From the NCBI GenBank assembly GCA_027382625.1, contig JAJKFJ010021383.1:62001-126000 (forward strand): 64,000 bases of DNA, given 5' to 3'. The notes beneath the pieces are model-generated. The model did not search any database, was not told where the DNA came from, and saw nothing but the letters and a program-made list of their open reading frames with translations. Made by a program: the position numbers and the translations under genes. Below are positions 1 through 64,000 of the stretch, one piece after another (within the stretch, counting starts at the first letter, position 1; every line of letters begins with the position of its first letter). The stretch comes from Tetmemena sp. SeJ-2015 (Eukaryota > Ciliophora > Spirotrichea > Sporadotrichida > Oxytrichidae).

Positions 1-1331
1 TGTTCCCTCCCTTTTTCTTGTTTCTGTTGTTCTTCTTGAGCTTATTAGAGGAGTCTAATTCTGGCGGCAACTCGCCTGAGAAATCATCTTACTAAACTAC
101 GTCCGCACCTTATGCTATCATAGCCTCTGTCAACAGATTGGCAAAGTGAGGCATATCAATCATTTCCTCTAGTAATCCAAATCCTGATTGCATCTTCTGC
201 ATCTTTTTCTTCTTGCTTGACTCACGCTGTCTGATTTCTTCCTCTTACCGTAACCTCTCCTACTCCTCCTTATATTTCTTGTTCTCCTTCTTGCTGAAGT
301 AGGGTCCCCCTCCACACTCTTATCTCACTCTTTCCAGTTCCTCTAAGAAGTCTATCTCTGGGGCCTGTTCTCTGTTGTTCTTGCGCGCCTTCTTTCTCTC
401 TTTTTTGCTCTGCTCTCTCTTCTTTTCCTCCTCTTACTTTGCCTCTTAAATCTTGCTGCTCAAGGTCCCGCTGGTTCTTGTCATGTCGCTCCATCTACTT
501 CAGAAATCCTCTGCACTTCAAGCATCCATATATTTAAAGACTTAAGTAAATTTCATCATAGCTAGATTAATCCAGGTCTGCAGTTGCGCTTGGCTCTGTT
601 CTTGAGTAGGAATTTAGCAAACACGAAATCCATTCTCTCTCCGCACTATTACATTCATCAAAAGCAGTTAAGAGTATTTGCTTACCACGTGCAACGGAGT
701 CTATCCTAGGAAGTTCTGCGCGTCTATGTCTGCATTCTTGTCCAGAAGGATCTAAGCGCACTCAATCGAGCCACTCTCAGCAGCTCTGCAGTAAATATCG
801 GTAAGCTTTTAAATTATTGCTTACCTGTGGAGAGCAGTGCCGCCATCAGCATCAGACGGATTAAAAACAGGCAACCCTTTCTTTATCAACTCTTTCAGTT
901 GAGCTGCATCGCCCTCCAAAGCAGCCTAGTGAACCGCTGTGTCTCCTCTCCTCTTCAACTCTTTTTAGATTTCTTGACTATACAAATATTTTAGACTTAA
1001 ACTTCGAATTATAGAAAGTGAGGTAGTGAGAGAGTGGATATTTTTAGAAATCTAGGTAATTTTCTCACTTTAAATCTTAAAGGTTCTCAGGCTTAAGAGC
1101 AGATCCTAGCTTCGAGAATCTCTTGCCTCCTCCAATCGCTCCTGAGTTAAAACCTGAAGACATACTGGAGCCAGCTTTCATAGGGGCTGATGAGGAATTA
1201 TAGCTAGGAAAGTTAGAGGAGCAGGATGAGAATGCAGGGTCCATGCTTTGAGTAGAGGGAAGTGAAGAAGTCTCCTCATTTCCCTTATTCTGAGTGATGA
1301 TGCTGCTGGAACTCAGCTTTTAATTTTTCAT
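1..1331 (-). CDS. Ankyrin-repeat protein, 3' end outside window
   Basis: The start is the ATG at 1329-1331 (MKNQKLSSSS), followed by a Ser-rich leader. An intron of about 106 nt (GTGAG...TATAG) leads into ankyrin repeats (RRGDTAVHQAALEGDAAQL, GGTALHRAAESG, NFLGQTPLHV). Two further introns of about 40 nt, both starting GTAAGCAA, fall inside the repeats. A Lys/Glu-rich tail follows (KKENKKYKEEQERLRQEEEI) in which TAG and TAA are read as Gln. Ankyrin repeats bind other proteins. No catalytic domain is visible and the partner cannot be guessed. The gene runs off the left edge. Confidence 0.8.
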
Positions 1332-1851
1332 TTTAGTTATGCTAAAATATTAAAATCAGAGGTCCCACTCAATTAGTTATAATAAAAGTTTTAATGTTAT
1401 TAAAAAGGAAATGAAATTTTTATAATGAATTTATTGAACATCTTTTAATTGAGAACACCAATTACTAGTTATGCTTTCTTAATTAATCGGTTTCTCTCTC
1501 TCTCTTTATTTTTAACTTTTTTCACTTCATTTTGGATAGAATGAGATTTATCCATGGATACAATTTATCTAGCTATTAATTTTATGCGAAGCCGGCTTTA
1601 CAAATTTAGTACAGACTTTAATATGTGCGCATAAAATATACTCAACTAACTTATAAATTTGAATTAGTTATAATTTTTCTTTTGTACGAGCATAGCAGCT
1701 ATTATTATTTTCAGAATCCAAATATTTCTCACCTATATGAGCTTCAATTGGGTATATAAAAACTATATTATTGATTGAATGAATGTATTCTAAACAAAAG
1801 TTTCATAGTTAAATCCTCTCTATCTTTGCCAAAGTAATCCTTTATTTATCT
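1332..1851. other. AT-rich intergenic spacer
   Basis: No convincing coding frame. It contains a short CT microsatellite near 1493-1508 and A/T tracts. It separates the divergent-looking start of the ankyrin gene from the stop of the next minus-strand gene. Confidence 0.6.
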
Positions 1852-4800
1852 TCACTTCTTCTTTTTCTTTGGGTTCTTTGCAGTTTCCAGTTCGTCTTCC
1901 AGCTAGTCTATCAACTACTTCAGCCTCACATTCTCTTGTACAGCAAAGCCTTCTCTCTGCTGCAGTTCTAGTATATTCAGAGCATCCTTCTCCACCATTA
2001 ACTTTAACTGTTCAATCGTCTTCAGATCATTTGCGGAACTCTAAAAACAATCATTTACCTAATCTACTCTCACATTATTTTTCTGCAGTTTGTCTTTCAA
2101 ATCTCTTATCTCTGCCTCTTTCGCCTCTAGTGAAGTCTGAAGTTCTTCTAACCTCTGCTCGTGACTGCCTATGATTTCGTCCTATGAATAAATGATGAAG
2201 ATGCATAAATAATGCTTACCTTCATTTCTTGTTCCTGTTGCATAGCGTCAATCTGCTGCTTATGCGAGGCCTCATAAAATTAAGAGTAGTAGCATTGAAA
2301 ATTAAAAATATGGTAGCCTCCATCTGCTGGATCATCATCTGGGTTTGCTTTTACTGTGCCTAGTCTTAAGCACCACCCCCGACTGAGGTGGAAGAATTTG
2401 AGTCTGACCCACCTTTGACAATCAAAGACTTCTCTTTGAGTTCTCTTACCTCCTGCCTCTGTTAGTTTATGATCTTCTTCAACTCTTCTATCTGTACGCT
2501 ACTCTCTTCCTTGTCAATCAGTGTCTACTGGCAGTTCCTGCAAGGCCCATCACCACTAAGCGCATTGCCAGCTCCATCCTTATTGTTCTATGCGCTCTTG
2601 CTAAGCATTTAAGCGTGCTTGAGCAACTGCTGATACTTAGTTTGATCTCTTTCCCTATCTTGATGCAGCGCATTGATCTGAGTGTGTAGGTTCTCAGTAT
2701 AGGCTTTGAATTCCTGATTCTTCTGCTTTAGTTATTCATTGGCTTTGTGAATTGCGATTGCTTTCTCCAATTCATCTTGCCTCTTTTTCAACTCTATCGT
2801 CTGCTGCTTATTTATCTTCTCTAGCTTAGCTATGTACTGCTCCAGTCAACAATACAGACATATTGGCATATAATATGATAAATAGTCTCTGCTTCTCACT
2901 AGCTCTGGCTTCTTCCATCTTTTTGAGTTCCTCTTAGTGCTTTACTTTGATATCTTTTTGCAACTTCCGCAGCTGATTAGCCTCAAGCGTAAGTTGCTAG
3001 TTTTCTTCCTTATACTGCTGCAACATCTCCTACATTTTAATTCAAACGACAACTATGAGAGGAATGGATTTGAGTGTTGCTTTGAGAAGTTGGAACGTTG
3101 TTAAAGTGCTGCAGGGAGGCTCCGCCGAAATCAGAGTGATCTCTTTCTTTAGAACCAGAGTAGCCCAGTTGCTGGTGCTGATTGTGACTTGGGGTGCTTG
3201 CTAGATTACTTTGTGACTTTATATCAGGGTATCCCAAATGATCTTGCTATACTCAACACATATTAATAGAGAGAAAGCGGGTAAGAATTTTTCAAACTCC
3301 GTTGAAATTTTGCGTCGAGTCTGCGCTTCTCTTGATGAGTGAGCTTGAACTAGCATCTTTAATGAGCGATTTCTGCGACTGCTTCCTGATGAGATTTTGA
3401 AAGCGCTTCTTTTCATCTCCTAGATGCATGTTTAACTTGATGATCTCAGCATCCTTCTCATTCAAAGACATACTCAACTCTTCCACAAGTTTGCGCATCA
3501 TCTTCATCTCCTTAGAGAGTTAATAGGTTGTAGACTTTATCTCACTTAAGTCTTCTCCCTATCCGGGGTAAGGAGGTTACTACTACATTTATCTGCCGAG
3601 GGTTTACTGCATTGGGTTTTAGTTTGAGAATTAAGGATACTGCTATTTATATAGGACCATGAATATATTAAAGCTATTGAGACATAAACTGTGGCTAGTA
3701 TTGAGACCTGTTCATAATTGGAGAGACAGATCTATTCATGGGAGGGAGTTATTGCTGGAAGTTTTAAACTGGTCTCTGGCCTTAAGTTTGCCAACTCTGC
3801 TATTGTTATTGAATGAGGGGATCGATTAATTACCTCAATAATTATAAATGTGATTGATCATTCATAATTTACTGCTAGATGGTATTTCCAAGTGTTGTAT
3901 ACATGGAGTTAGGCATTTGCAAAGAACTATTTTGCATGTGCCCTGGGGCTTTACTTTAAATTTATTGCCCTAAGACTAGTGTTACTGCTGTTGCTAATTT
4001 CCAAAGAAGCCATTTAAGAATTAGAAAACCTTGTTCTCATCATCTTCTCGTAAGTTCCTGGGCCTTGATGCTAATTCATGGAGTTCCTGACCAAGTGATT
4101 TGCAAACTACTTGGGATTGACTGGCATGCTTTGTCTCATAGGCTGCTAGCGCATACCCTAATTTTACTAATACATTTGCTGCTATTGCTGATGCTGTTAA
4201 GAATTCATCCTTGGAGACTACATGCCACCATTTAGACTTGTATCCTCTATGCTAATAATCCCATTGCCACTATTAGTAGAATTCATTTGCTGCTGTTGCT
4301 GATATAGATTCTATTGTTGCTATTTCTCATTTGACAGAGACTGCATATTGCCGTCGTTGATTTGGCTATCAATCGATTGCTAGCGCTTGTGCTATTGAGC
4401 GAGTTGAATTATCTGGTCGACACTCATTTGCGATATTTTCTTAGGGTTCAATTTCTCTGAGCTACTAAATGGGATGCGTAGACCTGAGTTGTCTCTAACC
4501 TGACCCTTCCCAATCTGGTTTTAAATTAGCCTTTGTGCCAAACCTCCTCCATTTCCTCCACCTCCTCTTGAAAGGGAATCATTCCGATTATGATTAGTCC
4601 CGTTTAAGTTCTTAGGATAAGTTCTATAATAAAAAAAGAGAGAACCATAGAATGGCTTATACTAAGTTAAGCTGTTATTGAGTTTGTTGGATTGCTTGGT
4701 TGGAGGACTCATTCTTTTCTGTGAGGAAGCAAATGGATTAGAATAGTCGATGGTGGATTCAAACCCATTCTTCATCGATTGCGCATAAGTGAGCTGCTCT

Positions 4801-5407
4801 CTGTCGTTCCTACTCACTATTTAAAATTAATTATCACACTCTGCAATTCATTATAAGAAGAGCTAAAGTTCAACAGAACGAATGAAGGCTTTTAAAAGAG
4901 AGACTACTTACTTTAGTTTGAGCTGCCCTGCTTCTTATTGAACAGAATGCTGTTGGAGAGGCTCTGAGAAAATTTGTTCACTGGAGAGCCATTTGCATCC
5001 ACATCATCCTCGTTCTCACTCTGCACGTTTAAGTTTGCAAATCCGTAAATATGCCAATAGATAAGATGGCGATAATAAGTTAAAGCGATCATTGCCCACA
5101 AGAACTCCGTATCCACTCATGTTTTGCACATTATAAATCAAGAATCAATAATAACCTTTACGAAGTTTTGCTAATGAGCCCCATGAGTGCCGTTACTCTG
5201 CGATGGATAAGTTCCATTCCTCTGCTGCTGTTACTATGTATTCTAATTGAGCCTTAATTGGATACTGTTGTTGAGTGCCTGCTGCTGTTAATTGCTCAAT
5301 TGATAGGCTTGCATTTATTGCAAGTGCTCTCCATTCATAGCCTGTCCATAGTGCGAACTTAGGTTGAGATTATTTGCATTGTTGTTGTTATTGCCTCCTG
5401 CTAGCAT
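1852..5407 (-). CDS. Gln/Asn-rich coiled-coil protein
   Basis: The start is ATG 5405-5407 (MLAGGNNNNNANNLNL) and the stop is TGA 1852-1854 after a lysine run (NPKKKKK). The N-terminal half is low-complexity Gln/Asn/Ser (for example KQQQQNLYQQQQQMNSTN), using many TAA/TAG Gln codons. The C-terminal half is a long coiled coil (LEKINKQQTIELKKRQDEL, EELKKIINQQRQEVRELKEK). Clear GT-AG introns lie near 2179-2216 (GTAAGC...CATAG), 2050-2080 and 4620-4660. A frame break near 3040 is not explained by an intron and may be an IES. Function unknown; the composition suggests a scaffold or a granule component. Confidence 0.7.
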
Positions 5408-5626
5408 GATATTAATTAAACTTATTATTTATTTATCTAATCTATTACCTTCCTTTCTTTGTCTTATCAATAATTTCATATATACTTTCTACTATTTAAT
5501 TTATTTAAGAAGCAACTTTGCTTATTTAAAATGAGAGTGGAGATTAACTAGAGTGAGGATAAGTTCTTCAAAATAAACGAGAAGAATAAAAATTGTAAAG
5601 TGCAGTGAAAGTTAGCTGATTTGATT

Positions 5627-8527
5627 TCAATAGTCCTCCTCACTACCATAGTCATCTGCTAACATTTTATTATTGGCTGCATTCTTTCTCTATTCTGGAG
5701 AGCCCTAGACATCTTCCTCTTCATCGTCATATTCCTCCTCATCTTCTTCTTCACCCTCATCTTCATCATCGTATTCACTCTCTTCCTCATCTTCTTAATT
5801 ATTACTCTTGCTTTATTGGAATCCTTTCGAATTATTAACAGTTCCACTACTCTTCAAACTAGACTTTTGATTCTGCTGTTGCTGCTACTTCTAAGGGTTT
5901 CTTATACTCTCCTAAATTTTGGGTACATTTTTGACAGCACTGGATTCAAAGTCGTTCTCTGTGTGACTTATTTGCTTTACAGTGTTTTTGTTCTCATCAA
6001 AGCGCACTGACTTATTCTTCTTCAGCTTCTGCTGAGCCTTGAGTTGCTTCCTAACTGCAGGGTCCTCTCCATCAGATATACTACTACTGCTCTCCCCTCC
6101 GTCGTTAACTCCATGGATCTTCTTAGTTCGCTAGCGCTGGATCTTCTTTTAAGCCTTGGCTTCCTTCCTGCGGCGACGAGTGTTCGGAGTCTCATCTGAG
6201 TACTCACTAATAAGCCATAGAGTAATAATTATCTTATTTTGTCACTGCTGTCTGAGCCTGAGGAAGAACCACTTCCCTCTTCTTCTCTGCGCTTCTAATC
6301 CTCTTACTGCTTCTTAAGTTGAGCCTTTCGCATGAGCTCTTGCTAGATTTTATTCTTTGCATAGGCATGCTTGCCTCCAGAGTTCACGTTTTAGGCATAG
6401 GAGTCTGGAGTCTGTCTTACTGGCAAACCCCCAGAAGCGGGCTCCTAATTTTCATTCCTTCGGCTTCCCCTGCCTGATCTCCCAGTACCTGACTTTCTTT
6501 GTTGATTCTGTTGCTAAATCCTTTGAATTTCAAATTTCTCCTCATAGCTTTTGAACTTCTGCTTATTATAAAAATAAGGTATTCTGCTTATCCGTCTTCT
6601 CTGTATTTTCTGGTAAGGTTTCAGGCTATTTAGAGACAGTCTTTGGTTAGGAGCTAGTTTTAGGAGCTTGCTAATTATCTCTCTGATTCGCTTATCCTGC
6701 AAGGGAGGTTGATTAACTGCAGGCACTTCTTTCTATTAAGTCCTTCTATTAAGATTGTTTTGAGTGGTGTTTTTGGGAAGCTAGTCTACAAGTACTCTGT
6801 CAGTTACAAAAAATTTCAATATCCCAATAAATATATGCTTGAGTTTGTAGGTCTGCAACATCTTCATCGTTTAGGGTTTCAGTTTTAGCTTATGAGCGAC
6901 TCTGATCCACTTATTTGAATCATAAAAAAAATAATTAAATATATTTGGCTGCGATTGCAATCTTGATTGAAGAGTGCTCTACTGCTTCAGTCTCTTCCTG
7001 TGTGTATTTACTCGGTCTTGGCCCATCATTCACTAATAATATACATAAAATATTTCCATAATATTCACTTGCTTTGTGGGGTTGTTTAATTTGCCTGGAC
7101 TCCTCCTGCCACTCTCCATATCAACATTTTCCTCCCCAAAATCTACAGTCTTGTCAGCTGTGTCTGCCTAAGCTTGAGATGGGGTCTTTGCTTGATTTTC
7201 ATCTGTAGGTTGAGCTGGGTTTATTCCTTACTTTTGCTGAAACGCCCTCCTGAGTTTCTCTCTTTCCCTTTCGATGTCGTCTCTCGCATCTTCTATTTGC
7301 TATATCACTTCCTCTTTCTAGGCTGCAAACTCCTCAATAGGAAAGTCATTCACCACTATTTAATCACAAGAAAGTTATGGTTATATATTATAGACCACAT
7401 TTCTGCTCATCCTATCCTAGAAACTCATGTACTTGTTGCCTTGCTTGAAGCCAGAAGTCTGCGCCTGCAGCAATATCTGCTCGTACTCGATTTCAGCCTC
7501 CAACTCTTCCTCAGTCCTGATCAGGTTGAATCCCACTTTTGCCTTCCGCTCCAACTCCTTTCTGATTTGCAGCTGCTGTGCGGTGTTCAAGTTCTTCCCA
7601 CTCTTCTGCTTCACTTGCATACTCTTCCTCGTCGTCTCTTCCTCTTAAAAAATGAATGATAGATAAAAGCTAAATTTAAAATTCGATATGGTCTTATAAT
7701 CTGCATCATAGGTGATTGATACATTTAATTTTTTTTTGCTCTTAGAACTTGAGTTTCTTGTCAACAATCTTTTAGGAATTTTTAGGGCCTACTGACTTGA
7801 TGAGGTACTCACCAGCCTTGGTGGATTTAATATGAAGAACAGCCACTCGCTTCTCTTTCTGGCTCTTTACTACAAAGCCAGGGATGTCTTAGATATTTTC
7901 CAAGGGAGCCTTCAAACACAAATGATCATAAAAAAGGATTTACTTATAATGGACATATGAAATGGTTGATGTAGCAAAGAGTGATCACTAATTCGCAAAA
8001 GAGAGTGATAGCACCAGCAAGGAAGTAGTTGAGCACGTAAGTTGCAGTGAAATATGGAAGGATTATTATTATCGGGTACACTATAAACACGTTGAATAGG
8101 TATCGCCAAAAGAAATAGGATCTTAGTGAGCGAGCATTTAATTTCACAATTAAGGTTTTTAAAATGTGATATGACGATTAAGATTGTTCTTTTTGTAAAA
8201 TCCAATGCCAATAAGGACTTTAACGAGTAGTGCCCCAGACATGACCACATCGAAGATGATTAACAAAATATGGAATCGTTTATGTTGAATGATTGACCTG
8301 GACGTTAAATTGTTGAAGAATATGACACAAGCCACTGCAATAAATGTGAACGCATCAAAGAAGGCCACTTTCTTTGGCTGAGGCTGGGCTTTCTTAATGT
8401 CTTCAGAGGTCTGCATAGAAAGCCCTGACTTTGCGCCTCTCTTTCCCTCAGGACCAAGTTGAATTCCACTTTCCATGCTTTCCTCGTCTTCTGAATAGGA
8501 AGAGGAAGATTGGTTTTGCCTTTTCAT
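5627..8527 (-). CDS. Membrane-anchored protein with charged C-terminal region, interrupted by IESs
   Basis: Start ATG at 8527 (MKRQNQSSSSYSEDEE), a Ser/acidic leader, then hydrophobic spans (AFFDAFTFIAVACVIFF, LRSYFFWRYLF, YVLNYFLAGAITLF). After an intron (7926-7960 region) come basic and coiled segments (QLQIRKELERKAKVGFNLI, EEFAAQKEEVIQQIEDARDD), then a region around LKHIFIGILKFFVTDRVL and an acidic tail ending at TGA 5627-5629 (LADDYGSEEDY). IESs with pointers GTGGT (7352-7398) and GTGAAT (7028-7068) restore the frame; a TAT-bounded insert near 6920-6940 is also plausible. The break between the first two hydrophobic blocks near 8185 is unresolved. It could be two genes, one ending at 7030-7032 and the next starting at 7029. 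No family recognised. A decayed copy of its first segment lies at 12203-12541. Confidence 0.55.
7028..7068 (-). other. IES, pointer GTGAAT (ATTCAC on +)
   Basis: The span includes both pointer copies (7028-7033 and 7063-7068). Reading through gives a TGA immediately followed by ATG, which looks like a gene boundary. Excising one pointer plus the AT-rich insert gives TKQVNDGPRPSKYTQEE in one frame. The insert also begins GT and ends AG, but splicing it as an intron leaves TGA in frame. Confidence 0.55.
7352..7398 (-). other. IES, pointer GTGGT (ACCAC on +)
   Basis: Direct repeats ACCAC at 7352-7356 and 7394-7398 flank an AT-rich insert. Excision restores the frame from MSRNV into VNDFPIEEFAAQ; intron removal with GT-AG ends does not. 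Confidence 0.65.
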
Positions 8528-8700
8528 TTTAATAAAAGAAATATAATGTAATATAATAATTTAAGTTAGAGAGAGAGAGAGTGATAGTAGGATTATACTT
8601 AATTGGTACTTATAAGGTAAAAATAACAAATTTGAATTATTCTGGTGGATAAATGGTCTCTTAATTAAATTTAATTTCTTATATATAAAAATAATAGCAT

Positions 8701-9453
8701 TCATTGTTGAGCTTCTCCAAATCTTATAGTGGTCTCAAGTATCTCCTGAAAAGCTAGCTCTCTGGCAATGAGATCACTCACTATTCTGTCTCTTTCCTCC
8801 AAATGCAAATTGATATCTGCAATTGTTTGTTGCTAAGCAGTATCTGAAGCCCCATAGTTTGCCATTGCCTCCACTGCTGGGAGGCTTTAGAGGGAAGCTA
8901 TGATTGCTTGAGATTAGTTTAGGCGAGCCTAAAGATGCTGAAGGTAGCTGATTTAGGAGTTCTAGTCTTATGGGTCCACTTACCTAGCCTGCGCCACAGT
9001 TTGAAGAGTATTAGGCTGACCAGCATTTATCAATAAATTCTTAATCTCCTTTAGAAGATCAATCATTCCCACATCACAGCATACTTTAATGCTTTGATCT
9101 ATGTTGATGTTTAAGTCCCCTTTAATATTTGAATCGCCCAATTGCAAGTTGCTAAATGGCTAATGGTTTTGGACATTGGCAGATGGCGCATTGTACTGCT
9201 ATCTTATATTCTGTGACCTCTCTGCATTCACCATCTCTGCTGAATCCTTTCGCTCAGCTTCCATTTTCACCTTCTTTTTAAAATCTTGATCTCTATCAAC
9301 TTCTCCTCCTTGTTTGCCTCCTTCATCCCCTTGAACATGAAGAGCTTGCTTGTGTTCCTTTTTCGCGTCTTCTTGCTCGTGTGCTTGCATCTGCTCTGAG
9401 ATGCTACTCACCTCTACTTGTTATTAAATTTTAATATTTCTAGATTGATCCAT
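8701..9453 (-). CDS. Uncharacterised 250-residue protein, DQSIK family copy 1
   Basis: One uninterrupted frame from ATG 9451-9453 (MDQSRNIKIQQQVEV) to TGA 8701-8703, with no intron and no IES. The first 90 residues are Lys/Glu/Gln-rich. The central core (GDLNINIDQSIKVCCDVGMI, then DLLKEIKNLL) is followed by a helical Gln-rich C-terminus. The plus-strand gene at 23998-24756 has nearly the same length and a matching core (NVIIDQSIKSCVDLQMLSLL, then QEIKQI). I do not recognise the family. The lack of IESs, unlike the neighbours, would fit a germline-limited gene that never passes through MDS joining; that is inference. Confidence 0.7.
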
Positions 9454-9844
9454 ATGAATTTATTACTTATAATTTTGAAGGGCTTCTTTCCTTTATATTC
9501 TCTAGATTTTATTTAAATATTCATTTAGATAAATATTACATATAAATTTCAATCTAAAATAAACTGCTTTTTTCTGAAAAAAATAAATAAAAGGCTATTT
9601 AAAAAAGGAAGTTTCAATAATTAAATTGAAGCTTTTTACATTCTTATTTTTATTGGAATAAAGAAAGGGACAGAGTTAATTCAGTAATATCATATGCGAT
9701 ATTTAAAAAACCAAATATCAATTTAAACAAATCTTCATTAATGTCAATTATAAAAATTGTAATTAGAGAACAATACAAACTTCTAAATTTACTAATTCAA
9801 TACTATTGCAAAAAAATAAATTGGTATTCATAATTGAATAAAAG
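9454..9844. other. AT-rich spacer
   Basis: Very AT-rich sequence with A-runs and no frame longer than chance. I see no gene. Confidence 0.6.
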
Positions 9845-10548
9845 TCAGACTTTAGATAGAATATCAAGGGAACTAATGGCCTCCAGAGTTCCAAATGTAT
9901 AGTATTTGGATGCAACTGAGGTCTTACTTTAAAGAATCAGTTTCTCGCTAATTAATCTAGAAAAATTATTTCTTAAGGCAGTTTTAAGAAACGATTGCTT
10001 GAAGTCGCCAGCAATCTTATTTTAGACCACTTCGTTCCAAATTAAATAGTTCCAAGTTTCACTGAGCTGTCCCTCGTCAACTTACTAAAGTGCCTTCTCT
10101 GAATTAAACCCTGAATTTGAACTTTAAAAGGTGGGGCTTGTCGCTGATGGAATAGAGAATGATTAATACTCATTAAGCTTCTTCGTCATTAAAGTTATAA
10201 CTTTCTATAGACTAATGATATTACTCTTCAGTCTTGCAAAATAAATTCGCATGCAAATTTTACTCTCGGGACTAACCATTTTTTTTCTTGAGTCTGATCG
10301 TCCTTATTTTGTTCTAACCCTGCTTTAAATATTATCATAAAATTATAAGAAAGTGATAATAAGCTGTATTAATACTTATAATCATGCTAGTCAAACGCGA
10401 AATTACTCAAAAATAACTACATGATCCATCCTATCTCAGTTTCATTTTGACTCTAAGGTATGGATGTAGTCACCCTTATCAGTAGTAATAGCCAGTTCTC
10501 AACATAAACAAAAAATTGGAGAGTGCCAGCCGCACTATACTCTCGCAT
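9845..10548 (-). CDS. Uncharacterised protein, module gene copy A (frames shift internally)
   Basis: An upstream frame starts at ATG 10546-10548 (MREYSAAGTLQFFVYVEN) and stops near 10230. An overlapping frame starting at ATG 10277-10279 (MVSPESKICMRIYFARL) continues to TGA 9845-9847. The second frame holds a segment (VDEGQLSETWNYLIWNEVVQ, KIAGDFKQSFLK) clearly related to the plus-strand gene at 21778. Whether the two frames are one gene joined by an unseen IES or a decayed gene is not clear. Function unknown. It sits just upstream of the DQSIK gene, as its relative does. Confidence 0.5.
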
Positions 10549-10639
10549 TTGAAAGTTGCTTTGAAAGATGAGAAAAGTTGGGAGTTGCAGCTGTTCTCAT
10601 CGCACTTCTAAGTTTCAAGATGTGCACATAAAATTATTT

Positions 10640-12020
10640 GATTGATCCTCAAACTCTTCGCCACTAAGCGCACTTCAGTTTGGGGGAGCGCGCGAAGATC
10701 TTCCATAGATAGTTTTCCTTATCTCAAGATCTCTCTTAACTGTAGCAAACATCTATCGTTGAAATGGCATAACGTACAAAACTGTGAATCGATAAGGCGT
10801 TATTTGCGGATCAGCGAAAGACTCAGTCTTAGAAACTTATGTCTTCATCCTCGCTCTATCAAGGGGAGAGCAGGCGGGCACATTCAAGGAAGTCCACTCA
10901 GACAAACCTAAATTTATATGAAGCATTAGAAAAGTGGACGGTCGTATCCTTGCTCAACTTGTGAGACATTCTCTCATTGTTTCCTCAAGAAACAAATGGA
11001 AAGAAGCACATGGCTGAGTTCGTAATGAGGATAAAGAACTTTAAAGATGTCCCAGCAAAGAGCAAGCAGATCCGAAAAGGGAACAAAAAGAGGAAGCAAG
11101 GGGAGAAGAAGAGGAAGATTGAGTTCATGAATAGAAGCCTTAGTGTATGGTGTCATAAAGTTTCAGCTAGCTCAAGCAAGATTTTCATGCTTGAGAGTTG
11201 TAATTGGAGGAGTGTGTTCAAAATTACCTCCACCTTTGCTGATTTCGAAGCGAAGAGACACCATCATACAAGAAGAGTATGCTTACAAGATCTTCCCCTT
11301 ACGAATACCCTTTTAAAGGAAAGAGAAGGTCTTGAGTTCGCGAACGAACTGGGCAGTGTTTAGAGAAGCGAGGGACAAAAAACTTGAAGTACGTTCTTCA
11401 TCTTGCTGGTGTTCTTATCGATCATGATTACATCGCCATTCGCCTTCCTAAAAAGGGAGATCACTAAGAGAATTTCTCAGCACGAGGCGCAACAAGTACT
11501 AGCTTACTGCTATTCTCACTGACCTCGTTAGAGGAGTGATGGAGTTGCATGAGTTGGGATTCGTGCACAGAATCTCAAGCCAGAGAACATCATGATAAAC
11601 TTTGAACCAGTCAGAGCAACTGTCATAGACTTCAACAAGTTGTAAGAAGAGAAAACATTGAGGAAGCATCGTGCAAGGAACTGCAGGCTAACTTCCATAG
11701 AGACAGACTTGGCTTTAACGGTTCAGTGCAGTGGGACATTTTGGTCTATAGTTGCAATCATACTTGAATGCGATATGAAACCAGAGGAATACTACTAGTG
11801 TAAAAATGAAGATGATGCAATATAATTTGCAACAAGACATTGTAAGATAGACAAGGTATCAGAACCCTTTGAAAAGTTAGAGAGTAATATCAAGCAAACC
11901 CATGAAACCTAAAACTCAGTTATCTGAGATAGAGGAAGCAAAGGTATAAAATTCAGAGAATATGAAGAAGACGTCAAGGTCACCTTCCTTGAAGACTTTA
12001 GATTGCCTGTTTAGGGTTAA
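10640..12020 (+). pseudogene. Decayed protein kinase
   Basis: Kinase catalytic features are visible in successive frames. SLREFLSTRRNKYQ is followed by LTAILTDLVRGVMELHELGF, VHR and NLKPENIMIN (the HRD-loop region, with the catalytic Asp replaced by Asn), then VIDFNKL in place of the DFG motif. One-base losses lie near 11461 (before SLREFL) and 11571 (between VHR and NLKPEN). A further frame change lies near 11345, and an in-frame TGA occurs near 11930 before DRGSKGIKF. The N-lobe upstream (10640-11280) cannot be reconstructed. Several independent lesions, and none curable by a pointer-bounded excision, point to a pseudogene. Confidence 0.65.
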
Positions 12021-12202
12021 AATTTAGCATGATTATAAGTATTAATAAAGAAATTAATTATACACAACTTATTTTCACTTTCTTATCATATTATGGGGTT
12101 TTTTAAGGTATCGCGCATAAGAAAAAGGATCGAAGAGTTCAGTAGTTAAATTCGAAATTTAGACTTTTTAAATTGTTCTAATTAATTTTGATTTTTAGAC
12201 TG

Positions 12203-12541
12203 CTCTTTTTGTAAAATCCAATGCCAATAAGACCTTAACGAGTAGCGCCCCAGACATGACCACATCGAAGATGATTTACAAAATATGGAATCGTTTGTGT
12301 TTAATGATTGACCTGGACGTTAAATTGTTGAAGAATATGACACAAGCCACCGCAATAAATGTGAACGCATCAAAGAAGGCCACTTTCTTTGGCTGAGGCT
12401 GGGCTTTCTTAATGTCTTCAGAGGTCTGCATGGAGGGTCCTGACTTTGCGCCTCTCTTTCCCTCTGGACCAAGCTGAATTCCACTTTCCATGCTTCCTCG
12501 TCTTCTGAATAGGAGGAGGAAGATTGGTTTTGCCTTTTCAT
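12203..12541 (-). pseudogene. Broken partial copy of the first segment of the 5627-8527 gene
   Basis: Nearly identical in sequence to about 8190-8527, beginning exactly at the ATG (MKRQNQSSSSYSEDEE) and ending at the same place where the parent frame is interrupted (after GFYKK). It carries at least two one-base deletions relative to the parent, one in the GAGGAAAGC stretch and one in GTTAAAGTCC, so it cannot encode the protein. Upstream and downstream flanks are unrelated. The precise ends suggest duplication of one segment, probably one MDS. Confidence 0.8.
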
Positions 12542-12898
12542 TACTATTAAACCTTATATCTTAATTGATTTTTGCAAAGTCACTATATTTGAGCAATAAA
12601 ATTTAATAATTCAATAAGCGGAAGAGATTAGTTTAGCAACTTTAATTAAAGTAGCAGTGACTTACTAAAGTGATAAATTGATTGTAATAAGTTTCTCCTT
12701 GTGTTGATGAGTTAGTCTGTGTGATTTAGTAATTTATTAATCGAAAGTTTGAATTCTTGTTCTCGACTCACTAACAATAATTAATTCAAAATGAGAGTAA
12801 TGTCTACTGAAAAGTAACTGCATCAAAAGTAAAAGATAGAGAAACAGAAAAGTATAAATCAGCAAAGCCAATATTGCCAACTTAATTTCTAAAGTTGT

Positions 12899-15248
12899 AT
12901 GCAATATATAGAAGGAACTGTAGATCAACAGCAGTGGAAGAATAAAGCTAAAGCAAAATCTTAGATCCTAAGTTCGAGAGTTCAACTTTTAAAGAAAACA
13001 TTTATAAATGCGTAAGATTAATATGAGAGAGAGATTAAGGAACAGAAGAAGAGAAAGATCAGTTCTTCTAAAAACTTGCAGCAACGAGGAAACAAAGATA
13101 AGCAAGGCTCAATACCAAGGCCGAAGCATCTCTTGATGATGAACAACCTTTCAAATTTTTATTTAATTACTCATCCTTACTCCAATATATGTTTCATATT
13201 TAAAAGCAAGAGCATGCTGTCAGTCGAGAGAAAGTCTTCTAACTTCGATGGATCGTATTTCTTACTATTTTGTGAATTTATTGTGATGGGAACAAAGTGC
13301 AATTCGGCTTATCTACTCAAGTGAATGTGATTACTGACTTACTTTCGTAATCTCAAATAACTTCGAATCAAGGTTTGCAGATTGAAGACAAGGAAAATCA
13401 GGTTTCATCTCTCAAAACTTGTCATTAAAAACTTTTGAAGCATATGTTGATGATCAATTTAAACTAGAGCCTTTTAGCAGACTTAAAGTTTATAGGGAAG
13501 GGGGGATTCCAATCAGATGATGCAAACTATGCTCTAGATGATGTTTGAGATAAGGAACTAGAATTTGTACTTGATTGAGCGTAACTTAGAGCTCGAGCGA
13601 GTGGTCAACACAGAAGTTAAGCCTATACTCGAAGATGGCCTATTTTACCTAAATCAGGAGATCATTCAAATCAAAGAGAGCAAGGGCTTCAAACCAAATG
13701 AGTAATATACTTTTTAATTAGCAAATGAGGGAATGGATGAGAGCTGTGAAAGAAATTAATTTTAGGGAGATAGAGTCCAGTCTCCAAAGCAGCAAAGACA
13801 AAATGACAAAAGTTAGCAGAAAGTTTCTTTCACTGGCATTGATTCTCAAGCGGAGTCAAGGGAATCTCAGTAGGAGGAGGAGTAAAAGCAATCACCTCAA
13901 GTAGAGGAGAAGTCTTATCGCGGCCAATAATAAGTATCATAGTAAATCTTGCAAGATAAACTTTAAAATCTTAGATATTTAAAAGCTACTAACGATGCAG
14001 ACTCAACATTTTAGAGGAAATTTGATGAGACAGTTCATGAGGTATCTTTTGCAGATCCACAAAAAGACATTATGAGATTTATACACTTAGAAACTTACTA
14101 ATTCAATATCTGATTTAGCTAGGGAGCTATGCTGATGCAAATCATGGGAATCGGATAAAGTCAAAGCTAAGCAAAGAATGAGCAGCAACAACAAACGAAG
14201 TCTGCACCCGCGAGAGGGAGAGGTAGAGGGTTTAGAGGAGGTAGAAGAAACGATAGAAACTTCAATTTTAAGTGCAATCTGAATGAAATCGATAAGATAT
14301 TGGAAGAAGGAAACGAGGGAGGATTGGGTAAACCTGGAATTCAATATATTCTTATACTTCTAGGAGCCAATGTAGATTTAAGTTTGCTTCAAAGTATGAA
14401 GAGGGGTTCAGCAACTCCACAAGTCCAATCAACAAGGATGAGATCAATCAGGACATAATTCACATACAGATGAAAGAGGAGTTAAGATGATTTAAAAATG
14501 AGGTGAGTATTTATACTAGAGTGTAACAGTTTGACATTACAGGCCAATATGAAATTAACAAGTACTAGTCAGAGGAGAAACTACAAGGAGGATCCACAAC
14601 TCAGGAGATCGTAAGGCCTAAAACTGGAAAGATCGTAGAAGGTTAAAAAAAGAGAGGTGCTTGGGGAGCTGGAGCAAGGCCCCCATCTGGTGGAATTCTC
14701 CCAAGCAAGAGAAATTATCTATAACTTACTTGTCTTGTCTAATTTTGATAGAATAGGAGGACCAGGTGATGATATTCTACAATTTTAAAGCCAAGATTCA
14801 TCTGAAATTTTAGAGTAAAAGCTGCTCTAAAAGCATAACTCTTAGGAAGAAAGTGATCCTCTGAGGGTAGTGAAAACGTTATCCATGGAGAATAATGAAA
14901 AGGCTGGTGAGGCACTGTAGCTAGAAGATCTAAAGTCTTTCTTGAATGAGGGCCATATACCTGCTAGTGTTGAACCTAGGAAACCTGCAATTCGAGGTAT
15001 GAGAGTGAATGCCCCTAACACTAAAAGAGGAATGTTCCTAACTTTTAAACTCTATTTTAGACTAAAATGTTCAAAGCACCTTCATAATTTTAAAGTTACT
15101 TGTTTCAAATTTGAAACCTCCTAAGGATTTAATAGAGAGCTTGATATCCCAAGATGAGTCAACCCAAGATCAGACTATCCCACAAATAAGACAGTAATCT
15201 CGCACTCCTAGAAAGAATCTTCAATCAAGCTCTCAGAACTATATCTGA
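12899..15248 (+). CDS. Gln-rich RGG-motif protein
   Basis: Likely start ATG 12899-12901 (MQYIEGTVDQQQWKNKAKAK), with TGA 15246-15248 as the last stop. An intron at 13402-13477 (GTTTCA...TTTTAG) joins LQIEDKENQ to QTQSLQGRGDSNQM. A 21-nt CTA-bounded insert at 14098 removes an in-frame TGA before the arginine/glycine block (RGRGRGFRGGRRNDRNFNF). Further coding-like blocks are EEGFSNSTSPINKDEINQD and KRGAWGAGARPPSGGIL, then a charged C-terminus (LISQDESTQDQTIPQ). RGG boxes typically bind RNA. Frame changes near 13140, 14345, 14487, 14720 and 15040 are not fully resolved, so it may be two genes. Confidence 0.5.
14098..14121 (+). other. Short IES candidate, pointer CTA
   Basis: CTA at 14098-14100 and 14119-14121. 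Removing 21 nt deletes an in-frame TGA and joins HLETY to QGAMLMQIMG without changing frame. The pointer is short, so confidence is limited. Confidence 0.4.
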
Positions 15249-15332
15249 ACTATTTTATTACCATAGTACTATTTCATATCATTCATTTCTTACTTTGAAT
15301 AATCCTTGAGCGAATAATAATAAAACACAATC

Positions 15333-16105
15333 ATGAATAGTTACATGACAGAGCGATAAGAAAGCAAATCTAAGTCGAGAACTCGCATTCACCAGATTAT
15401 CAGCAAAGCAAGCATAGCTGCGCCAAACTGTAATCTAGTGAATGACTCTTCCAAGAGGTTAAACTTCAATATCCAGAATGGCTCTGGAAAAAAGCAAGTC
15501 ACTCAATTAAATGGGGCAAAACAAGAAGCCTTTCGAAACTTCAAGGTTGCATTTATAGAGTCAGATTCGCAATTAAATATTATGTGCACTTCTCTAATAA
15601 GATATGATATAATTGGATTCTGAGGATGAAGAGACAAAGGAACTTAAGAAGTAGATTTTGGAGGATAACCCTTTCAACTTTAACACTAACAGTTCTCATG
15701 CTAGAGACGCATCCGAACCCAAAGAGTAAAGCATAACTCCCAAGGCAAGGAATGGCAGAGGCATGTGTATGGGGGGAGGAGGAGCGAGGAGATAAAATAA
15801 TAAAGCTCCAAAGGGTATCCCCTCGATCGAAGACTTAATACAGAACAGCATAGAATATATAAGCATACATATTTAGTACACTATCTTTTCTGATTGCTTT
15901 AAAGGAGAGTGTTATATTTTGTGAATAGGAAGAATCTGGAGACTAGAATCAGGGGCAAGAATCTGAGATACTTAACTTCCTGAGAGGGCCAAGTCCAGAT
16001 CTCAGTAACTAGCTCACTGAGACTGAGAAAAGTGGAGTATTTTTCTTGAATAAGGGAAAGCGACCACTCAACTAAGATGAGACGGCTGACTTTGGAGAAG
16101 AATGA
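15333..16105 (+). CDS. Small Gly/Asn-rich acidic protein, function unknown
   Basis: ATG 15333-15335 (MNSYMTERQESKSKSRTR) to TGA 16103-16105 (DETADFGEE). Coding blocks include KRLNFNIQNGSGKKQVTQL, LDSEDEETKELKKQILEDN, a Gly/Arg patch (NGRGMCMGGGGARR) and EILNFLRGPSPDLSNQ. Two interruptions occur, near 15540-15610 and near 15875-15930; the second begins GTACAC and ends GAATAG and is probably an intron. No known domain seen. Confidence 0.5.
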
Positions 16106-16253
16106 CTGACTCTTATAGAAATATTTATGAAGTGTTGACTAAATATGAATACTTGAAAATGAAGTTGACCTTTTTTCATCTGTTTAATTGCTGGTGACAG
16201 ATTCCTTTAAGAATTGGCAACTCTAAATTAAATTTAAGCCGTCAATTAAAGCA

Positions 16254-16805
16254 ATGAAAGCAACCTACACTGCCGAGAAAGGGATTCAGGCCTTACAACT
16301 CTACAGAAGAATAATGAAGCTCCACATTAGAAACATGCCTCAAGACTTGCGCCTCTTTGGTAAGCTATGCTTATAGAACTGAACTCTCGAACTTATTCAG
16401 GGCTACTGTGGATTTTTCGTTAACCTATTGTGTTAGGTGACTTGTATGTGAAGCAAGAATTCAGATTGCATCTGGATTCAGCCTCTGAAGATTTCTCAAT
16501 TAAGTTTGAATTCTATATTAGATCAGATGAACAAGTTCATGGCGGCTTGGGTCGCCTACGCTGATCAGATACGGCAAGTGAACCCTAGGAAGCCAAAACA
16601 GGAGCTCAAGAAACAGCTAGCAAGTGAGGAATTCGAGGAGGTCCTCAAAGAGAAAGCGAATCAGGAATAAACTCAGACCCTCGCTGACTTCAAGCAGATC
16701 ATTTTTGAGAGTGAGACCAAGAAGAAATAGAAACAGCAAGAGAATAGCACTGCCACATAAAGTAGTCCAACTCAAAGTAATTCAAAGACTCCTTATTCTT
16801 AATGA
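16254..16805 (+). CDS. SDHAF3: Succinate dehydrogenase assembly factor 3 (ACN9/SDHAF3, LYR family)
   Basis: The protein contains the LYR-type signature LQLYRRIMKLH followed by PQDLRLFGDLYVKQEFRLH and KFMAAWVAYADQIRQ, in the order and spacing of the ACN9 family of mitochondrial matrix factors that protect the iron-sulfur subunit of succinate dehydrogenase. Start ATG 16254-16256 (MKATYTAEKGIQ). An intron lies at 16360-16436 (GTAAGC...GTTAG). A GAT-bounded IES at 16490 restores the family spacing between SASED and QMNKFM. The C-terminal tail (QELKKQLASEEFEEVLKEKA) is longer than usual. TGA 16803-16805 is followed in the same frame by 33 coding-like codons (KKQQLYKKEEINNLIG) before a second TGA near 16890. 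Confidence 0.88.
16490..16523 (+). other. IES, pointer GAT
   Basis: GAT at 16490-16492 and 16521-16523. The 31-nt excision yields HLDSASEDQMNKFMAAW, which matches the ACN9 family layout. Read through, the frame is lost. Confidence 0.85.
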
Positions 16806-17028
16806 AAGAAGCAGCAGCTTTATAAGAAGGAAGAGATCAACAATTTAATAGGGAACGAAGAGAATAAATACTTGAGTTATTTATGAGATGCTATTTTAAT
16901 CTCCAAAAATGAAAAACTTTCACTCTTGGTTTATCTGAGTCATTTACTTGAGGAAAGGGAGGGTCGTAAATTAAAGCAGGTGAGATGACAATTTTCCTAA
17001 TCAAATTATTTATAATTTATAAATTGAA
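16806..17028. other. Spacer between SDHAF3 and clathrin light chain
   Basis: The first 85 bases continue the SDHAF3 frame after its stop codon. The remainder is AT-rich and non-coding. Confidence 0.5.
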
Positions 17029-17767
17029 ATGGAAGGTTTTGAATTTGTGGGAGGGGATAACTCTGGTCCTCAATTCGCTCAGCAATAGTTTGGCTAGATG
17101 AATCCCACCTCTCAAGATCCAAATGGCTTTGGTCAACCATTCGATGGAGGAATGCAGATGAACTTCTAGACAAGTGGATCGCAGATGAATAACCAGTTCG
17201 GTGAGAATGGAGGCAATGGCTCTTCAGCGCAAACCTGGGGTTTTGTGCCTGCGGCATAAGGCTTCGGATCAAATCAGTTGGATGATGACCTAGATGACGA
17301 GGAGAGAGAAAGAGTGCGCAACGCTGAATAGGCTGAGGAGGAGCGCAAGCGAGGCCTCTATGAGAAAATGCAAGATGAGGACTCGCAGAAAAAGGACAGG
17401 AGGGTTAATGGCAAGAGTGAGCTCGATAAATGGAGTGCTCTTATAGTTCTATAGAAGATGATGACATTGATATATCTTTTGTGCTTAGAGGCAGAAGGAA
17501 ATCGAGCAGCAGCGTAAAACTAACGAGCAATTAGAAAAGGCATACCATGAGGCAGTTGAGAAGGCACGCACGGGCAACAACCCTTGGGAGAGAGTGGTCA
17601 ATAATTGCGAGATGAACAGCAGCTAGTATGTTGGTGGAGCAGATGTCACTAGAATGAGATAAGCCATGATCTAGAGAAAGGCTGATATCACCAAGGCAGG
17701 CGGTCTTAAGAAGAGCAACATGTCCACTTCAAAGTAAAAGGACCTTGTTTTTCCAATTTACATGTGA
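17029..17767 (+). CDS. Clathrin light chain
   Basis: ATG 17029-17031 (MEGFEFVGG) opens a Gln/Gly/Phe-rich N-terminus. An acidic turn (LDDDLDDEERERVRNAEQ) leads into a long charged helix (KWRQKEIEQQRKTNEQLEK) of the kind that binds the clathrin heavy-chain hub. The C-terminal signature is GNNPWERVVNNCEMNSSQ followed by DVTRMRQAMIQRKAD, matching the NPWERV...D.SRM end of clathrin light chains. Stop TGA 17765-17767. One GAG-bounded IES sits in the helix. The product acts on coated vesicles in the cytoplasm. Confidence 0.88.
17433..17490 (+). other. IES, pointer GAG
   Basis: GAG at 17433-17435 and 17488-17490. Excision gives LDKWRQKEIEQQ in frame. The insert resembles an intron (starts near GT, ends TTAG), but GT-AG removal puts the helix out of frame. 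Confidence 0.75.
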
Positions 17768-18077
17768 AGATTATGGGGTCAGAATGTTTCTTACACGGAG
17801 GATAAGAAAGGCTTGATAATAAAAAGTATAAGGAATAATGAGGAATCGAAAGCAGTTTATAAGAGAGTGTAATTTTATCTAAGCAGTATATTCCATCTTC
17901 CCTTTTCGCAAAGTCATATCTTTCTATTTTTATCTCTCTCTTCATTCAAATTTTCGATCATTCTTTATATCTTCTAAAGAGTGGAACTATTCTCATTCTT
18001 AAACTCCCTAATGACGATTATTTTTTTCCAACCCTAAATTTGGAAATCTAAGAAGTTCTATCTTTCCGATTGACTTT
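17768..18077. other. AT-rich spacer
   Basis: No supported gene. The long minus-strand frame here is AT-driven and has no recognisable protein character. Confidence 0.5.
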
Positions 18078-18090
18078 TTATTTAGAGCTC
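18078..18090 (+). repeat. 13-bp pointer at 5' edge of AdSS-like 3' MDS
   Basis: TTATTTAGAGCTC, identical to 25957-25969. The flanks on both sides differ between the two sites. Joining through it gives a complete GT...AG intron and the in-frame sequence YISNRAHIETAF. Confidence 0.85.
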
Positions 18091-19082
18091 ATATTGAGAC
18101 AGCTTTCCACAAGAAGATTGCTCGTAGATTAAGAGAACTGAGGAATGATACTATCTGGGTGAATGGAGATGATGTATCTATGGCCTTCAAGCCAATGAAG
18201 ATGGGACTGCGTATTGCAAATCTAGTTGAGTCTTGGGACCTCTTTGAGCAGAAATACTTGAGAGTCAAGAACACATTCGAGCAACTTTATAGAGTGGAAT
18301 TCACAGAGCAAGAAATGAAGGAGGATTTAGATTAGCTTAAGCAACTGCAGTCTTAATTAATGCAACAAAAGATGGTCACTGATACCGCAGTGCTGCTCAA
18401 TCAAAAGATCCAAGAGGGCAAGCGCATTTTAGTAGAGGACTGTAGTTCCTCACTTATGGATGTAGACTTTGGAATATATCCCTACACAGACTCCTTTAAT
18501 ACAACCACTGGAGCAGTTTGCACTGGCTTAGGTGTTCCTGAGGAAGCAATAGAAACTACGATTGGAGTTATGTCTGTCGCATCTATCATAAGATCCGCTT
18601 TCCTGAATAGAATCCAGTCCTTCCCATCTTAAGTATAGCAAGATGATCAAGCTTATGAATCTATGAGAAGAAAGCTCACCAAGGATTACGAGTTGGATCC
18701 TCAAACTTATAGCTTCGGATGGCTGGATCTTAACCCAATCCGTCATGCTCACATGCTCAACTATCTATCCTCGATCTATCTAACAGGCTTGGACTTGCTA
18801 GATGAGCTCGATGAAATCAAGATATGCTCAAAGTACAAGATCGGAGAGACTGAGATAGAAGGAATTCACCCGACTCTGATGGACGACTTTGCCAAGCTCA
18901 CTCCTGTTTATAAGTCCTTGAAAGGATGGAAGTAGAATACCTAGGAGATAGAAAGTTTCTAGCAACTACCTGTCGATTGTCAGAGTTTGATAAAGGAGAT
19001 AGAGAAAAGAACTAAGGTAGAGATAAAATACGTCAGCGTAAGTAACGATGAGGATGAGGGTTTACTTAGGATCATGCGATGA
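18078..19082 (+). CDS. Adenylosuccinate synthetase-like protein, 3' part (scrambled gene)
   Basis: C-terminal two thirds of an adenylosuccinate synthetase homologue: RAHIETAFHKKIARR, MKMGLRIANLVESWDLF, ILVEDCSSSLMDVDFGIYPY (family ILVEGA...DIDFGTYPF), TTGAVCTGLGVPEEAI (family GGVCTGLG), FGWLDLNPIRHAHMLN (family GWLDL), LLDELDEIKICSKYKIG and a C-terminal EIEKRTKVEIKYVSVS. It has no start codon. It opens inside an intron end, TTATTTAG, then AGCTC, and that 13-bp block recurs at the end of the 5' part (25957-25969). The stop is TGA 19080-19082. Family enzymes make adenylosuccinate from IMP, aspartate and GTP. Several catalytic positions are changed here (KLD is GLD; the TTGR loop is absent), so activity is doubtful. 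Confidence 0.85.
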
Positions 19083-19460
19083 AGTAGAGAGACGAGACTA
19101 ATCCCTATGAAAAAATAGAAAGTTATAAAGCATTATAAGGGATTAGAAGACAATAGGAGCTTAATCTATAAGTTTGATGCTGAGTTTATGAGAGTAGTAA
19201 TACTATATCTTTTTAATTAAATTAAAGTGAGCCGTTAATTCCCCCTAACACTTAGGTACTATATATGCCAAGTTGCTTAAAGTTGTGATATGAGAGTCTA
19301 TCTGTCAGTTAATTGAATTTTATATGCAAGACAATACTGACTTTCTAATTACTTAATTATAAATTTAAATCAAAGGTGGAGATTATTAAATCTTCTTTCA
19401 AAAGAGCATCCAAATAAAAAGAGCGACTTTCAGATCACCTAATCTTAAAAGCCACATCGA
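19083..19460. other. Spacer
   Basis: AT-rich and Gln-codon-rich at first (to about 19200), with no family recognised. I see no gene with a plausible start and stop. Confidence 0.4.
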
Positions 19461-20651
19461 ATGATTGCTTCCAAATTTTAGAAGACTCTCAAATTTTGTA
19501 ATTCATAATACAAAAAATATTCGAGATTATATAAGACTTTTAACTTCTTGCATTTTCATCGCAAAAGACTGGCGATTGCAGGGACATTCACAGGAGTCTA
19601 TGGATTGCTGTGTTACAAGTCAATATAGAACTCAAATGAGGTATTTAGAATGGGAATGGCAGGATCATTAGCAAACACGATAGTAGAGGCAGGATTTCAT
19701 GTTATGGACACAATCAACGTGAGAACTAAGGTCTCAGATTCTAATAAAGCGTAAAGGAGAAATACGAATTTCACTCATTAATGAATCATAGTTTATGTCG
19801 TCGATCCTGATGGCGAGAAGAATTTATGCGAAGGAAGGATTATACGGATTTCTTAAAGGGTTTTCGGCGTGCTACTATGGATCAGTGGTGTGCGGGTTCA
19901 TCTATTTCTCACTATATAAGCTGTTTAAGATCTACTTCAAAGAACTATTCGGTGAGGGCTACAACATCGCATGGACCTACTTTATGGCCTCATTTGCAGC
20001 TGAGTTTTTCACACTTATCGTCTACTATCCTTATGATTAGCAAATTATAATATAAACTATTTCACTCTTTAGATCTTTGATTTGGTGAAGTGCAGACTGC
20101 AATCTAAGAATTATGTTTTCAAGTACAGAAATATTCCGCACGCCTTCCAAAAAGAGATTGAGTAGGGCTCTGTGAAGAACCTTTACTAAGGCTCCTTCCC
20201 CTTCCTTGTGACTTACTGCACTTGCGTATCGATACAGTTCACTATCTTTTATTCATGTACTCTTTTAAATTGAATGAATTCTTATGTTGTCTATCTACGA
20301 ATTTATGATGAAGAATTTCAAGACCAACTAGGGATTAGAAGAGTTCCAAAAGAATGAGTTCAGAAATAATCTCTTAGCATCCACGGCAGGTGGCGCAATA
20401 GGAAGTATAAAGTGCATACTTCATCATTGTTTAAATAAAGTGGTTTAACTAACTGCCTAGATGTGATTACTGTAAATAAGTAGACAGATCCTAATACTGT
20501 GATTCTAGATCTGATAAAGAAGGAAAGAATGAACCTCTTCACCAAAGGACTGTTAGCGAGAATCTCCTATAATACTTTCTAGTCTGTCGTCTTCTTTAAC
20601 CTAGTAGTGTACATAGGAAAGATTTATAACGTTGAACTCTCAGACGATTGA
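19461..20651 (+). CDS. Mitochondrial carrier family protein
   Basis: ATG 19461-19463 (MIASKFQKTLKFCNS) to TGA 20649-20651 (YNVELSDD). The protein shows carrier-type repeats: MAGSLANTIVEAGFHVMDTI, then RRIYAKEGLYGFLKGF; a second with YPYDLVKCRLQSKN (a PxD-x-x-(K/R) signature) and KNLYQGSFPFLV; and a third with TAGGAIGS, NCLDVITVNKQTDP and MNLFTKGLLARISYN. Carriers exchange metabolites across the inner mitochondrial membrane; the substrate cannot be told. Three IESs are solved (GATT, CTATCT, AAGT). A fourth interruption near 19755-19795 is evident, but its pointer is unresolved. It lies between the two halves of the scrambled AdSS-like gene. Confidence 0.82.
20035..20082 (+). other. IES, pointer GATT
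   Basis: GATT at 20035-20038 and 20079-20082. Excision restores the carrier signature YYPYDLVKCRLQ across the junction. Confidence 0.82.
20242..20296 (+). other. IES, pointer CTATCT
   Basis: CTATCT at 20242-20247 and 20291-20296. The insert carries an in-frame TGA. Excision joins CVSIQFTIYEFMMKNF in one frame. Confidence 0.85.
20403..20441 (+). other. IES, pointer AAGT
   Basis: AAGT at 20403-20406 and 20438-20441. Excision gives TAGGAIGSGLTNCLDVI, the normal start of the third carrier repeat. Confidence 0.82.
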
Positions 20652-21061
20652 CTATTTAACATAATATATATCATTTCTAATGATCATAATGTGGAGTGAA
20701 TTATTTAAGGGAGAGTAGGCGAGGAACCCAAGCACATACGAGTACTGGGTCAAAGTTAATTAACACTAATCCCAATATAACTAATTAAACTAGCACCTCA
20801 TCCATACTAGCAAGTCCCAATCAGATAAAAGTGGAGTCAGCGAAAATTATTATGGAGCAAACTTTGGAGGCAGATAACTCATTTGTATAAGAGCAGCAGA
20901 CTTAACCATCTCACTATTATTTAAAGTACTAAATTTCTTTATTCCACCTTCCCTTTCAATTAATAAGAAGACTGCTATGAATTGAGGTACAGTTGAAAAG
21001 GTTAATTTAAAATTTATTTGCCAACGTAGTAAAGCACGATCTATACACAAATTTTCTGAAA
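20652..21061. other. AT-rich spacer
   Basis: No coding frame with protein character on either strand. Confidence 0.5.
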
Positions 21062-21857
21062 ATGTAGACAATCCAAAATCAGCAAGCGCCAAGATAAATT
21101 CCTGACCTCTATGATGGTCAACTTTCTCAAGAAGAGAGAGCGCACTTGGAAGCAAATGAAAGAAGGAGGAAAAACTAAAATTTATCACACAAGTCTAAAG
21201 CTGGAACCAGATAAGTATTGAAAAAGAGCAAGCGTGATCTTGAAGGCTTAATTTAGCTATTTTAGGCCAGGAGATTGCTTCACTGGGTTTTAGAAATCAC
21301 TTGGAAAGAAATGCGAGTTCTTTTTTGGGGAACTGGATTTAAATTCTCATTTCTTTAAATGTTCTTATGGAAGTATCTCTAAGTAATGTCGACGTTGAGA
21401 GCGGAACTCTTTCAGGCATCATAGAGAAGAAGATCATCTCAATTGTTAATTCGCTACTACTTAATTAAAATTGGTGGGAAGAAACATGCTATGAAGATTT
21501 TTTTCGAAGGTGAGATCATTCTCAATATTATGATAATACCTTCCTTCTTTATCACAACCATTTAAATTAATGATTGACGGGATCAACAACTCATTCACGT
21601 CAAATCTGACTGCAGGGTGTGAGGTGCTGGATGTCTACTTTTGGAATCGCTTCCCTCAGTTCAAAGAGATAGACAGCTTGCGTGACATCAAGAAGCTCAG
21701 CGATCGCTTTGTCTTCATGCGGTGGCAAGAACGCGGATGCATTAAGATGAAGAGACAACCAGTTGCCAGGTTCGAGAATGAATACACAACAAAAGAAGCA
21801 AGGTTCTGGAAAGCGAAAGAAAGAGGAGAAAGAAACAAGGATGAGAATATTGGATGA
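21062..21857 (+). CDS. Uncharacterised protein in at least three coding blocks
   Basis: ATG 21062-21064 opens MQTIQNQQAPRQIPDLYDG, continuing QLSQEERAHLEANERRRKNQ. A second block (SLSNVDVESGTLSGIIEKKI, LLNQNWWEETCYEDFF) lies at about 21375-21507. The third (21570-21857) contains CEVLDVYFWNRFPQFKEID and RFVFMRWQERGCIKMKRQP, ending at TGA 21855-21857. The blocks are in different frames and need IES or intron removal that I could not pin down. No family recognised. The last 80 bases overlap the start of the next gene. Confidence 0.45.
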
Positions 21858-22310
21858 AATCATGAATCCCGAGAGTTATATAACTAGTTGCTTAAATTAA
21901 AAGAGTGAAGAGCAATCTGAAGAGTCCTTGGAAAGCGATAACTTGGATGACGATGAGGCTTTTGAGTTGATTGAATACTTTGAAAATACAAGCACGCTCC
22001 CCTCCTCGAGAAGGGGCCCTCCCACTTAAACTTTGAACTCAGGCTCTGACTCTGAGTAACCTCTGCAGTCAGTTGACGAGGAACAGCTCAGTGCCACTGG
22101 AAGTTATTTCATTTGCTACGATGTGGTCTAGAGTAAGATCACTGGCTACTTTAAACAATCATTCCTAAAAAACTGCCAGTCACTTTATTCTAATGAAGAT
22201 TAAATTTTAGCCAGAAGCTGATTCTTGAAAGTAAGTCTTCAGTTGTCTCCGAATCTGACAAATTTACAAATTCTGGAGGGCTCTCGTTCCCTTGCTTTGA
22301 AAAAATGTGA
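21778..22310 (+). CDS. Uncharacterised protein, module gene copy B
   Basis: ATG 21778-21780 (MNTQQKKQGSGKRKKEEKET), an acidic middle (DNLDDDEAFELIEYFEN), then a segment related to the minus-strand gene at 9845 (SVDEEQLSATGSYFICYDVV, then ITGYFKQSFLK). The frame stops at TGA 22219-22221. The homology continues one base out of frame (LILESKSSVVSES against LILQSKTSVASK in the relative) to about 22310, so one base appears lost. The gene lies upstream of a DQSIK-family gene, as its relative does. Function unknown. Confidence 0.5.
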
Positions 22311-23997
22311 TCTTAGTTTATTAATTTGAAGATGCTGTATGAAGCAGCTAACTTGTGAAATATTTCTTTATCATAATTTACCTTTTGAATGAAACATAGT
22401 ATTCATAAACAAGTATAAATTATAAAGGCTTAATGAATAAGTGAAATTGTATATAAAATCGCTTTCTTTGAAATTGCACCTGATAACTTGAACCAACATA
22501 CAAAATTCGAATTACTACCTACAAGTGAACACTATCCCGTACCGCTAAGCACATCTTATAATATTTGGGGAGGGTCATTAAAGCGGCTGATTGGAGTATT
22601 TTTGATTGACTGTGAATCTGTGACGCTAGCCTTGAATTTACGCATGAAACTATGGAGGAGTGGCCTGCTGGAGTTGATTTTGAAGTATTATACCTAGCGA
22701 ATTGTTGTTGCCAATATTGACCTGCTAGAGTAGAATTTGGGTTTAATTATCTTGGAAATTGTTATTTAGAGTCCCTATGGCGTTTTGTAGGCATTCTCAT
22801 CTGTGATCCTAGAATTTTGTTCTTGTTGGTTTAAATAGATTAATGAAAGGAATAAATTTGGCTTAGTTGGTGGAAGTTATCTGATATTCTTCTATTATCT
22901 ATCATGTTGCTTCCATACATTTGGGGGGGGGCATTACTACCAATGTTCTAATACCCTTACTATTTATAAACTTAGTAAAGTCCTGTCAATAAATTTGAGA
23001 AATCTTCTTTAATAAATTAGATACAAGGAAGAGTAAAAATGTATGAATAGTTAATAAATTTCTTAGGTTTAAAGAAAACTTTCCACATTTTTATAATCAT
23101 TTTTTTAAATGATTAAAGAAGAACTTAATGTTTTATAAGTCTGCAAGTGAATTTTCTTGCGTATAAGACTCCTAATGAGTAAATTATCTTTAGCGACAGA
23201 TTGAGTCTTAATTATCAATGAAGTAAACCCTACTTTTATATTTTTCATAAAAAGTAAATTAGATATGATAAACATGCTTTCCATGGTTAAAAGGAAGAAA
23301 AATTTGCAATTCCAAAGAGCTGAAAAATAAGTAATAGAGCAGGGCGAACCACGCAAATAGCATAGATAGATTCATAAGAAATGCATTAGCCAGAGAAAAT
23401 TAAGAACCTTCAGAATTAAACTTTGGATAAAGGAAAAAACGAACAAAAGTAAAGTCACTACTGCGAAGATAAATTGGACAAAGAAAATTGGAGGCAAGAT
23501 GTTTTTAGGTCAATTCTTTCAGAAAAATGTGAATACTTCTCAGTTTAACTTTTAAGCAAGCATCCAGGGTATCCTTTTACAAAAGTCTATACTACTCATA
23601 TGAGAAGAGAAAAACAGTCCTTGTTGTAATTTAGCAAGTTATTAAGAATGAAGAAAAAAAACATTGAAGAAGTAATTTTATTATAAATTCTAACAAATAT
23701 AAGCCTATTATAAAGTACGATTTTTTATCTAAAATTATAATTTTCTATTTTAATAAGCCTATTGATTATGAATTGTTATATTCATTACCAATGTCACTAA
23801 TTTATTTTTTCAATACTTTTATATAATCACTTTTATACTAATTATCAATAGTTTATATACACTTATTGCATTGCCAATAAGATTAATTCTTTTATAAGAA
23901 TATTATTATTATTATGTATTTTGGACTCAATTTATTTTAAGACCTTTGGACTATTATATTATTTTTTCAATATTTATTATTTAGTGGAGTCATATAA
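22311..23997. other. Long AT-rich spacer
   Basis: About 1.7 kb without a convincing gene. It contains a G-run near 22922 and several AT tracts. The minus-strand frames at 23105-23356 look compositional. Confidence 0.5.
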
Positions 23998-24756
23998 ATG
24001 CAACCCCCTAAATTTGTTGAATATAAAATCATACTCTTGAACAAAGATAGAAGTATTAAAATGAATCATCAAGTTTATGTGGTATTTGAAAATCCGACTG
24101 AAGCAGTGGGGAACACACAGGAAGAGCAAATAGCTAAGATGAGTGCACAACAGAGTAGTATAGATAAAGCTGAAACGAAGCAGGAGCTCAAAGAAGAGGC
24201 CAAGTAGGGAGCCTAGCAGATATCAGTCAATGGTAATGGGAACCAAACTCATTTGGTCAACTCGCCAACCATCAACATGCCCATGAACAGTTCAACAATA
24301 AATGGGAATGTAATCATTGATTAGAGCATTAAGAGTTGTGTTGATTTACAAATGCTTTCTCTACTTTAAGAGATCAAACAAATTTGTTTGAGTTCAACTC
24401 AAGGAGCTCAGAAAAGTGCAGCCATTTAGAACGTCACTGAGGAGAGAGTTCCATTCGATCAATTCATACATCAGAGCTTGACAGAGAGCCAGAACTTTGC
24501 AGAGCTGCTCAGGAAGAGCGCCCTTGGGAACTTTGCTACCATCCGCTTTGCCCAATTTGAATCAGCTTCAGGATCTCCTCAGATTCTACCCATTCAGAAT
24601 GAAATGCTCACTCTCAATAACTCCCTTAAGGAAAGAAGGAGACAGTTCAAACAGGCCATGGAGTAGATGATAGCAGAAGAAGAGGAATATGTCGCAGATG
24701 CGCAGCAGAGAATGAATTATTATGCAGCTAACGAAGATGCATTTGCGAATCAGTGA
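23998..24756 (+). CDS. Uncharacterised 252-residue protein, DQSIK family copy 2
   Basis: One uninterrupted frame from ATG 23998-24000 (MQPPKFVEYKIILLNKDRSI) to TGA 24754-24756, with no intron or IES. The core NVIIDQSIKSCVDLQMLSLL, then QEIKQI, aligns with the minus-strand paralogue at 8701-9453. The N-terminus is different (a beta-like start instead of Gln-rich). The C-terminus is helical (LTLNNSLKERRRQFKQAMEQ). Same length and same position relative to a copy A/B gene as in the other module. No known family. Confidence 0.7.
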
Positions 24757-24874
24757 AGCTTATATTTTGTTGTTTAATTTTCTTCAAGTTTAAATTCTAT
24801 ATCTTTGCATTGATTTTTATAAGAGAGGATATTTTAAGATGAAGGAGAGTTATTTTTATATTTTAAATTTAAAT

Positions 24875-25240
24875 ATGAATCTATTAAGTCCCGGTGAGTG
24901 TGGAGCCCCTAGGAACACATCTGACTTCAACTAGATGAGAGCTAAAGGAGCTAGAGTAGTGAATAGAATTCATAATTGGCACCTTTAAGCTAGCTCGGGA
25001 GGGACAATCAAAGTCACAGCGGTATAATTTCTGTCACTCCTACTTATCACGATTTTTATATTTTATTTATAAAAATAAAATAATTTGGGAGAGCCTTCTA
25101 CGACTGGAACCAATCAATGGTTTTTTGAAGGCTAACCTGGCTCTAGCGATTGGATTTTCCAGAGTAAATCTGGTGGTTATACAGGGGGCTCTCAAGGCCA
25201 GCCACTTCAACCTACGACTCAGCAAGTTATGAATTGCTTT
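24875..25240 (+). CDS. Possible small Gly/Ser-rich protein, interrupted
   Basis: ATG 24875-24877 opens MNLLSPGECGAPRNTSDFNQ, then RAKGARVVNRIHNWHLQASS up to about 25020. An AT-rich interruption follows (25023-25085). The next block reads either EPSTTGTNQWFFEGQPGSSD, matching the first block in composition, or a hydrophobic alternative frame. The end is not clear because the first reading stays open into the next gene. No family recognised. Confidence 0.35.
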
Positions 25241-25358
25241 ATAATCGAAGTAGTACCTTTGTCCTATTTCGTTCAAAATGAAAAAATAACAATTCATTAG
25301 AAGTCTTTATAGAGAGAGCACTTATAAAATTGTGAATAATTATAACATCTTATAAAAA

Positions 25359-25969
25359 ATGCTGAAGGTTGCTAAAAAGTTATCTAGAGTATCCGCTTGC
25401 AACGATGGCTTGAGCTCTAAATTCTGCCTTGTACTTGGATTACAGTGGGGTAATGAAGGCAAGCGCAAACTATTGAATCAGTTGTGCGTCGACTATGACT
25501 ACTCCTGTCGCTTCAACGGTGGAACGCTCTCTGAGCCAAGTAAGTTTATAAAGCTGGGAATTTTTTTCAATCCCCTTTTTTCTCTTTTAGATAAATCCAT
25601 AAAATCTTTGTATTTAAAGCGATCTTCTATACTTGTCCTGATCTTACTAATAGATATATTGCCCAATGGAGAGGAGATGAAGATGCTTCCAGTTGGAATT
25701 TAGCATAGTGTGAAAACTAAGAGTGTTCTCGGAAACGGAGTTATCATAGATCCAAAGCACCTCCTCCATGATCTTTATATTACATAATGAGTGGAATTTA
25801 TGTTGTTTGATGTGGATTAAAAATGATCTAAACGCTTTGTAGAACAATGGAATTAACGTGCAAGATAGGCTCTATATCTCAAACAGGTAATAAACTAATT
25901 GCATTAAGGAAAATCTTATCTCAATCATTTATTGATTGCATTTCTAATCACATCGCTTATTTAGAGCTC
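25359..25969 (+). CDS. Adenylosuccinate synthetase-like protein, 5' part (scrambled gene)
   Basis: ATG 25359-25361 (MLKVAKKLSRVSACNDG). The family P-loop region is FCLVLGLQWGNEGKRKL (normally QWGDEGKGK, so the catalytic Asp is Asn). FNGGTLSEPN stands where GGNNAGHT belongs, so the catalytic His is missing. MLPVGIQHSV, then VLGNGVIIDPKHLL and NNGINVQDRLYISNR match the family. An intron lies at about 25541-25653 (GTAAGT...TAATAG). An ATGATCT-bounded IES is at 25768. A final intron starts at 25887 (GTAATA) and ends in TTATTTAG at 25964. Coding stops after AGCTC at 25969; the protein continues at 18078. Confidence 0.85.
25768..25829 (+). other. IES, pointer ATGATCT
   Basis: ATGATCT at 25768-25774 and 25823-25829. 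The insert contains stops. Excision gives KHLLHDLNALQNNGINVQD in frame. Confidence 0.9.
25957..25969 (+). repeat. 13-bp pointer at 3' edge of AdSS-like 5' MDS
   Basis: TTATTTAGAGCTC, the outgoing pointer matching 18078-18090. After it the sequence turns to non-coding AT-rich DNA. Confidence 0.85.
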
Positions 25970-26466
25970 TATATTTATCATACTCCATCAAATGGCAAAG
26001 ATATTTGAGAAGAGAGTAGAAAGAGTAAATTAATAGAGTGAGATTAACTCCAGACTAGTTAGTGAGATGGAATAAAAGTGGGAGAGTGCGTGCGTATTCG
26101 CTAATTGAGTTTATTATTATGCATATGATTATTGCCTATTCCTACTATATATAATTGCTTATCGATTATTCGCCTCACAATTTTATACCCGACTAACACA
26201 ATAGTCAAATAAATTGAGTTTCTACACATATACTCTATTTTAAATAGTAAGAGTGAGGTAGTATACTGATTAATAGAGGCCCTATATTGACAATAGATTC
26301 AAACAACTCGAATCTTAATATTGCAGCATCATCACAGATAAAATATTTCATAGTCCATTTAAAATTCAATTCATAATTTCTTTCTCACCTTCTCAATTCC
26401 TTTAATACTTATGAGTGAAAATGAATTAGAAGTATTAATATAAAATTGGAAAAGAATTTGTTCCAA
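25970..26466. other. AT-rich spacer
   Basis: No gene seen between the end of the AdSS-like 5' MDS and the P-type ATPase start. Confidence 0.6.
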
Positions 26467-29400
26467 ATGACGTCAGAAGGAAAGAGCAAACTGCGAGACC
26501 CCCTCTTGCGAGAGCACGAGCCCATCACCGTTTCCAGCATCTACAAGATCTACCCTGAGCAGCTCAAGTACCCATTCTCTAATTTTTTGACCCCTCCTCT
26601 TCTAGGGCCCTGTTCGAGGAAAGCAATCTAAGTTAATCACCGTCGAATTATTCAAACTTCAGGAAGAGCAACGAGCTACTAGAGGGTCACGGCTTCGCCC
26701 CCGGCCTCCTCAAGAAGCTCGCCACCGAGTCTGAAGTAAGTAGCTGATTCCCTTTTCTTTGTGTTGAAGCTTTGGCTGGCTCAGTTTCATGCTGAGTTGG
26801 TAATATCTGTGGCTCTGAGACAAAAGATATGGAGTCACCACCGTTTAACACTCACATCACCCTTTCCTTTAGACTGGAATTATCGGCGACAAGAGAGATA
26901 TCAAGCGCAGAAAATTATAGTAAATTTATTATATCTATTAACTCAGCTCCTGCTATATAGCTTTGGCAAGAATACCAAGCCTCTTCCTCAGGTTCCCACT
27001 CTTTGGAGCTCCATTAAGGAAGCTCTCGACGACAGAATTCTACTCTCACTGGCCATAGCTGCCTTCCTCACTATCATCACCGGCATGGTAGCAGTTGGTC
27101 CCAAGTGGGGCTGGATGGAGGGAGTCTCCATCTATCTTGCTATCTTCATCATCGTCACTTTGACTTTAAAACAAACTTTAAACCTTACCTAAAGTTTACG
27201 CTTTATTACATCTATGAGGGATATGAAGATTGACTTCACTCAACGACTGGGTTAAGGATAAGCAATTCGTGCGTCTCCAGTCTCTGGTGAAGGATGAAGA
27301 TATCGCTGTGGTCCGCGGCAAATATGGTGCTACCTAGACTGTCAACATCTACAAGTTAGTTGTTGGTGATATCATCATTCTCGAGCAGGGAGCTCGCGTC
27401 CCAGCTGACTGCCTCTTGATCGAAGGTCAGGACATCACCGTCGATGAAAGCATGTACTATGAAGACAAGAAGAAGGCAACTCCCAAGGCTCCTGCTACTT
27501 AATATTCTCCTAATGAAGATGCATTCCTTCTTTCAAACACCTTAGTCGCAACTGGCTCTGGAAAGGCAGTCGTGCTCGTCGTCGGAAAAGACTCCCGCAG
27601 AGGAATTCATGAAGAGAAGCTCGACACTGAGAGCAAGACTCCCCTCCAAACTAAGCTCTAGAACCTCGGCTCTCACTTCACTAAGTTGGGCATCTATGGA
27701 GCTATCGCCATCTTCACTGCTCTCTTGATTAACTTCATTATCAAGGTTTCCGCTTTCGAAGAGTACAGAACTGCTGGCATCATCATGAAGGCAATTAGTG
27801 ATATGCTCACCTACTCAATCGTCATTGTCATCGTTGCAGTACCTGAGGGTCTTCCCCTTGCTATTACCCTCTCACTTGCTTACTCAGTCATGAGAATGAA
27901 GCAAGACGGAGTGTTAGTGCGCAACTTGGACTCCCCAGAGGAGATGGGTAAGGTCGATGAGATCATCACTGGAAAGACCGGAACTCTCACCACCGCCGAC
28001 ATGAAGGTAGACCAATTCTACTCTCAGTCCCTCCTCATCAAGAACACCAGAAAGAACACCCTGTTCAACTGCGAACTCTTCCCCCACGTCATCGACCTCG
28101 TTCAGGAGAGTATCCTCTACAACTGCGAGGCCAGAATTGAGATGAACGAAAACGCTTTCTACGTCCCAGTCGGCAACGGAACTGAGACCAGTTTCATCAG
28201 ATTCTTGCAAGATGCTGAGATCCCAGTCCATGATCTCATCAAGAAGAAGCTCGGTAGAATTCAAACTGTGATTCCCTTCTCTACCTTAAGAAAGAGATCT
28301 CTAACTGCCGTCGCCCACCCCGACCACGACGACTTCGTGAGAGTCTACATGAAGGGAGCACCAGAGGTAGTTGTTGCCAAATGCACCAGAACTTACCACA
28401 TTGATGGTAAGGTCATCCCCCTTGACGACGGTCAAGCCAACTATATCTTGGGAGACATCCTTATCCAGAAGTTCACCACTGCTGGCTACCGTGCCCTCGC
28501 TTTCGGTTTCAAGGACATCCCAATCGATGAGTTCAACTCCCTCCGCGAGCAGTACAACAACTTCGCCTCAGAGGAAGACAGAAACGTGCTTGAGAAGGAC
28601 CTTACCTTCCTCGGATTATTCGCCCTTCACGACCCCCTCAGACTTAAGGTCAACAGCTCAGTCCAATACGCCACCAAGGGTATGATCACCACCAGACTTG
28701 TTTCTGGAGATCACATCGAGACTGCCAAGGCAGTTGCTGTTCAGGCTGGAATCATATTTCAATGCACATGCTCTCACTGATCATTATTATATCATGAACG
28801 ACCCCAAGAACTACTCTTGCATTACTGGAGAAGAATTCAGAGCCATAAACTATAAACTCAGCAACATATCACACCATTCTTGTATAAATTTCGCAGACTT
28901 GTGAGTTTAGTTGGTTCAATCATTAGATTTTGGTGTATTTAGCATAACTTGTTACTTAATTATCAGACAAGAGTACAAGGAAGATGGAACCGTGAGAAAC
29001 ACCGTCGAGAGAAGAGAGGAATTCAAAAACCTCATCAACGGAAAAGAAGGCAGACTCCCTCTCAGAGTTATTGCCAGAGCTACTTCTTACGACAAGTAAA
29101 CGCTAATCACTAATGACATACTTTATCCTATACTCATGTTGACATCTTAGTGTTTACTTGTTGGCTGTTGGTCTCAGAGACCTCGGCAGAGCAGTTGCCA
29201 CCATTGGAGAGGGTCTCAACGATGTTGATGCCATCCGTACTGCCAACGTTGGCTTCGCCATGGGCTCAGGAGTCTCCATCGCCAAGGACAACTCAGACAT
29301 GATCCTCATGAACGACAACTTCGAAGCCATGATGATGGGAGTCATGTGGGGCCGCAACATCTATCAGAATGTCCGCCGTTTCATTCAATTCCAGGTCACC

Positions 29401-30258
29401 GTCAATCTCTCAACTCTCCTCTTCGTCCTCCTCGGATGCGCCACCAAGGGTCAATCTCCCCTTACCACTGTCCAGCTCCTCTGGATCAACTTGGTTATGG
29501 ATACCCTAGCTGCCATCGCCCTTGGCTCTGAGAAACCTCACCCTACCATTATTAAGCAAGCCCCCGTCCAGGAGCACGATCACCTCGTCACCAGCACCAT
29601 GCTCAAGCAGGTCTACGGCATGACCATCTAAACAATGAAAGTGCATATAATCATGTGAAATCTTTAGATGATACAGTTTACATCTTCTTCGTGTCAACCA
29701 TCCTGTACTTCTTCGTCGACAACGCCTGGGGCATTGAGTACAACAACTCCGACCAGATGTTCGACTCCAACGGTTACCCCACCAACAAGGCTGTGGTCTA
29801 CACCATGATCTTCAACTCCTTCGTCTGGATGCACATCTTCAACGAGTTCAACTGCAGAAAGGTTGGTGCCAAGCAGTAAACCCTCATCCTCTTGAATGTC
29901 CAAGCTTCATTTATGCATCTGTAAAGTTTACAACGTGTTCACCGAGTTGATCTCTAACTGGGTATTCCTCGTTGTGATGGCAGTCATCATTACCATCCAA
30001 GTCTTGCTGGTGCAGGTATTCAACCAGTTCGCCCAGACTGCTCCCCTCACTGGAAAGCAACACGCTTACTGCATCCTAATTGGATCTTCCACCCTCCTCA
30101 TCAGTCTCATCCTCAAGACTCTCCCAGCTTCCCTCAACAGCAAGATCCCTCGTCTAGTCGATGAGAACCAAGAGCCCAAGGACGACAAACTCATGAATGC
30201 CTTCAACAGCCAAGCCAAGGCAAAGGTTTCCCAGGCCTCTTCCAGAGCTAGCCAGTGA
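26467..30258 (+). CDS. PMCA-like P2B-type calcium ATPase homologue with altered catalytic motifs
   Basis: ATG 26467-26469 (MTSEGKSKLRDPLLREHEPI) to TGA 30256-30258. After removing introns and IESs it reads as a plasma-membrane-type Ca2+ pump: LKALFEESNELLEGHGF, IKEALDDRILLSLAIAA, membrane helix M4 VPEGLPLAITLSLAYSVMRM, nucleotide domain YMKGAPEVVVAKC, hinge HDPLRLKVNSSV, NVGFAMGSGVSIAKDNSDMI and the C-terminal helices. Introns include 26550-26600 (GTACCC...TCTAG), one of about 140 nt from 26735 (GTAAGT...CTTTAG) and one from 28901 (GTGAG...ATCAG). The A-domain TGES loop is absent (VDESMYYEDKKK), the phosphorylated Asp of DKTGT is Gly (ITGKTGTLT), and GDGxND is GEGLND. It is GC-richer than its surroundings. 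Transport activity is doubtful. Confidence 0.88.
26622..26671 (+). other. IES, pointer AGCAA
   Basis: AGCAA at 26622-26626 and 26667-26671. Excision gives FEESNELLEGHGF in frame. Confidence 0.85.
26916..26957 (+). other. IES, pointer TATA
   Basis: TATA at 26916-26919 and 26954-26957. Excision gives DIKRRKLYSFGKNTKPLP in frame. A second possible pairing (ATTA) leaves a longer insert, so the exact junction is less sure. Confidence 0.6.
27160..27236 (+). other. IES, pointer TTGACTT
   Basis: TTGACTT at 27160-27166 and 27230-27236. Excision gives IIVTLTSLNDWVKDKQF, the standard P2B-pump sequence. Confidence 0.92.
28751..28795 (+). other. IES, pointer ATCAT
   Basis: ATCAT at 28751-28755 and 28791-28795. 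The insert carries TGA. Excision gives AVAVQAGIMNDPKNYSCITG in frame. There is no GT-AG alternative. Confidence 0.9.
29097..29156 (+). other. IES, TA pointer with TAAAC...GTTTA ends
   Basis: TA at 29097-29098 and 29155-29156. Excision gives ARATSYDKYLLAVGLRDLG. The insert begins TAAACG and ends GTGTTTA, an inverted pair. Confidence 0.9.
29629..29680 (+). other. IES, TA pointer with TAAAC...GTTTA ends
   Basis: TA at 29629-29630 and 29679-29680. Excision gives QVYGMTIYIFFVSTILYF. The ends are TAAACA and AGTTTA. Confidence 0.9.
29877..29930 (+). other. IES, TA pointer with TAAAC...GTTTA ends
   Basis: TA at 29877-29878 and 29929-29930. Excision gives RKVGAKQYNVFTELIS. The ends are TAAACC and AGTTTA. 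Confidence 0.9.
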
Positions 30259-30652
30259 AGATCTTAGCAATTAGCTTTGTCCGAGTAACTTAAGGTTGTA
30301 ACTAGCATCTCAGGGTGCGAGTGAAAGCTTGAAGGTTGCTTAGACTTGCTGATTTTAAACTATAGAGCCTCTTCTCTATTTATGTATTAGCTTTAATTAG
30401 ACTGGTAGAGTAACTCCTCCTAACCATTTATGAACTGTCTTTCATGCTCCCAGTCAGTTATTAAGCAAGCTATTTTTGAGTTTAATTTCAAACAATCTCC
30501 TATAAAAGATATTCCGCAATCTCATCCTAAATATAAAGGATCATACTTGTTGCTGAAGTGATTTTTTTTGAAGAGAACAGATTAGGTAATTCTAGGAGGA
30601 TAGAAAAGTTAGGTTTATAATAATTTACGAAAACAAACCTAGAGACCTATAA
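30259..30652. other. AT-rich spacer
   Basis: Non-coding; nothing recognisable between the pump stop and the patatin start. Confidence 0.6.
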
Positions 30653-31983
30653 ATGAAAAATTAGCTTAAAATGTTCAAGAACTATAAAAGATTAGCTTGC
30701 GCACTAGTAATCACTTAAACACTCGCTTAAATTGCAATGGGGCTTGGAGATGACGATATATGTAGAGTGCTTGCGATGAGAGGAGGAGGCACTAAAGGAA
30801 CTTACGAGACTGGAGCCTTGAGAGGCATTATAGAAGGACTAGACCCTCTGGACTATTCCTATGATAATTTCATTATTTCTTTAATTTTGGAATGATGTGG
30901 TGTCGGGAGTGTCTGTGGGCGCTGTGAACTCAGTAATGCTTGCAGTATATCCTAAGGGAGAGGAGGAGAAAGCCCTTGAAGAATTAGAACAAATTTGGAG
31001 AACTCACCTCGTCCAGGATCTCTATTCCAACTGGCCTGGCCTTTCTATCCTAGGTGGCTTCTGGAAGGACTCACTCTAATAAACTGTGATAAATTTTTCC
31101 AATTTATCACTGTTCGATAGCTCACCCCTAGCAGCATTTGCAAACCAGACTCTCTACGGTCGTAAACTATAACGAAAATTTACCTACCAGTCTGTAGACT
31201 TGAATACCGGCCGTATAATAAACTTCGATGAGACTACTCCTACAAAGGATCTTGTTTCTTCCTTCCTATCAACTGCCTCAATCCCAGGTTTCTTTGCACC
31301 CCAGCATCTGAAAGGCATGACTGTTGCTGATGGTGGAGTTTTTGAAAACCTAAATCTCGGCCCAGCTATTGTAAAATGCAGAGAACAAGGCGTGCCCGAC
31401 TAAAAGATCGTTGTGGACATTTTACTTTGCTTCGACGCTCCAATTGAGATAGAAACTTGGACCTATGAATCATTAAAATTAATGATGAGATTCTTTCACT
31501 ACTACAATTATCGTATTAGAATCTTCTTCTCTCTTTGTCTTAACTTTCTTCTATGTTGATATTTTATGAAGAGGCTCTCTATAAATCAGTGAGTGAGATC
31601 TAAACACGCATTAAATGTTTTAGAAATGGATCATCACTCTTTAATCTGATTGATAATTTCTCATTAAAATAAATAAGGTTTAGAAGAGAAAGTCTGAGAT
31701 GAAGTCAGCCTACTACTACTTAGAGGACATAGAGCGAGTTATTAGAGGATTCCCAGAGGTTTAGTTTAGATATATCCTCCAGCCAAGCGAGAAACTGCCT
31801 GCTAAGTTTGTTCCCATTATTTCCACCTTGAAAGAAGCAGAAATTTAACTGGAGCTAGGCAAGAAGGACATGCTAGACTTGATCGAAAGTGGAATGAAGA
31901 CATATATTTATATCATATTTTTAGGAAAGGTATCGAATAACAAGCACATTTAAAGACTTCTAGAAGAAAGAGCTACTTACTGA
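30653..31983 (+). CDS. Secreted patatin-like phospholipase
   Basis: ATG 30653-30655 begins a signal-like N-terminus (YKRLACALVITQTLAQIA). Patatin motifs follow in order: the oxyanion loop MRGGGTKGTYETGALRGI, the nucleophile elbow SGVSVGAVNS, and the second catalytic residue in TVADGGVFENLNLGPA. The Ser and Asp of the dyad are both present. The family hydrolyses acyl chains from lipids. Two IESs are solved (ATGAT, TCACT). A further interruption lies at about 31515-31680 before a C-terminal block (SAYYYLEDIERVIRGFPEVQ). Stop TGA 31981-31983. Confidence 0.85.
30861..30896 (+). other. IES, pointer ATGAT
   Basis: ATGAT at 30861-30865 and 30892-30896. Excision gives LDYSYDVVSGVSVGAVNS, restoring the lipase nucleophile region. 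Confidence 0.9.
31071..31111 (+). other. IES, pointer TCACT, with internal hairpin
   Basis: TCACT at 31071-31075 and 31107-31111. Excision gives FWKDSLFDSSPLAAFA. The insert contains a perfect 10-bp inverted repeat, GTGATAAATT and AATTTATCAC, around a 5-nt loop, overlapping the pointer. Confidence 0.88.
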
Positions 31984-32164
31984 ACGAGAGTAGATTAGAG
32001 ACAGTATAAGGTATTGGCACTTACATCTAATGTTTAATTTCTTAATATCAACCTCATCACACAGCTCACTTAATTTCTTAAAGTTATTATTCATTATAAG
32101 AACAGTCTAAGTATCGAGTTGAATTGAGTTTAGAATTGTGAAATTAATTTGGAGTGAATTCAAA

Positions 32165-35100
32165 ATGAGTAAGTCTACAGCTCTTATGAAACAGCAACAA
32201 CAAAGTAACTAGAAAGGACATGAAGACAACTATTTCACAAATCTAGCGCACTCAAAATAGCCAACCTATGATAAACCTTCTATCACTCCTTACAAATCTT
32301 AAGGTCTCAATAGTTAAGAGAGAAATCTACAAAGCATTTGGAAATGGAGCCAGCAATTTTCAATTTTACAATTATATAATGTATTGCCATAAATAGAAGC
32401 ATGAAGATCAATAAAAACCAATTGCGAATGAATAATGATCACTAGTCAAGATGAAGGAGCCTTAAATTTAAGAGTAAATTGAGGAGGTTGAGAACATCAA
32501 TAAATAGAACCTCGGAGAGAGTTAAGAAAGCTATAATAATTGTGAGCAAAAGCTAAAAAGGTACTTTAACTCTACTAAAGGAATATCAAAAAAGTAAGAG
32601 CCTAGTTTGCCTCCACTAGAAGAAATTTATGATTTAGAGACTGAGGACTTAGAACTAGTTCGAAATTAGGCCACTCAAATTATTAATTCCATAGAGAACG
32701 ATTAGTTCAAGGGAGTTTTCGTTCATCTTTACTAAAAATACTCCAGCAAGGTCCTTAAGTATCTGAGCTGCGTAAACTTAGAGCTGGAGGAGAGAAGGTA
32801 GATGGATGATAAACCACTCTCAATTCAAATGAGGATTATTTTAAAACATCCCTCTTGTTTATAATCCTATTCTTTATTTCAGGCCAAGATGAAATAGAGC
32901 TCCTTACTGGAAGTGAGGATTAATTTAACACTTATCTACTCTCTTAAAATTCTAGTAAGGCCAAACCTTAAAACACTTTTGAAAACAAAGAAGAAGAATA
33001 GACAGATCTTAACATTTCATAGCTGGTTTAAAATATTCAGAAGAACTTCTACTCCACTGGCTAGAGTACTCTTCAGTCATATGATATTAAGAACCACCTT
33101 AAAATATTTTGAGGGGATTGCATTTAAAATTATGATAGTCAATTCGTGAGCAGAAGTAGATTCCTAAACAGCCAGCATTTGAAGAGAACAGATATTAAAA
33201 CTGCTAATCTAGAATAAAATAGCAACTCTAAATCCTCAAGCGAAGATTAAGAAGGACGAGATTTTAGCTCTTATAAGAAATAAACTTATCAACTACCACC
33301 ACTAGCAAAGAATAGGACTAATCTAGCCACTCGATTTGGAATTAGACAACATTAATTTAATATTCGATTAGACATTAAATATAAGTAGTTTAAAACATTA
33401 ATCTAATGGGAAGCAAGACTTCAACTAAAGAGTAGCTGAGTCTTTGAGTAACTTCAATCCTTTTCTTTCTACAAAGGCCTATGAAACAAATAGGGATGAA
33501 AATAGTGAGAGTGATACAGCTATAAACCTTAATCAGCCCGATCAGTCGAACTCTGAATATTAATTTGATCAACTCTTTTTAAGATAGAGAGTTGAATATT
33601 ATTCCCATCAGGTAAGAGGGTCCTTGCTAAGTTGAGCTTCCTCAAAGCGAAACATAGCGGACTTCATGAGGAACACACTTGCCTCTACAAAGATTCAAAG
33701 TCAGATCGTAACCAGTCTTCCTTCCACCTACTCCTCAACTACTTCTTTCGCCTCTGTCTAAGTCCACAAGAAGAAAACTCAGTCTTCTCAATCTCAGACG
33801 AGGCAGCCAAAGAGCACAGCTAGAGTACTTATCCAGAGTTAATCTTCCAATTGGAATTTATAAATTATTTAATGTTGATAAGAATCTCAAATTTAGAATA
33901 CTTAGCTTGCTAAGCCCCCTTCCATATCCCTAAAAAATAGTAAAATACAAACCTAGAGTTCTGAATTTATAGCTCGACCTCGAACTCAATAAAGAGCAGT
34001 CTAAAATCAGAGTTAAAAGAAGCAGTCTCTAATTCAGAGAACTCTAAAAATAAATGAAGAGGAGGGTATGAGTTGAATGCTGAATTCAGATTCAGGCAAA
34101 GACTTCATCCTCAAAAGCAAGAAAATATTCAATCTGTAGAGGCTTCCTTCAGGAGGAAAACTTTGGATTTATAGCAGTAAGATATTTTGGAGTAGAAAAA
34201 TGATTCATTCGTAACTCCGTCTGAATGCATTTTAAGTTTAGAACAAGAACTTCATCAAAATTAGGAGACAGTACAATTATTATAGCCAGCAGTTCAAACC
34301 AAAGATAGCAATTTACATAATCAGTTTCAGAATAGTGAATTGAATCATACAGAATTTAAAACTTACAATTCATGCCCAACAGTAAAGGAAGGCATTCAAA
34401 ATTAAATTGATCAAGAGAGCAGTTCTAAGAGATTAGCGATTGGTGTGGGACTTGCTCTAGAAAGTGAAAAATAGTCAAGAGCCATCATCTTAAATGATTG
34501 AGACCAGACAATCGTAAAATTTAGACTCAAACTCAGTAAATCAAAATTACTCGATCCTATAAGACTCAGAGTTTAATTAAACCAAGATATGCAAAAAGCA
34601 AGTTTTTCAAGAAGAATTCACTCCTTCAAATGTATTTTCTCCATCAAAAGATCAAATAGAAAATGGGAAAAAGGTATCAGAACCGAGAGTAGGAAATTAA
34701 AAAAGACTGATCATGATATACTAAGATGGTAAGATTTCTTATAAATTTCAAAAATTTTAGGCTAATGGAGAAAAATGCAGAGAGATGAATAAAATTCAAC
34801 TGAATAAATAAGACCATCTACTCAACAAGTTTAAATGAAATTGGAAATAGAAACTAAAATAAAGCCAAGCACGGCAGCAGTTAGTGCTGCCGCAAGTAGT
34901 CTTATTTCCCCAGTTTCGAGTTAGCCTTTCCCTAAGTCTTTCATAGACTCCGCTTTTCAAAGTATAGCTCATCCTGTTCAAGACTAGATATCGAGAGCCA
35001 AGACTTCTCATCAGAATTAAGGACCACCTCCTCAATACGGATTCATGATGGATGCTAATGTTCAGAACTATTAGCACCTTTACAAAACCTTCTTTGACAT

Positions 35101-36947
35101 TTTCACGATCCCTCATCAGTTAACTAGACTAGGCTCATAATCAGGTAGCGGATTCATGAATAACCAATTACAAAACACCAAGAGTGTTAAGCTTATTGTG
35201 CAAGAAAATTACAAGCTGTATTCAACCTTCTCTCAACTTATTTTCACTCAAACTGAAGATACGGAATCAAGCTTTAACTTTTAATTTCAGTCTTATTGAA
35301 AATATATCTTATTGGTTAACTCCTAAATAAACTACCAGACTATGCAAGGGATGCAAGGCTTACAAAATGAGCGATAGATTATGAAAACCAACGCGCTTAA
35401 GCAAGCCGATATAAAGTAGCGTTATTAGAAGCTCAAGTAGACTCTAGCGATTCAAAATTTTGGAGGATTTGACACTAATAATCATCAAATTATGCTGCCT
35501 TCAAATAATAGACTTCTGAATTCGAGAGGGAAGAGTGATAAGCAGCCTTTTAAAATTGACTAGCTGATTGACATAGACAAGCAGCCAGATTTTTATTTCA
35601 GAGTTGTAAAAGGAGAAGCCTGAGGTGTACGATATCATAACCTTCGTATTTGGAAGACACTTTGGTGATAAGTGGAAAGAGCTGCCTCATGGAGTTGAGC
35701 TTACTCACAGCTGGAATCTATTATGGACATGGTCTAAGATCAAGACCTCTCTCGATAATTTAAAATGCTGTTAATCAATTTTAAAAGTGCTTTAAAATTT
35801 ACTTGTCTGGTAGAAGTTCAACCATTTTCCGGAAAACAAAAATATTACAAGGAAAGACTTACTCAAGAAGAATATAGAGAAAATTTAAAAGCTCAGTAAA
35901 AAATCAAAGTCTGTTTTTGATATCATACCTCTCACATTTATCCTTCCTTAAGAGTACTCGCAGCTACTTACAGCTTTTCATCAGGCTGAAAAAGAAGATG
36001 GAGCTTAACTGAATTACTGGATTGTAAAGCCTCCTGGAAAATCAAGAGGCAGAGGGATTCATGTTGTAAATGATACTGAGGCGTTTCGAACAATAGAGCC
36101 ACTAGTTGTTTAGAAATATTTGAAGAATCCCTTGTTGATTAATGGACATAAGTTTGACATGAGGATTTATGTGCTCGTAACTTCCTTTAATCCACTTGAG
36201 TGCTTCATCTACAAAGAAGGTTTAGCAAGATTTTCCACAGTTCCCTTTTCTCTAGATCCTTAGAAGATGACTAACAGGCTCATCCATCTTACGAATTACT
36301 CAGTTTAGAAAACTGCTTTGAACTCTAACGGGTAATCGATGAATTAGATTGCGGGACTTCCTGGCGAGCAGAGTGAATAAAGTTAAAGGACTCACTTAGA
36401 TCAATTTAATGCGCGAAACTAAGGTTGGATTGGCTCTTCTCTCAAGAGTGGTAGTTCAGGCTCTAAACTATCCTTGAGTAATCTGAGAGCTGCTTTGATT
36501 TGATTTTTATATCTTGCTCTGCAGTAGAAGTACATATCCTGGGAGGGTGAGATATGGCCCTAGATAAAGGAGATAGTGCTAAAGACTTTAATAGCAGGAT
36601 CTCACCAGAACCAGATTCCCTACAATCCTTCTGCTTTTGAACTCTATGGCTACGATGTGATAATTGACTCTCGCAAGAAGTGCTGGCTTATTGAAGTTAA
36701 CTCCTCCCCTAGTTTAGCAACAGACAGCCCTCTCGATGAAACCATTAAAAGGGCTCTTATCAAAGATACGATAAATGTGGTGCAGCCGACTGACTTTGAT
36801 AGGCAAAAATTAGCAGACGTACTCATGAGGAGACTAAATGAGGGAAGCAATGGCACGAGCAGATATTAAAGCAATTTTCATTTTAAAGTAAAATTAAATA
36901 AGAAGATACAACATGAGAGCAAATAATGCGAACTATCAAGCATATGA
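32165..36947 (+). CDS. TTLL-family tubulin polyglutamylase-like protein with long Gln-rich leader
   Basis: Likely start ATG 32165-32167 ([20 protein letters not shown]). About 1,000 residues of low-complexity Gln/Asn/Ser sequence follow, in which TAA/TAG read as Gln. The tubulin tyrosine ligase-like domain begins near 35580: [31 protein letters not shown], then [20 protein letters not shown] (ATP grasp), [32 protein letters not shown] and [20 protein letters not shown]. This order matches the glutamylase branch, which adds glutamates to tubulin tails in cilia. A GCT-bounded IES is at 36492. A one-base frame change after RVVKGE near 35620 is unexplained. The leader might be a separate gene. 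Confidence 0.78.
36492..36518 (+). other. 24-bp IES candidate, pointer GCT
   Basis: GCT at 36492-36494 and 36516-36518. Removing 24 nt deletes an in-frame TGA and gives [19 protein letters not shown] without shifting the frame. Confidence 0.65.
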
Positions 36948-37154
36948 AATGAATAGAGACATCACCTATATATTCAAAGAGTATTTAACGATAATTATAG
37001 CTGCTTTATATTGAACGGAAAGATGCCCAGAAACTATGGGGAGATGCCTATTTATCCTGGAAATTACGAGATGATAGCTCCTTCTGCAGCCGCAACTTCT
37101 ATCCAATAAGTAATTGCGACTAAAGAATAAACAGCAAATTAAAATTGTAAATGA
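36914..37154 (+). CDS. Small Tyr/Asn/Met-rich protein, uncertain
   Basis: ATG 36914-36916 ([14 protein letters not shown]) and a second block MPRNYGEMPIYPGNYEMIAP ending at TGA 37152-37154. A short AT-rich interruption with a TGA lies between them (about 36965-37020). Its start overlaps the TGA-terminated end of the TTLL frame. A different frame through the same bases is also open, so this is tentative. Confidence 0.35.
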
Positions 37155-37328
37155 TGAATGGTACTTTCAATGCGCAAAGCGAATTAAGTTTGCAAAATTT
37201 TAAACTCATTATAAATTAATTCTGATAATTTAGAGTTTGCTGATTCTATCAAAGAATATAAGAGAATTGGATTTATTATAAATATTTTGATAATGAAAAA
37301 AGAAGCAATAGCTAAAAAAATATTCCCT
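37155..37328. other. Spacer
   Basis: AT-rich, no gene seen. Confidence 0.5.
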
Positions 37329-39810
37329 ATGTCAACTTTGAAGATTAAACAAACTGCAATCCTCGTGTTTGCTCTTGCAGTTTCTGGCATTCAATGTTAA
37401 AAGCTAGTAGAGGTTTATGACACTATGCATGTGTAAGACCCAGTAACGAAGAAGGATGTCACAACTATCTAAATGAGCGATAAGTATTTAAAATATTTAT
37501 ATCATTAAGATTCAAAATGACTTCTTTCCCTTACATTGATGCAGTAAGTTGTACTTCAGAAATAATAACTTGATTTGTTACAATCCTCATCTATCTTATT
37601 CATTCTGATGGGAAAAATCTATCTTTCGTGTTTATTATCAAGCTAAAAATTTTAATTCCTGATTTTAGTATCAATAAAACGTGAACACCTCCCAAAACGG
37701 ACTTTTATGTTTTGCCTAGAACTGGACTCAATTCCATTCACAATGCTTTTTAAAGCAACTGCCTACTCAGGATTGGGTAAGTCACCTCTTCAAATTATAG
37801 CAGCAGTCTTTGTAATTCTATTTTTCTAGTTGATATTGAATCCTTTTGATGGAACAGAGTCCAATTATGTGATTGGAAATATCTCCACAGGCCAAGCTTT
37901 TGTGGACAATCTAATCTTCATAACGAATGACTACATATCCTCCAACAGAACTTACACTAATCCCAAAAGTTATTTCGCTAGTGAGTGAAAGCACAGGCAA
38001 CTCAGTCATATAGCCTTATGCTTATAATGTCAACCCAACAGCCTACTCTTTCTTCGTCCAGCACATCTTCATCAATAGATGCTTAAATAAAAAATGAGAA
38101 GATTAACAAACTATACAACCATTTTATTGAAGCTACTTACTGAATCCAATATGGCCAACTTATATAGCCATCGCTTGTGCTTGGCTCTTAATTGGGTGCC
38201 TTTGGTATTACTTTACCTACATTAGATTAAAGCAACACTCTCTCTATCTACAAAAAATCATTATCATTATACCAATTTGCAAGATCCTGGAAACACTTAT
38301 AACAGGGCTTTTTCTTAATGCCAAAATTATTAATATATGTGTGTATAACGAGTCACATAAAGTTGAAATGCCTGTCCATGGATAAGCGTGACCGATCCCA
38401 GCGAAAAGTATCTTGACATGGCAAGGATCTCCATAGTCACAATAACCTACACTATTCTACTGGCCATACTGTTTTTAATGAGCAAGGGATGGAACACCAC
38501 AGTATTTTAACTCACCAGAAATCAAGCAACCTACCTAACTATGATAATGGGCGCTGTCTATTTAACTTACAGCGCCTACTTCCTTTCAGCAGATTTCATC
38601 GGAATAAGCTACTTTATGAGAGTAAGAAAGATTTTGTACTTAATTTATGATTAGGGTTTGATGACAGTTTTGTACCTTGGGTTAGGAGCAGTTAATCTTA
38701 AGAATCTGAGAGATACTATAAATATGATAAAAACCTATCTTGATCAAAGCCAGAGGGATAATCCTAACGATGTCATGATTCCAGGCCTCACCTTAAAAGC
38801 TAAGATGCTAAGGTAAGAGTAGCCTCTTAATGATAATTTCCCTTTAGAATGTTCTTCTTCCAGGTTTTAGGATATTTCTTACTCAAGGTGTTAAAGTATG
38901 GAGTGATTTCTTTCTTGGACGATGAAACCTTGGATTAGAGATTCGCTCTCTCAGTTCAGTGCTTTGACTTACTCTTCTTGGGATGGACCGCTCTTGATTT
39001 TCCGCCCAGAGTATGGCCCTCTTTCTTTAGACTTGGCATGAACGAGCTCAATGTAATGTATCTTGGAAAAAGTCTTTTAACCCCCCCTTAATTTAAATTG
39101 AGATTTTGAGGGTAATTAAATAAGCTTATGTAGGTTCCTCTCTTGGGTGATGACAACGGGGGTAACTAAGTAAGAAGAGGAAATCTTCCACCTATGCTTG
39201 AGGCCAACGTTTAAAGGAAGCTGCTCAGCTTTGAATACTTCAACGAGGATGAAAAGCAAGAAGGATTTGGACAGGACGAAATAGTAATCATCTTGAACCC
39301 CACCAAGTACACTATTGAAAAATAATGCTTCTGAAAAGGGATAAGTATTATTAAATTTGAAATTGAAGAGGACGAAGATGATATTCTTGTGAATAATGAA
39401 GACATAGTATCCTCTCTGAATGATAAACTGAGAATCATTATCATTATGTAATTGGACTTTGAGTGAAAGGTTTAGCCGAGAGCATTTGTCAAAGAGTGTG
39501 GTGCAGGCGATAAAACCAAATGACATCCTGCATTAGCTGAAGTTTGCTCAGGTAGAGAAAAAGGGAGGTGCCTCTCGTTATGGAATCCCCACTCACGTTT
39601 TGAGGGGAGGCAGAAGATTCCTTAGTAGCAGAAATGCTCAGCAGTAAGCCCGAAGGTGATGAATCAACAGACGACGATGGAGAGGAGGATGCTGTTCAAG
39701 CGAGAAAAATTTTTTATCATGTTTATTTTTTTTAGTTTAATGTGAGTGCTGATCCAGAAGCTAATCCAAGAAATTCTAACAATCATAATAGCAATAATAA
39801 CAATAATTGA
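37329..39810 (+). CDS. GOST/LU7TM-type seven-membrane-span protein (GPR107/TMEM87-like)
   Basis: ATG 37329-37331 starts a signal peptide (QTAILVFALAVSGIQC). A luminal domain of about 230 residues follows, then membrane spans: PTYIAIACAWLLIGCLWYYF, SLYLQKIIIIIPICKILETL, ISIVTITYTILLAILFLMSK leading into GWNTTV (the SKGW motif typical of this family), ATYLTMIMGAVYLTYSAYFL and LMTVLYLGLGAVNL. The C-terminal cytosolic tail is acidic and Asn-rich and ends at TGA 39808-39810. Family members act in Golgi trafficking. Interruptions near 37480-37560, 38370, 38800-38845, 39060-39130, 39330 and 39480 are evident but their pointers were not worked out. Confidence 0.65.
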
Positions 39811-40625
39811 GGACACATTCACTCAAAACACATCGAAATATGGAGATAAATTTACAATTATAAATTTGGAGTTATTTTAGAAAAAAATTATTTATTCCCA
39901 ATGCAATTAGAAATGAGGGAATTTAATATCTAAAATTTTAAATTTTAGCAAAGCTTTCAGTTAAATTAAAGATAAGCAATACTATTTATGAGACATTAGT
40001 GATTTTTGTCTTATTTTAGATATTGAGATTTTTAATGAATTACTTTGGTAGATTTAAGTATTTAATCCACTCTCCTCTAAATATCTTTGTAAGACAAAAA
40101 AGCATCAGGAGAAATTTAGCTTTTTTATAGTTGTTAATTTTTCAATAGGCCGCTACAAATGTTATTTTTAGAGGTAAAATAAACAAACAATTTTTTGTGT
40201 GAAATATCCTTCATGCTAGCTCTTCTACTTCACAGCGATTATAAAATATTTTGTGCTTAGTTTTAATGAGAGAACAATCTTGCTTGAAAACTAATCCAAA
40301 GTTTTTTTTTAAATTAGAAATATCTCCAGCCCCCCTTTAACGCAAAATTCTTTAATAATTTATTTTAGTTTGTTGAAGCAGAAATATTTTCCTAATAAGA
40401 AGAATAATAAATAATCTCTTGGTGATAGAAAAAAGATTTAGCGTGAATTTCTTATAATAATATCTAATTTTAATATCCAGTATCAGAGAGATTAAATTCC
40501 TTTGAAAAATAATTGATCAAATTAATTAAGTTGACTGAGAAAATATAGAGAAAGTAAGACTTGGCAATAAAATTTGCGTACTATATTATTATAATTTATC
40601 AATTTGTAAAAATAGATAGAAAAGT
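39811..40625. other. AT-rich spacer
   Basis: Very AT-rich and non-coding on both strands. Confidence 0.65.
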
Positions 40626-42168
40626 ATGGAAAACAAGTACCAACTTGCAAAGAGCTATAACTTTCAATAAGATTTGGCTCCGGATATGTTCATCGACGCT
40701 AAAGACACAGTCAACCATTGGTGTGTAGCTTATAAGAAAATTTTTAGGGAGAAAAACTTAGTCAAAATTCATTTCGAAGGCTGGAGTCTCAAATACGATG
40801 AGGTAATTCGTCATTAAGATTTATATGGGGAACTTTCCTTTCTGCTGGGAATTTCTGTAGCTCTATCTTTACTTTTCTTATTTCATCTGCTCCAAATTTT
40901 CAAGGAGGACACAAGAAGCTTAATTAATCAAAATTTAGTGGATTAAAAAGAATTCACAAAGGATTACATCGTTCAGAAGACATGCAGAAGGCTACACTGG
41001 CCAAAAGAAATAGGCTCTCAGAGATTTCAAGATGGGAAATAAAAAATTACAACTCAGATGCAACTTGTAAACAACTAATCTCACTCTTAAACCTTTTTAC
41101 TATAGCTGAAGGAAGATATCGCGAGATGCATTGATGAGGGCTTCAGGAACTTCGAAAGCCATTTTTTAATTTAATATTATGAGTTCAGCCCCTATTTTTC
41201 AAAAACTTTTGGGTTTACTTCTGTAAAGCCTGGACGAACGAGGATGAGGAGGAAGCTATCTGTGTTAAAACTTAGAACTGTAGGAGCTCCTTGTCGGCCG
41301 AGTATTGCTACAAAAATTTGGAGGAAAAAAAGATAATTTTACTGATTTATTAAATCCCACAATTATAGCGAATTAACTTGACCAAAAATGTTAGTTATAG
41401 ATGGTTTTGAAGATACTTCTCTAAAAAGAAGTAAAAAAGACTAAAAACAGTGGCTAATTACTGGAAAAGCTAGCTTTATAATCTGTAGTGAAAAAAATCA
41501 GGGCTTAACGGATAATATGTGTTTAAATAAGAGACTAAAACCTTAATTTATTAAGCCCAATGCATTTAACTTAATTTGTGAGAGGAAAGCTTTACTTTTA
41601 CGTAGACTCGCTAATTTCATTGGTTGATTCTACTTAATAAATTTGCATATAATTCTCAGTGGAGGATTTGCCTATCATCTTCGAATTCATGACTTGCAAT
41701 TTTAGTTTCATAATTACATCCTCAAATGGATAGAACTATTTCCGAGCCTTTTAAAATCCTACCACGAGGCCATCTAGCATCCCAATCTCTACTTGGTAGA
41801 CATGGATGCTGCTATAGCAAGTTGTGGCCCAGAACTTTTTGACATACTCAATAAGTGTTTTGGAGGCTGCTCTAACTATTAAATTATTATCATGAAATAT
41901 CAGACTGAGTCTACCTTTGAAAGCGCTGAATAGTTTGTTAAAATACAATTTAGGGTCTTACTTTTTAAGTAGAGGAAAGAGCATAAAAGGTTGTCCCTTT
42001 GCGATGATTCTAAAAGCTCTGAATCCTGTCTACAGTATGCTTATGAAGGCTGACAAAAAATTCATGGCAGATTATTCCGACCAAGTCAAGAATATTCTCA
42101 TCAAGAGACTCGAGAAACTTTAAATGAATATTTCCTAAAAGATATAATTAGGCTATTTAGCTCGAACA
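40626..42168 (+). CDS. Giant USP-type deubiquitinase, N-terminal block (scrambled gene, piece 1)
   Basis: ATG 40626-40628 (MENKYQLAKSYNFQQ). An MBT/Tudor-like opening follows (DAKDTVNHWCVAYKK, KIHFEGWSLKYDE). Next is a Cys-containing segment (CKAWTNEDEEEAICVKTQNC, SSLSAEYCYKNLEEKK), then armadillo-like helices (LPIIFEFMTCNFSF, AIASCGPELFDILNKCFGG, DQVKNILIKRLEKL). Several AT-rich interruptions lie near 40805-40900, 41190-41220 and 41400-41650. I assign it to the same gene as the following pieces because of helical-domain similarity and position; no pointer to the next piece was found. Confidence 0.55.
42156..42168 (-). repeat. 13-bp inverted pointer in the deubiquitinase gene
   Basis: The minus strand reads TGTTCGAGCTAAA, identical to plus-strand 46593-46605, with different flanks. 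Joining keeps the frame: AEMFELK, then IAEKYL. Confidence 0.88.
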
Positions 42169-42445
42169 TCTCAGCGATTTGATCGGAGTTTTGAGGATCC
42201 CTGTACTCTATGAAATTCTTGAGCATGTAGATTATTTCTATGAGGATGTCTTTATCAAGTTCTTTGATTTCTATCTCCTAAAGGTTCTCTATAAAAATGA
42301 ATTCCTAGAGTTTCTTCTTTCCTCTATAATAGTGAAACTTAAAGGCAGTTGAAAAACTTACTTAGAGTCCTGAGTATCAAAGTCAATCATTTCAAGGATT
42401 GAAGTAAAGCCCTTTAGATGGCCAAAGCAATTGATAAAGGAAGAT
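42156..42445 (-). CDS. USP-type deubiquitinase, armadillo block (scrambled gene, piece 2, inverted)
   Basis: Minus-strand reading gives INCFGHLKGFTSILEMIDFD, a GTAAGT...TTATAG intron of about 42 nt, then KKKLQEFIFIENLQEIEIKE and LIEIIYMLKNFIEYRDPQNS, ending DQIAEMFELK inside a 13-bp pointer at 42156-42168. The next residues of the protein (IAEKYLRCNFFEKRVRGINE) lie on the plus strand at 46593. Confidence 0.8.
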
Positions 42446-42449
42446 TACA

Positions 42450-45400
42450 GACCATTGCTTTTCTTTTCCTCTCTGTTAACAAACTAGTGATTACAACATA
42501 AGTAGAAGTAATATGCTTAGTTATATTTCATGAAGAATCTTTGGCATCTTGGGCAACCTCAAATATTTCTAATTATATAGGGAGAAGAAAATTTTCACTC
42601 CTTAATAAGAATTTTATTACTTAAAGGCCTTTAGATTATTGCTAAAAATAGTTTAGTATAATATCATTTGAGAATCAGTTTAAAGACAAGAGTCATAATA
42701 AAGTCTTATCCTCCACTGAGGATTAACCAACCAATTATTATCTTTTTACAGTCACCAATTGTCATCTGAGGAAGATTTATCTTGAAATATTAGCAATAAA
42801 TGCTAGAAGAAGAATTTTTATAATTTTTCTCTGGATCTATGTCAATCACTTATGCTACACACCACTTAAATTATATAGATTTTTATTAAGATTTATTTTT
42901 CTATTGAGTTGATAAATATGATGAGAATAGGAAGCTCTCTGGAGTGACCACTCATTATGAATAGATTCAAGTTCTGGCACAAGGGACTAGTATTTATAGA
43001 TTCTCCTTAGGTGGTTGGCTGAGGTTACTAATTAATTATTATTTGATACTCTTTGATAAGATCCTGATTAGAAAAGGTTTCCAAGAGCCACACGCAAAGC
43101 TAAATATTTTTAGAAAGTGCGACTTTGACTATTTTCATGAATGTGGGGATGGGTCTTCGTTCAACTATGAATGAATTATTTTCCTTAATTATGAAGTCAT
43201 CATCTTCCTGAATGGGAATGTTTGGATATACACCCTACCTCTCATGTGTCTGCATTAAGGATTTATTCGTGAACAGGCAGAGGTATTTAGACGTTAGCTG
43301 AGTTTGCCTTCGCCACTTTGCACTATTCGTTCTCATTTAAATGATGAGCATTAAAGTTCCATCCTATAATTTTGTATGCTTCTTTGTAGAAATATTAGGA
43401 TCATCCATCATCTCGTTAAATTTCTCCATTCTCATTTTTGTAATCTCAAACTCATTTTCATTTACTTCATAGCATTTAAGAACTGCTCATTGTTACTGAT
43501 TTTTTTAAAAATAAGTACAAGTTCACAAACTTATCATCATCACCTCCAAAAGTCTCATAAGGAATCTCCTCGGGATCAAATTCTTTGACCAAGTGATCGT
43601 TGAATTCGAACCACTTTCCATTTGGATTTTCTCTATCTTAGCTCAGAGAAATATAGTGACCTTGCTCAGCTGTTCCAATATGTACAACTACTCCCTTCAA
43701 GTTATAATCATAGTATTTAGATGGGATCTAATTTTATATGCTAATCTCTTCTCGATTTGTAAATTCTTGTCTTGCATTTCTTTTATAAGATCCTATTATC
43801 ATTTCAAATTGAAAAGAAGTCACTCATGTTCATACTCATAGGGAACTCACAGTAATCGTTGATCTTGAATTTGGTCATGGTATCGTAATTGAATTCAAAT
43901 CTCTTTAGAACCATGAAAAGCACATTAGGCATCCTCTTTATGCAGCACCTCTTTAGTGTGTTAACTTTCTTCTCGCATTTCTCGCAATAGTAAGCATTCA
44001 ACAAACGTGAATGAGGACAAATATTGATTATCACATTTATTTCTGATTGTCTCCTTCGAGCATTTCTCCCTCAACAAAGGCATCTAGACTTTCCTTGATT
44101 GCTCTAATTATTAACTTGCAGATTGATGACCATAAAAGGCTCTTCTCTTTCGCTGTAGTGTGGACAACCCTTGCAGATGAACTCATTAGCGTAGACGCCT
44201 TAGAACAAGTTTCTGACTGCTTTTAGTTCCTTCTTACTTAAATTATATGCTATTCAACCCTATCCATTAGCATATTAAAGAACTCATCAGCGTCTTTTTG
44301 AACCAATGTTGAATTACATTAGAAAATAGGATGAACTTCTTGGGATTCAAGTACTGCTTTTCAGTTTCCATAAGTCCACCGAAAATCATCTTAAGCTAGA
44401 GAAAGAATTTTAAAGGTGAAGGAGGAGTCTAAAACATTTCATCATTCTAGAGTCTCTCAGACTGAGAATCCTCAACTTACGAATGAAAAATACCTACTAA
44501 AGTTTAAAGAGACTTTCTGAAAGAGGGAATCATAAATAATTGTTGCATGAAAGAGTTCATGTAACAAATGCAACCTATGTTCTTAAGCCCAACGAAACCA
44601 GTCAAAGAGCGTTCTTACTAGTGAACGTTAATAGACCAGTCATTCCTTCTAGGAGTTCTCCAAAATGTCTCACTGATTTAGCCTTTCAAATACCTAGTTA
44701 AAATGAAAATTCCATCTCCATTGTTGACGCAGAGTTCCTATAAAACCTCCAGGCATCTCTCTCTGGTCCTATTATTCTTGCATTTCGGAGGAAGAGCCTT
44801 TTGCTTGGATATCATCTAGCCTCTTGTCTCTTTGTGGAAGAGACAGTCGTGAAGAATGAATTACAGGAACTTGTTCTTCTCTGCAAACTGCTCTCTTGCT
44901 TCAGGGAATAATTTAAAATTATTTAGAAGAACTTTGAGAACACATTTTTCAGGAAAGTAAAGACCCCTGATAGAGTTATGTCCTCGTCCCTTGCGCATAT
45001 CTCTATAATATCTCTCTCATAAATGATTTGAGTAAGATCCTTTATCAACTGATTGATGGGTCTGATATTCTCTAATTCTTTGTATACTTCTGTGTTCATG
45101 AATATTTCATTCATCAAATCGAAAAACTTCTACGTCTTGAGCGTATATGTCTAAGTTAGAGCGAAGTCTAAGCAATGAAATTTTTCAGCATGGGTAGAGC
45201 TGGCATAACTCATTGATGTTGAAAGCGATGGAGTTTTGAATTTTGTCATTTTCAATATCGATAAGAGCAGTTTTAATAAGCTACCCTAACTCCTTGAATT
45301 CGTAGTAAGTTGCTAGTTCAACAGGATGAGAAATATTAGCACAAAATACTTCCTCCCAAAGAATCATAGACTATTATTTCTTAAGCTGAAGATGAGTGGT

Positions 45401-46460
45401 TAGCTACTGAGTATGCGAATGTTCTTTAAACTTGAATTTTTCAATTCATGAACCTATTGATAAATCACAGTTGAGATGAAACTACTCACAACTTAGAGCG
45501 TCTCAGTGATCAGGAGTTTCATAATAAGCAAAGATATATGTAAAGAATAGGCTTTACAATACTCAAAGGATCTTGGCTGAATAGGTGGGTAAGAATTCTC
45601 AGGATTATTGTTAAAATCTTAGTCCTCGTAATATCTGTCTCCAAGCTGTGCTTATCACAGAAATAAATCTGAGATTTTTCAATTAAAAGGTAAAAACTCA
45701 ACTATAGGCAAGTTTTTATAGCAGTCTGTAAGAAAAGCAAAGCCTCCAACCTTCACAAAGACTTAGGCTATCTCAAGCTTCGATTAGTGCTCTGCTTATT
45801 GCTACTCTGAAGTTACTTCCTTTCTTGGAATAAGCAGTTCTTCTAAAACCATTAAGAAGTAGCAGAGTCGCGCGATCTCATTTTCAGGTCCCTACCATTA
45901 GAACCTAAATTATGAAAGAAAATTTTTAAAATCTAAAGAACAGCTTTGCAAATATTGCGGAGTTGTCTTATGCTGGATTGAATTTAAGCATGTTATCCTT
46001 AAAATGAATCTTTACTTAGGTAGAAATAGGAAGAATTTCCAGCAAGCTTAGTACCTCTATTTTGCAATCTTCAGATCCATTTTTCAGCATAAATATCATT
46101 AATTTTGAAGTTACTCCCTCTCCATTTCCTCTTTAGGTACTCTCTGAATATATCATAGATTCAATTGCTTGTAATCCTTGATAGGGTCATCATATAAATG
46201 CTCTTCCAAAGGACCTTGCTTAGTCTTAATAAAAAACTCACTTCACTTAAATTTGAGCAGAGTTTTTGCGAGTTGAAAACCTGAATCTGTAAAGTGACTT
46301 TAACATTTATGAAAAGCAATTCAGTTGATGATCAGGTCTGTCTATCGAGTTCTTGAATTAAAGTAGGCACTTTTCAGTATTTTTAAATTTCAAATTTTAT
46401 TTTACCTTTGACGTTTTATAAGCTATTTACGACTACTCTATCCTCTTTTTGTCTTCTACT
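42450..46460 (-). CDS. USP9X/USP24/USP34-type deubiquitinase, pre-catalytic and catalytic block (piece 4, inverted)
   Basis: Reading from 46460 downwards: helical repeats ([20 protein letters not shown]), the Cys box [19 protein letters not shown] with the catalytic Cys codon at 44564-44566, the zinc-ribbon pairs [11 protein letters not shown] and [38 protein letters not shown], and the His box [16 protein letters not shown] with the His codon at 43656-43658, then [23 protein letters not shown]. All catalytic residues are present. The enzyme removes ubiquitin from substrates. Many short IESs or introns interrupt the block. After FGG the catalytic domain is completed by the plus-strand piece at 49.8 kb. 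Confidence 0.82.
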
Positions 46461-46592
46461 GATGATAATTGAAGCAGATGAATCCTTGCAGGTTTATCTT
46501 CAATGAAATAAAAGTTAAAATTATAGTTCATTTCATGAAAAAGAAAAATTTTTCAAACTCCATATGATCTTAATTTTTTCCATAAATAGATT

Positions 46593-46605
46593 TGTTCGAG
46601 CTAAA
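46593..46605 (+). repeat. 13-bp incoming pointer in the deubiquitinase gene
   Basis: TGTTCGAGCTAAA, the reverse complement of 42156-42168. It marks the switch from non-coding to coding sequence at the 5' edge of this block. Confidence 0.88.
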
Positions 46606-48660
46606 GATAGCTGAGAAATATCTTAGATGCAACTTCTTTGAAAAAAGAGTGAGAGGAATCAACGAACTCAAGGACATTTATTACAAGGTCCAAAATCAAT
46701 ACTTGAAGAATAGGCAAGAGTTGGCTTACATGAGATGGCTTAACAATGAAAAGTACAGTAAATGGATCATAGAATAGAAGATCTTAGACTTCATCTTCAT
46801 AGAGAATCCTCATGTTGAACTTATCAAAAGATCCTTTGAGATTCTCAGACTATTGGCAGCCGATGAAAGGTTCTTTTATAATCCATAGTTTATAATGGAG
46901 ATTTTTTCTTTACCCCAGAGATTGTTGAAATGCTTTGGAGTTGCTGCAAAGACAAGCATGAAGATATAATCAGGGCTACCCTAGACCTAATTCAAGAACT
47001 CGCTATATTCCTGCCACTAGAAAGATTGCAGCATTTCTTTTAGAAGCTTCAAACTCTTAGAGAAAATGAGTATGATGAAAAATTCGTGAGTTTCCTGAGA
47101 AACTACACCCGCAATACAATGAAAAACATCCTAAAGAGGAGGGAGGATATTAACAGAAGTAGCACTATGGGAGGGCTAATGAATAGAGGAGGTAAAAAAG
47201 ACACTAAAATTGATCCTTCTCAATACATAGATCTCCGTAAATTTTGGCTGATCATCTAAGACCAGAATAAGGTTTCATCCAAGATAAAAGAGCTTGCTCT
47301 GAACTCCTTGATAGACATACTTATGGAGTTCAATGACAAGGACTAAAAGTTGATGTTCATACAACTCTGCTTAGATAACATCAAGAAGGGAGAGACATTT
47401 TACAACTCCTTGATCTTCCTGAAGAGGATTCTGCAATCTTATCCTTTTGATGCATAGAACAGACTTAAATCTTCCTCGACTCCACAAGTGATTTCTGTCA
47501 CTGCAATCCTCCAAGACATTTTCGCTAAGTTCGATCTCTTTGCCTTCATCTTCTAAAACACTGAGCTCTATTTGAACTATTATTATAAAATGAATTGAGA
47601 ATCATCATATTTGGCTAGTGCGCAACAAATTTTGGAGATAAAAACCAAGCAAGGTGCTAACTTAGAAAAAGTTGGTTAATCCATCTTTAACGGACAAGTA
47701 ACTCATGATGAATTCATTTGGGCCCTTTTCGACTTTATTGAATTTGTGTTGGTGAACTCCAAAGTTACTCTTAAGTTTGAAAATGTCGAAAAGCTTTTCA
47801 ACTTGTTTGTGACGTCGGCAATCAGTGAAAATGAAACAGACATGTTCTTCCAACTCATCACAAAAGAAAACGAGAGAGGAAAATCCGCACTATCTAGATT
47901 TTTACTTGACGACAAGGTGAGAAAGGAAGTTTTCTAGAGGATCTTCTGTAATAATCAGTACTTGAATAGTGAAAAGATAAACTCTCAGAATAGCAATTCA
48001 CATCATTTTTCTTCATCTGCTTCAAAAGACTCTTCCTTATTGTAAATGAGGAAGAGAAGTCACTCGAGAGACAAATTTCAAATCTTAATTATGTCAAAGG
48101 CTTGGAAACTTTATGGAGCATAGCTATACAGTGCTAGAATTAGGAAGTTAAGGACCTCTGCAAAGACTTCCTCGTTGATTTGTATCTAAGGATAAGAACA
48201 AGATCCGATTCTCAAAAGAAAAGCTCCATTGAAATCTTCCCTCAAAAGTGCATATGAATAAGCTTGATTAAACACACAACTTTTTATCAATAAATTAGCA
48301 TTTAATCTTAATTGAGCTGAATTGCCTTAGGTTGATAAAGAACTTCATAAGCAGGTTTGATGGGGATCATATAGAAGAGGAAAACACGAATAATCTTGAC
48401 CCAAGAGATTCAAAGTTGATAGCAGTGACTCTCCAGCCAGACAAAGTCACTTCCATAAGTCAATTTTTAATAAGTGGATAAAAGCTCTGGTAGCTTAAGA
48501 GGAAGATGGCTACTGCATTTAAGCTTAAGCTCAGTGAGTTTAAATCATCATCTAGAAATTATGATGAATTATAATTACAAGATTGATAACATCCATATTC
48601 AGAGAGAAAGCAGGCAATTATGCTTTTATTTGAGAGGGAGTTCCCCAGATATCTAATTTT
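46593..48660 (+). CDS. USP-type deubiquitinase, armadillo and ubiquitin-like block (piece 3)
   Basis: There is no start codon. It begins in the 13-bp pointer with ELKIAEKYLRCNFFEKRVRG, then DKHEDIIRATLDLIQELAIF with LPLERLQHFF, YIDLRKFWLIIQDQNKVSSK, DIFAKFDLFAFIFQNTELYL and VTHDEFIWALFDFIEFVLVN. It continues to LRLIKNFISRFDG and KMATAFKLKLSEFKSSSRNY, a ubiquitin-like region that precedes the catalytic domain in this enzyme class. Interruptions occur near 46905, 48025, 48260 and 48600. Confidence 0.75.
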
Positions 48661-49254
48661 AAAATCTACCAAAAATATTTGGATTACAAATTTTAGTTAA
48701 TTGGTTATAGCGATGATTATCTGAACTAAGTTTATTGACCTTTTGAAAAATATTGAATGACCTATAAAGCCTCTTCTGACTAGTGAAATTATGCAACTAC
48801 CTTAATTATATAATAAAAAGCAATAATCTTCAGATATGCTCTCGATTTCATAAAGAAGGCATTAGTTTCTCATCTATAGGTAATTTATGTAATTATTATG
48901 CCAGCAACTGGAAAGCAAGTGAGTCTATTAAAGTAAAGCCCTCCTACTTCTTTATGAATATATTCCTCAATAGTTGCTTAGACTTTGCAAATAATTCAAT
49001 TTTAAATACGATAAAATGCATGTATATTTATCAGAAAGTCTATCCTCGAAGTTGATCATTAAAATCTTTTTTTATCTATTTCTCTCATTTTGCAATTCTA
49101 AAATAGAATATCAAAAGCTATTATTTTTAAGACTTTATATTGTTTATAAAAACTAAATTTAAAAAGGATTCAAATTAAAGTTTTAATTATAGAGATGATA
49201 TTAAATGATGTAATAATTAAATTTCTTAGTATAATGAATCATATTTAGTTTATG
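48661..49254. other. AT-rich stretch between deubiquitinase blocks
   Basis: Low-complexity AT sequence. The open frame at 48783-49055 looks compositional. It is probably eliminated DNA between MDSs. Confidence 0.4.
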
Positions 49255-52173
49255 ATGAAAACGTGCTATTCTAGCTTAATCCATATTTGCAAAGAAGTTC
49301 TGTAGTGCATTCAAAGACATCGATGGACAGCCAATCGATCCTATGGTTCAAAAATCCTGATTATTGCATCTAATTTAATGGGTTGAGAATCTGATTGAAG
49401 GTAAGAAGAAACTATATCAATTCAAGCTCCTATATAAAAAGGGTTATATACACTAAATTATCACATATATTTATTTACACGAAGTTAAGAACAAGCACTC
49501 AATCAAGGAACACAGTTATAAGTTAAGTGACTACGGCCAAGAAACTCTTGCTAAAAAGGATCTTATTAAACTCCTAAATATCTATCATAAACCAATAATT
49601 TAACAGTAGAAGACTTGAATGAAGACTAGAGAGCTGTCTATGATAAGTAGATCCCAGAAAACATTAAAATGATATGCAAATTTGTGAATTAAATGTATCA
49701 ACAGACTCTTGCAAATAGTGGAATGCAGAATGAGCAGAAAGCACTTTCTATTATAATTCCATTTGATAAATGAAAACTAAGATCAAGAATGCTTACGTCC
49801 TAATCTATGAGCGCGAGGAGATAATAGACATGGAGAAGTTAATCATTATATTGATGTCGATGAAAGAAGCAAGAAATAGCCTACAGATACGAATATGCAA
49901 ATCTAGAAAATTCATAAGATCCTTTAAATGATAATAAATCCTTGAGAAAAACAAGAAGTTCTGGCTGAGCAAATTCATATTCAACAAAAGCTACATCGAA
50001 TCGGTTTATAACATCTTCTTCAACATTCCTTATATTCTATTACCACCAGAGTTAATTTCTTTTGCTAATCTTGAAATTATGATGACTATGAGAATGCTAG
50101 AAACCATGATCTTCAAACAAAGTAAGGAGATTAGTTCGAGCAACTAAAGTTCCTCACTACTTTCTTCCTAACACAGTGATTAGAGCCAAGGAACGAAGAA
50201 AATAAATGCTTTCAAAGAGTTCTTAATTGACTGCCCCATACCAGATATGAAGAGATTCGTTGGAGGACTTATCAGCACAGCCATGCAGAAAGTTTATAGG
50301 CATGAGGAAGCACAAATCATCAATTACATCGCCTAGATGAATGCTAGTGTTATCGATTTCATAAATGAGTCTCAAGGGACTTCAATAAAGCATCATAGAA
50401 GCGTAAATATGGCTCAGCCAACCATTTTGATACCTCTTACGAAAAGAAGAAATGCATATTTCATATCTGAGAATTTATCAACTCATTAATCCACATGGCT
50501 GCCTCATAGCATGTGATTAACTTTTAGCTGATCTCAGGATAGCTTTACCAAGTCATGGCTCATTTCTCAGAACTTGGAGAGCAGGCAAGGCTTTACCTGC
50601 TGAAGAATAAGCAGCTAGCAAGATTCCTAGAGTTGATTTCCCAGAATGAAAAGCTCACCCCTCAAACTGTGGATAAGGTAAGAAATGAGTCACTACAGTA
50701 AATCCCCCTCTTCAAGATAGAAAAGGAGTTCTACATAGCCTAAAACCTTGAAAAAGCAGTCATTATATTGACGGTTAATGAGAAGAAGCTACTCCTTAAG
50801 GATTTAATTCCCTGGCAAACATTCGTTTCCTACATCATTTCCAAGCTTGCTAGAAAAGTATTTTTGCTCTATTTATGAAATTTGCGAGATCATGCATCTT
50901 TGTAAAATCTTAGGTCCCCAACCCTTACGCCTTAGACTCACTCGCTTTCATCCCCGACGATTTGGAGATGAGCTTGATAATAAACTTCAAGAACGAGTCG
51001 TGGTGGCGCATCAGCAGCTTTAACAAGATTTCTCGTAATGCAGTTGCAGATATGTTCGCCACATGTCATTCGATAATAAAGAGATGTCTCTGCAGCTGAT
51101 TCAGCACTTGTTAGAATCCATCAATCGCGTGTCTTTCGACGGCTACAAAGTATTCGAGAGAGCCTTGGTAAAGCAGGTCATAATTAAGGACTAGTACTAG
51201 CTTGAAAGGACCAAAAAGATCTTGCAAGGCTTGCACGACATAATCAGAGCTAACACTTAGTAAACTAAATTTTCTCAACAAGAAAGGAGTAAACTTCTTA
51301 TTTAAGGTTTATTATAAGGACGTAGATTCTTTGATAGAGATAATTGTGAAGATGGCTCACAGATCGTAATATGTAGTAGACTTGATGGGAAAATCCTCTA
51401 ATCTCTACAAGCTGATAGAAATGTGGTCCAAGGAGTACCCCCACATTCCCCTAAACCAAAGCAAGGTGAAGATCTTCAAGCAGGGTCTGATCGGCAATAA
51501 CGCCTTCAAGGGCAACTTGCAAGTAAACCAAAACTTCATAGAGAGGATGACAGCTTACACCAAAGAAAGGCTAGGCAGGCTTTAGGCTTTGGTCAGCAAG
51601 GAGATTACACCCGATGAGAATCAATACGATTCAGACGATGACATGTACGAGGCTAATCTACAAGAGAACTAGAAAGTTGATTACAGGTAAGCTAAAAAAC
51701 ACACTATCGCATGCTTATTTATCTCAGAATTTAATATTCTTAGGTTTCGCTAATCTTCCTTTTAGGGATCCTTTCACAAATGAATTCCTACATAAATGAG
51801 ACAAACAACTTTGTTGTAATTATTAGATTCCAGACAGGAGTGGTTGAGATTAACTTGGATCAGATGGTAAGAGTAAGGAGAGAGGAGAGAATCTACCAAT
51901 CCAACCATCAAGCCAATAAGCAGTGCCAGCCTCACACTTGGATCGAATGCGAAGCAGACAAGCTTGCACCCCGCGAACACTCTCTCGATTAGCGAGAAGA
52001 GAAGGTTCTAAAACTATTTCCTACAGTTGCTAAACGCCATGCTACAAGGAAATAAACTGTGTATAATCAATTATTATTCTAACTTATTGAAATTGAGACA
52101 ACTGAAGAGGCATCGATATCATGGGTTGATCTAATAGCACAAGGCAATAAAAGTGTTCTTAAGTTAAAGTCTT
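49255..52173 (+). CDS. USP-type deubiquitinase, catalytic end and C-terminal block (piece 5)
   Basis: From about 49780 it reads TKIKNAYVLIYEREEIIDME, the conserved end of a USP catalytic domain (NAYILFYER in animals). EKNKKFWLSKFIFNKSYIES, NIPYILLPPELISFANLEIM and FLIDCPIPDMKRFVGGLIST follow, as in the C-terminal half of USP9X-like enzymes. It then continues through DLMGKSSNLYKLIEMWSKEY and TPDENQYDSDDDMYEANLQ to TGA at about 52171-52173. The first 500 bases (FKDIDGQPIDPMVQ and further fragments) are not assigned. Interruptions occur near 49770, 50870, 51240 and 51690. Confidence 0.65.
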
Positions 52174-52582
52174 GACCATGCAGGCCTCTATCTCTTTAAT
52201 AATTATTTACATAAAACGCATATGGCTTATATAAGGTGAGGAAATGAAAGAATAGAAATGAGGATAATTAATTACTTCTTCTTAAGACTGGATTAATTTC
52301 ACCAGTTATCTTGCTTTAAGGGATCTCCTGCGATAAATTATTAGTGCTGCTGAATTAGCTTAATACTCTCTAGTGTTAAAGATTTATAAATAATTCAAAA
52401 AATAAGAGGGACTCAGTTATTAACATTTGAACATCACACAAATGACATAGTTTATTTAAAATTTTTATTCAAAGGTTTATAAATTAAAGGACTATTAAAT
52501 TTACTTATAAATAATTGTAAGGCCAATAAGTGAAGTAATAAGTTATATAAAATATCAATTACTTCAACTTACAATAATTTAA
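52174..52582. other. AT-rich spacer
   Basis: No gene seen before the PDI start. Confidence 0.6.
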
Positions 52583-54537
52583 ATGAAGAGTACATTAGCC
52601 CTTATCGCAGCACTATTGAGTGCAAGCGTACTAGCAGCAGGCCCTGGCAGCGGAGAAACTTTCTATGACGAGAGCACTAAAGTTGTCAAGCTCACCAATC
52701 AAAACTTCAAACAGCTGGTAGCAGATGACAAAGAAGGCATTTGGTTTGTGGAATTTATTCATTACTTATCATATTAACATAGTGTGTGAGTGATTTTATA
52801 AAGTAATTTTACGCGCCTTGGTGCGGCCATTGCAAACGCTTAAAAAGCACATGGATTGACCTTGCTAGATACCTCGAGGGTGAAAACATCAAGGTAGGCG
52901 CAGTTGACATGACCACCGATCGTGACGTGGGTGCCCCCTTCGCCATTAGAGGATTCCCCACTTTGAAACTCTTCGGCGGTGATAAGAGAAAGCCCCTGAC
53001 CTACAACGGCAAGAGAGATCTAGCCAGTCTTACTGCCTATGCTATTGAGACTGCAGCAGAGCAGAGAAAGGGTATCGCTGAAGGTCTCTACGAGAGAAAG
53101 CCATGGAAGGAGGAGTCTACACATCTTAATCACCTATATCTTATATTAGAGAGTCCTCTAGCAATGAAGAGGAGCACAGAAAACTTAACGACTTTGAGAT
53201 GCCAGATGTGAAGAAGATGAGCAAGAATTAGAGGAGCGACACCGTAAATTGGAGAAGGAAAACGAGAAGAGAAGAATGAGCGGTGAGGAGCCAGACAGGA
53301 AAAGAGCAGGTCGTGGCATTCCCCAGGAGGTCAAGAGAATCGACTCTGCCTTTTGGGACGAAACCGTTCTTAAGGGCGACAAAGACTGGATCATAGTCAT
53401 TGCTAAGGATAGCGACAGAGAGACCATGAGAATTGGCTCAACCATCAGGAGAGAACTCAGCAGAATCCAAGAGAAAGTTAAGATAGGATAATTTAGAATC
53501 TAATTCATACTTACAAGAGTATTTGTGGATTCATCAATGCAGACGAGTAATAGGCTTTAGTTGATAGACTTGAGATCCAAGAAATGCCAGCAGTTAAGTA
53601 CTTTGCAAAGAAAGAAGGTGGTCTTAAGGACTCAGATGCTCAAGATGCTAAAGTCAAGGGACAATTAATAATTGGCTTATTTTCAAGTTATGAATATAGG
53701 ACTGGTATCTTTCATGCCAATCGTGAACAAGCTAGTCCAAGATGTTGAATCCCTAATTGAGAAGATCACAGACCAGAGAAGCTTCAACATAAAGTGCAAA
53801 CCTAGAACTATCTGTATCATCTTCTAATGCTTTCATAAGATATTTTGATGTATATAAACATCTTCTACGTTCCAAAAGAACTTTCCACTGAGGAGAGAGA
53901 AGCATTAAAACTTCTCTCCAATTAGTTTTTAAGCCAAGTTGAAGGCTTTGCAAAGCCACGTGTCAAAGGCTGACGACATGACTTTGGCTTTCATGTGGAC
54001 TACCTACGATCAGCAACCCAGTCTTCAAAACGCTATGAAGGTAACCACCTCTGATGCCATCCAGTTGGAGTGATCAGACCCTTCCAACGCAAGAAGGCCC
54101 TCATGGCCTCTTCCCTTGATTTGGATTCTGAAGATGCAATAATTCTCTTATTATAATGCATCAATTCTTCTCTTTAGATGGCAAAGTTGCACTCAAGAAT
54201 TTCCTGAAGGACGTCATCGAGGCAGACTTCCCCTTCGACGACATCTCAGACGGCGAGAGACCTAGAATTGTAGACCTGGGAAGAGAAGAGAGGGAGGAGT
54301 CGTTCAGAAGAAGAAGACTCGACAGGGAACACAGAAGAATGGACTTTGAGGAAGAAGACATGATGATGCAAGATAGAATGCCTCCCAAAGTTTGACAAGG
54401 AGGACTATGACCAATACAGGGAGGATCCCTCAGGCCACAGAGAGAGGATGGAAAGACACAGAGAAGAACTTAGAAGAGACATCTAACGCCGCAGAGACCA
54501 AATGGAAGAGATGAGATAGGGCTATGCTGAACTTTGA
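52583..54537 (+). CDS. Protein disulfide isomerase-family protein (thioredoxin domain, ER)
   Basis: ATG 52583-52585 with a signal peptide (LALIAALLSASVLAAGPGS). The thioredoxin active site is intact after IES removal: [20 protein letters not shown], with the cis-proline segment IRGFPTLKLFGG. A charged linker (EENEKRR-type helices, RAGRGIPQEVKRIDSAFWDE) and a second thioredoxin-like region (ICGFINADEQQALVDRLEIQ, MPAVKYFAKKEGG) follow, then a long charged C-terminus ending at TGA 54535-54537. Four IESs are solved. Unexplained frame changes occur near 53226, 53925, 54073 and 54390. The enzyme would form or shuffle disulfides in the endoplasmic reticulum. Confidence 0.8.
52752..52809 (+). other. 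IES, pointer AATTT
   Basis: AATTT at 52752-52756 and 52805-52809. Excision restores [13 protein letters not shown], the PDI active site. Confidence 0.93.
53113..53155 (+). other. IES, pointer GAGTC
   Basis: GAGTC at 53113-53117 and 53151-53155. Excision gives KPWKEESSSNEEEHRKL in frame. Confidence 0.8.
53818..53867 (+). other. IES, 9-bp pointer CATCTTCTA
   Basis: CATCTTCTA at 53818-53826 and 53859-53867. Excision gives RTICIIFYVPKELSTEE. Confidence 0.9.
54132..54179 (+). other. IES, pointer AGAT
   Basis: AGAT at 54132-54135 and 54176-54179. Excision gives LDLDSEDGKVALKNFLKD in frame. Confidence 0.82.
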
Positions 54538-55044
54538 CAAGTCCACCTTCTAGTTCTCTACTATAAATCAATTTTAATGTGAAAATAGAAATTTTGTTTG
54601 CATTTAAAGTTTAAGATTTAAAAGGAGAAAATTTTTATGAGTCTTAAACTAAAATGCATAAAAACTCATCAGAAAAGTCAGATAAGATAAAAACTTCATA
54701 GTTTAAAAATAAAATTCTCTAAAAAGACATTTAATAAAGAATAACTAAGATAAAGATACAAGAAGATGATAAATAGACATTTTCAGAGTTTGAAGCAGTC
54801 TCTTCTTTTATCTATTCTATTTTGTGCCAAAATAATTTAACTTATCTCTATTTATAGAAGGAATGAAGGTGAAATATTTACAAGAACAAAACTTGTTAGG
54901 AAAATACAAATCATAGACTAATTATAGAGAAGTGAAGACTTAAGAATAGGAATAGTCTGGCTGCTAGAAAAGATAATTTTCGAGCCTGAAACTCTTCCTC
55001 TGTATTTATAAGGTGCATAATATAATGCGGGTTTCACATTTATC
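54538..55044. other. AT-rich spacer
   Basis: Non-coding A/T-rich sequence between two convergent genes. Confidence 0.6.
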
Positions 55045-58000
55045 TCATTCATCTCTTGAGCGTTTGATACTTAGCAACATTTAGAGGCTTTTAAAAATAA
55101 AAAAGGTATTTTTGCTTTTGGGAATTTGTTACTGATATGGTATTGTATTACTGACTTTAATGAAGAGAAAGCAAAGTATGAGAGCTCCCTTGGTTGCTGA
55201 GTTAGTTACTGCCAGCCTGGGTTTTAGAGGCTGCTTCACCAAGGAATCAGGAATTAACCTCTTTCCCTGCTTATACGGAGAGATGTTAGCTATACTATAA
55301 TGAATAAGTGACTTTTGATATTATAAGCTGTGGTTGTAGAAGTATTTGTTACAATAGTCGTTCCCATAGTGTTATGAGGACCCAGACCCATGGATATTCT
55401 CTCATCCATCACAGAAGATATCGGCTAATCTGGCAAGGGTGATGGACTGATATGGCTATTCACTACGCCTATGTTGCTGCCCTTCCTACTACCATAATTG
55501 AAGATTAGAGCCTGCTATTGATGAGAATTCAAGTCTGAGTTGTCAAGGGTCGAATGTAAGTTATCGATCAAATTTCCTAGCCTTAGCTCGTTACCTTGTG
55601 TTATGCAACCACTGATTGGAGAGTTCTTTCTAGAATTCTGTCTGCTCTCAACTTTCATTTAAAGCATCTAAAGTGGAGAGTGATTTGGAATGGTTGCTTG
55701 CTATTACAACTTAGACTTCTTTGATAAGATTGAGCCGTAGAAGCTGTTAGCCTTTAATCTCTGGTCTTCAGTCAATGAGCAAGCCTCTCTATGATCGATC
55801 GGCTGAACTTGTGGTCGATGCTGAGAGTAAGATGCTTTTCTACTGTGACCTGCAGTCTTTTCCTATTTAGGGCATTTATTCAAGACAACCATCTTCTACT
55901 CTTTGACCAAATCTGCTAGTGAATTTTAGTTGCTCTATTACTGTTCCTTTGTAAATGGTTACTTGAAGAATGTATGGCTATTTGGAGAGTAGTCTCCCCC
56001 GCTTATCATCATCTCCAGTTTTTTCTGCTCATTTTTACAAAGAATCCCCAAGTCATTTGCATTTTTCTAGTCTTCACTTTCATTCATTCCCCATCTCTCA
56101 TGCAATCTAGGTCTCTGTCTTCTTCATTTTGCTACTTTAGGTCCTCATCAACATCTGTGAATTCAATCTCATAGTTTTTGGGTTGCTAATGGTTAGAGTG
56201 TTGCTCTCTCCCTCTATTTCTATGATTTTACCTCGTTTTACTATTGTTGCTATAAGCAGTTGACATGTTTTGGCTTGCAAGTAACCCCACAGCACCTGCA
56301 AATATTTTACTCTATGCCAGGCTAGCTGAGGTATGGTTACTCTAGGAGTGAGATTGACTATGAGATTAAGAGTGACTTTGAGAATTGGAATGAGACTAGG
56401 AATGGCTTTGACTGTTGGTGTGAGAGTAGTAGTTTCCAACACTCTAATTAGCTTGAGTTCTCGTTGTCTTACTAAGCTTCTTATCAAAGAAGTTACCCTC
56501 ATTCAAGCGCTTCTATTGGATTTACTAAGCCTGTGGGATTGAATTCTTATGAGGATGGAATAAAGTGGAAGTTGGATGTTGAGAATTGGAGATTGCATTT
56601 TAAATTTCCACTTAATCAAAGGATGCATCCAAAGGAATTTCAGTTTAGGAATGCTAATGGAAGTTATCATCGTCTCTGTTGATGTAATTGAACTAGGCGA
56701 TAGGATGTGTAGTTTGCTGCCTTTGAGATTTACTATTTATCCAACTGTTGATACTCTATAATAATCAAAAATATGAGCAATTATTTAAGTAGTACTTCCA
56801 TTATTGCTAAGGATTGGAGATCCTTGCATAGGTGAAAGCATCTGGTACTGTTATTGATACGCTTTCTAAGGCTTCTTGCTTGAGCCTCTGTTATTAGACT
56901 CAATCAAGGGATTGTTGTAGTTTGAAGGAACAGAGGGCTGAGTTGGAAGTGGTGAATATCCAGCCGATCCACTCTAGTTGAAATAATTTTTCGAAGTATG
57001 CTGGCCTCTATTATTGAACCACCATACACTCTAATTGCCAGCTCGTCTGTGTTGCTTTCTCAAATTTTTTAGCTCTTCTTCCTTGTAAGTGAGTTGATTC
57101 TTGAGCCTAGATATCTAATCAAGAGTGCTGTGCTATTCCCCTAGACCAAGAGTATTTTCATGTTCTAAAGTCTTAGACATTAAGGGTCCACCTTAGATAG
57201 TGCCCTAGGTATTGAGATTGTTAGAGTTGTCATTGCCCATTATGAACTTAAATTGGGATTGATGGCCGATCGAACTATGCATCTCAAACTGATTAGACAT
57301 TTTCCTATGATTCATTTTCTTCTGGGAAGTTGGAAGACCGTTTCCATATGACACAACTAATGAGGGATTGAAATCAATTCTACAAAATGAACAATTTAAA
57401 TTGCTGTTCTCTTTGTTGGTTGAAGTGATGTTCGAAAGTATTCTCTTAAATGCAAGTGCGTTACTCTCCTTATCCTACCTCTCTTTCTTCAATTATCCTT
57501 CAGCATGACTCAATCTTATTCGAACTCTTTCAGTTGAATTTTTAGCTCCTCAATCTCAGAATCCTTAGACCCTACTGTTTACTTGAGCTAAAGATTCTCC
57601 TCTTTGAGTTTTTTGTTGCTCTGAGTCAAGTCGCTCAATCTTTAGATCATTTACTTTTCTTGAGCAAAGCTAGCAACTGCTTGCTTTAAAGTCAGCTGCA
57701 TCTAAGATGATAGGACAGAAGTGGTTTAAATAGTATATACTCTATATAATAATAGCACATGGGAATTTAGAAGTGTTTTGTTGACTGATATCACTTAGTC
57801 CATTCATGTGAGACTTCATTTTAGGTTGATTGTCACAGTTGATATTCGCTGGATGGAAGGAGTTCAAAGAGTCAAATAAGAAAGCCTCCTCATCTAACTC
57901 ACCTTGATTTCCCACATACTACTATCTACTCATGCTTTGTTCAAGCTCTAGATTCTTCATCACATACTAGAACTAGTTGGTTTGGATTCTTCCAGAGGAA

Positions 58001-60514
58001 CTCTGCTAAGATTACTTATTCAGAGGCATCTCAAATTATAGCGAAAGAAATAGAATGAATTAATTGAGGTTGATTCTTGTTAGAACGGTTTGTGCTGAGA
58101 GTCATCTACTGCTTGGATCTCATGTCCTCTTTCATGTTTGAATTATAGGCAGACTCCATTTATTGATGGGAGGAAGTCTCTGACTGTTCCTCAATAGTGT
58201 ATTAAACATATGGTAGAGGAAGCTTTTGCTTATTTCTTTGTCCTTAATTGAAAAACTGTGGGTGGCTCCCGCTCTGAGGAGCGATCATTTGAGCGACGTT
58301 TGAATTACATCCATACTTTTACTTTAGCATAATTTACTGCTACTGCCTAAGCAGATCGAATTCTTGACTTCTTGGCTCATCCTAGTTTTGATCATCCCAC
58401 TAGCCACTAGAATCCTCTTTCAAATAGTCACTAACTTGCAATTTATCAGGTTATTCATCGTCTTCACAGTGATTTTATTGCGAGGAGCTAAAGATGTGGA
58501 AGTACTACCTATTCCCATCATGGGGTGGCAGTGTCTCATGCGAGTTTTAATTCGAGCTCATTTACTGCAGAACCATATTTGCGGAAGGGCTCTATACATA
58601 CTGCCAGTTATTTTGAGATGCGTGGTTGTGTTACACATACTCATCTGAGTTTGACGTGTACTTGTAGTTGTTTTACTAATGCTGCTCTTCCTAGTAAACT
58701 TAACCTTCAGTATGATCTTCCTCGTCCTCCTCATAAGTTCTGTCTGGGTATGAATTTATTGCGTTCTGAGAATCATTAGTGAACTAAGGGATCAGATCAA
58801 AGCACTGAGAGTCGTCCCTCAAAGCTTGGTTTGGTATCTATTGACCTGAGAAACTGTTCTCGTATTGCTAGTTGAGATTATTCTACAGAGCTTGAATATT
58901 AAGCTCATCGCTCTCTGATCCACAGCCAAAGTTATTGCTGTATTCCAACTAATCTAGAGTAGAGTTATTGAACTAGGGATTTCTCAGCTTCCCTCCTTCA
59001 TTATCACTGAGGTCATTGTTGGAGGTGTTAAACCTATTTTTAGTACGCTCTAAGAGACTAGATTAGTCTGCATATCTATTTTAAATAGAGTTGTGAATAA
59101 CACTGGAGCTCTTATTGTTAGAAGAGCTTAAGCACTCCCTTCTTCCATCATAGACTTGAGAATTCTCAGCAGCAGTAGGGTTCGTTCCTCTCTAGAATTC
59201 TTTAGCTTGCTTTTGCTGTTGCTAATTTTCTTCATCTTCATCATCGAATTCATTATGAGGGCTTCCTCCATATCTATATTGACTTGGCTTGTTTTAGGAC
59301 ACTTTTATGCAGGTACTGGGGGCACTAGTCTTTTGAGATGAAGTCCCTCCTCCTCTTAAGGCACTTTGCCTCCTTACAACACTAGTATTCATGATAACTG
59401 ACTAATTATTGGCATTGGAGTTATTGGAAGCGTAGCCATGAGAATCAGCAGCAGATGCACTTTGGTACTATTCTTAAGAGTCCCCTTTTTAGAAGGTATC
59501 TTTGTGTGCGTGATGCTTGAACTCTCTTGAATCTTCCTCATTTTGAATTGCGATTTGTTCAAATTATTACTGATTTTCGTATTAGAATGAAAGCTTGGAG
59601 CTGCTCTCCTGACTCTTAATGAAATCGTAGTCATTTGAAAAGGAGAAAATGATAGTGATCTATATGGGAAAATTTGAAGTTGCTCTCTTGATATTATCGT
59701 GCTCTTGAGAGAAGAGAAGCATCTTCATCGTCTCAGAGCTAAACTTGCCTTTTGAAGTGTCTATGGTGCTACTCATTGGAAATCAAAATACTCATAAGAT
59801 TATCAATTACAGAAATGCTGTTGTCTGAAAGAGAACGTTTGAAGCCTAAATCAGAGCGTTCTCACTCAGCTATGAAGCAGACTCGACACTCTTAGTGTGG
59901 TAGCTGCCTATTTAAGCAGTGTTTACTTATCCGCTACTTGGTAATCTCTTGAGCTTAGCACCTATCAGTTTTATCACAGGCACATTTTGATCTTCCTGTG
60001 TGTTGGTAGACAGCTAGTTTTACAAGTTAAGTGAGGTTTAAGCAGTTGATGCTGCACCCGAAGATTGATTTGAAGAGAAATTCTGTGCACTTGAAATTGA
60101 TTAGCCAGCTGAGCTCTGAGAGAATTAGGGGTTAGAGATCGAGCTTGATTGGGAGATTGATTGTTGCTTGAGAAGCAGGGGTGACTGATTCTTAAAACCA
60201 TTTGCACTTGCTTAGTCTTTGTTAGTTGAGGAATTAGTTTTGAGAATGAGAGTTTTAGATTGAATTGCTCTCTCTTATGAAATTGAGGGCTCATGTGTAT
60301 TTGATTTATTAATTTGAAGGTTTTCCTTGCTTTTTTGAGTTTGCGTTCCGCCCTTTGACACCACATTCAGCTTTGGGGCTGGGAACTGAGCTGAAGAGGC
60401 GTGCCTAGAGTGCGCTGATGAGGAGATGACAGAGGATAGATTGGTGTACCTCTTGGTAGCGTCTTTTAGAGTGAGGGTGCTCACACCCTTTGCTTAAGAA
60501 CTTGCAGCACTCAT
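55045..60514 (-). CDS. Large Ser/Gln/Asn-rich protein with coiled coil
   Basis: ATG 60512-60514 (MSAASSQAKGVSTLTLKDAT). Thousands of bases of Ser/Gln/Asn-rich coding follow (SSNQSSGAASTAQTSLN, SKLSFQYENQQQFEQ), with TAA/TAG as Gln throughout. A coiled-coil segment lies at about 57480-57720 (LKEENLQLKQTVGSKDSEIE, ELKIQLKEF). More low-complexity sequence continues to TGA 55045-55047 (SIKRSRDE). Introns or IESs break the frame in several places (near 59790, 59290, 57740 and 57470). It could be more than one gene. No known domain. The plus-strand frames in this region are shadows. Confidence 0.55.
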
Positions 60515-60562
60515 CTTTCTTAAAATATTTTCTCAAATTTAATTTCACCTGACTTAACGAAT

Positions 60563-61785
60563 TCATATTCGATGAATGATAGAGAGGAAGTAGTCTTAAT
60601 CATTTATAGGATAGGGATTTAAGGAAATCAAAGCTTGATAATTTAATAGAGATACAAAATTTTCTGACTCCACTTTTCTGATGAAAGTCTTCAAGATAAT
60701 GTTGTCAAATACTTCTGCAGCCACACCTCCTCTGGGATTCTAAGAAAATAATCTTATCAATAAGGCAACTACTTACTTTTTGGCCCATTCTGGGGCAGGG
60801 AGACTCAACTTAGACATTGTGTTTTTAATTCTCGCTACCTGATCTATAAACAAGAGTCAATCAAAGAATACTTGGAAGAGAATTCGATTTACCTTCACTC
60901 ATTGGCTTTGCAGCTTCTTCCTTGCGCTTTTCTATTGCTCTCTAGTTTTAGAGTCTCTCCTCATCTATCTCATCCCAACTCTTGAAATCAAAGCTCTCAG
61001 CTGGTTGTGCCTATGGTGCACTAGTAGTTTTCTAGTTTAGAGGCTGACCTTGAAAAGCGTCAAAGCTCTGTTGGAATATATCTGTGGAGCCTTTGAAATT
61101 TTCTAGCTTGGACTCTTCAATCTCTTAGTCGTCATCTTCACTTTGGCCCTAAACTTCAAAGTCAAAAGGCGCAGCTGGAGTTTCTAAGGAGGGGGCTTGA
61201 TTCTGAGCATCAGTCAAATCCTCATTAAAGTCGTCGTCTTCCTAGTCACTTTCAATCGCTTGGTAACCCTGCCCGTTCAAATCACTTGCTTGCACATTTT
61301 CAAATTCGTCATTATCTTCTTCTCCCTCGCTTTGTTCATTTGATAAAATGATTTGAACAAAAACTATGAAAGAAATTTGATGAAGGGGAATCAGAGTCAG
61401 AGTCTTGCTTTACAGGTTGCTGGTATTCATTAGTTTAAGGAGTTGACTAATTCACTTCTTAGTTTTGTTGTTCAATTTGACTCTGCCCATTTGTATTGGC
61501 TAACCCTGATGCTTCTGACTGTATAGGTTACATCATGTCGTCTGTGTGATCCAGCACATACTAAAGTCCTTTGAAGTCATTAGGATCTCCTTTGATGTTT
61601 GCATTTATACACTCTCATAAATAGGTTTCGTTTATAATATTTAACTCCAGGTATTCTTGCTCAAGCATGTTCAGTCTTAAGTTTGCGATCTCCTCCCAGT
61701 TACCTGGCACAAATGGAGATGCAACTGACTAGGAACTGCTGCCAGTCTCTTGCTGTTGATTAGATTTCGCGCTAGAATTTTTCAT
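60563..61785 (-). CDS. Acidic protein with possible vesicle-adaptor motifs
   Basis: ATG 61783-61785 (MKNSSAKSNQQQETGSSSQS) to TGA 60563-60565. An N-terminal helix region (LRLNMLEQEYLELNIINETY) is followed by an acidic stretch with short Phe motifs (STDIFQQSFDAFQG, ESFDFKSWDEIDEE), reminiscent of clathrin-adaptor binding peptides. The C-terminal block is IKNTMSKLSLPAPEWAKK, then NPRGGVAAEVFDNIILKTF after a GTAAGT...TTCTTAG intron. A second intron (GTAAAT...TTATAG) precedes it. I cannot name the family with confidence; the trafficking link is inference. Confidence 0.55.
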
Positions 61786-62067
61786 TTTGATTTATATATT
61801 GTTTCTCAAGTCCAGAAAGTTCGTACTCAAGAGTATGATCTTTAGGATTCTACTCTGTGTGGTGAAGCGATTTAATATGAAATCAGAAATATCTAAACCA
61901 GAGGGAATGAATTCATTATAGCCTGCACAGAATTCCAAAGCTCGTTAAGCACTTATTAACTTTTTCTCCATTCAATATACTCACTAATAGAGCTTGTGAA
62001 TTCTCTTTGAGGCAAGTAGAAGTCATCCCAAGATCTTTGATTCTGATTTAAGTTTTCCTTTGAGTGC
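61786..62067. other. Spacer
   Basis: No gene seen. Confidence 0.5.
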
Positions 62068-64000
62068 TCACTGGTTCTTCTTTTTGAGCACCTTGAGTCT
62101 AGGGTCCTCCATGAGCTTCTGATCCAGCTCCTCGAACTTCTTAAGGGAGTTTCTGTAATGCTGAGAAGCTCTCTCCGTGAGGATTTCGATTCTAAAGTTG
62201 GCCTTCGACACCTCCTTCTCGTACTTGGCCTCGTCCTCAGCCGTGATCTGGTCTCCCTTGCGCTTAAGATTAGGCGTAGGCGTTCTCCAAGTTCTTCTGC
62301 TCTTCTTCAAGGCGGCGTTGGATGATCTCAGCACGCGTCAGCAGTCTTTCCTTCAGGTTGCGGAGGGCCTCGTTCTTGACATTGATGGCCGCCTCCTCGT
62401 CCAACTCTGAATTCTCAAGGGAAAGCTTCTTAGAATAGGGAGGAGGTAGTCCTTCTCCTGCTCCTTCTCGTTCTCCTCCTCGTCCTTCTTCTTGCCCTGC
62501 TTCATCTTGTCTCTCGCCTTGTCATAAACAGTAGGTTTTAAAAGAAAGGTGTTATAAACATAATTTAAGATATTTAGATGCTCTTCTCGAGCACTTTGGT
62601 GAAGATGTCATCCTGGTTGGGCTGCGATCTCAGCTGCTGGATGGTGCGCTCTCCTTCGTGTCGCCACTGAGATTCAGACTGAGCGTTCTTCTCGTACTCC
62701 TTGATCTGCTCGTGGCAGCGTCTCTCCATCTCAATGATCTTCTTGTTCACCTGCTGCTGCTTGTTCTCCTCGGTGTTCTTCTCGTTCATGTCTCCCAACT
62801 TAGCCTCTCCGATAAGGGCAGCTCTCTCAAACTGCTCAGAGTGAGAGGTGATCTTGCCGTCTCTGAAGTGGTAGTAGATGAAGACCTTGCCCTTCTCAAG
62901 GTTGAACTCAGTGCGGCGGATCTGCTGCTCTGCAGGTAATTCTAAGTCCATGGAAAACTTCTGAGCCATCTTAGGATGACTGAGAAGCCCTTGTTGTGGG
63001 AGTTGCAGTGGTTGTCCTGGATGGTGAGGTTGTGCTTCTCGGGGATCTTGGCAGGGTTGAAAGTAACGCTTCTATAGACGAGTCTGTCCTCTCTGTTCTT
63101 GTAGCGTTCGAAGGTCTTCCTGCCGATCTGCTCCTCTCTGTAGATGAGGCCGTCCTTGTTACGATGGTGGTAGAAGTAGATCTTCCTCACTCTGCCGTCG
63201 ATCTGGACTAGCTTCTTCCAGTAGTGAGAGCGTTCGCTGCTCTCGTAGTGCTCCACTAGCTTGAAGTGGTAGGGGAAGCGTCTGCGCATTATGAGCTTGT
63301 CTCTCCTGTTCTTGTAGTAGCTCCTGATCTCCTTAGTGATGAGGCGCTTGTAGTCCTCGAAGATGGTGATGCGCTTAACCAGTCCGTCAACTTACGAGCA
63401 CTCAGCGTAGAAGTCCACCTTCACCTTCTTGTAGAAGACTGTCTTCTCTCCGTTAGGACACAAGTCCAAGAACTTGTCTCTATTCACGAACAACTTACAA
63501 TACACTCAAAGATAAAGGACTTATAATGATATGCTATAGGGGACCAAGAAGGAGGCATGTCCAGCACGTCTTCATCCTTGCCCATGTTGTTGTCGTCCTC
63601 ATCTTCCTCATCATCGTCTCCACCTTCTCCGTTCTCATCATCTCCATCTCCTTTCTTCTTGTCACCTTGTTGGATCATGACATACTCCCACTCGCCAGTC
63701 TGGTCGTCTTGGAAGTCGAAGTTGATCTCGTGGAGTTCTCTGGAAGGGTCTAGGTTGATCCAGAAGTTGCGGTGGTTGAAGATGCTCTCCACTGAGTAGT
63801 AGGGGGAGTTGTGGATGTCGTATCTACGTCCAGTGGTAGGCTCGATGAAGAAGGTCTCTGAGAGTTCACGGTTGCCCTTCTGCATGAGCACCCAGCAGTG
63901 CAGTCTGCTCTGGCCGTATTCGTCTTCCTTCTCGAAGTCGGGCTGGTCATCGTCAATAGTCACAGCCTTGATGCGGGCTTCCTCCTCATCAGCTTCTCTC
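62068..64000 (-). CDS. DRC7: Dynein regulatory complex subunit 7 (DRC7/CCDC135/FAP50), 5' end outside window
   Basis: From the right edge downwards: RLHCWVLMQKGNRELSETFF, IEPTTGRRYDI, YSVESIFNHRNFWINLDPS, an acidic patch, VLDMPPSW, FLDLCPNGEKTVFYKKVKVD, FYAECSQVDGLVKRITIFED, then the long FRDGKITSHSEQFER and coiled segments. It ends SLKKFEELDQKLMEDPRLKV before TGA 62068-62070. Block order and motifs match DRC7, a subunit of the nexin-dynein regulatory complex of motile cilia. A TA-bounded IES is at 62525. Further breaks near 62262, 62970 and 63500 are unresolved. The coding sequence is GC-rich relative to its flanks. Confidence 0.87.
62525..62576 (-). other. IES, TA pointer with TAAA...TTTA ends
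   Basis: TA at 62525-62526 and 62575-62576. Excision gives TKVLEKSIYDKARDKMKQ in DRC7. On the plus strand the insert begins TAAAC and ends ATTTA, close to the ends of the three TA IESs in the ATPase. Confidence 0.85.

Follow-up and report, generated by a model that had tools for sequence, protein, structure and literature searches.

The locus described here is almost certainly a micronuclear locus of a ciliate, most likely a spirotrich, holding one scrambled USP9X/USP24-type deubiquitinase gene, whose MDSs alternate between the strands in two fold-back arrays bridged by a 13-bp pointer. It lies within a window of 64,000 nucleotides, the whole stretch of DNA that we analysed, and all positions below refer to that window. 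About 60 MDSs with 59 pointer joins could be assigned; 50 of these joins switch strand, and all 50 are packed within 10 kb. The MDSs are both permuted and inverted with respect to coding order, the MIC order being 1 3 5 6 8 10 12 -13 -11 -9 -7 -4 -2 -58 ... -17 14 15 16 18 ... 60, with 28 inverted MDSs among the first 59. The 59 bounded MDSs span 21-669 nt and do not overlap. The first-pass annotation had read the protein from five pieces on alternating strands: its strand assignments hold and the inversion and permutation that it proposed for a deubiquitinase gene of this type are supported by the sequence, whereas its pieces proved to be clusters of the 60 MDSs, and the four strand changes that five pieces imply are 50 by our count.

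Organization of the locus

The MDSs are listed below in protein order, with the GT..AG introns at their places; the pointer given for each MDS is the exact repeat that it has in common with the next MDS in protein order.

Array 1
MDS 1: 40626..40729, plus; start codon, begins MBT-like domain; pointer to MDS 2 TGGTGTGTAGC
MDS 2: 42824..42864, minus; pointer GAGAAAAA
MDS 3: 40749..41033, plus; contains an intron; pointer ATTTCAAGAT
GT..AG intron in MDS 3: 40803..40938, plus; placed from frame and homology
MDS 4: 42763..42788, minus; pointer CTCAGATG
MDS 5: 41053..41160, plus; contains an intron; pointer AAGCC
GT..AG intron in MDS 5: 41067..41105, plus
MDS 6: 41553..41624, plus; pointer ATTGGT
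MDS 7: 42708..42759, minus; pointer CTCAGTGGAGGAT
MDS 8: 41655..41694, plus; pointer ATGACT
MDS 9: 42665..42696, minus; pointer CTCAAATG
MDS 10: 41721..41866, plus; pointer GAGG
MDS 11: 42337..42560, minus; pointer TTTAAGT
MDS 12: 41964..42116, plus; pointer GAGAA, within imperfect 11-mer GAGAA[A/C]CTTTA
MDS 13: 42156..42289, minus; ends in bridging 13-bp pointer TGTTCGAGCTAAA

Array 2 and C-terminal part
MDS 14: 46593..46876, plus; begins with bridging pointer TGTTCGAGCTAAA; pointer onward TTCTTT
MDS 15: 46906..47574, plus; ARM region; pointer TATTTG
MDS 16: 47608..47982, plus; pointer AAGATAAAC
MDS 17: 46469..46500, minus; pointer TTCATCTGCTTCAA
MDS 18: 48012..48251, plus; pointer AAAAGTGC
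MDS 19: 46316..46374, minus; pointer CTGAATTGC
MDS 20: 48317..48541, plus; pointer AGTGAGTTT
MDS 21: 46168..46242, minus; pointer ATTACAAG
MDS 22: 48574..48606, plus; pointer ATATTCAGAGAG
MDS 23: 46113..46151, minus; pointer GAGAGGGAGT
MDS 24: 48632..48695, plus; pointer TTTA
MDS 25: 48731..48751, plus; pointer TGAAAAAT
MDS 26: 45999..46086, minus; pointer ATTTTAA
MDS 27: 45549..45932, minus; contains an intron; pointer TAAAGCCT
GT..AG intron in MDS 27: 45651..45702, minus
MDS 28: 48765..48793, plus; pointer ATTATG
MDS 29: 45386..45525, minus; pointer ATCTTCAG
MDS 30: 48826..48874, plus; pointer TTTCTCATC
MDS 31: 45199..45333, minus; pointer TTATGCCAGC
MDS 32: 48896..48985, plus; contains an intron; pointer TTGCTTAGACTT
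GT..AG intron in MDS 32: 48919..48973, plus
MDS 33: 44929..45175, minus; pointer TTC
MDS 34: 44510..44908, minus; catalytic Cys codon; pointer TCAGAAAGTCT
MDS 35: 49031..49065, plus; pointer AAT
MDS 36: 49233..49279, plus; pointer TCTAGCTTAA
MDS 37: 44333..44400, minus; pointer AAGAAGTTC
MDS 38: 49292..49354, plus; pointer TGGTTCAAAAA
MDS 39: 44254..44305, minus; pointer GGGTTGA
MDS 40: 49380..49408, plus; pointer GTAAGAAG
MDS 41: 44111..44237, minus; pointer AAGTTAA
MDS 42: 49482..49510, plus; pointer CAATCAAGGAA
MDS 43: 44046..44101, minus; pointer AAT
MDS 44: 43818..43998, minus; pointer AGTGACT
MDS 45: 49526..49566, plus; pointer AGGATCTTAT
MDS 46: 43760..43794, minus; pointer AATTTA, set with help of P0198
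MDS 47: 49597..49656, plus; pointer TAGATCCCA
MDS 48: 43522..43730, minus; catalytic His and Asp; pointer TTTGTGAA
MDS 49: 49681..49737, plus; pointer AATGAGCAG
MDS 50: 43455..43491, minus; pointer TAAATGAAAA
MDS 51: 49767..49837, plus; UCH domain ends here; pointer ATGGAGAA
MDS 52: 43377..43429, minus; pointer AAAGAAGCA
MDS 53: 49863..49895, plus; pointer ACGAATA
MDS 54: 43257..43330, minus; pointer AATAAATCCTT
MDS 55: 49933..50029, plus; pointer AACATTCC
MDS 56: 43195..43222, minus; pointer ATGATGACT
MDS 57: 50079..50199, plus; contains the frame break; pointer GAACGAAGA
MDS 58: 43048..43162, minus; pointer TCAAAGAGT
MDS 59: 50212..50323, plus; pointer ATCAA
MDS 60 and onward: 50477..52175 (end approximate), plus; C-terminal part, collinear, given as one block with its short internal IESs/introns; placed by profile alignment only

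In array 1 the plus-strand stretch at 40.6-42.1 kb interdigitates with the minus strand at 42.86-42.16 kb, and in array 2 the plus-strand stretch at 46.6-50.2 kb interdigitates with the minus strand at 46.5-43.05 kb. Read in chromosome order, the pointers form two fold-back "return words" of 11 and 38 pointers, both strictly collinear and alternating, with odd and even MDSs interleaved in return order and the 13-mer as the bridge between them. This 13-mer, TGTTCGAGCTAAA, lies at 42156-42168 (minus) and 46593-46605 (plus), is the sole join linking the two arrays (MDS 13 to MDS 14) and connects AEMFELK to IAEKYL in frame, which confirms the inverted pointer that had been reported from a first reading. 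The 146.2-Mb assembly contains it once forward and once in reverse and nowhere else; the control, the same pattern read backwards, occurs 10 times.

The 59 exact pointers measure 3-14 nt. Scrambled pointers are longer than nonscrambled ones, those at strand switches having 4-14 nt with a mean of 8.84 (n = 50) versus a mean of 4.67 nt for same-strand pointers (n = 9; p = 1.3e-5). IESs are typically AT-rich relative to MDSs, and GC content here is 36.9% in MDSs versus 25.3% in IESs. Chains of inverted pointers built independently of homology scored 77-80 in one array (shuffle means 35-40) and 226-235 in the other (shuffle means 129-144), giving z values of 6.6-9.8, with 0 of 200 shuffles reaching the observed score in each of four tests; direct-orientation control chains, put through the same shuffle test for the two arrays, scored at the null level. 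The homology-free chain recovers 38 of the 49 array pointers, plus 33 other elements. When the whole window was scanned for block pairs 1.5-9 kb apart, the top five inverted pairs (95.8-120.3) all fell within the locus.

A weaker inverted signal was seen outside the locus, between 9.0 and 11.3-12.0 kb, with scores of 90.1 and 90.0 (distant-control maximum 88.25, n = 1,008).

The joined protein and its homologues

Joining the MDSs yields an open frame of 1,977 codons that crosses 56 of the 59 pointer joins and four GT-AG introns. This maintenance of frame is partly built in, since homology and frame guided the manual curation of the joins. The introns lie apart from pointers or adjoin one. The genetic code is of the ciliate type, with TAA and TAG as glutamine, and in-frame TGA is absent (0 versus 68 and 92 in the remaining forward frames). 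A single frame break is located near 50,170-50,176, within MDS 57.

Three domains were identified in the joined protein: MBT, ARM_UBP24_USP9X-Y (PF25010, 92.9 bits against a cut-off of 27) and a complete UCH domain (PF00443, 1-254 of 254, E 5.6e-50) with Cys, His and Asp. The UCH domain is assembled from 18 stretches on both strands, 112 of its 371 residues coming from the plus strand and 259 from the minus strand. The codons that we take to be catalytic, following the usual motifs of the family, are intact and all on the minus strand (Cys 44564-44566, His 43656-43658, Asp 43596-43598). The top phmmer matches in the PDB were USP9X (FAF-X; E 2.8e-53) and USP34 (E 5.7e-50).

Alignment to homologues, the check that had been suggested for the alternating reading, runs straight across the strand switches: a single BLASTP alignment to the uninterrupted homologue P0004 covers residues 20-1976 (29.8%), and P0001 aligns over residues 212-1287 (43.6%). 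The 10 homologues chosen for this comparison cover 48 strand switches, and at 45 of these one homologue or more aligns with no gap across 9 residues; P0198 crosses 19 of 19 in this way, and P0004, distant but full-length, is gap-free at 32 of 48. None of the 10 is gap-free at the three strand-switch joins ATTGGT, TTTAAGT and TTGCTTAGACTT. Several homologues are located on contigs of about 8 kb.

Alternative explanations

Long open frames are present on both strands, and some plus-strand IES stretches stay in frame by chance (e.g., 40730-40748 and 41625-41654), as might be expected of two divergent genes, or of a gene and an inverted paralogue, one per strand. However, neither strand carries a complete UCH domain, homologues read straight across the strand switches, and a 500-base joined query matches only scrambled pieces in the assembly. 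Since one UCH domain needs both strands and the joined query finds no other copy in the assembly, the separate full-length genes that the first-pass annotation had set against its own reading are not upheld in the window, and we consider a two-gene origin wholly improbable. It is hardly more credible that chimeric or inverted read fragments created the pattern, even in a draft assembly with one frame break, as 59 bounded, non-overlapping pieces with an exact repeat common to protein-order neighbours would be unlike misjoined reads, and the GC content of the assigned MDSs differs from that of the IESs. Joining at the RNA level by trans-splicing would be indistinguishable from DNA joining in sequence alone, but the known DNA process accords with the pointer repeats, with the GC-poor IESs and with the location of homologues on contigs of about 8 kb, and the four introns lie apart from pointers or beside one, making this route exceedingly doubtful.

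A decayed inverted duplication, i.e., a pseudogene whose product is no longer made, would yield a fold-back layout and could account for the frame break. The similarity between MDSs and their partner IESs, 676 versus 638.8 in shuffles (sd 16.6, maximum 681), is about 2 sd above expectation and points the same way, but it is only about 1 sd above that of non-partners (645.5, sd 29.2), and the lengths of MDSs and partner IESs correlate weakly (rho 0.27, p = 0.06, 47 pairs). Given also the 1,977 codons without a stop and the kept catalytic residues, we regard decay as very unlikely.

Proposed assembly and order of joining

The sequence shows the order and orientation of the MDSs, their pointers, the open frame and the domains: successive MDSs alternate between the plus strand and an inverted position on the minus strand, an odd-even pattern shifted where a few neighbours share one strand, and the arrays of MDS 1-13 and MDS 14-59 are connected through one 13-bp pointer only. 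In the developing cell, the two copies of each pointer would recombine, neighbouring MDSs being inverted and joined and the GC-poor IESs discarded, to give a macronuclear gene reading MBT - ARM - UCH. As the 500-base joined query retrieved neither an unscrambled nor a second copy from the 146.2-Mb assembly (three matches, all scrambled pieces of the locus), we infer this macronuclear assembly; by analogy with established ciliate biology, the cell presumably joins the MDSs and the predicted enzyme may be active.

We simulated 2,000 random joining orders using hairpin inversions and simple excisions only. In all 440 orders that finished, the bridge was made at join 54-59 of 59, whereas none of the 1,244 orders with the bridge at join 50 or earlier could be completed. 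It is conceivable, though we think it rather unlikely, that the layout fixes a partial assembly order in which, under these two operations only, the 13-bp bridge is among the last joins; two near-complete half-genes, MDS 1-13 and MDS 14-60, would then be expected as intermediates in the cell. If so, the twice-folded germline DNA would keep the remaining 49 inverted pairs of pointers aligned with each other. The layout offers a concrete, testable prediction on joining order during development. A nearly complete scrambling map was obtained from germline sequence and homologues alone, and scrambling is detectable by a reader of raw sequence without a macronuclear reference.

Comparison with known systems

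Hypotrich DNA polymerase alpha, a different gene from the deubiquitinase described here, is an extremely scrambled gene with odd-even order and inversion. The predicted enzyme has the UCH and ARM_UBP24_USP9X-Y domains in common with USP9X and USP24 deubiquitinases, and would differ from them in its N-terminal MBT-like domain. Odd-even scrambled germline genes whose even MDSs are inverted are already known from ciliates (PMC5940158, PMC9797194), and the locus is of this kind. Actin I of Stylonychia lemnae likewise has inverted and permuted MDSs, and a 2008 account (PMC2394655) gives pointer lengths of 3-19 bp for the genes that it covers; actin I comprises 10 MDSs, two of them inverted, as against about 60 here, where 28 among the first 59 are inverted.

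In Tetmemena sp., 13.6% of genes are scrambled according to Feng et al. 2022 (PMC9797194), which also covers Euplotes woodruffi; the window possibly comes from the same Tetmemena species, and our locus resembles the spirotrich germline loci described there in the longer pointers of its scrambled joins. This source describes MDS/IES similarity at young odd-even loci, of which the present locus gives no clear sign; for the origin through local duplication and decay (the Gao et al. 2015 model, as cited there), the comparison of MDSs with the IESs replaced gives the values reported above (rho 0.27, p = 0.06; about 2 sd over shuffles and 1 sd over non-partners). The locus is also like the return-word loci of Oxytricha trifallax, in which odd MDSs are ordered and even MDSs inverted and reversed, giving the pointer word 1234 4321; return and repeat words combined account for 96% of scrambled genes in that species (Braun et al. 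2018, PMC5940158, citing Burns et al. 2016a). Compared with the loci as described in that source, the present one differs in having two return words, of 11 and 38 pointers, each enclosing one copy of the bridging pointer.

Anatomy of the scrambled deubiquitinase gene

The final map of the deubiquitinase gene contains 60 retained pieces (MDSs, numbered in protein order) and 59 pointer joins, a pointer being the short exact repeat common to the ends of two consecutive MDSs, and the strand switches at 50 of these joins. MDSs 1 to 59 measure 21-669 nt (median 71), with 31 on the plus and 28 on the minus strand, and the 58 gaps separating neighbors among them span 3-392 nt (median 30). Along the chromosome, the order is 1 3 5 6 8 10 12 -13 -11 -9 -7 -4 -2 -58 -56 ... 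-19 -17 14 15 16 18 ... 59 60 (negative numbers denote the minus strand), confirming that both inversion and permutation are needed, as the first-pass annotation had concluded from five strand-alternating pieces. The pieces form two fold-back arrays.

Fold-back arrays of the deubiquitinase gene
Plus 40,626-42,116 interdigitated with minus 42,864-42,156: first fold-back array (MDSs 1-13), 11 pointers
Plus 46,593-50,323 interdigitated with minus 46,500-43,048: second fold-back array (MDSs 14-59), 38 pointers

In both arrays, pointer positions are strictly ascending on the plus strand and strictly descending on the minus strand, and the direction of the switch alternates with zero exceptions across the 11 and 38 pointers.

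Consecutive protein stretches already lay on alternating strands in translated alignments of three homologues. The map was constructed by a profile-guided path search followed by join-by-join inspection using shared words, frame, and homology. With cheap jumps the search returned 265 segments, mostly noise, and raising the jump costs lowered this to 59 and 60 segments, in which tiny MDSs were still absent and some spurious ones were kept, hence the curation by hand. An intron at 45649-45698 proved misplaced and was replaced, and the pointer AAGAC after MDS 46 in the first map version (1,966 codons) was dropped in favor of AATTTA, since the homologous protein P0198 shows residues like KNLTVEDLNEDQ; the AATTTA join adds the plus-strand residues NLTVEDLNEDQ. 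Beyond ~50.5 kb, the C-terminal part is a plus-strand alignment by profile only, with any short IESs (discarded DNA) or introns contained in it.

Two plus-strand IESs, at 40730-40748 and 41625-41654, keep the frame open by chance, so that a gene finder would translate through them and yield wrong residues. Some pointers lie within longer imperfect repeats, such as GAGAA[A/C]CTTTA at 42112-42122 and 42279-42289, or an 18-nt repeat with one mismatch (41650-41667 and 42708-42725), a pattern to be expected of pointers that shift or shorten over time.

The bridge pointer and the joined reading frame

The sole join between the two arrays is the 13-mer TGTTCGAGCTAAA, which occurs exactly twice in the whole assembly (146,216,379 bases in 5,213 contigs, the one holding the window being 163,957 bases long). 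Both copies are those already recognized in the first-pass annotation, at the end of MDS 13 (42156-42168, minus) and the start of MDS 14 (46593-46605, plus), and the frame is indeed kept across the junction, with DPQNSDQIAEMFELKIAEKYLRCNFF as the joined reading. The joined gene, of 37% GC, requires TAA and TAG to be read as glutamine (59 such codons in the final frame, TGA being absent). Between 40,626 and 50,176, its frame runs through 1,977 codons with no stop, crossing four GT-AG introns and 56 of the 59 joins, with 68 and 92 stops in the remaining forward frames; because homology and frame guided the curation of the joins, this frame maintenance is not independent proof of the map. The single frame break, near 50,170-50,176, suggests one base missing from the assembly, as the homologue P0196 reads on there, with an allele or an unseen join as possible alternative causes.

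Pointer evidence independent of homology

Chains of inverted exact matches, computed free of any protein, scored 80.0 in the first and 235.4 in the second array for words of at least 7 nt (dinucleotide-shuffle means 39.8 and 144.0), and 77.1 and 225.9 for words of at least 8 nt (35.3 and 128.5). In each of the four tests, 0 of 200 shuffles reached the observed score, and direct-orientation control chains gave 39.2 and 149.3 (at least 7 nt) and 35.4 and 132.2 (at least 8 nt) for the first and second array. The protein-free chain recovers 38 of the 49 array pointers (6/11 and 32/38), and 43 of these 49 reach the 7 nt needed for detection; the chain has 71 elements, and the 33 beyond array pointers are as chance matches would give. 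In a scan of the window that paired blocks at distances of 1.5-9 kb, the top five inverted chains (95.8-120.3) all fell within the deubiquitinase locus and no further fold-back locus of equal strength was found. Assigned coding MDSs have a GC content of 36.9% versus 25.3% for IESs, no MDSs overlap, and pointers are longer at strand switches (mean 8.84 nt, n = 50) than at same-strand joins (4.67 nt, n = 9; p = 1.3e-5). Together, the inverted chains, the window scan, and these compositional, overlap, and pointer-length data are a more independent part of the evidence than frame maintenance.

The same scan gave a weak collinear inverted signal between 9001-10500 and 11251-13500 (90.1 and 90.0, just above the maximum of 88.25 among 1,008 distant controls), which may reflect either a further fold-back locus or a chance match. 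Its strongest direct signal (7.5/11.3 kb) is a direct duplication of ~440 bp (8098-8528 and 12106-12542, 89% identity).

Homologues across the joins and the encoded protein

The joined protein aligns with P0004, a distant, uninterrupted full-length homologue, in one BLASTP alignment over residues 20-1976 (29.8%), and with the homologue P0001 in one alignment over residues 212-1287 (43.6%). In local alignments with 10 homologues, hand-chosen from those found, 45 of the 48 strand switches covered were gap-free (a nine-residue criterion) in at least one of them, compared with 44/48 for the first map version. Per homologue, the counts were 19/19 for P0198, 15/17 for P0001, and 32/48 for P0004; the switches at ATTGGT, TTTAAGT, and TTGCTTAGACTT were gap-free in none of the 10.

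Among solved structures, the concatenated catalytic pieces match USP9X (E = 2.8e-53) and USP34 (E = 5.7e-50), in agreement with the USP9X/USP24/USP34-type identity first assigned from the sequence. The Cys and His boxes were likewise correctly placed on the minus strand, where the predicted catalytic codons are Cys 44564-44566, His 43656-43658, and Asp 43596-43598. The joined protein contains a complete UCH domain, an ARM_UBP24_USP9X-Y domain, and an MBT match at residues 29-69 (22.8 bits, cut-off 22). A rough joined protein used as query found 75 relatives, and several of the 16 best are located on contigs of ~8 kb, the dimension of a single-gene nanochromosome. No description of scrambling of a ciliate USP9X/USP24 gene was found among the titles listed by the literature searches.

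Neighboring sequence

Directly downstream, a protein disulfide isomerase-like gene (~52580-54200, plus) carries the motif APWCGHCKRL, and a short interruption seems to set its first exon apart from the remainder. An apparently unscrambled calcium-ATPase-like gene (27227-30000, plus) has GKTGTLT as its phosphorylation motif, where DKTGTLT is expected. Among the 120 best of 2,481 relatives, 11 have GKTGTLT, including the two closest (82-85% identity), and 72 have DKTGTLT; the change is thus conserved. An Rfam search gave no match in the window or in 12 10-kb stretches from the same assembly.

Proposed assembly and order of joins

The model established for such ciliates predicts that, during macronuclear development, pointers recombine with their matching copies, one copy staying while the IESs are discarded. 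Hairpin and loop operations have been described in the gene-assembly literature. We formally simulated assembly with hairpin inversions and simple excisions as the sole operations. With the 13-mer joined last, all 59 joins were completed (49 inversions and 10 excisions), whereas joining it first left 49 joins blocked. Of 2,000 random orders, 440 were complete, all 440 with the 13-mer at join 54-59, and every one of the 1,244 orders placing it at join 50 or earlier got stuck. The bridge would therefore be joined late if the cell were limited to hairpin inversions and excisions; template-guided assembly need not obey this constraint.

Origin and comparison with known scrambled loci

According to Feng et al. 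(PMC9797194), odd-even loci fit local duplication followed by decay, and an MDS correlates in length with, and resembles, the IES it replaces. Here, MDS and partner IES lengths correlate weakly (rho 0.27, p = 0.06, 47 pairs; 0.23 and p = 0.12 in the first map version). Similarity over 46 pairs was 676 (674 in the first version), versus a shuffle mean of 638.8 (SD 16.6, maximum of 200 = 681) and 645.5 (SD 29.2) for non-partner IESs. A duplication-and-decay origin is not clearly supported for this locus, and these values speak neither for nor against an old inverted duplication.

PMC9797194 gives a GC content of 32.2% for the MIC and 37.05% for the MAC of Tetmemena sp., with which the ciliate code and the 37% GC of the joined gene would agree. 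If the assembly used here is the Tetmemena sp. MIC assembly, the deubiquitinase locus is probably among the 3,371 scrambled genes already mapped genome-wide in published work. Braun et al. (PMC5940158) define a return word as an arrangement in which odd MDSs stand in order while the even ones are inverted and their order is reversed. In Oxytricha trifallax, they attribute 96% of the scrambled loci to repeat words and return words in combination. The deubiquitinase locus consists of two long return words, each enclosing one copy of a single bridging pointer, and thus represents a fine example of a known pattern rather than a new principle.
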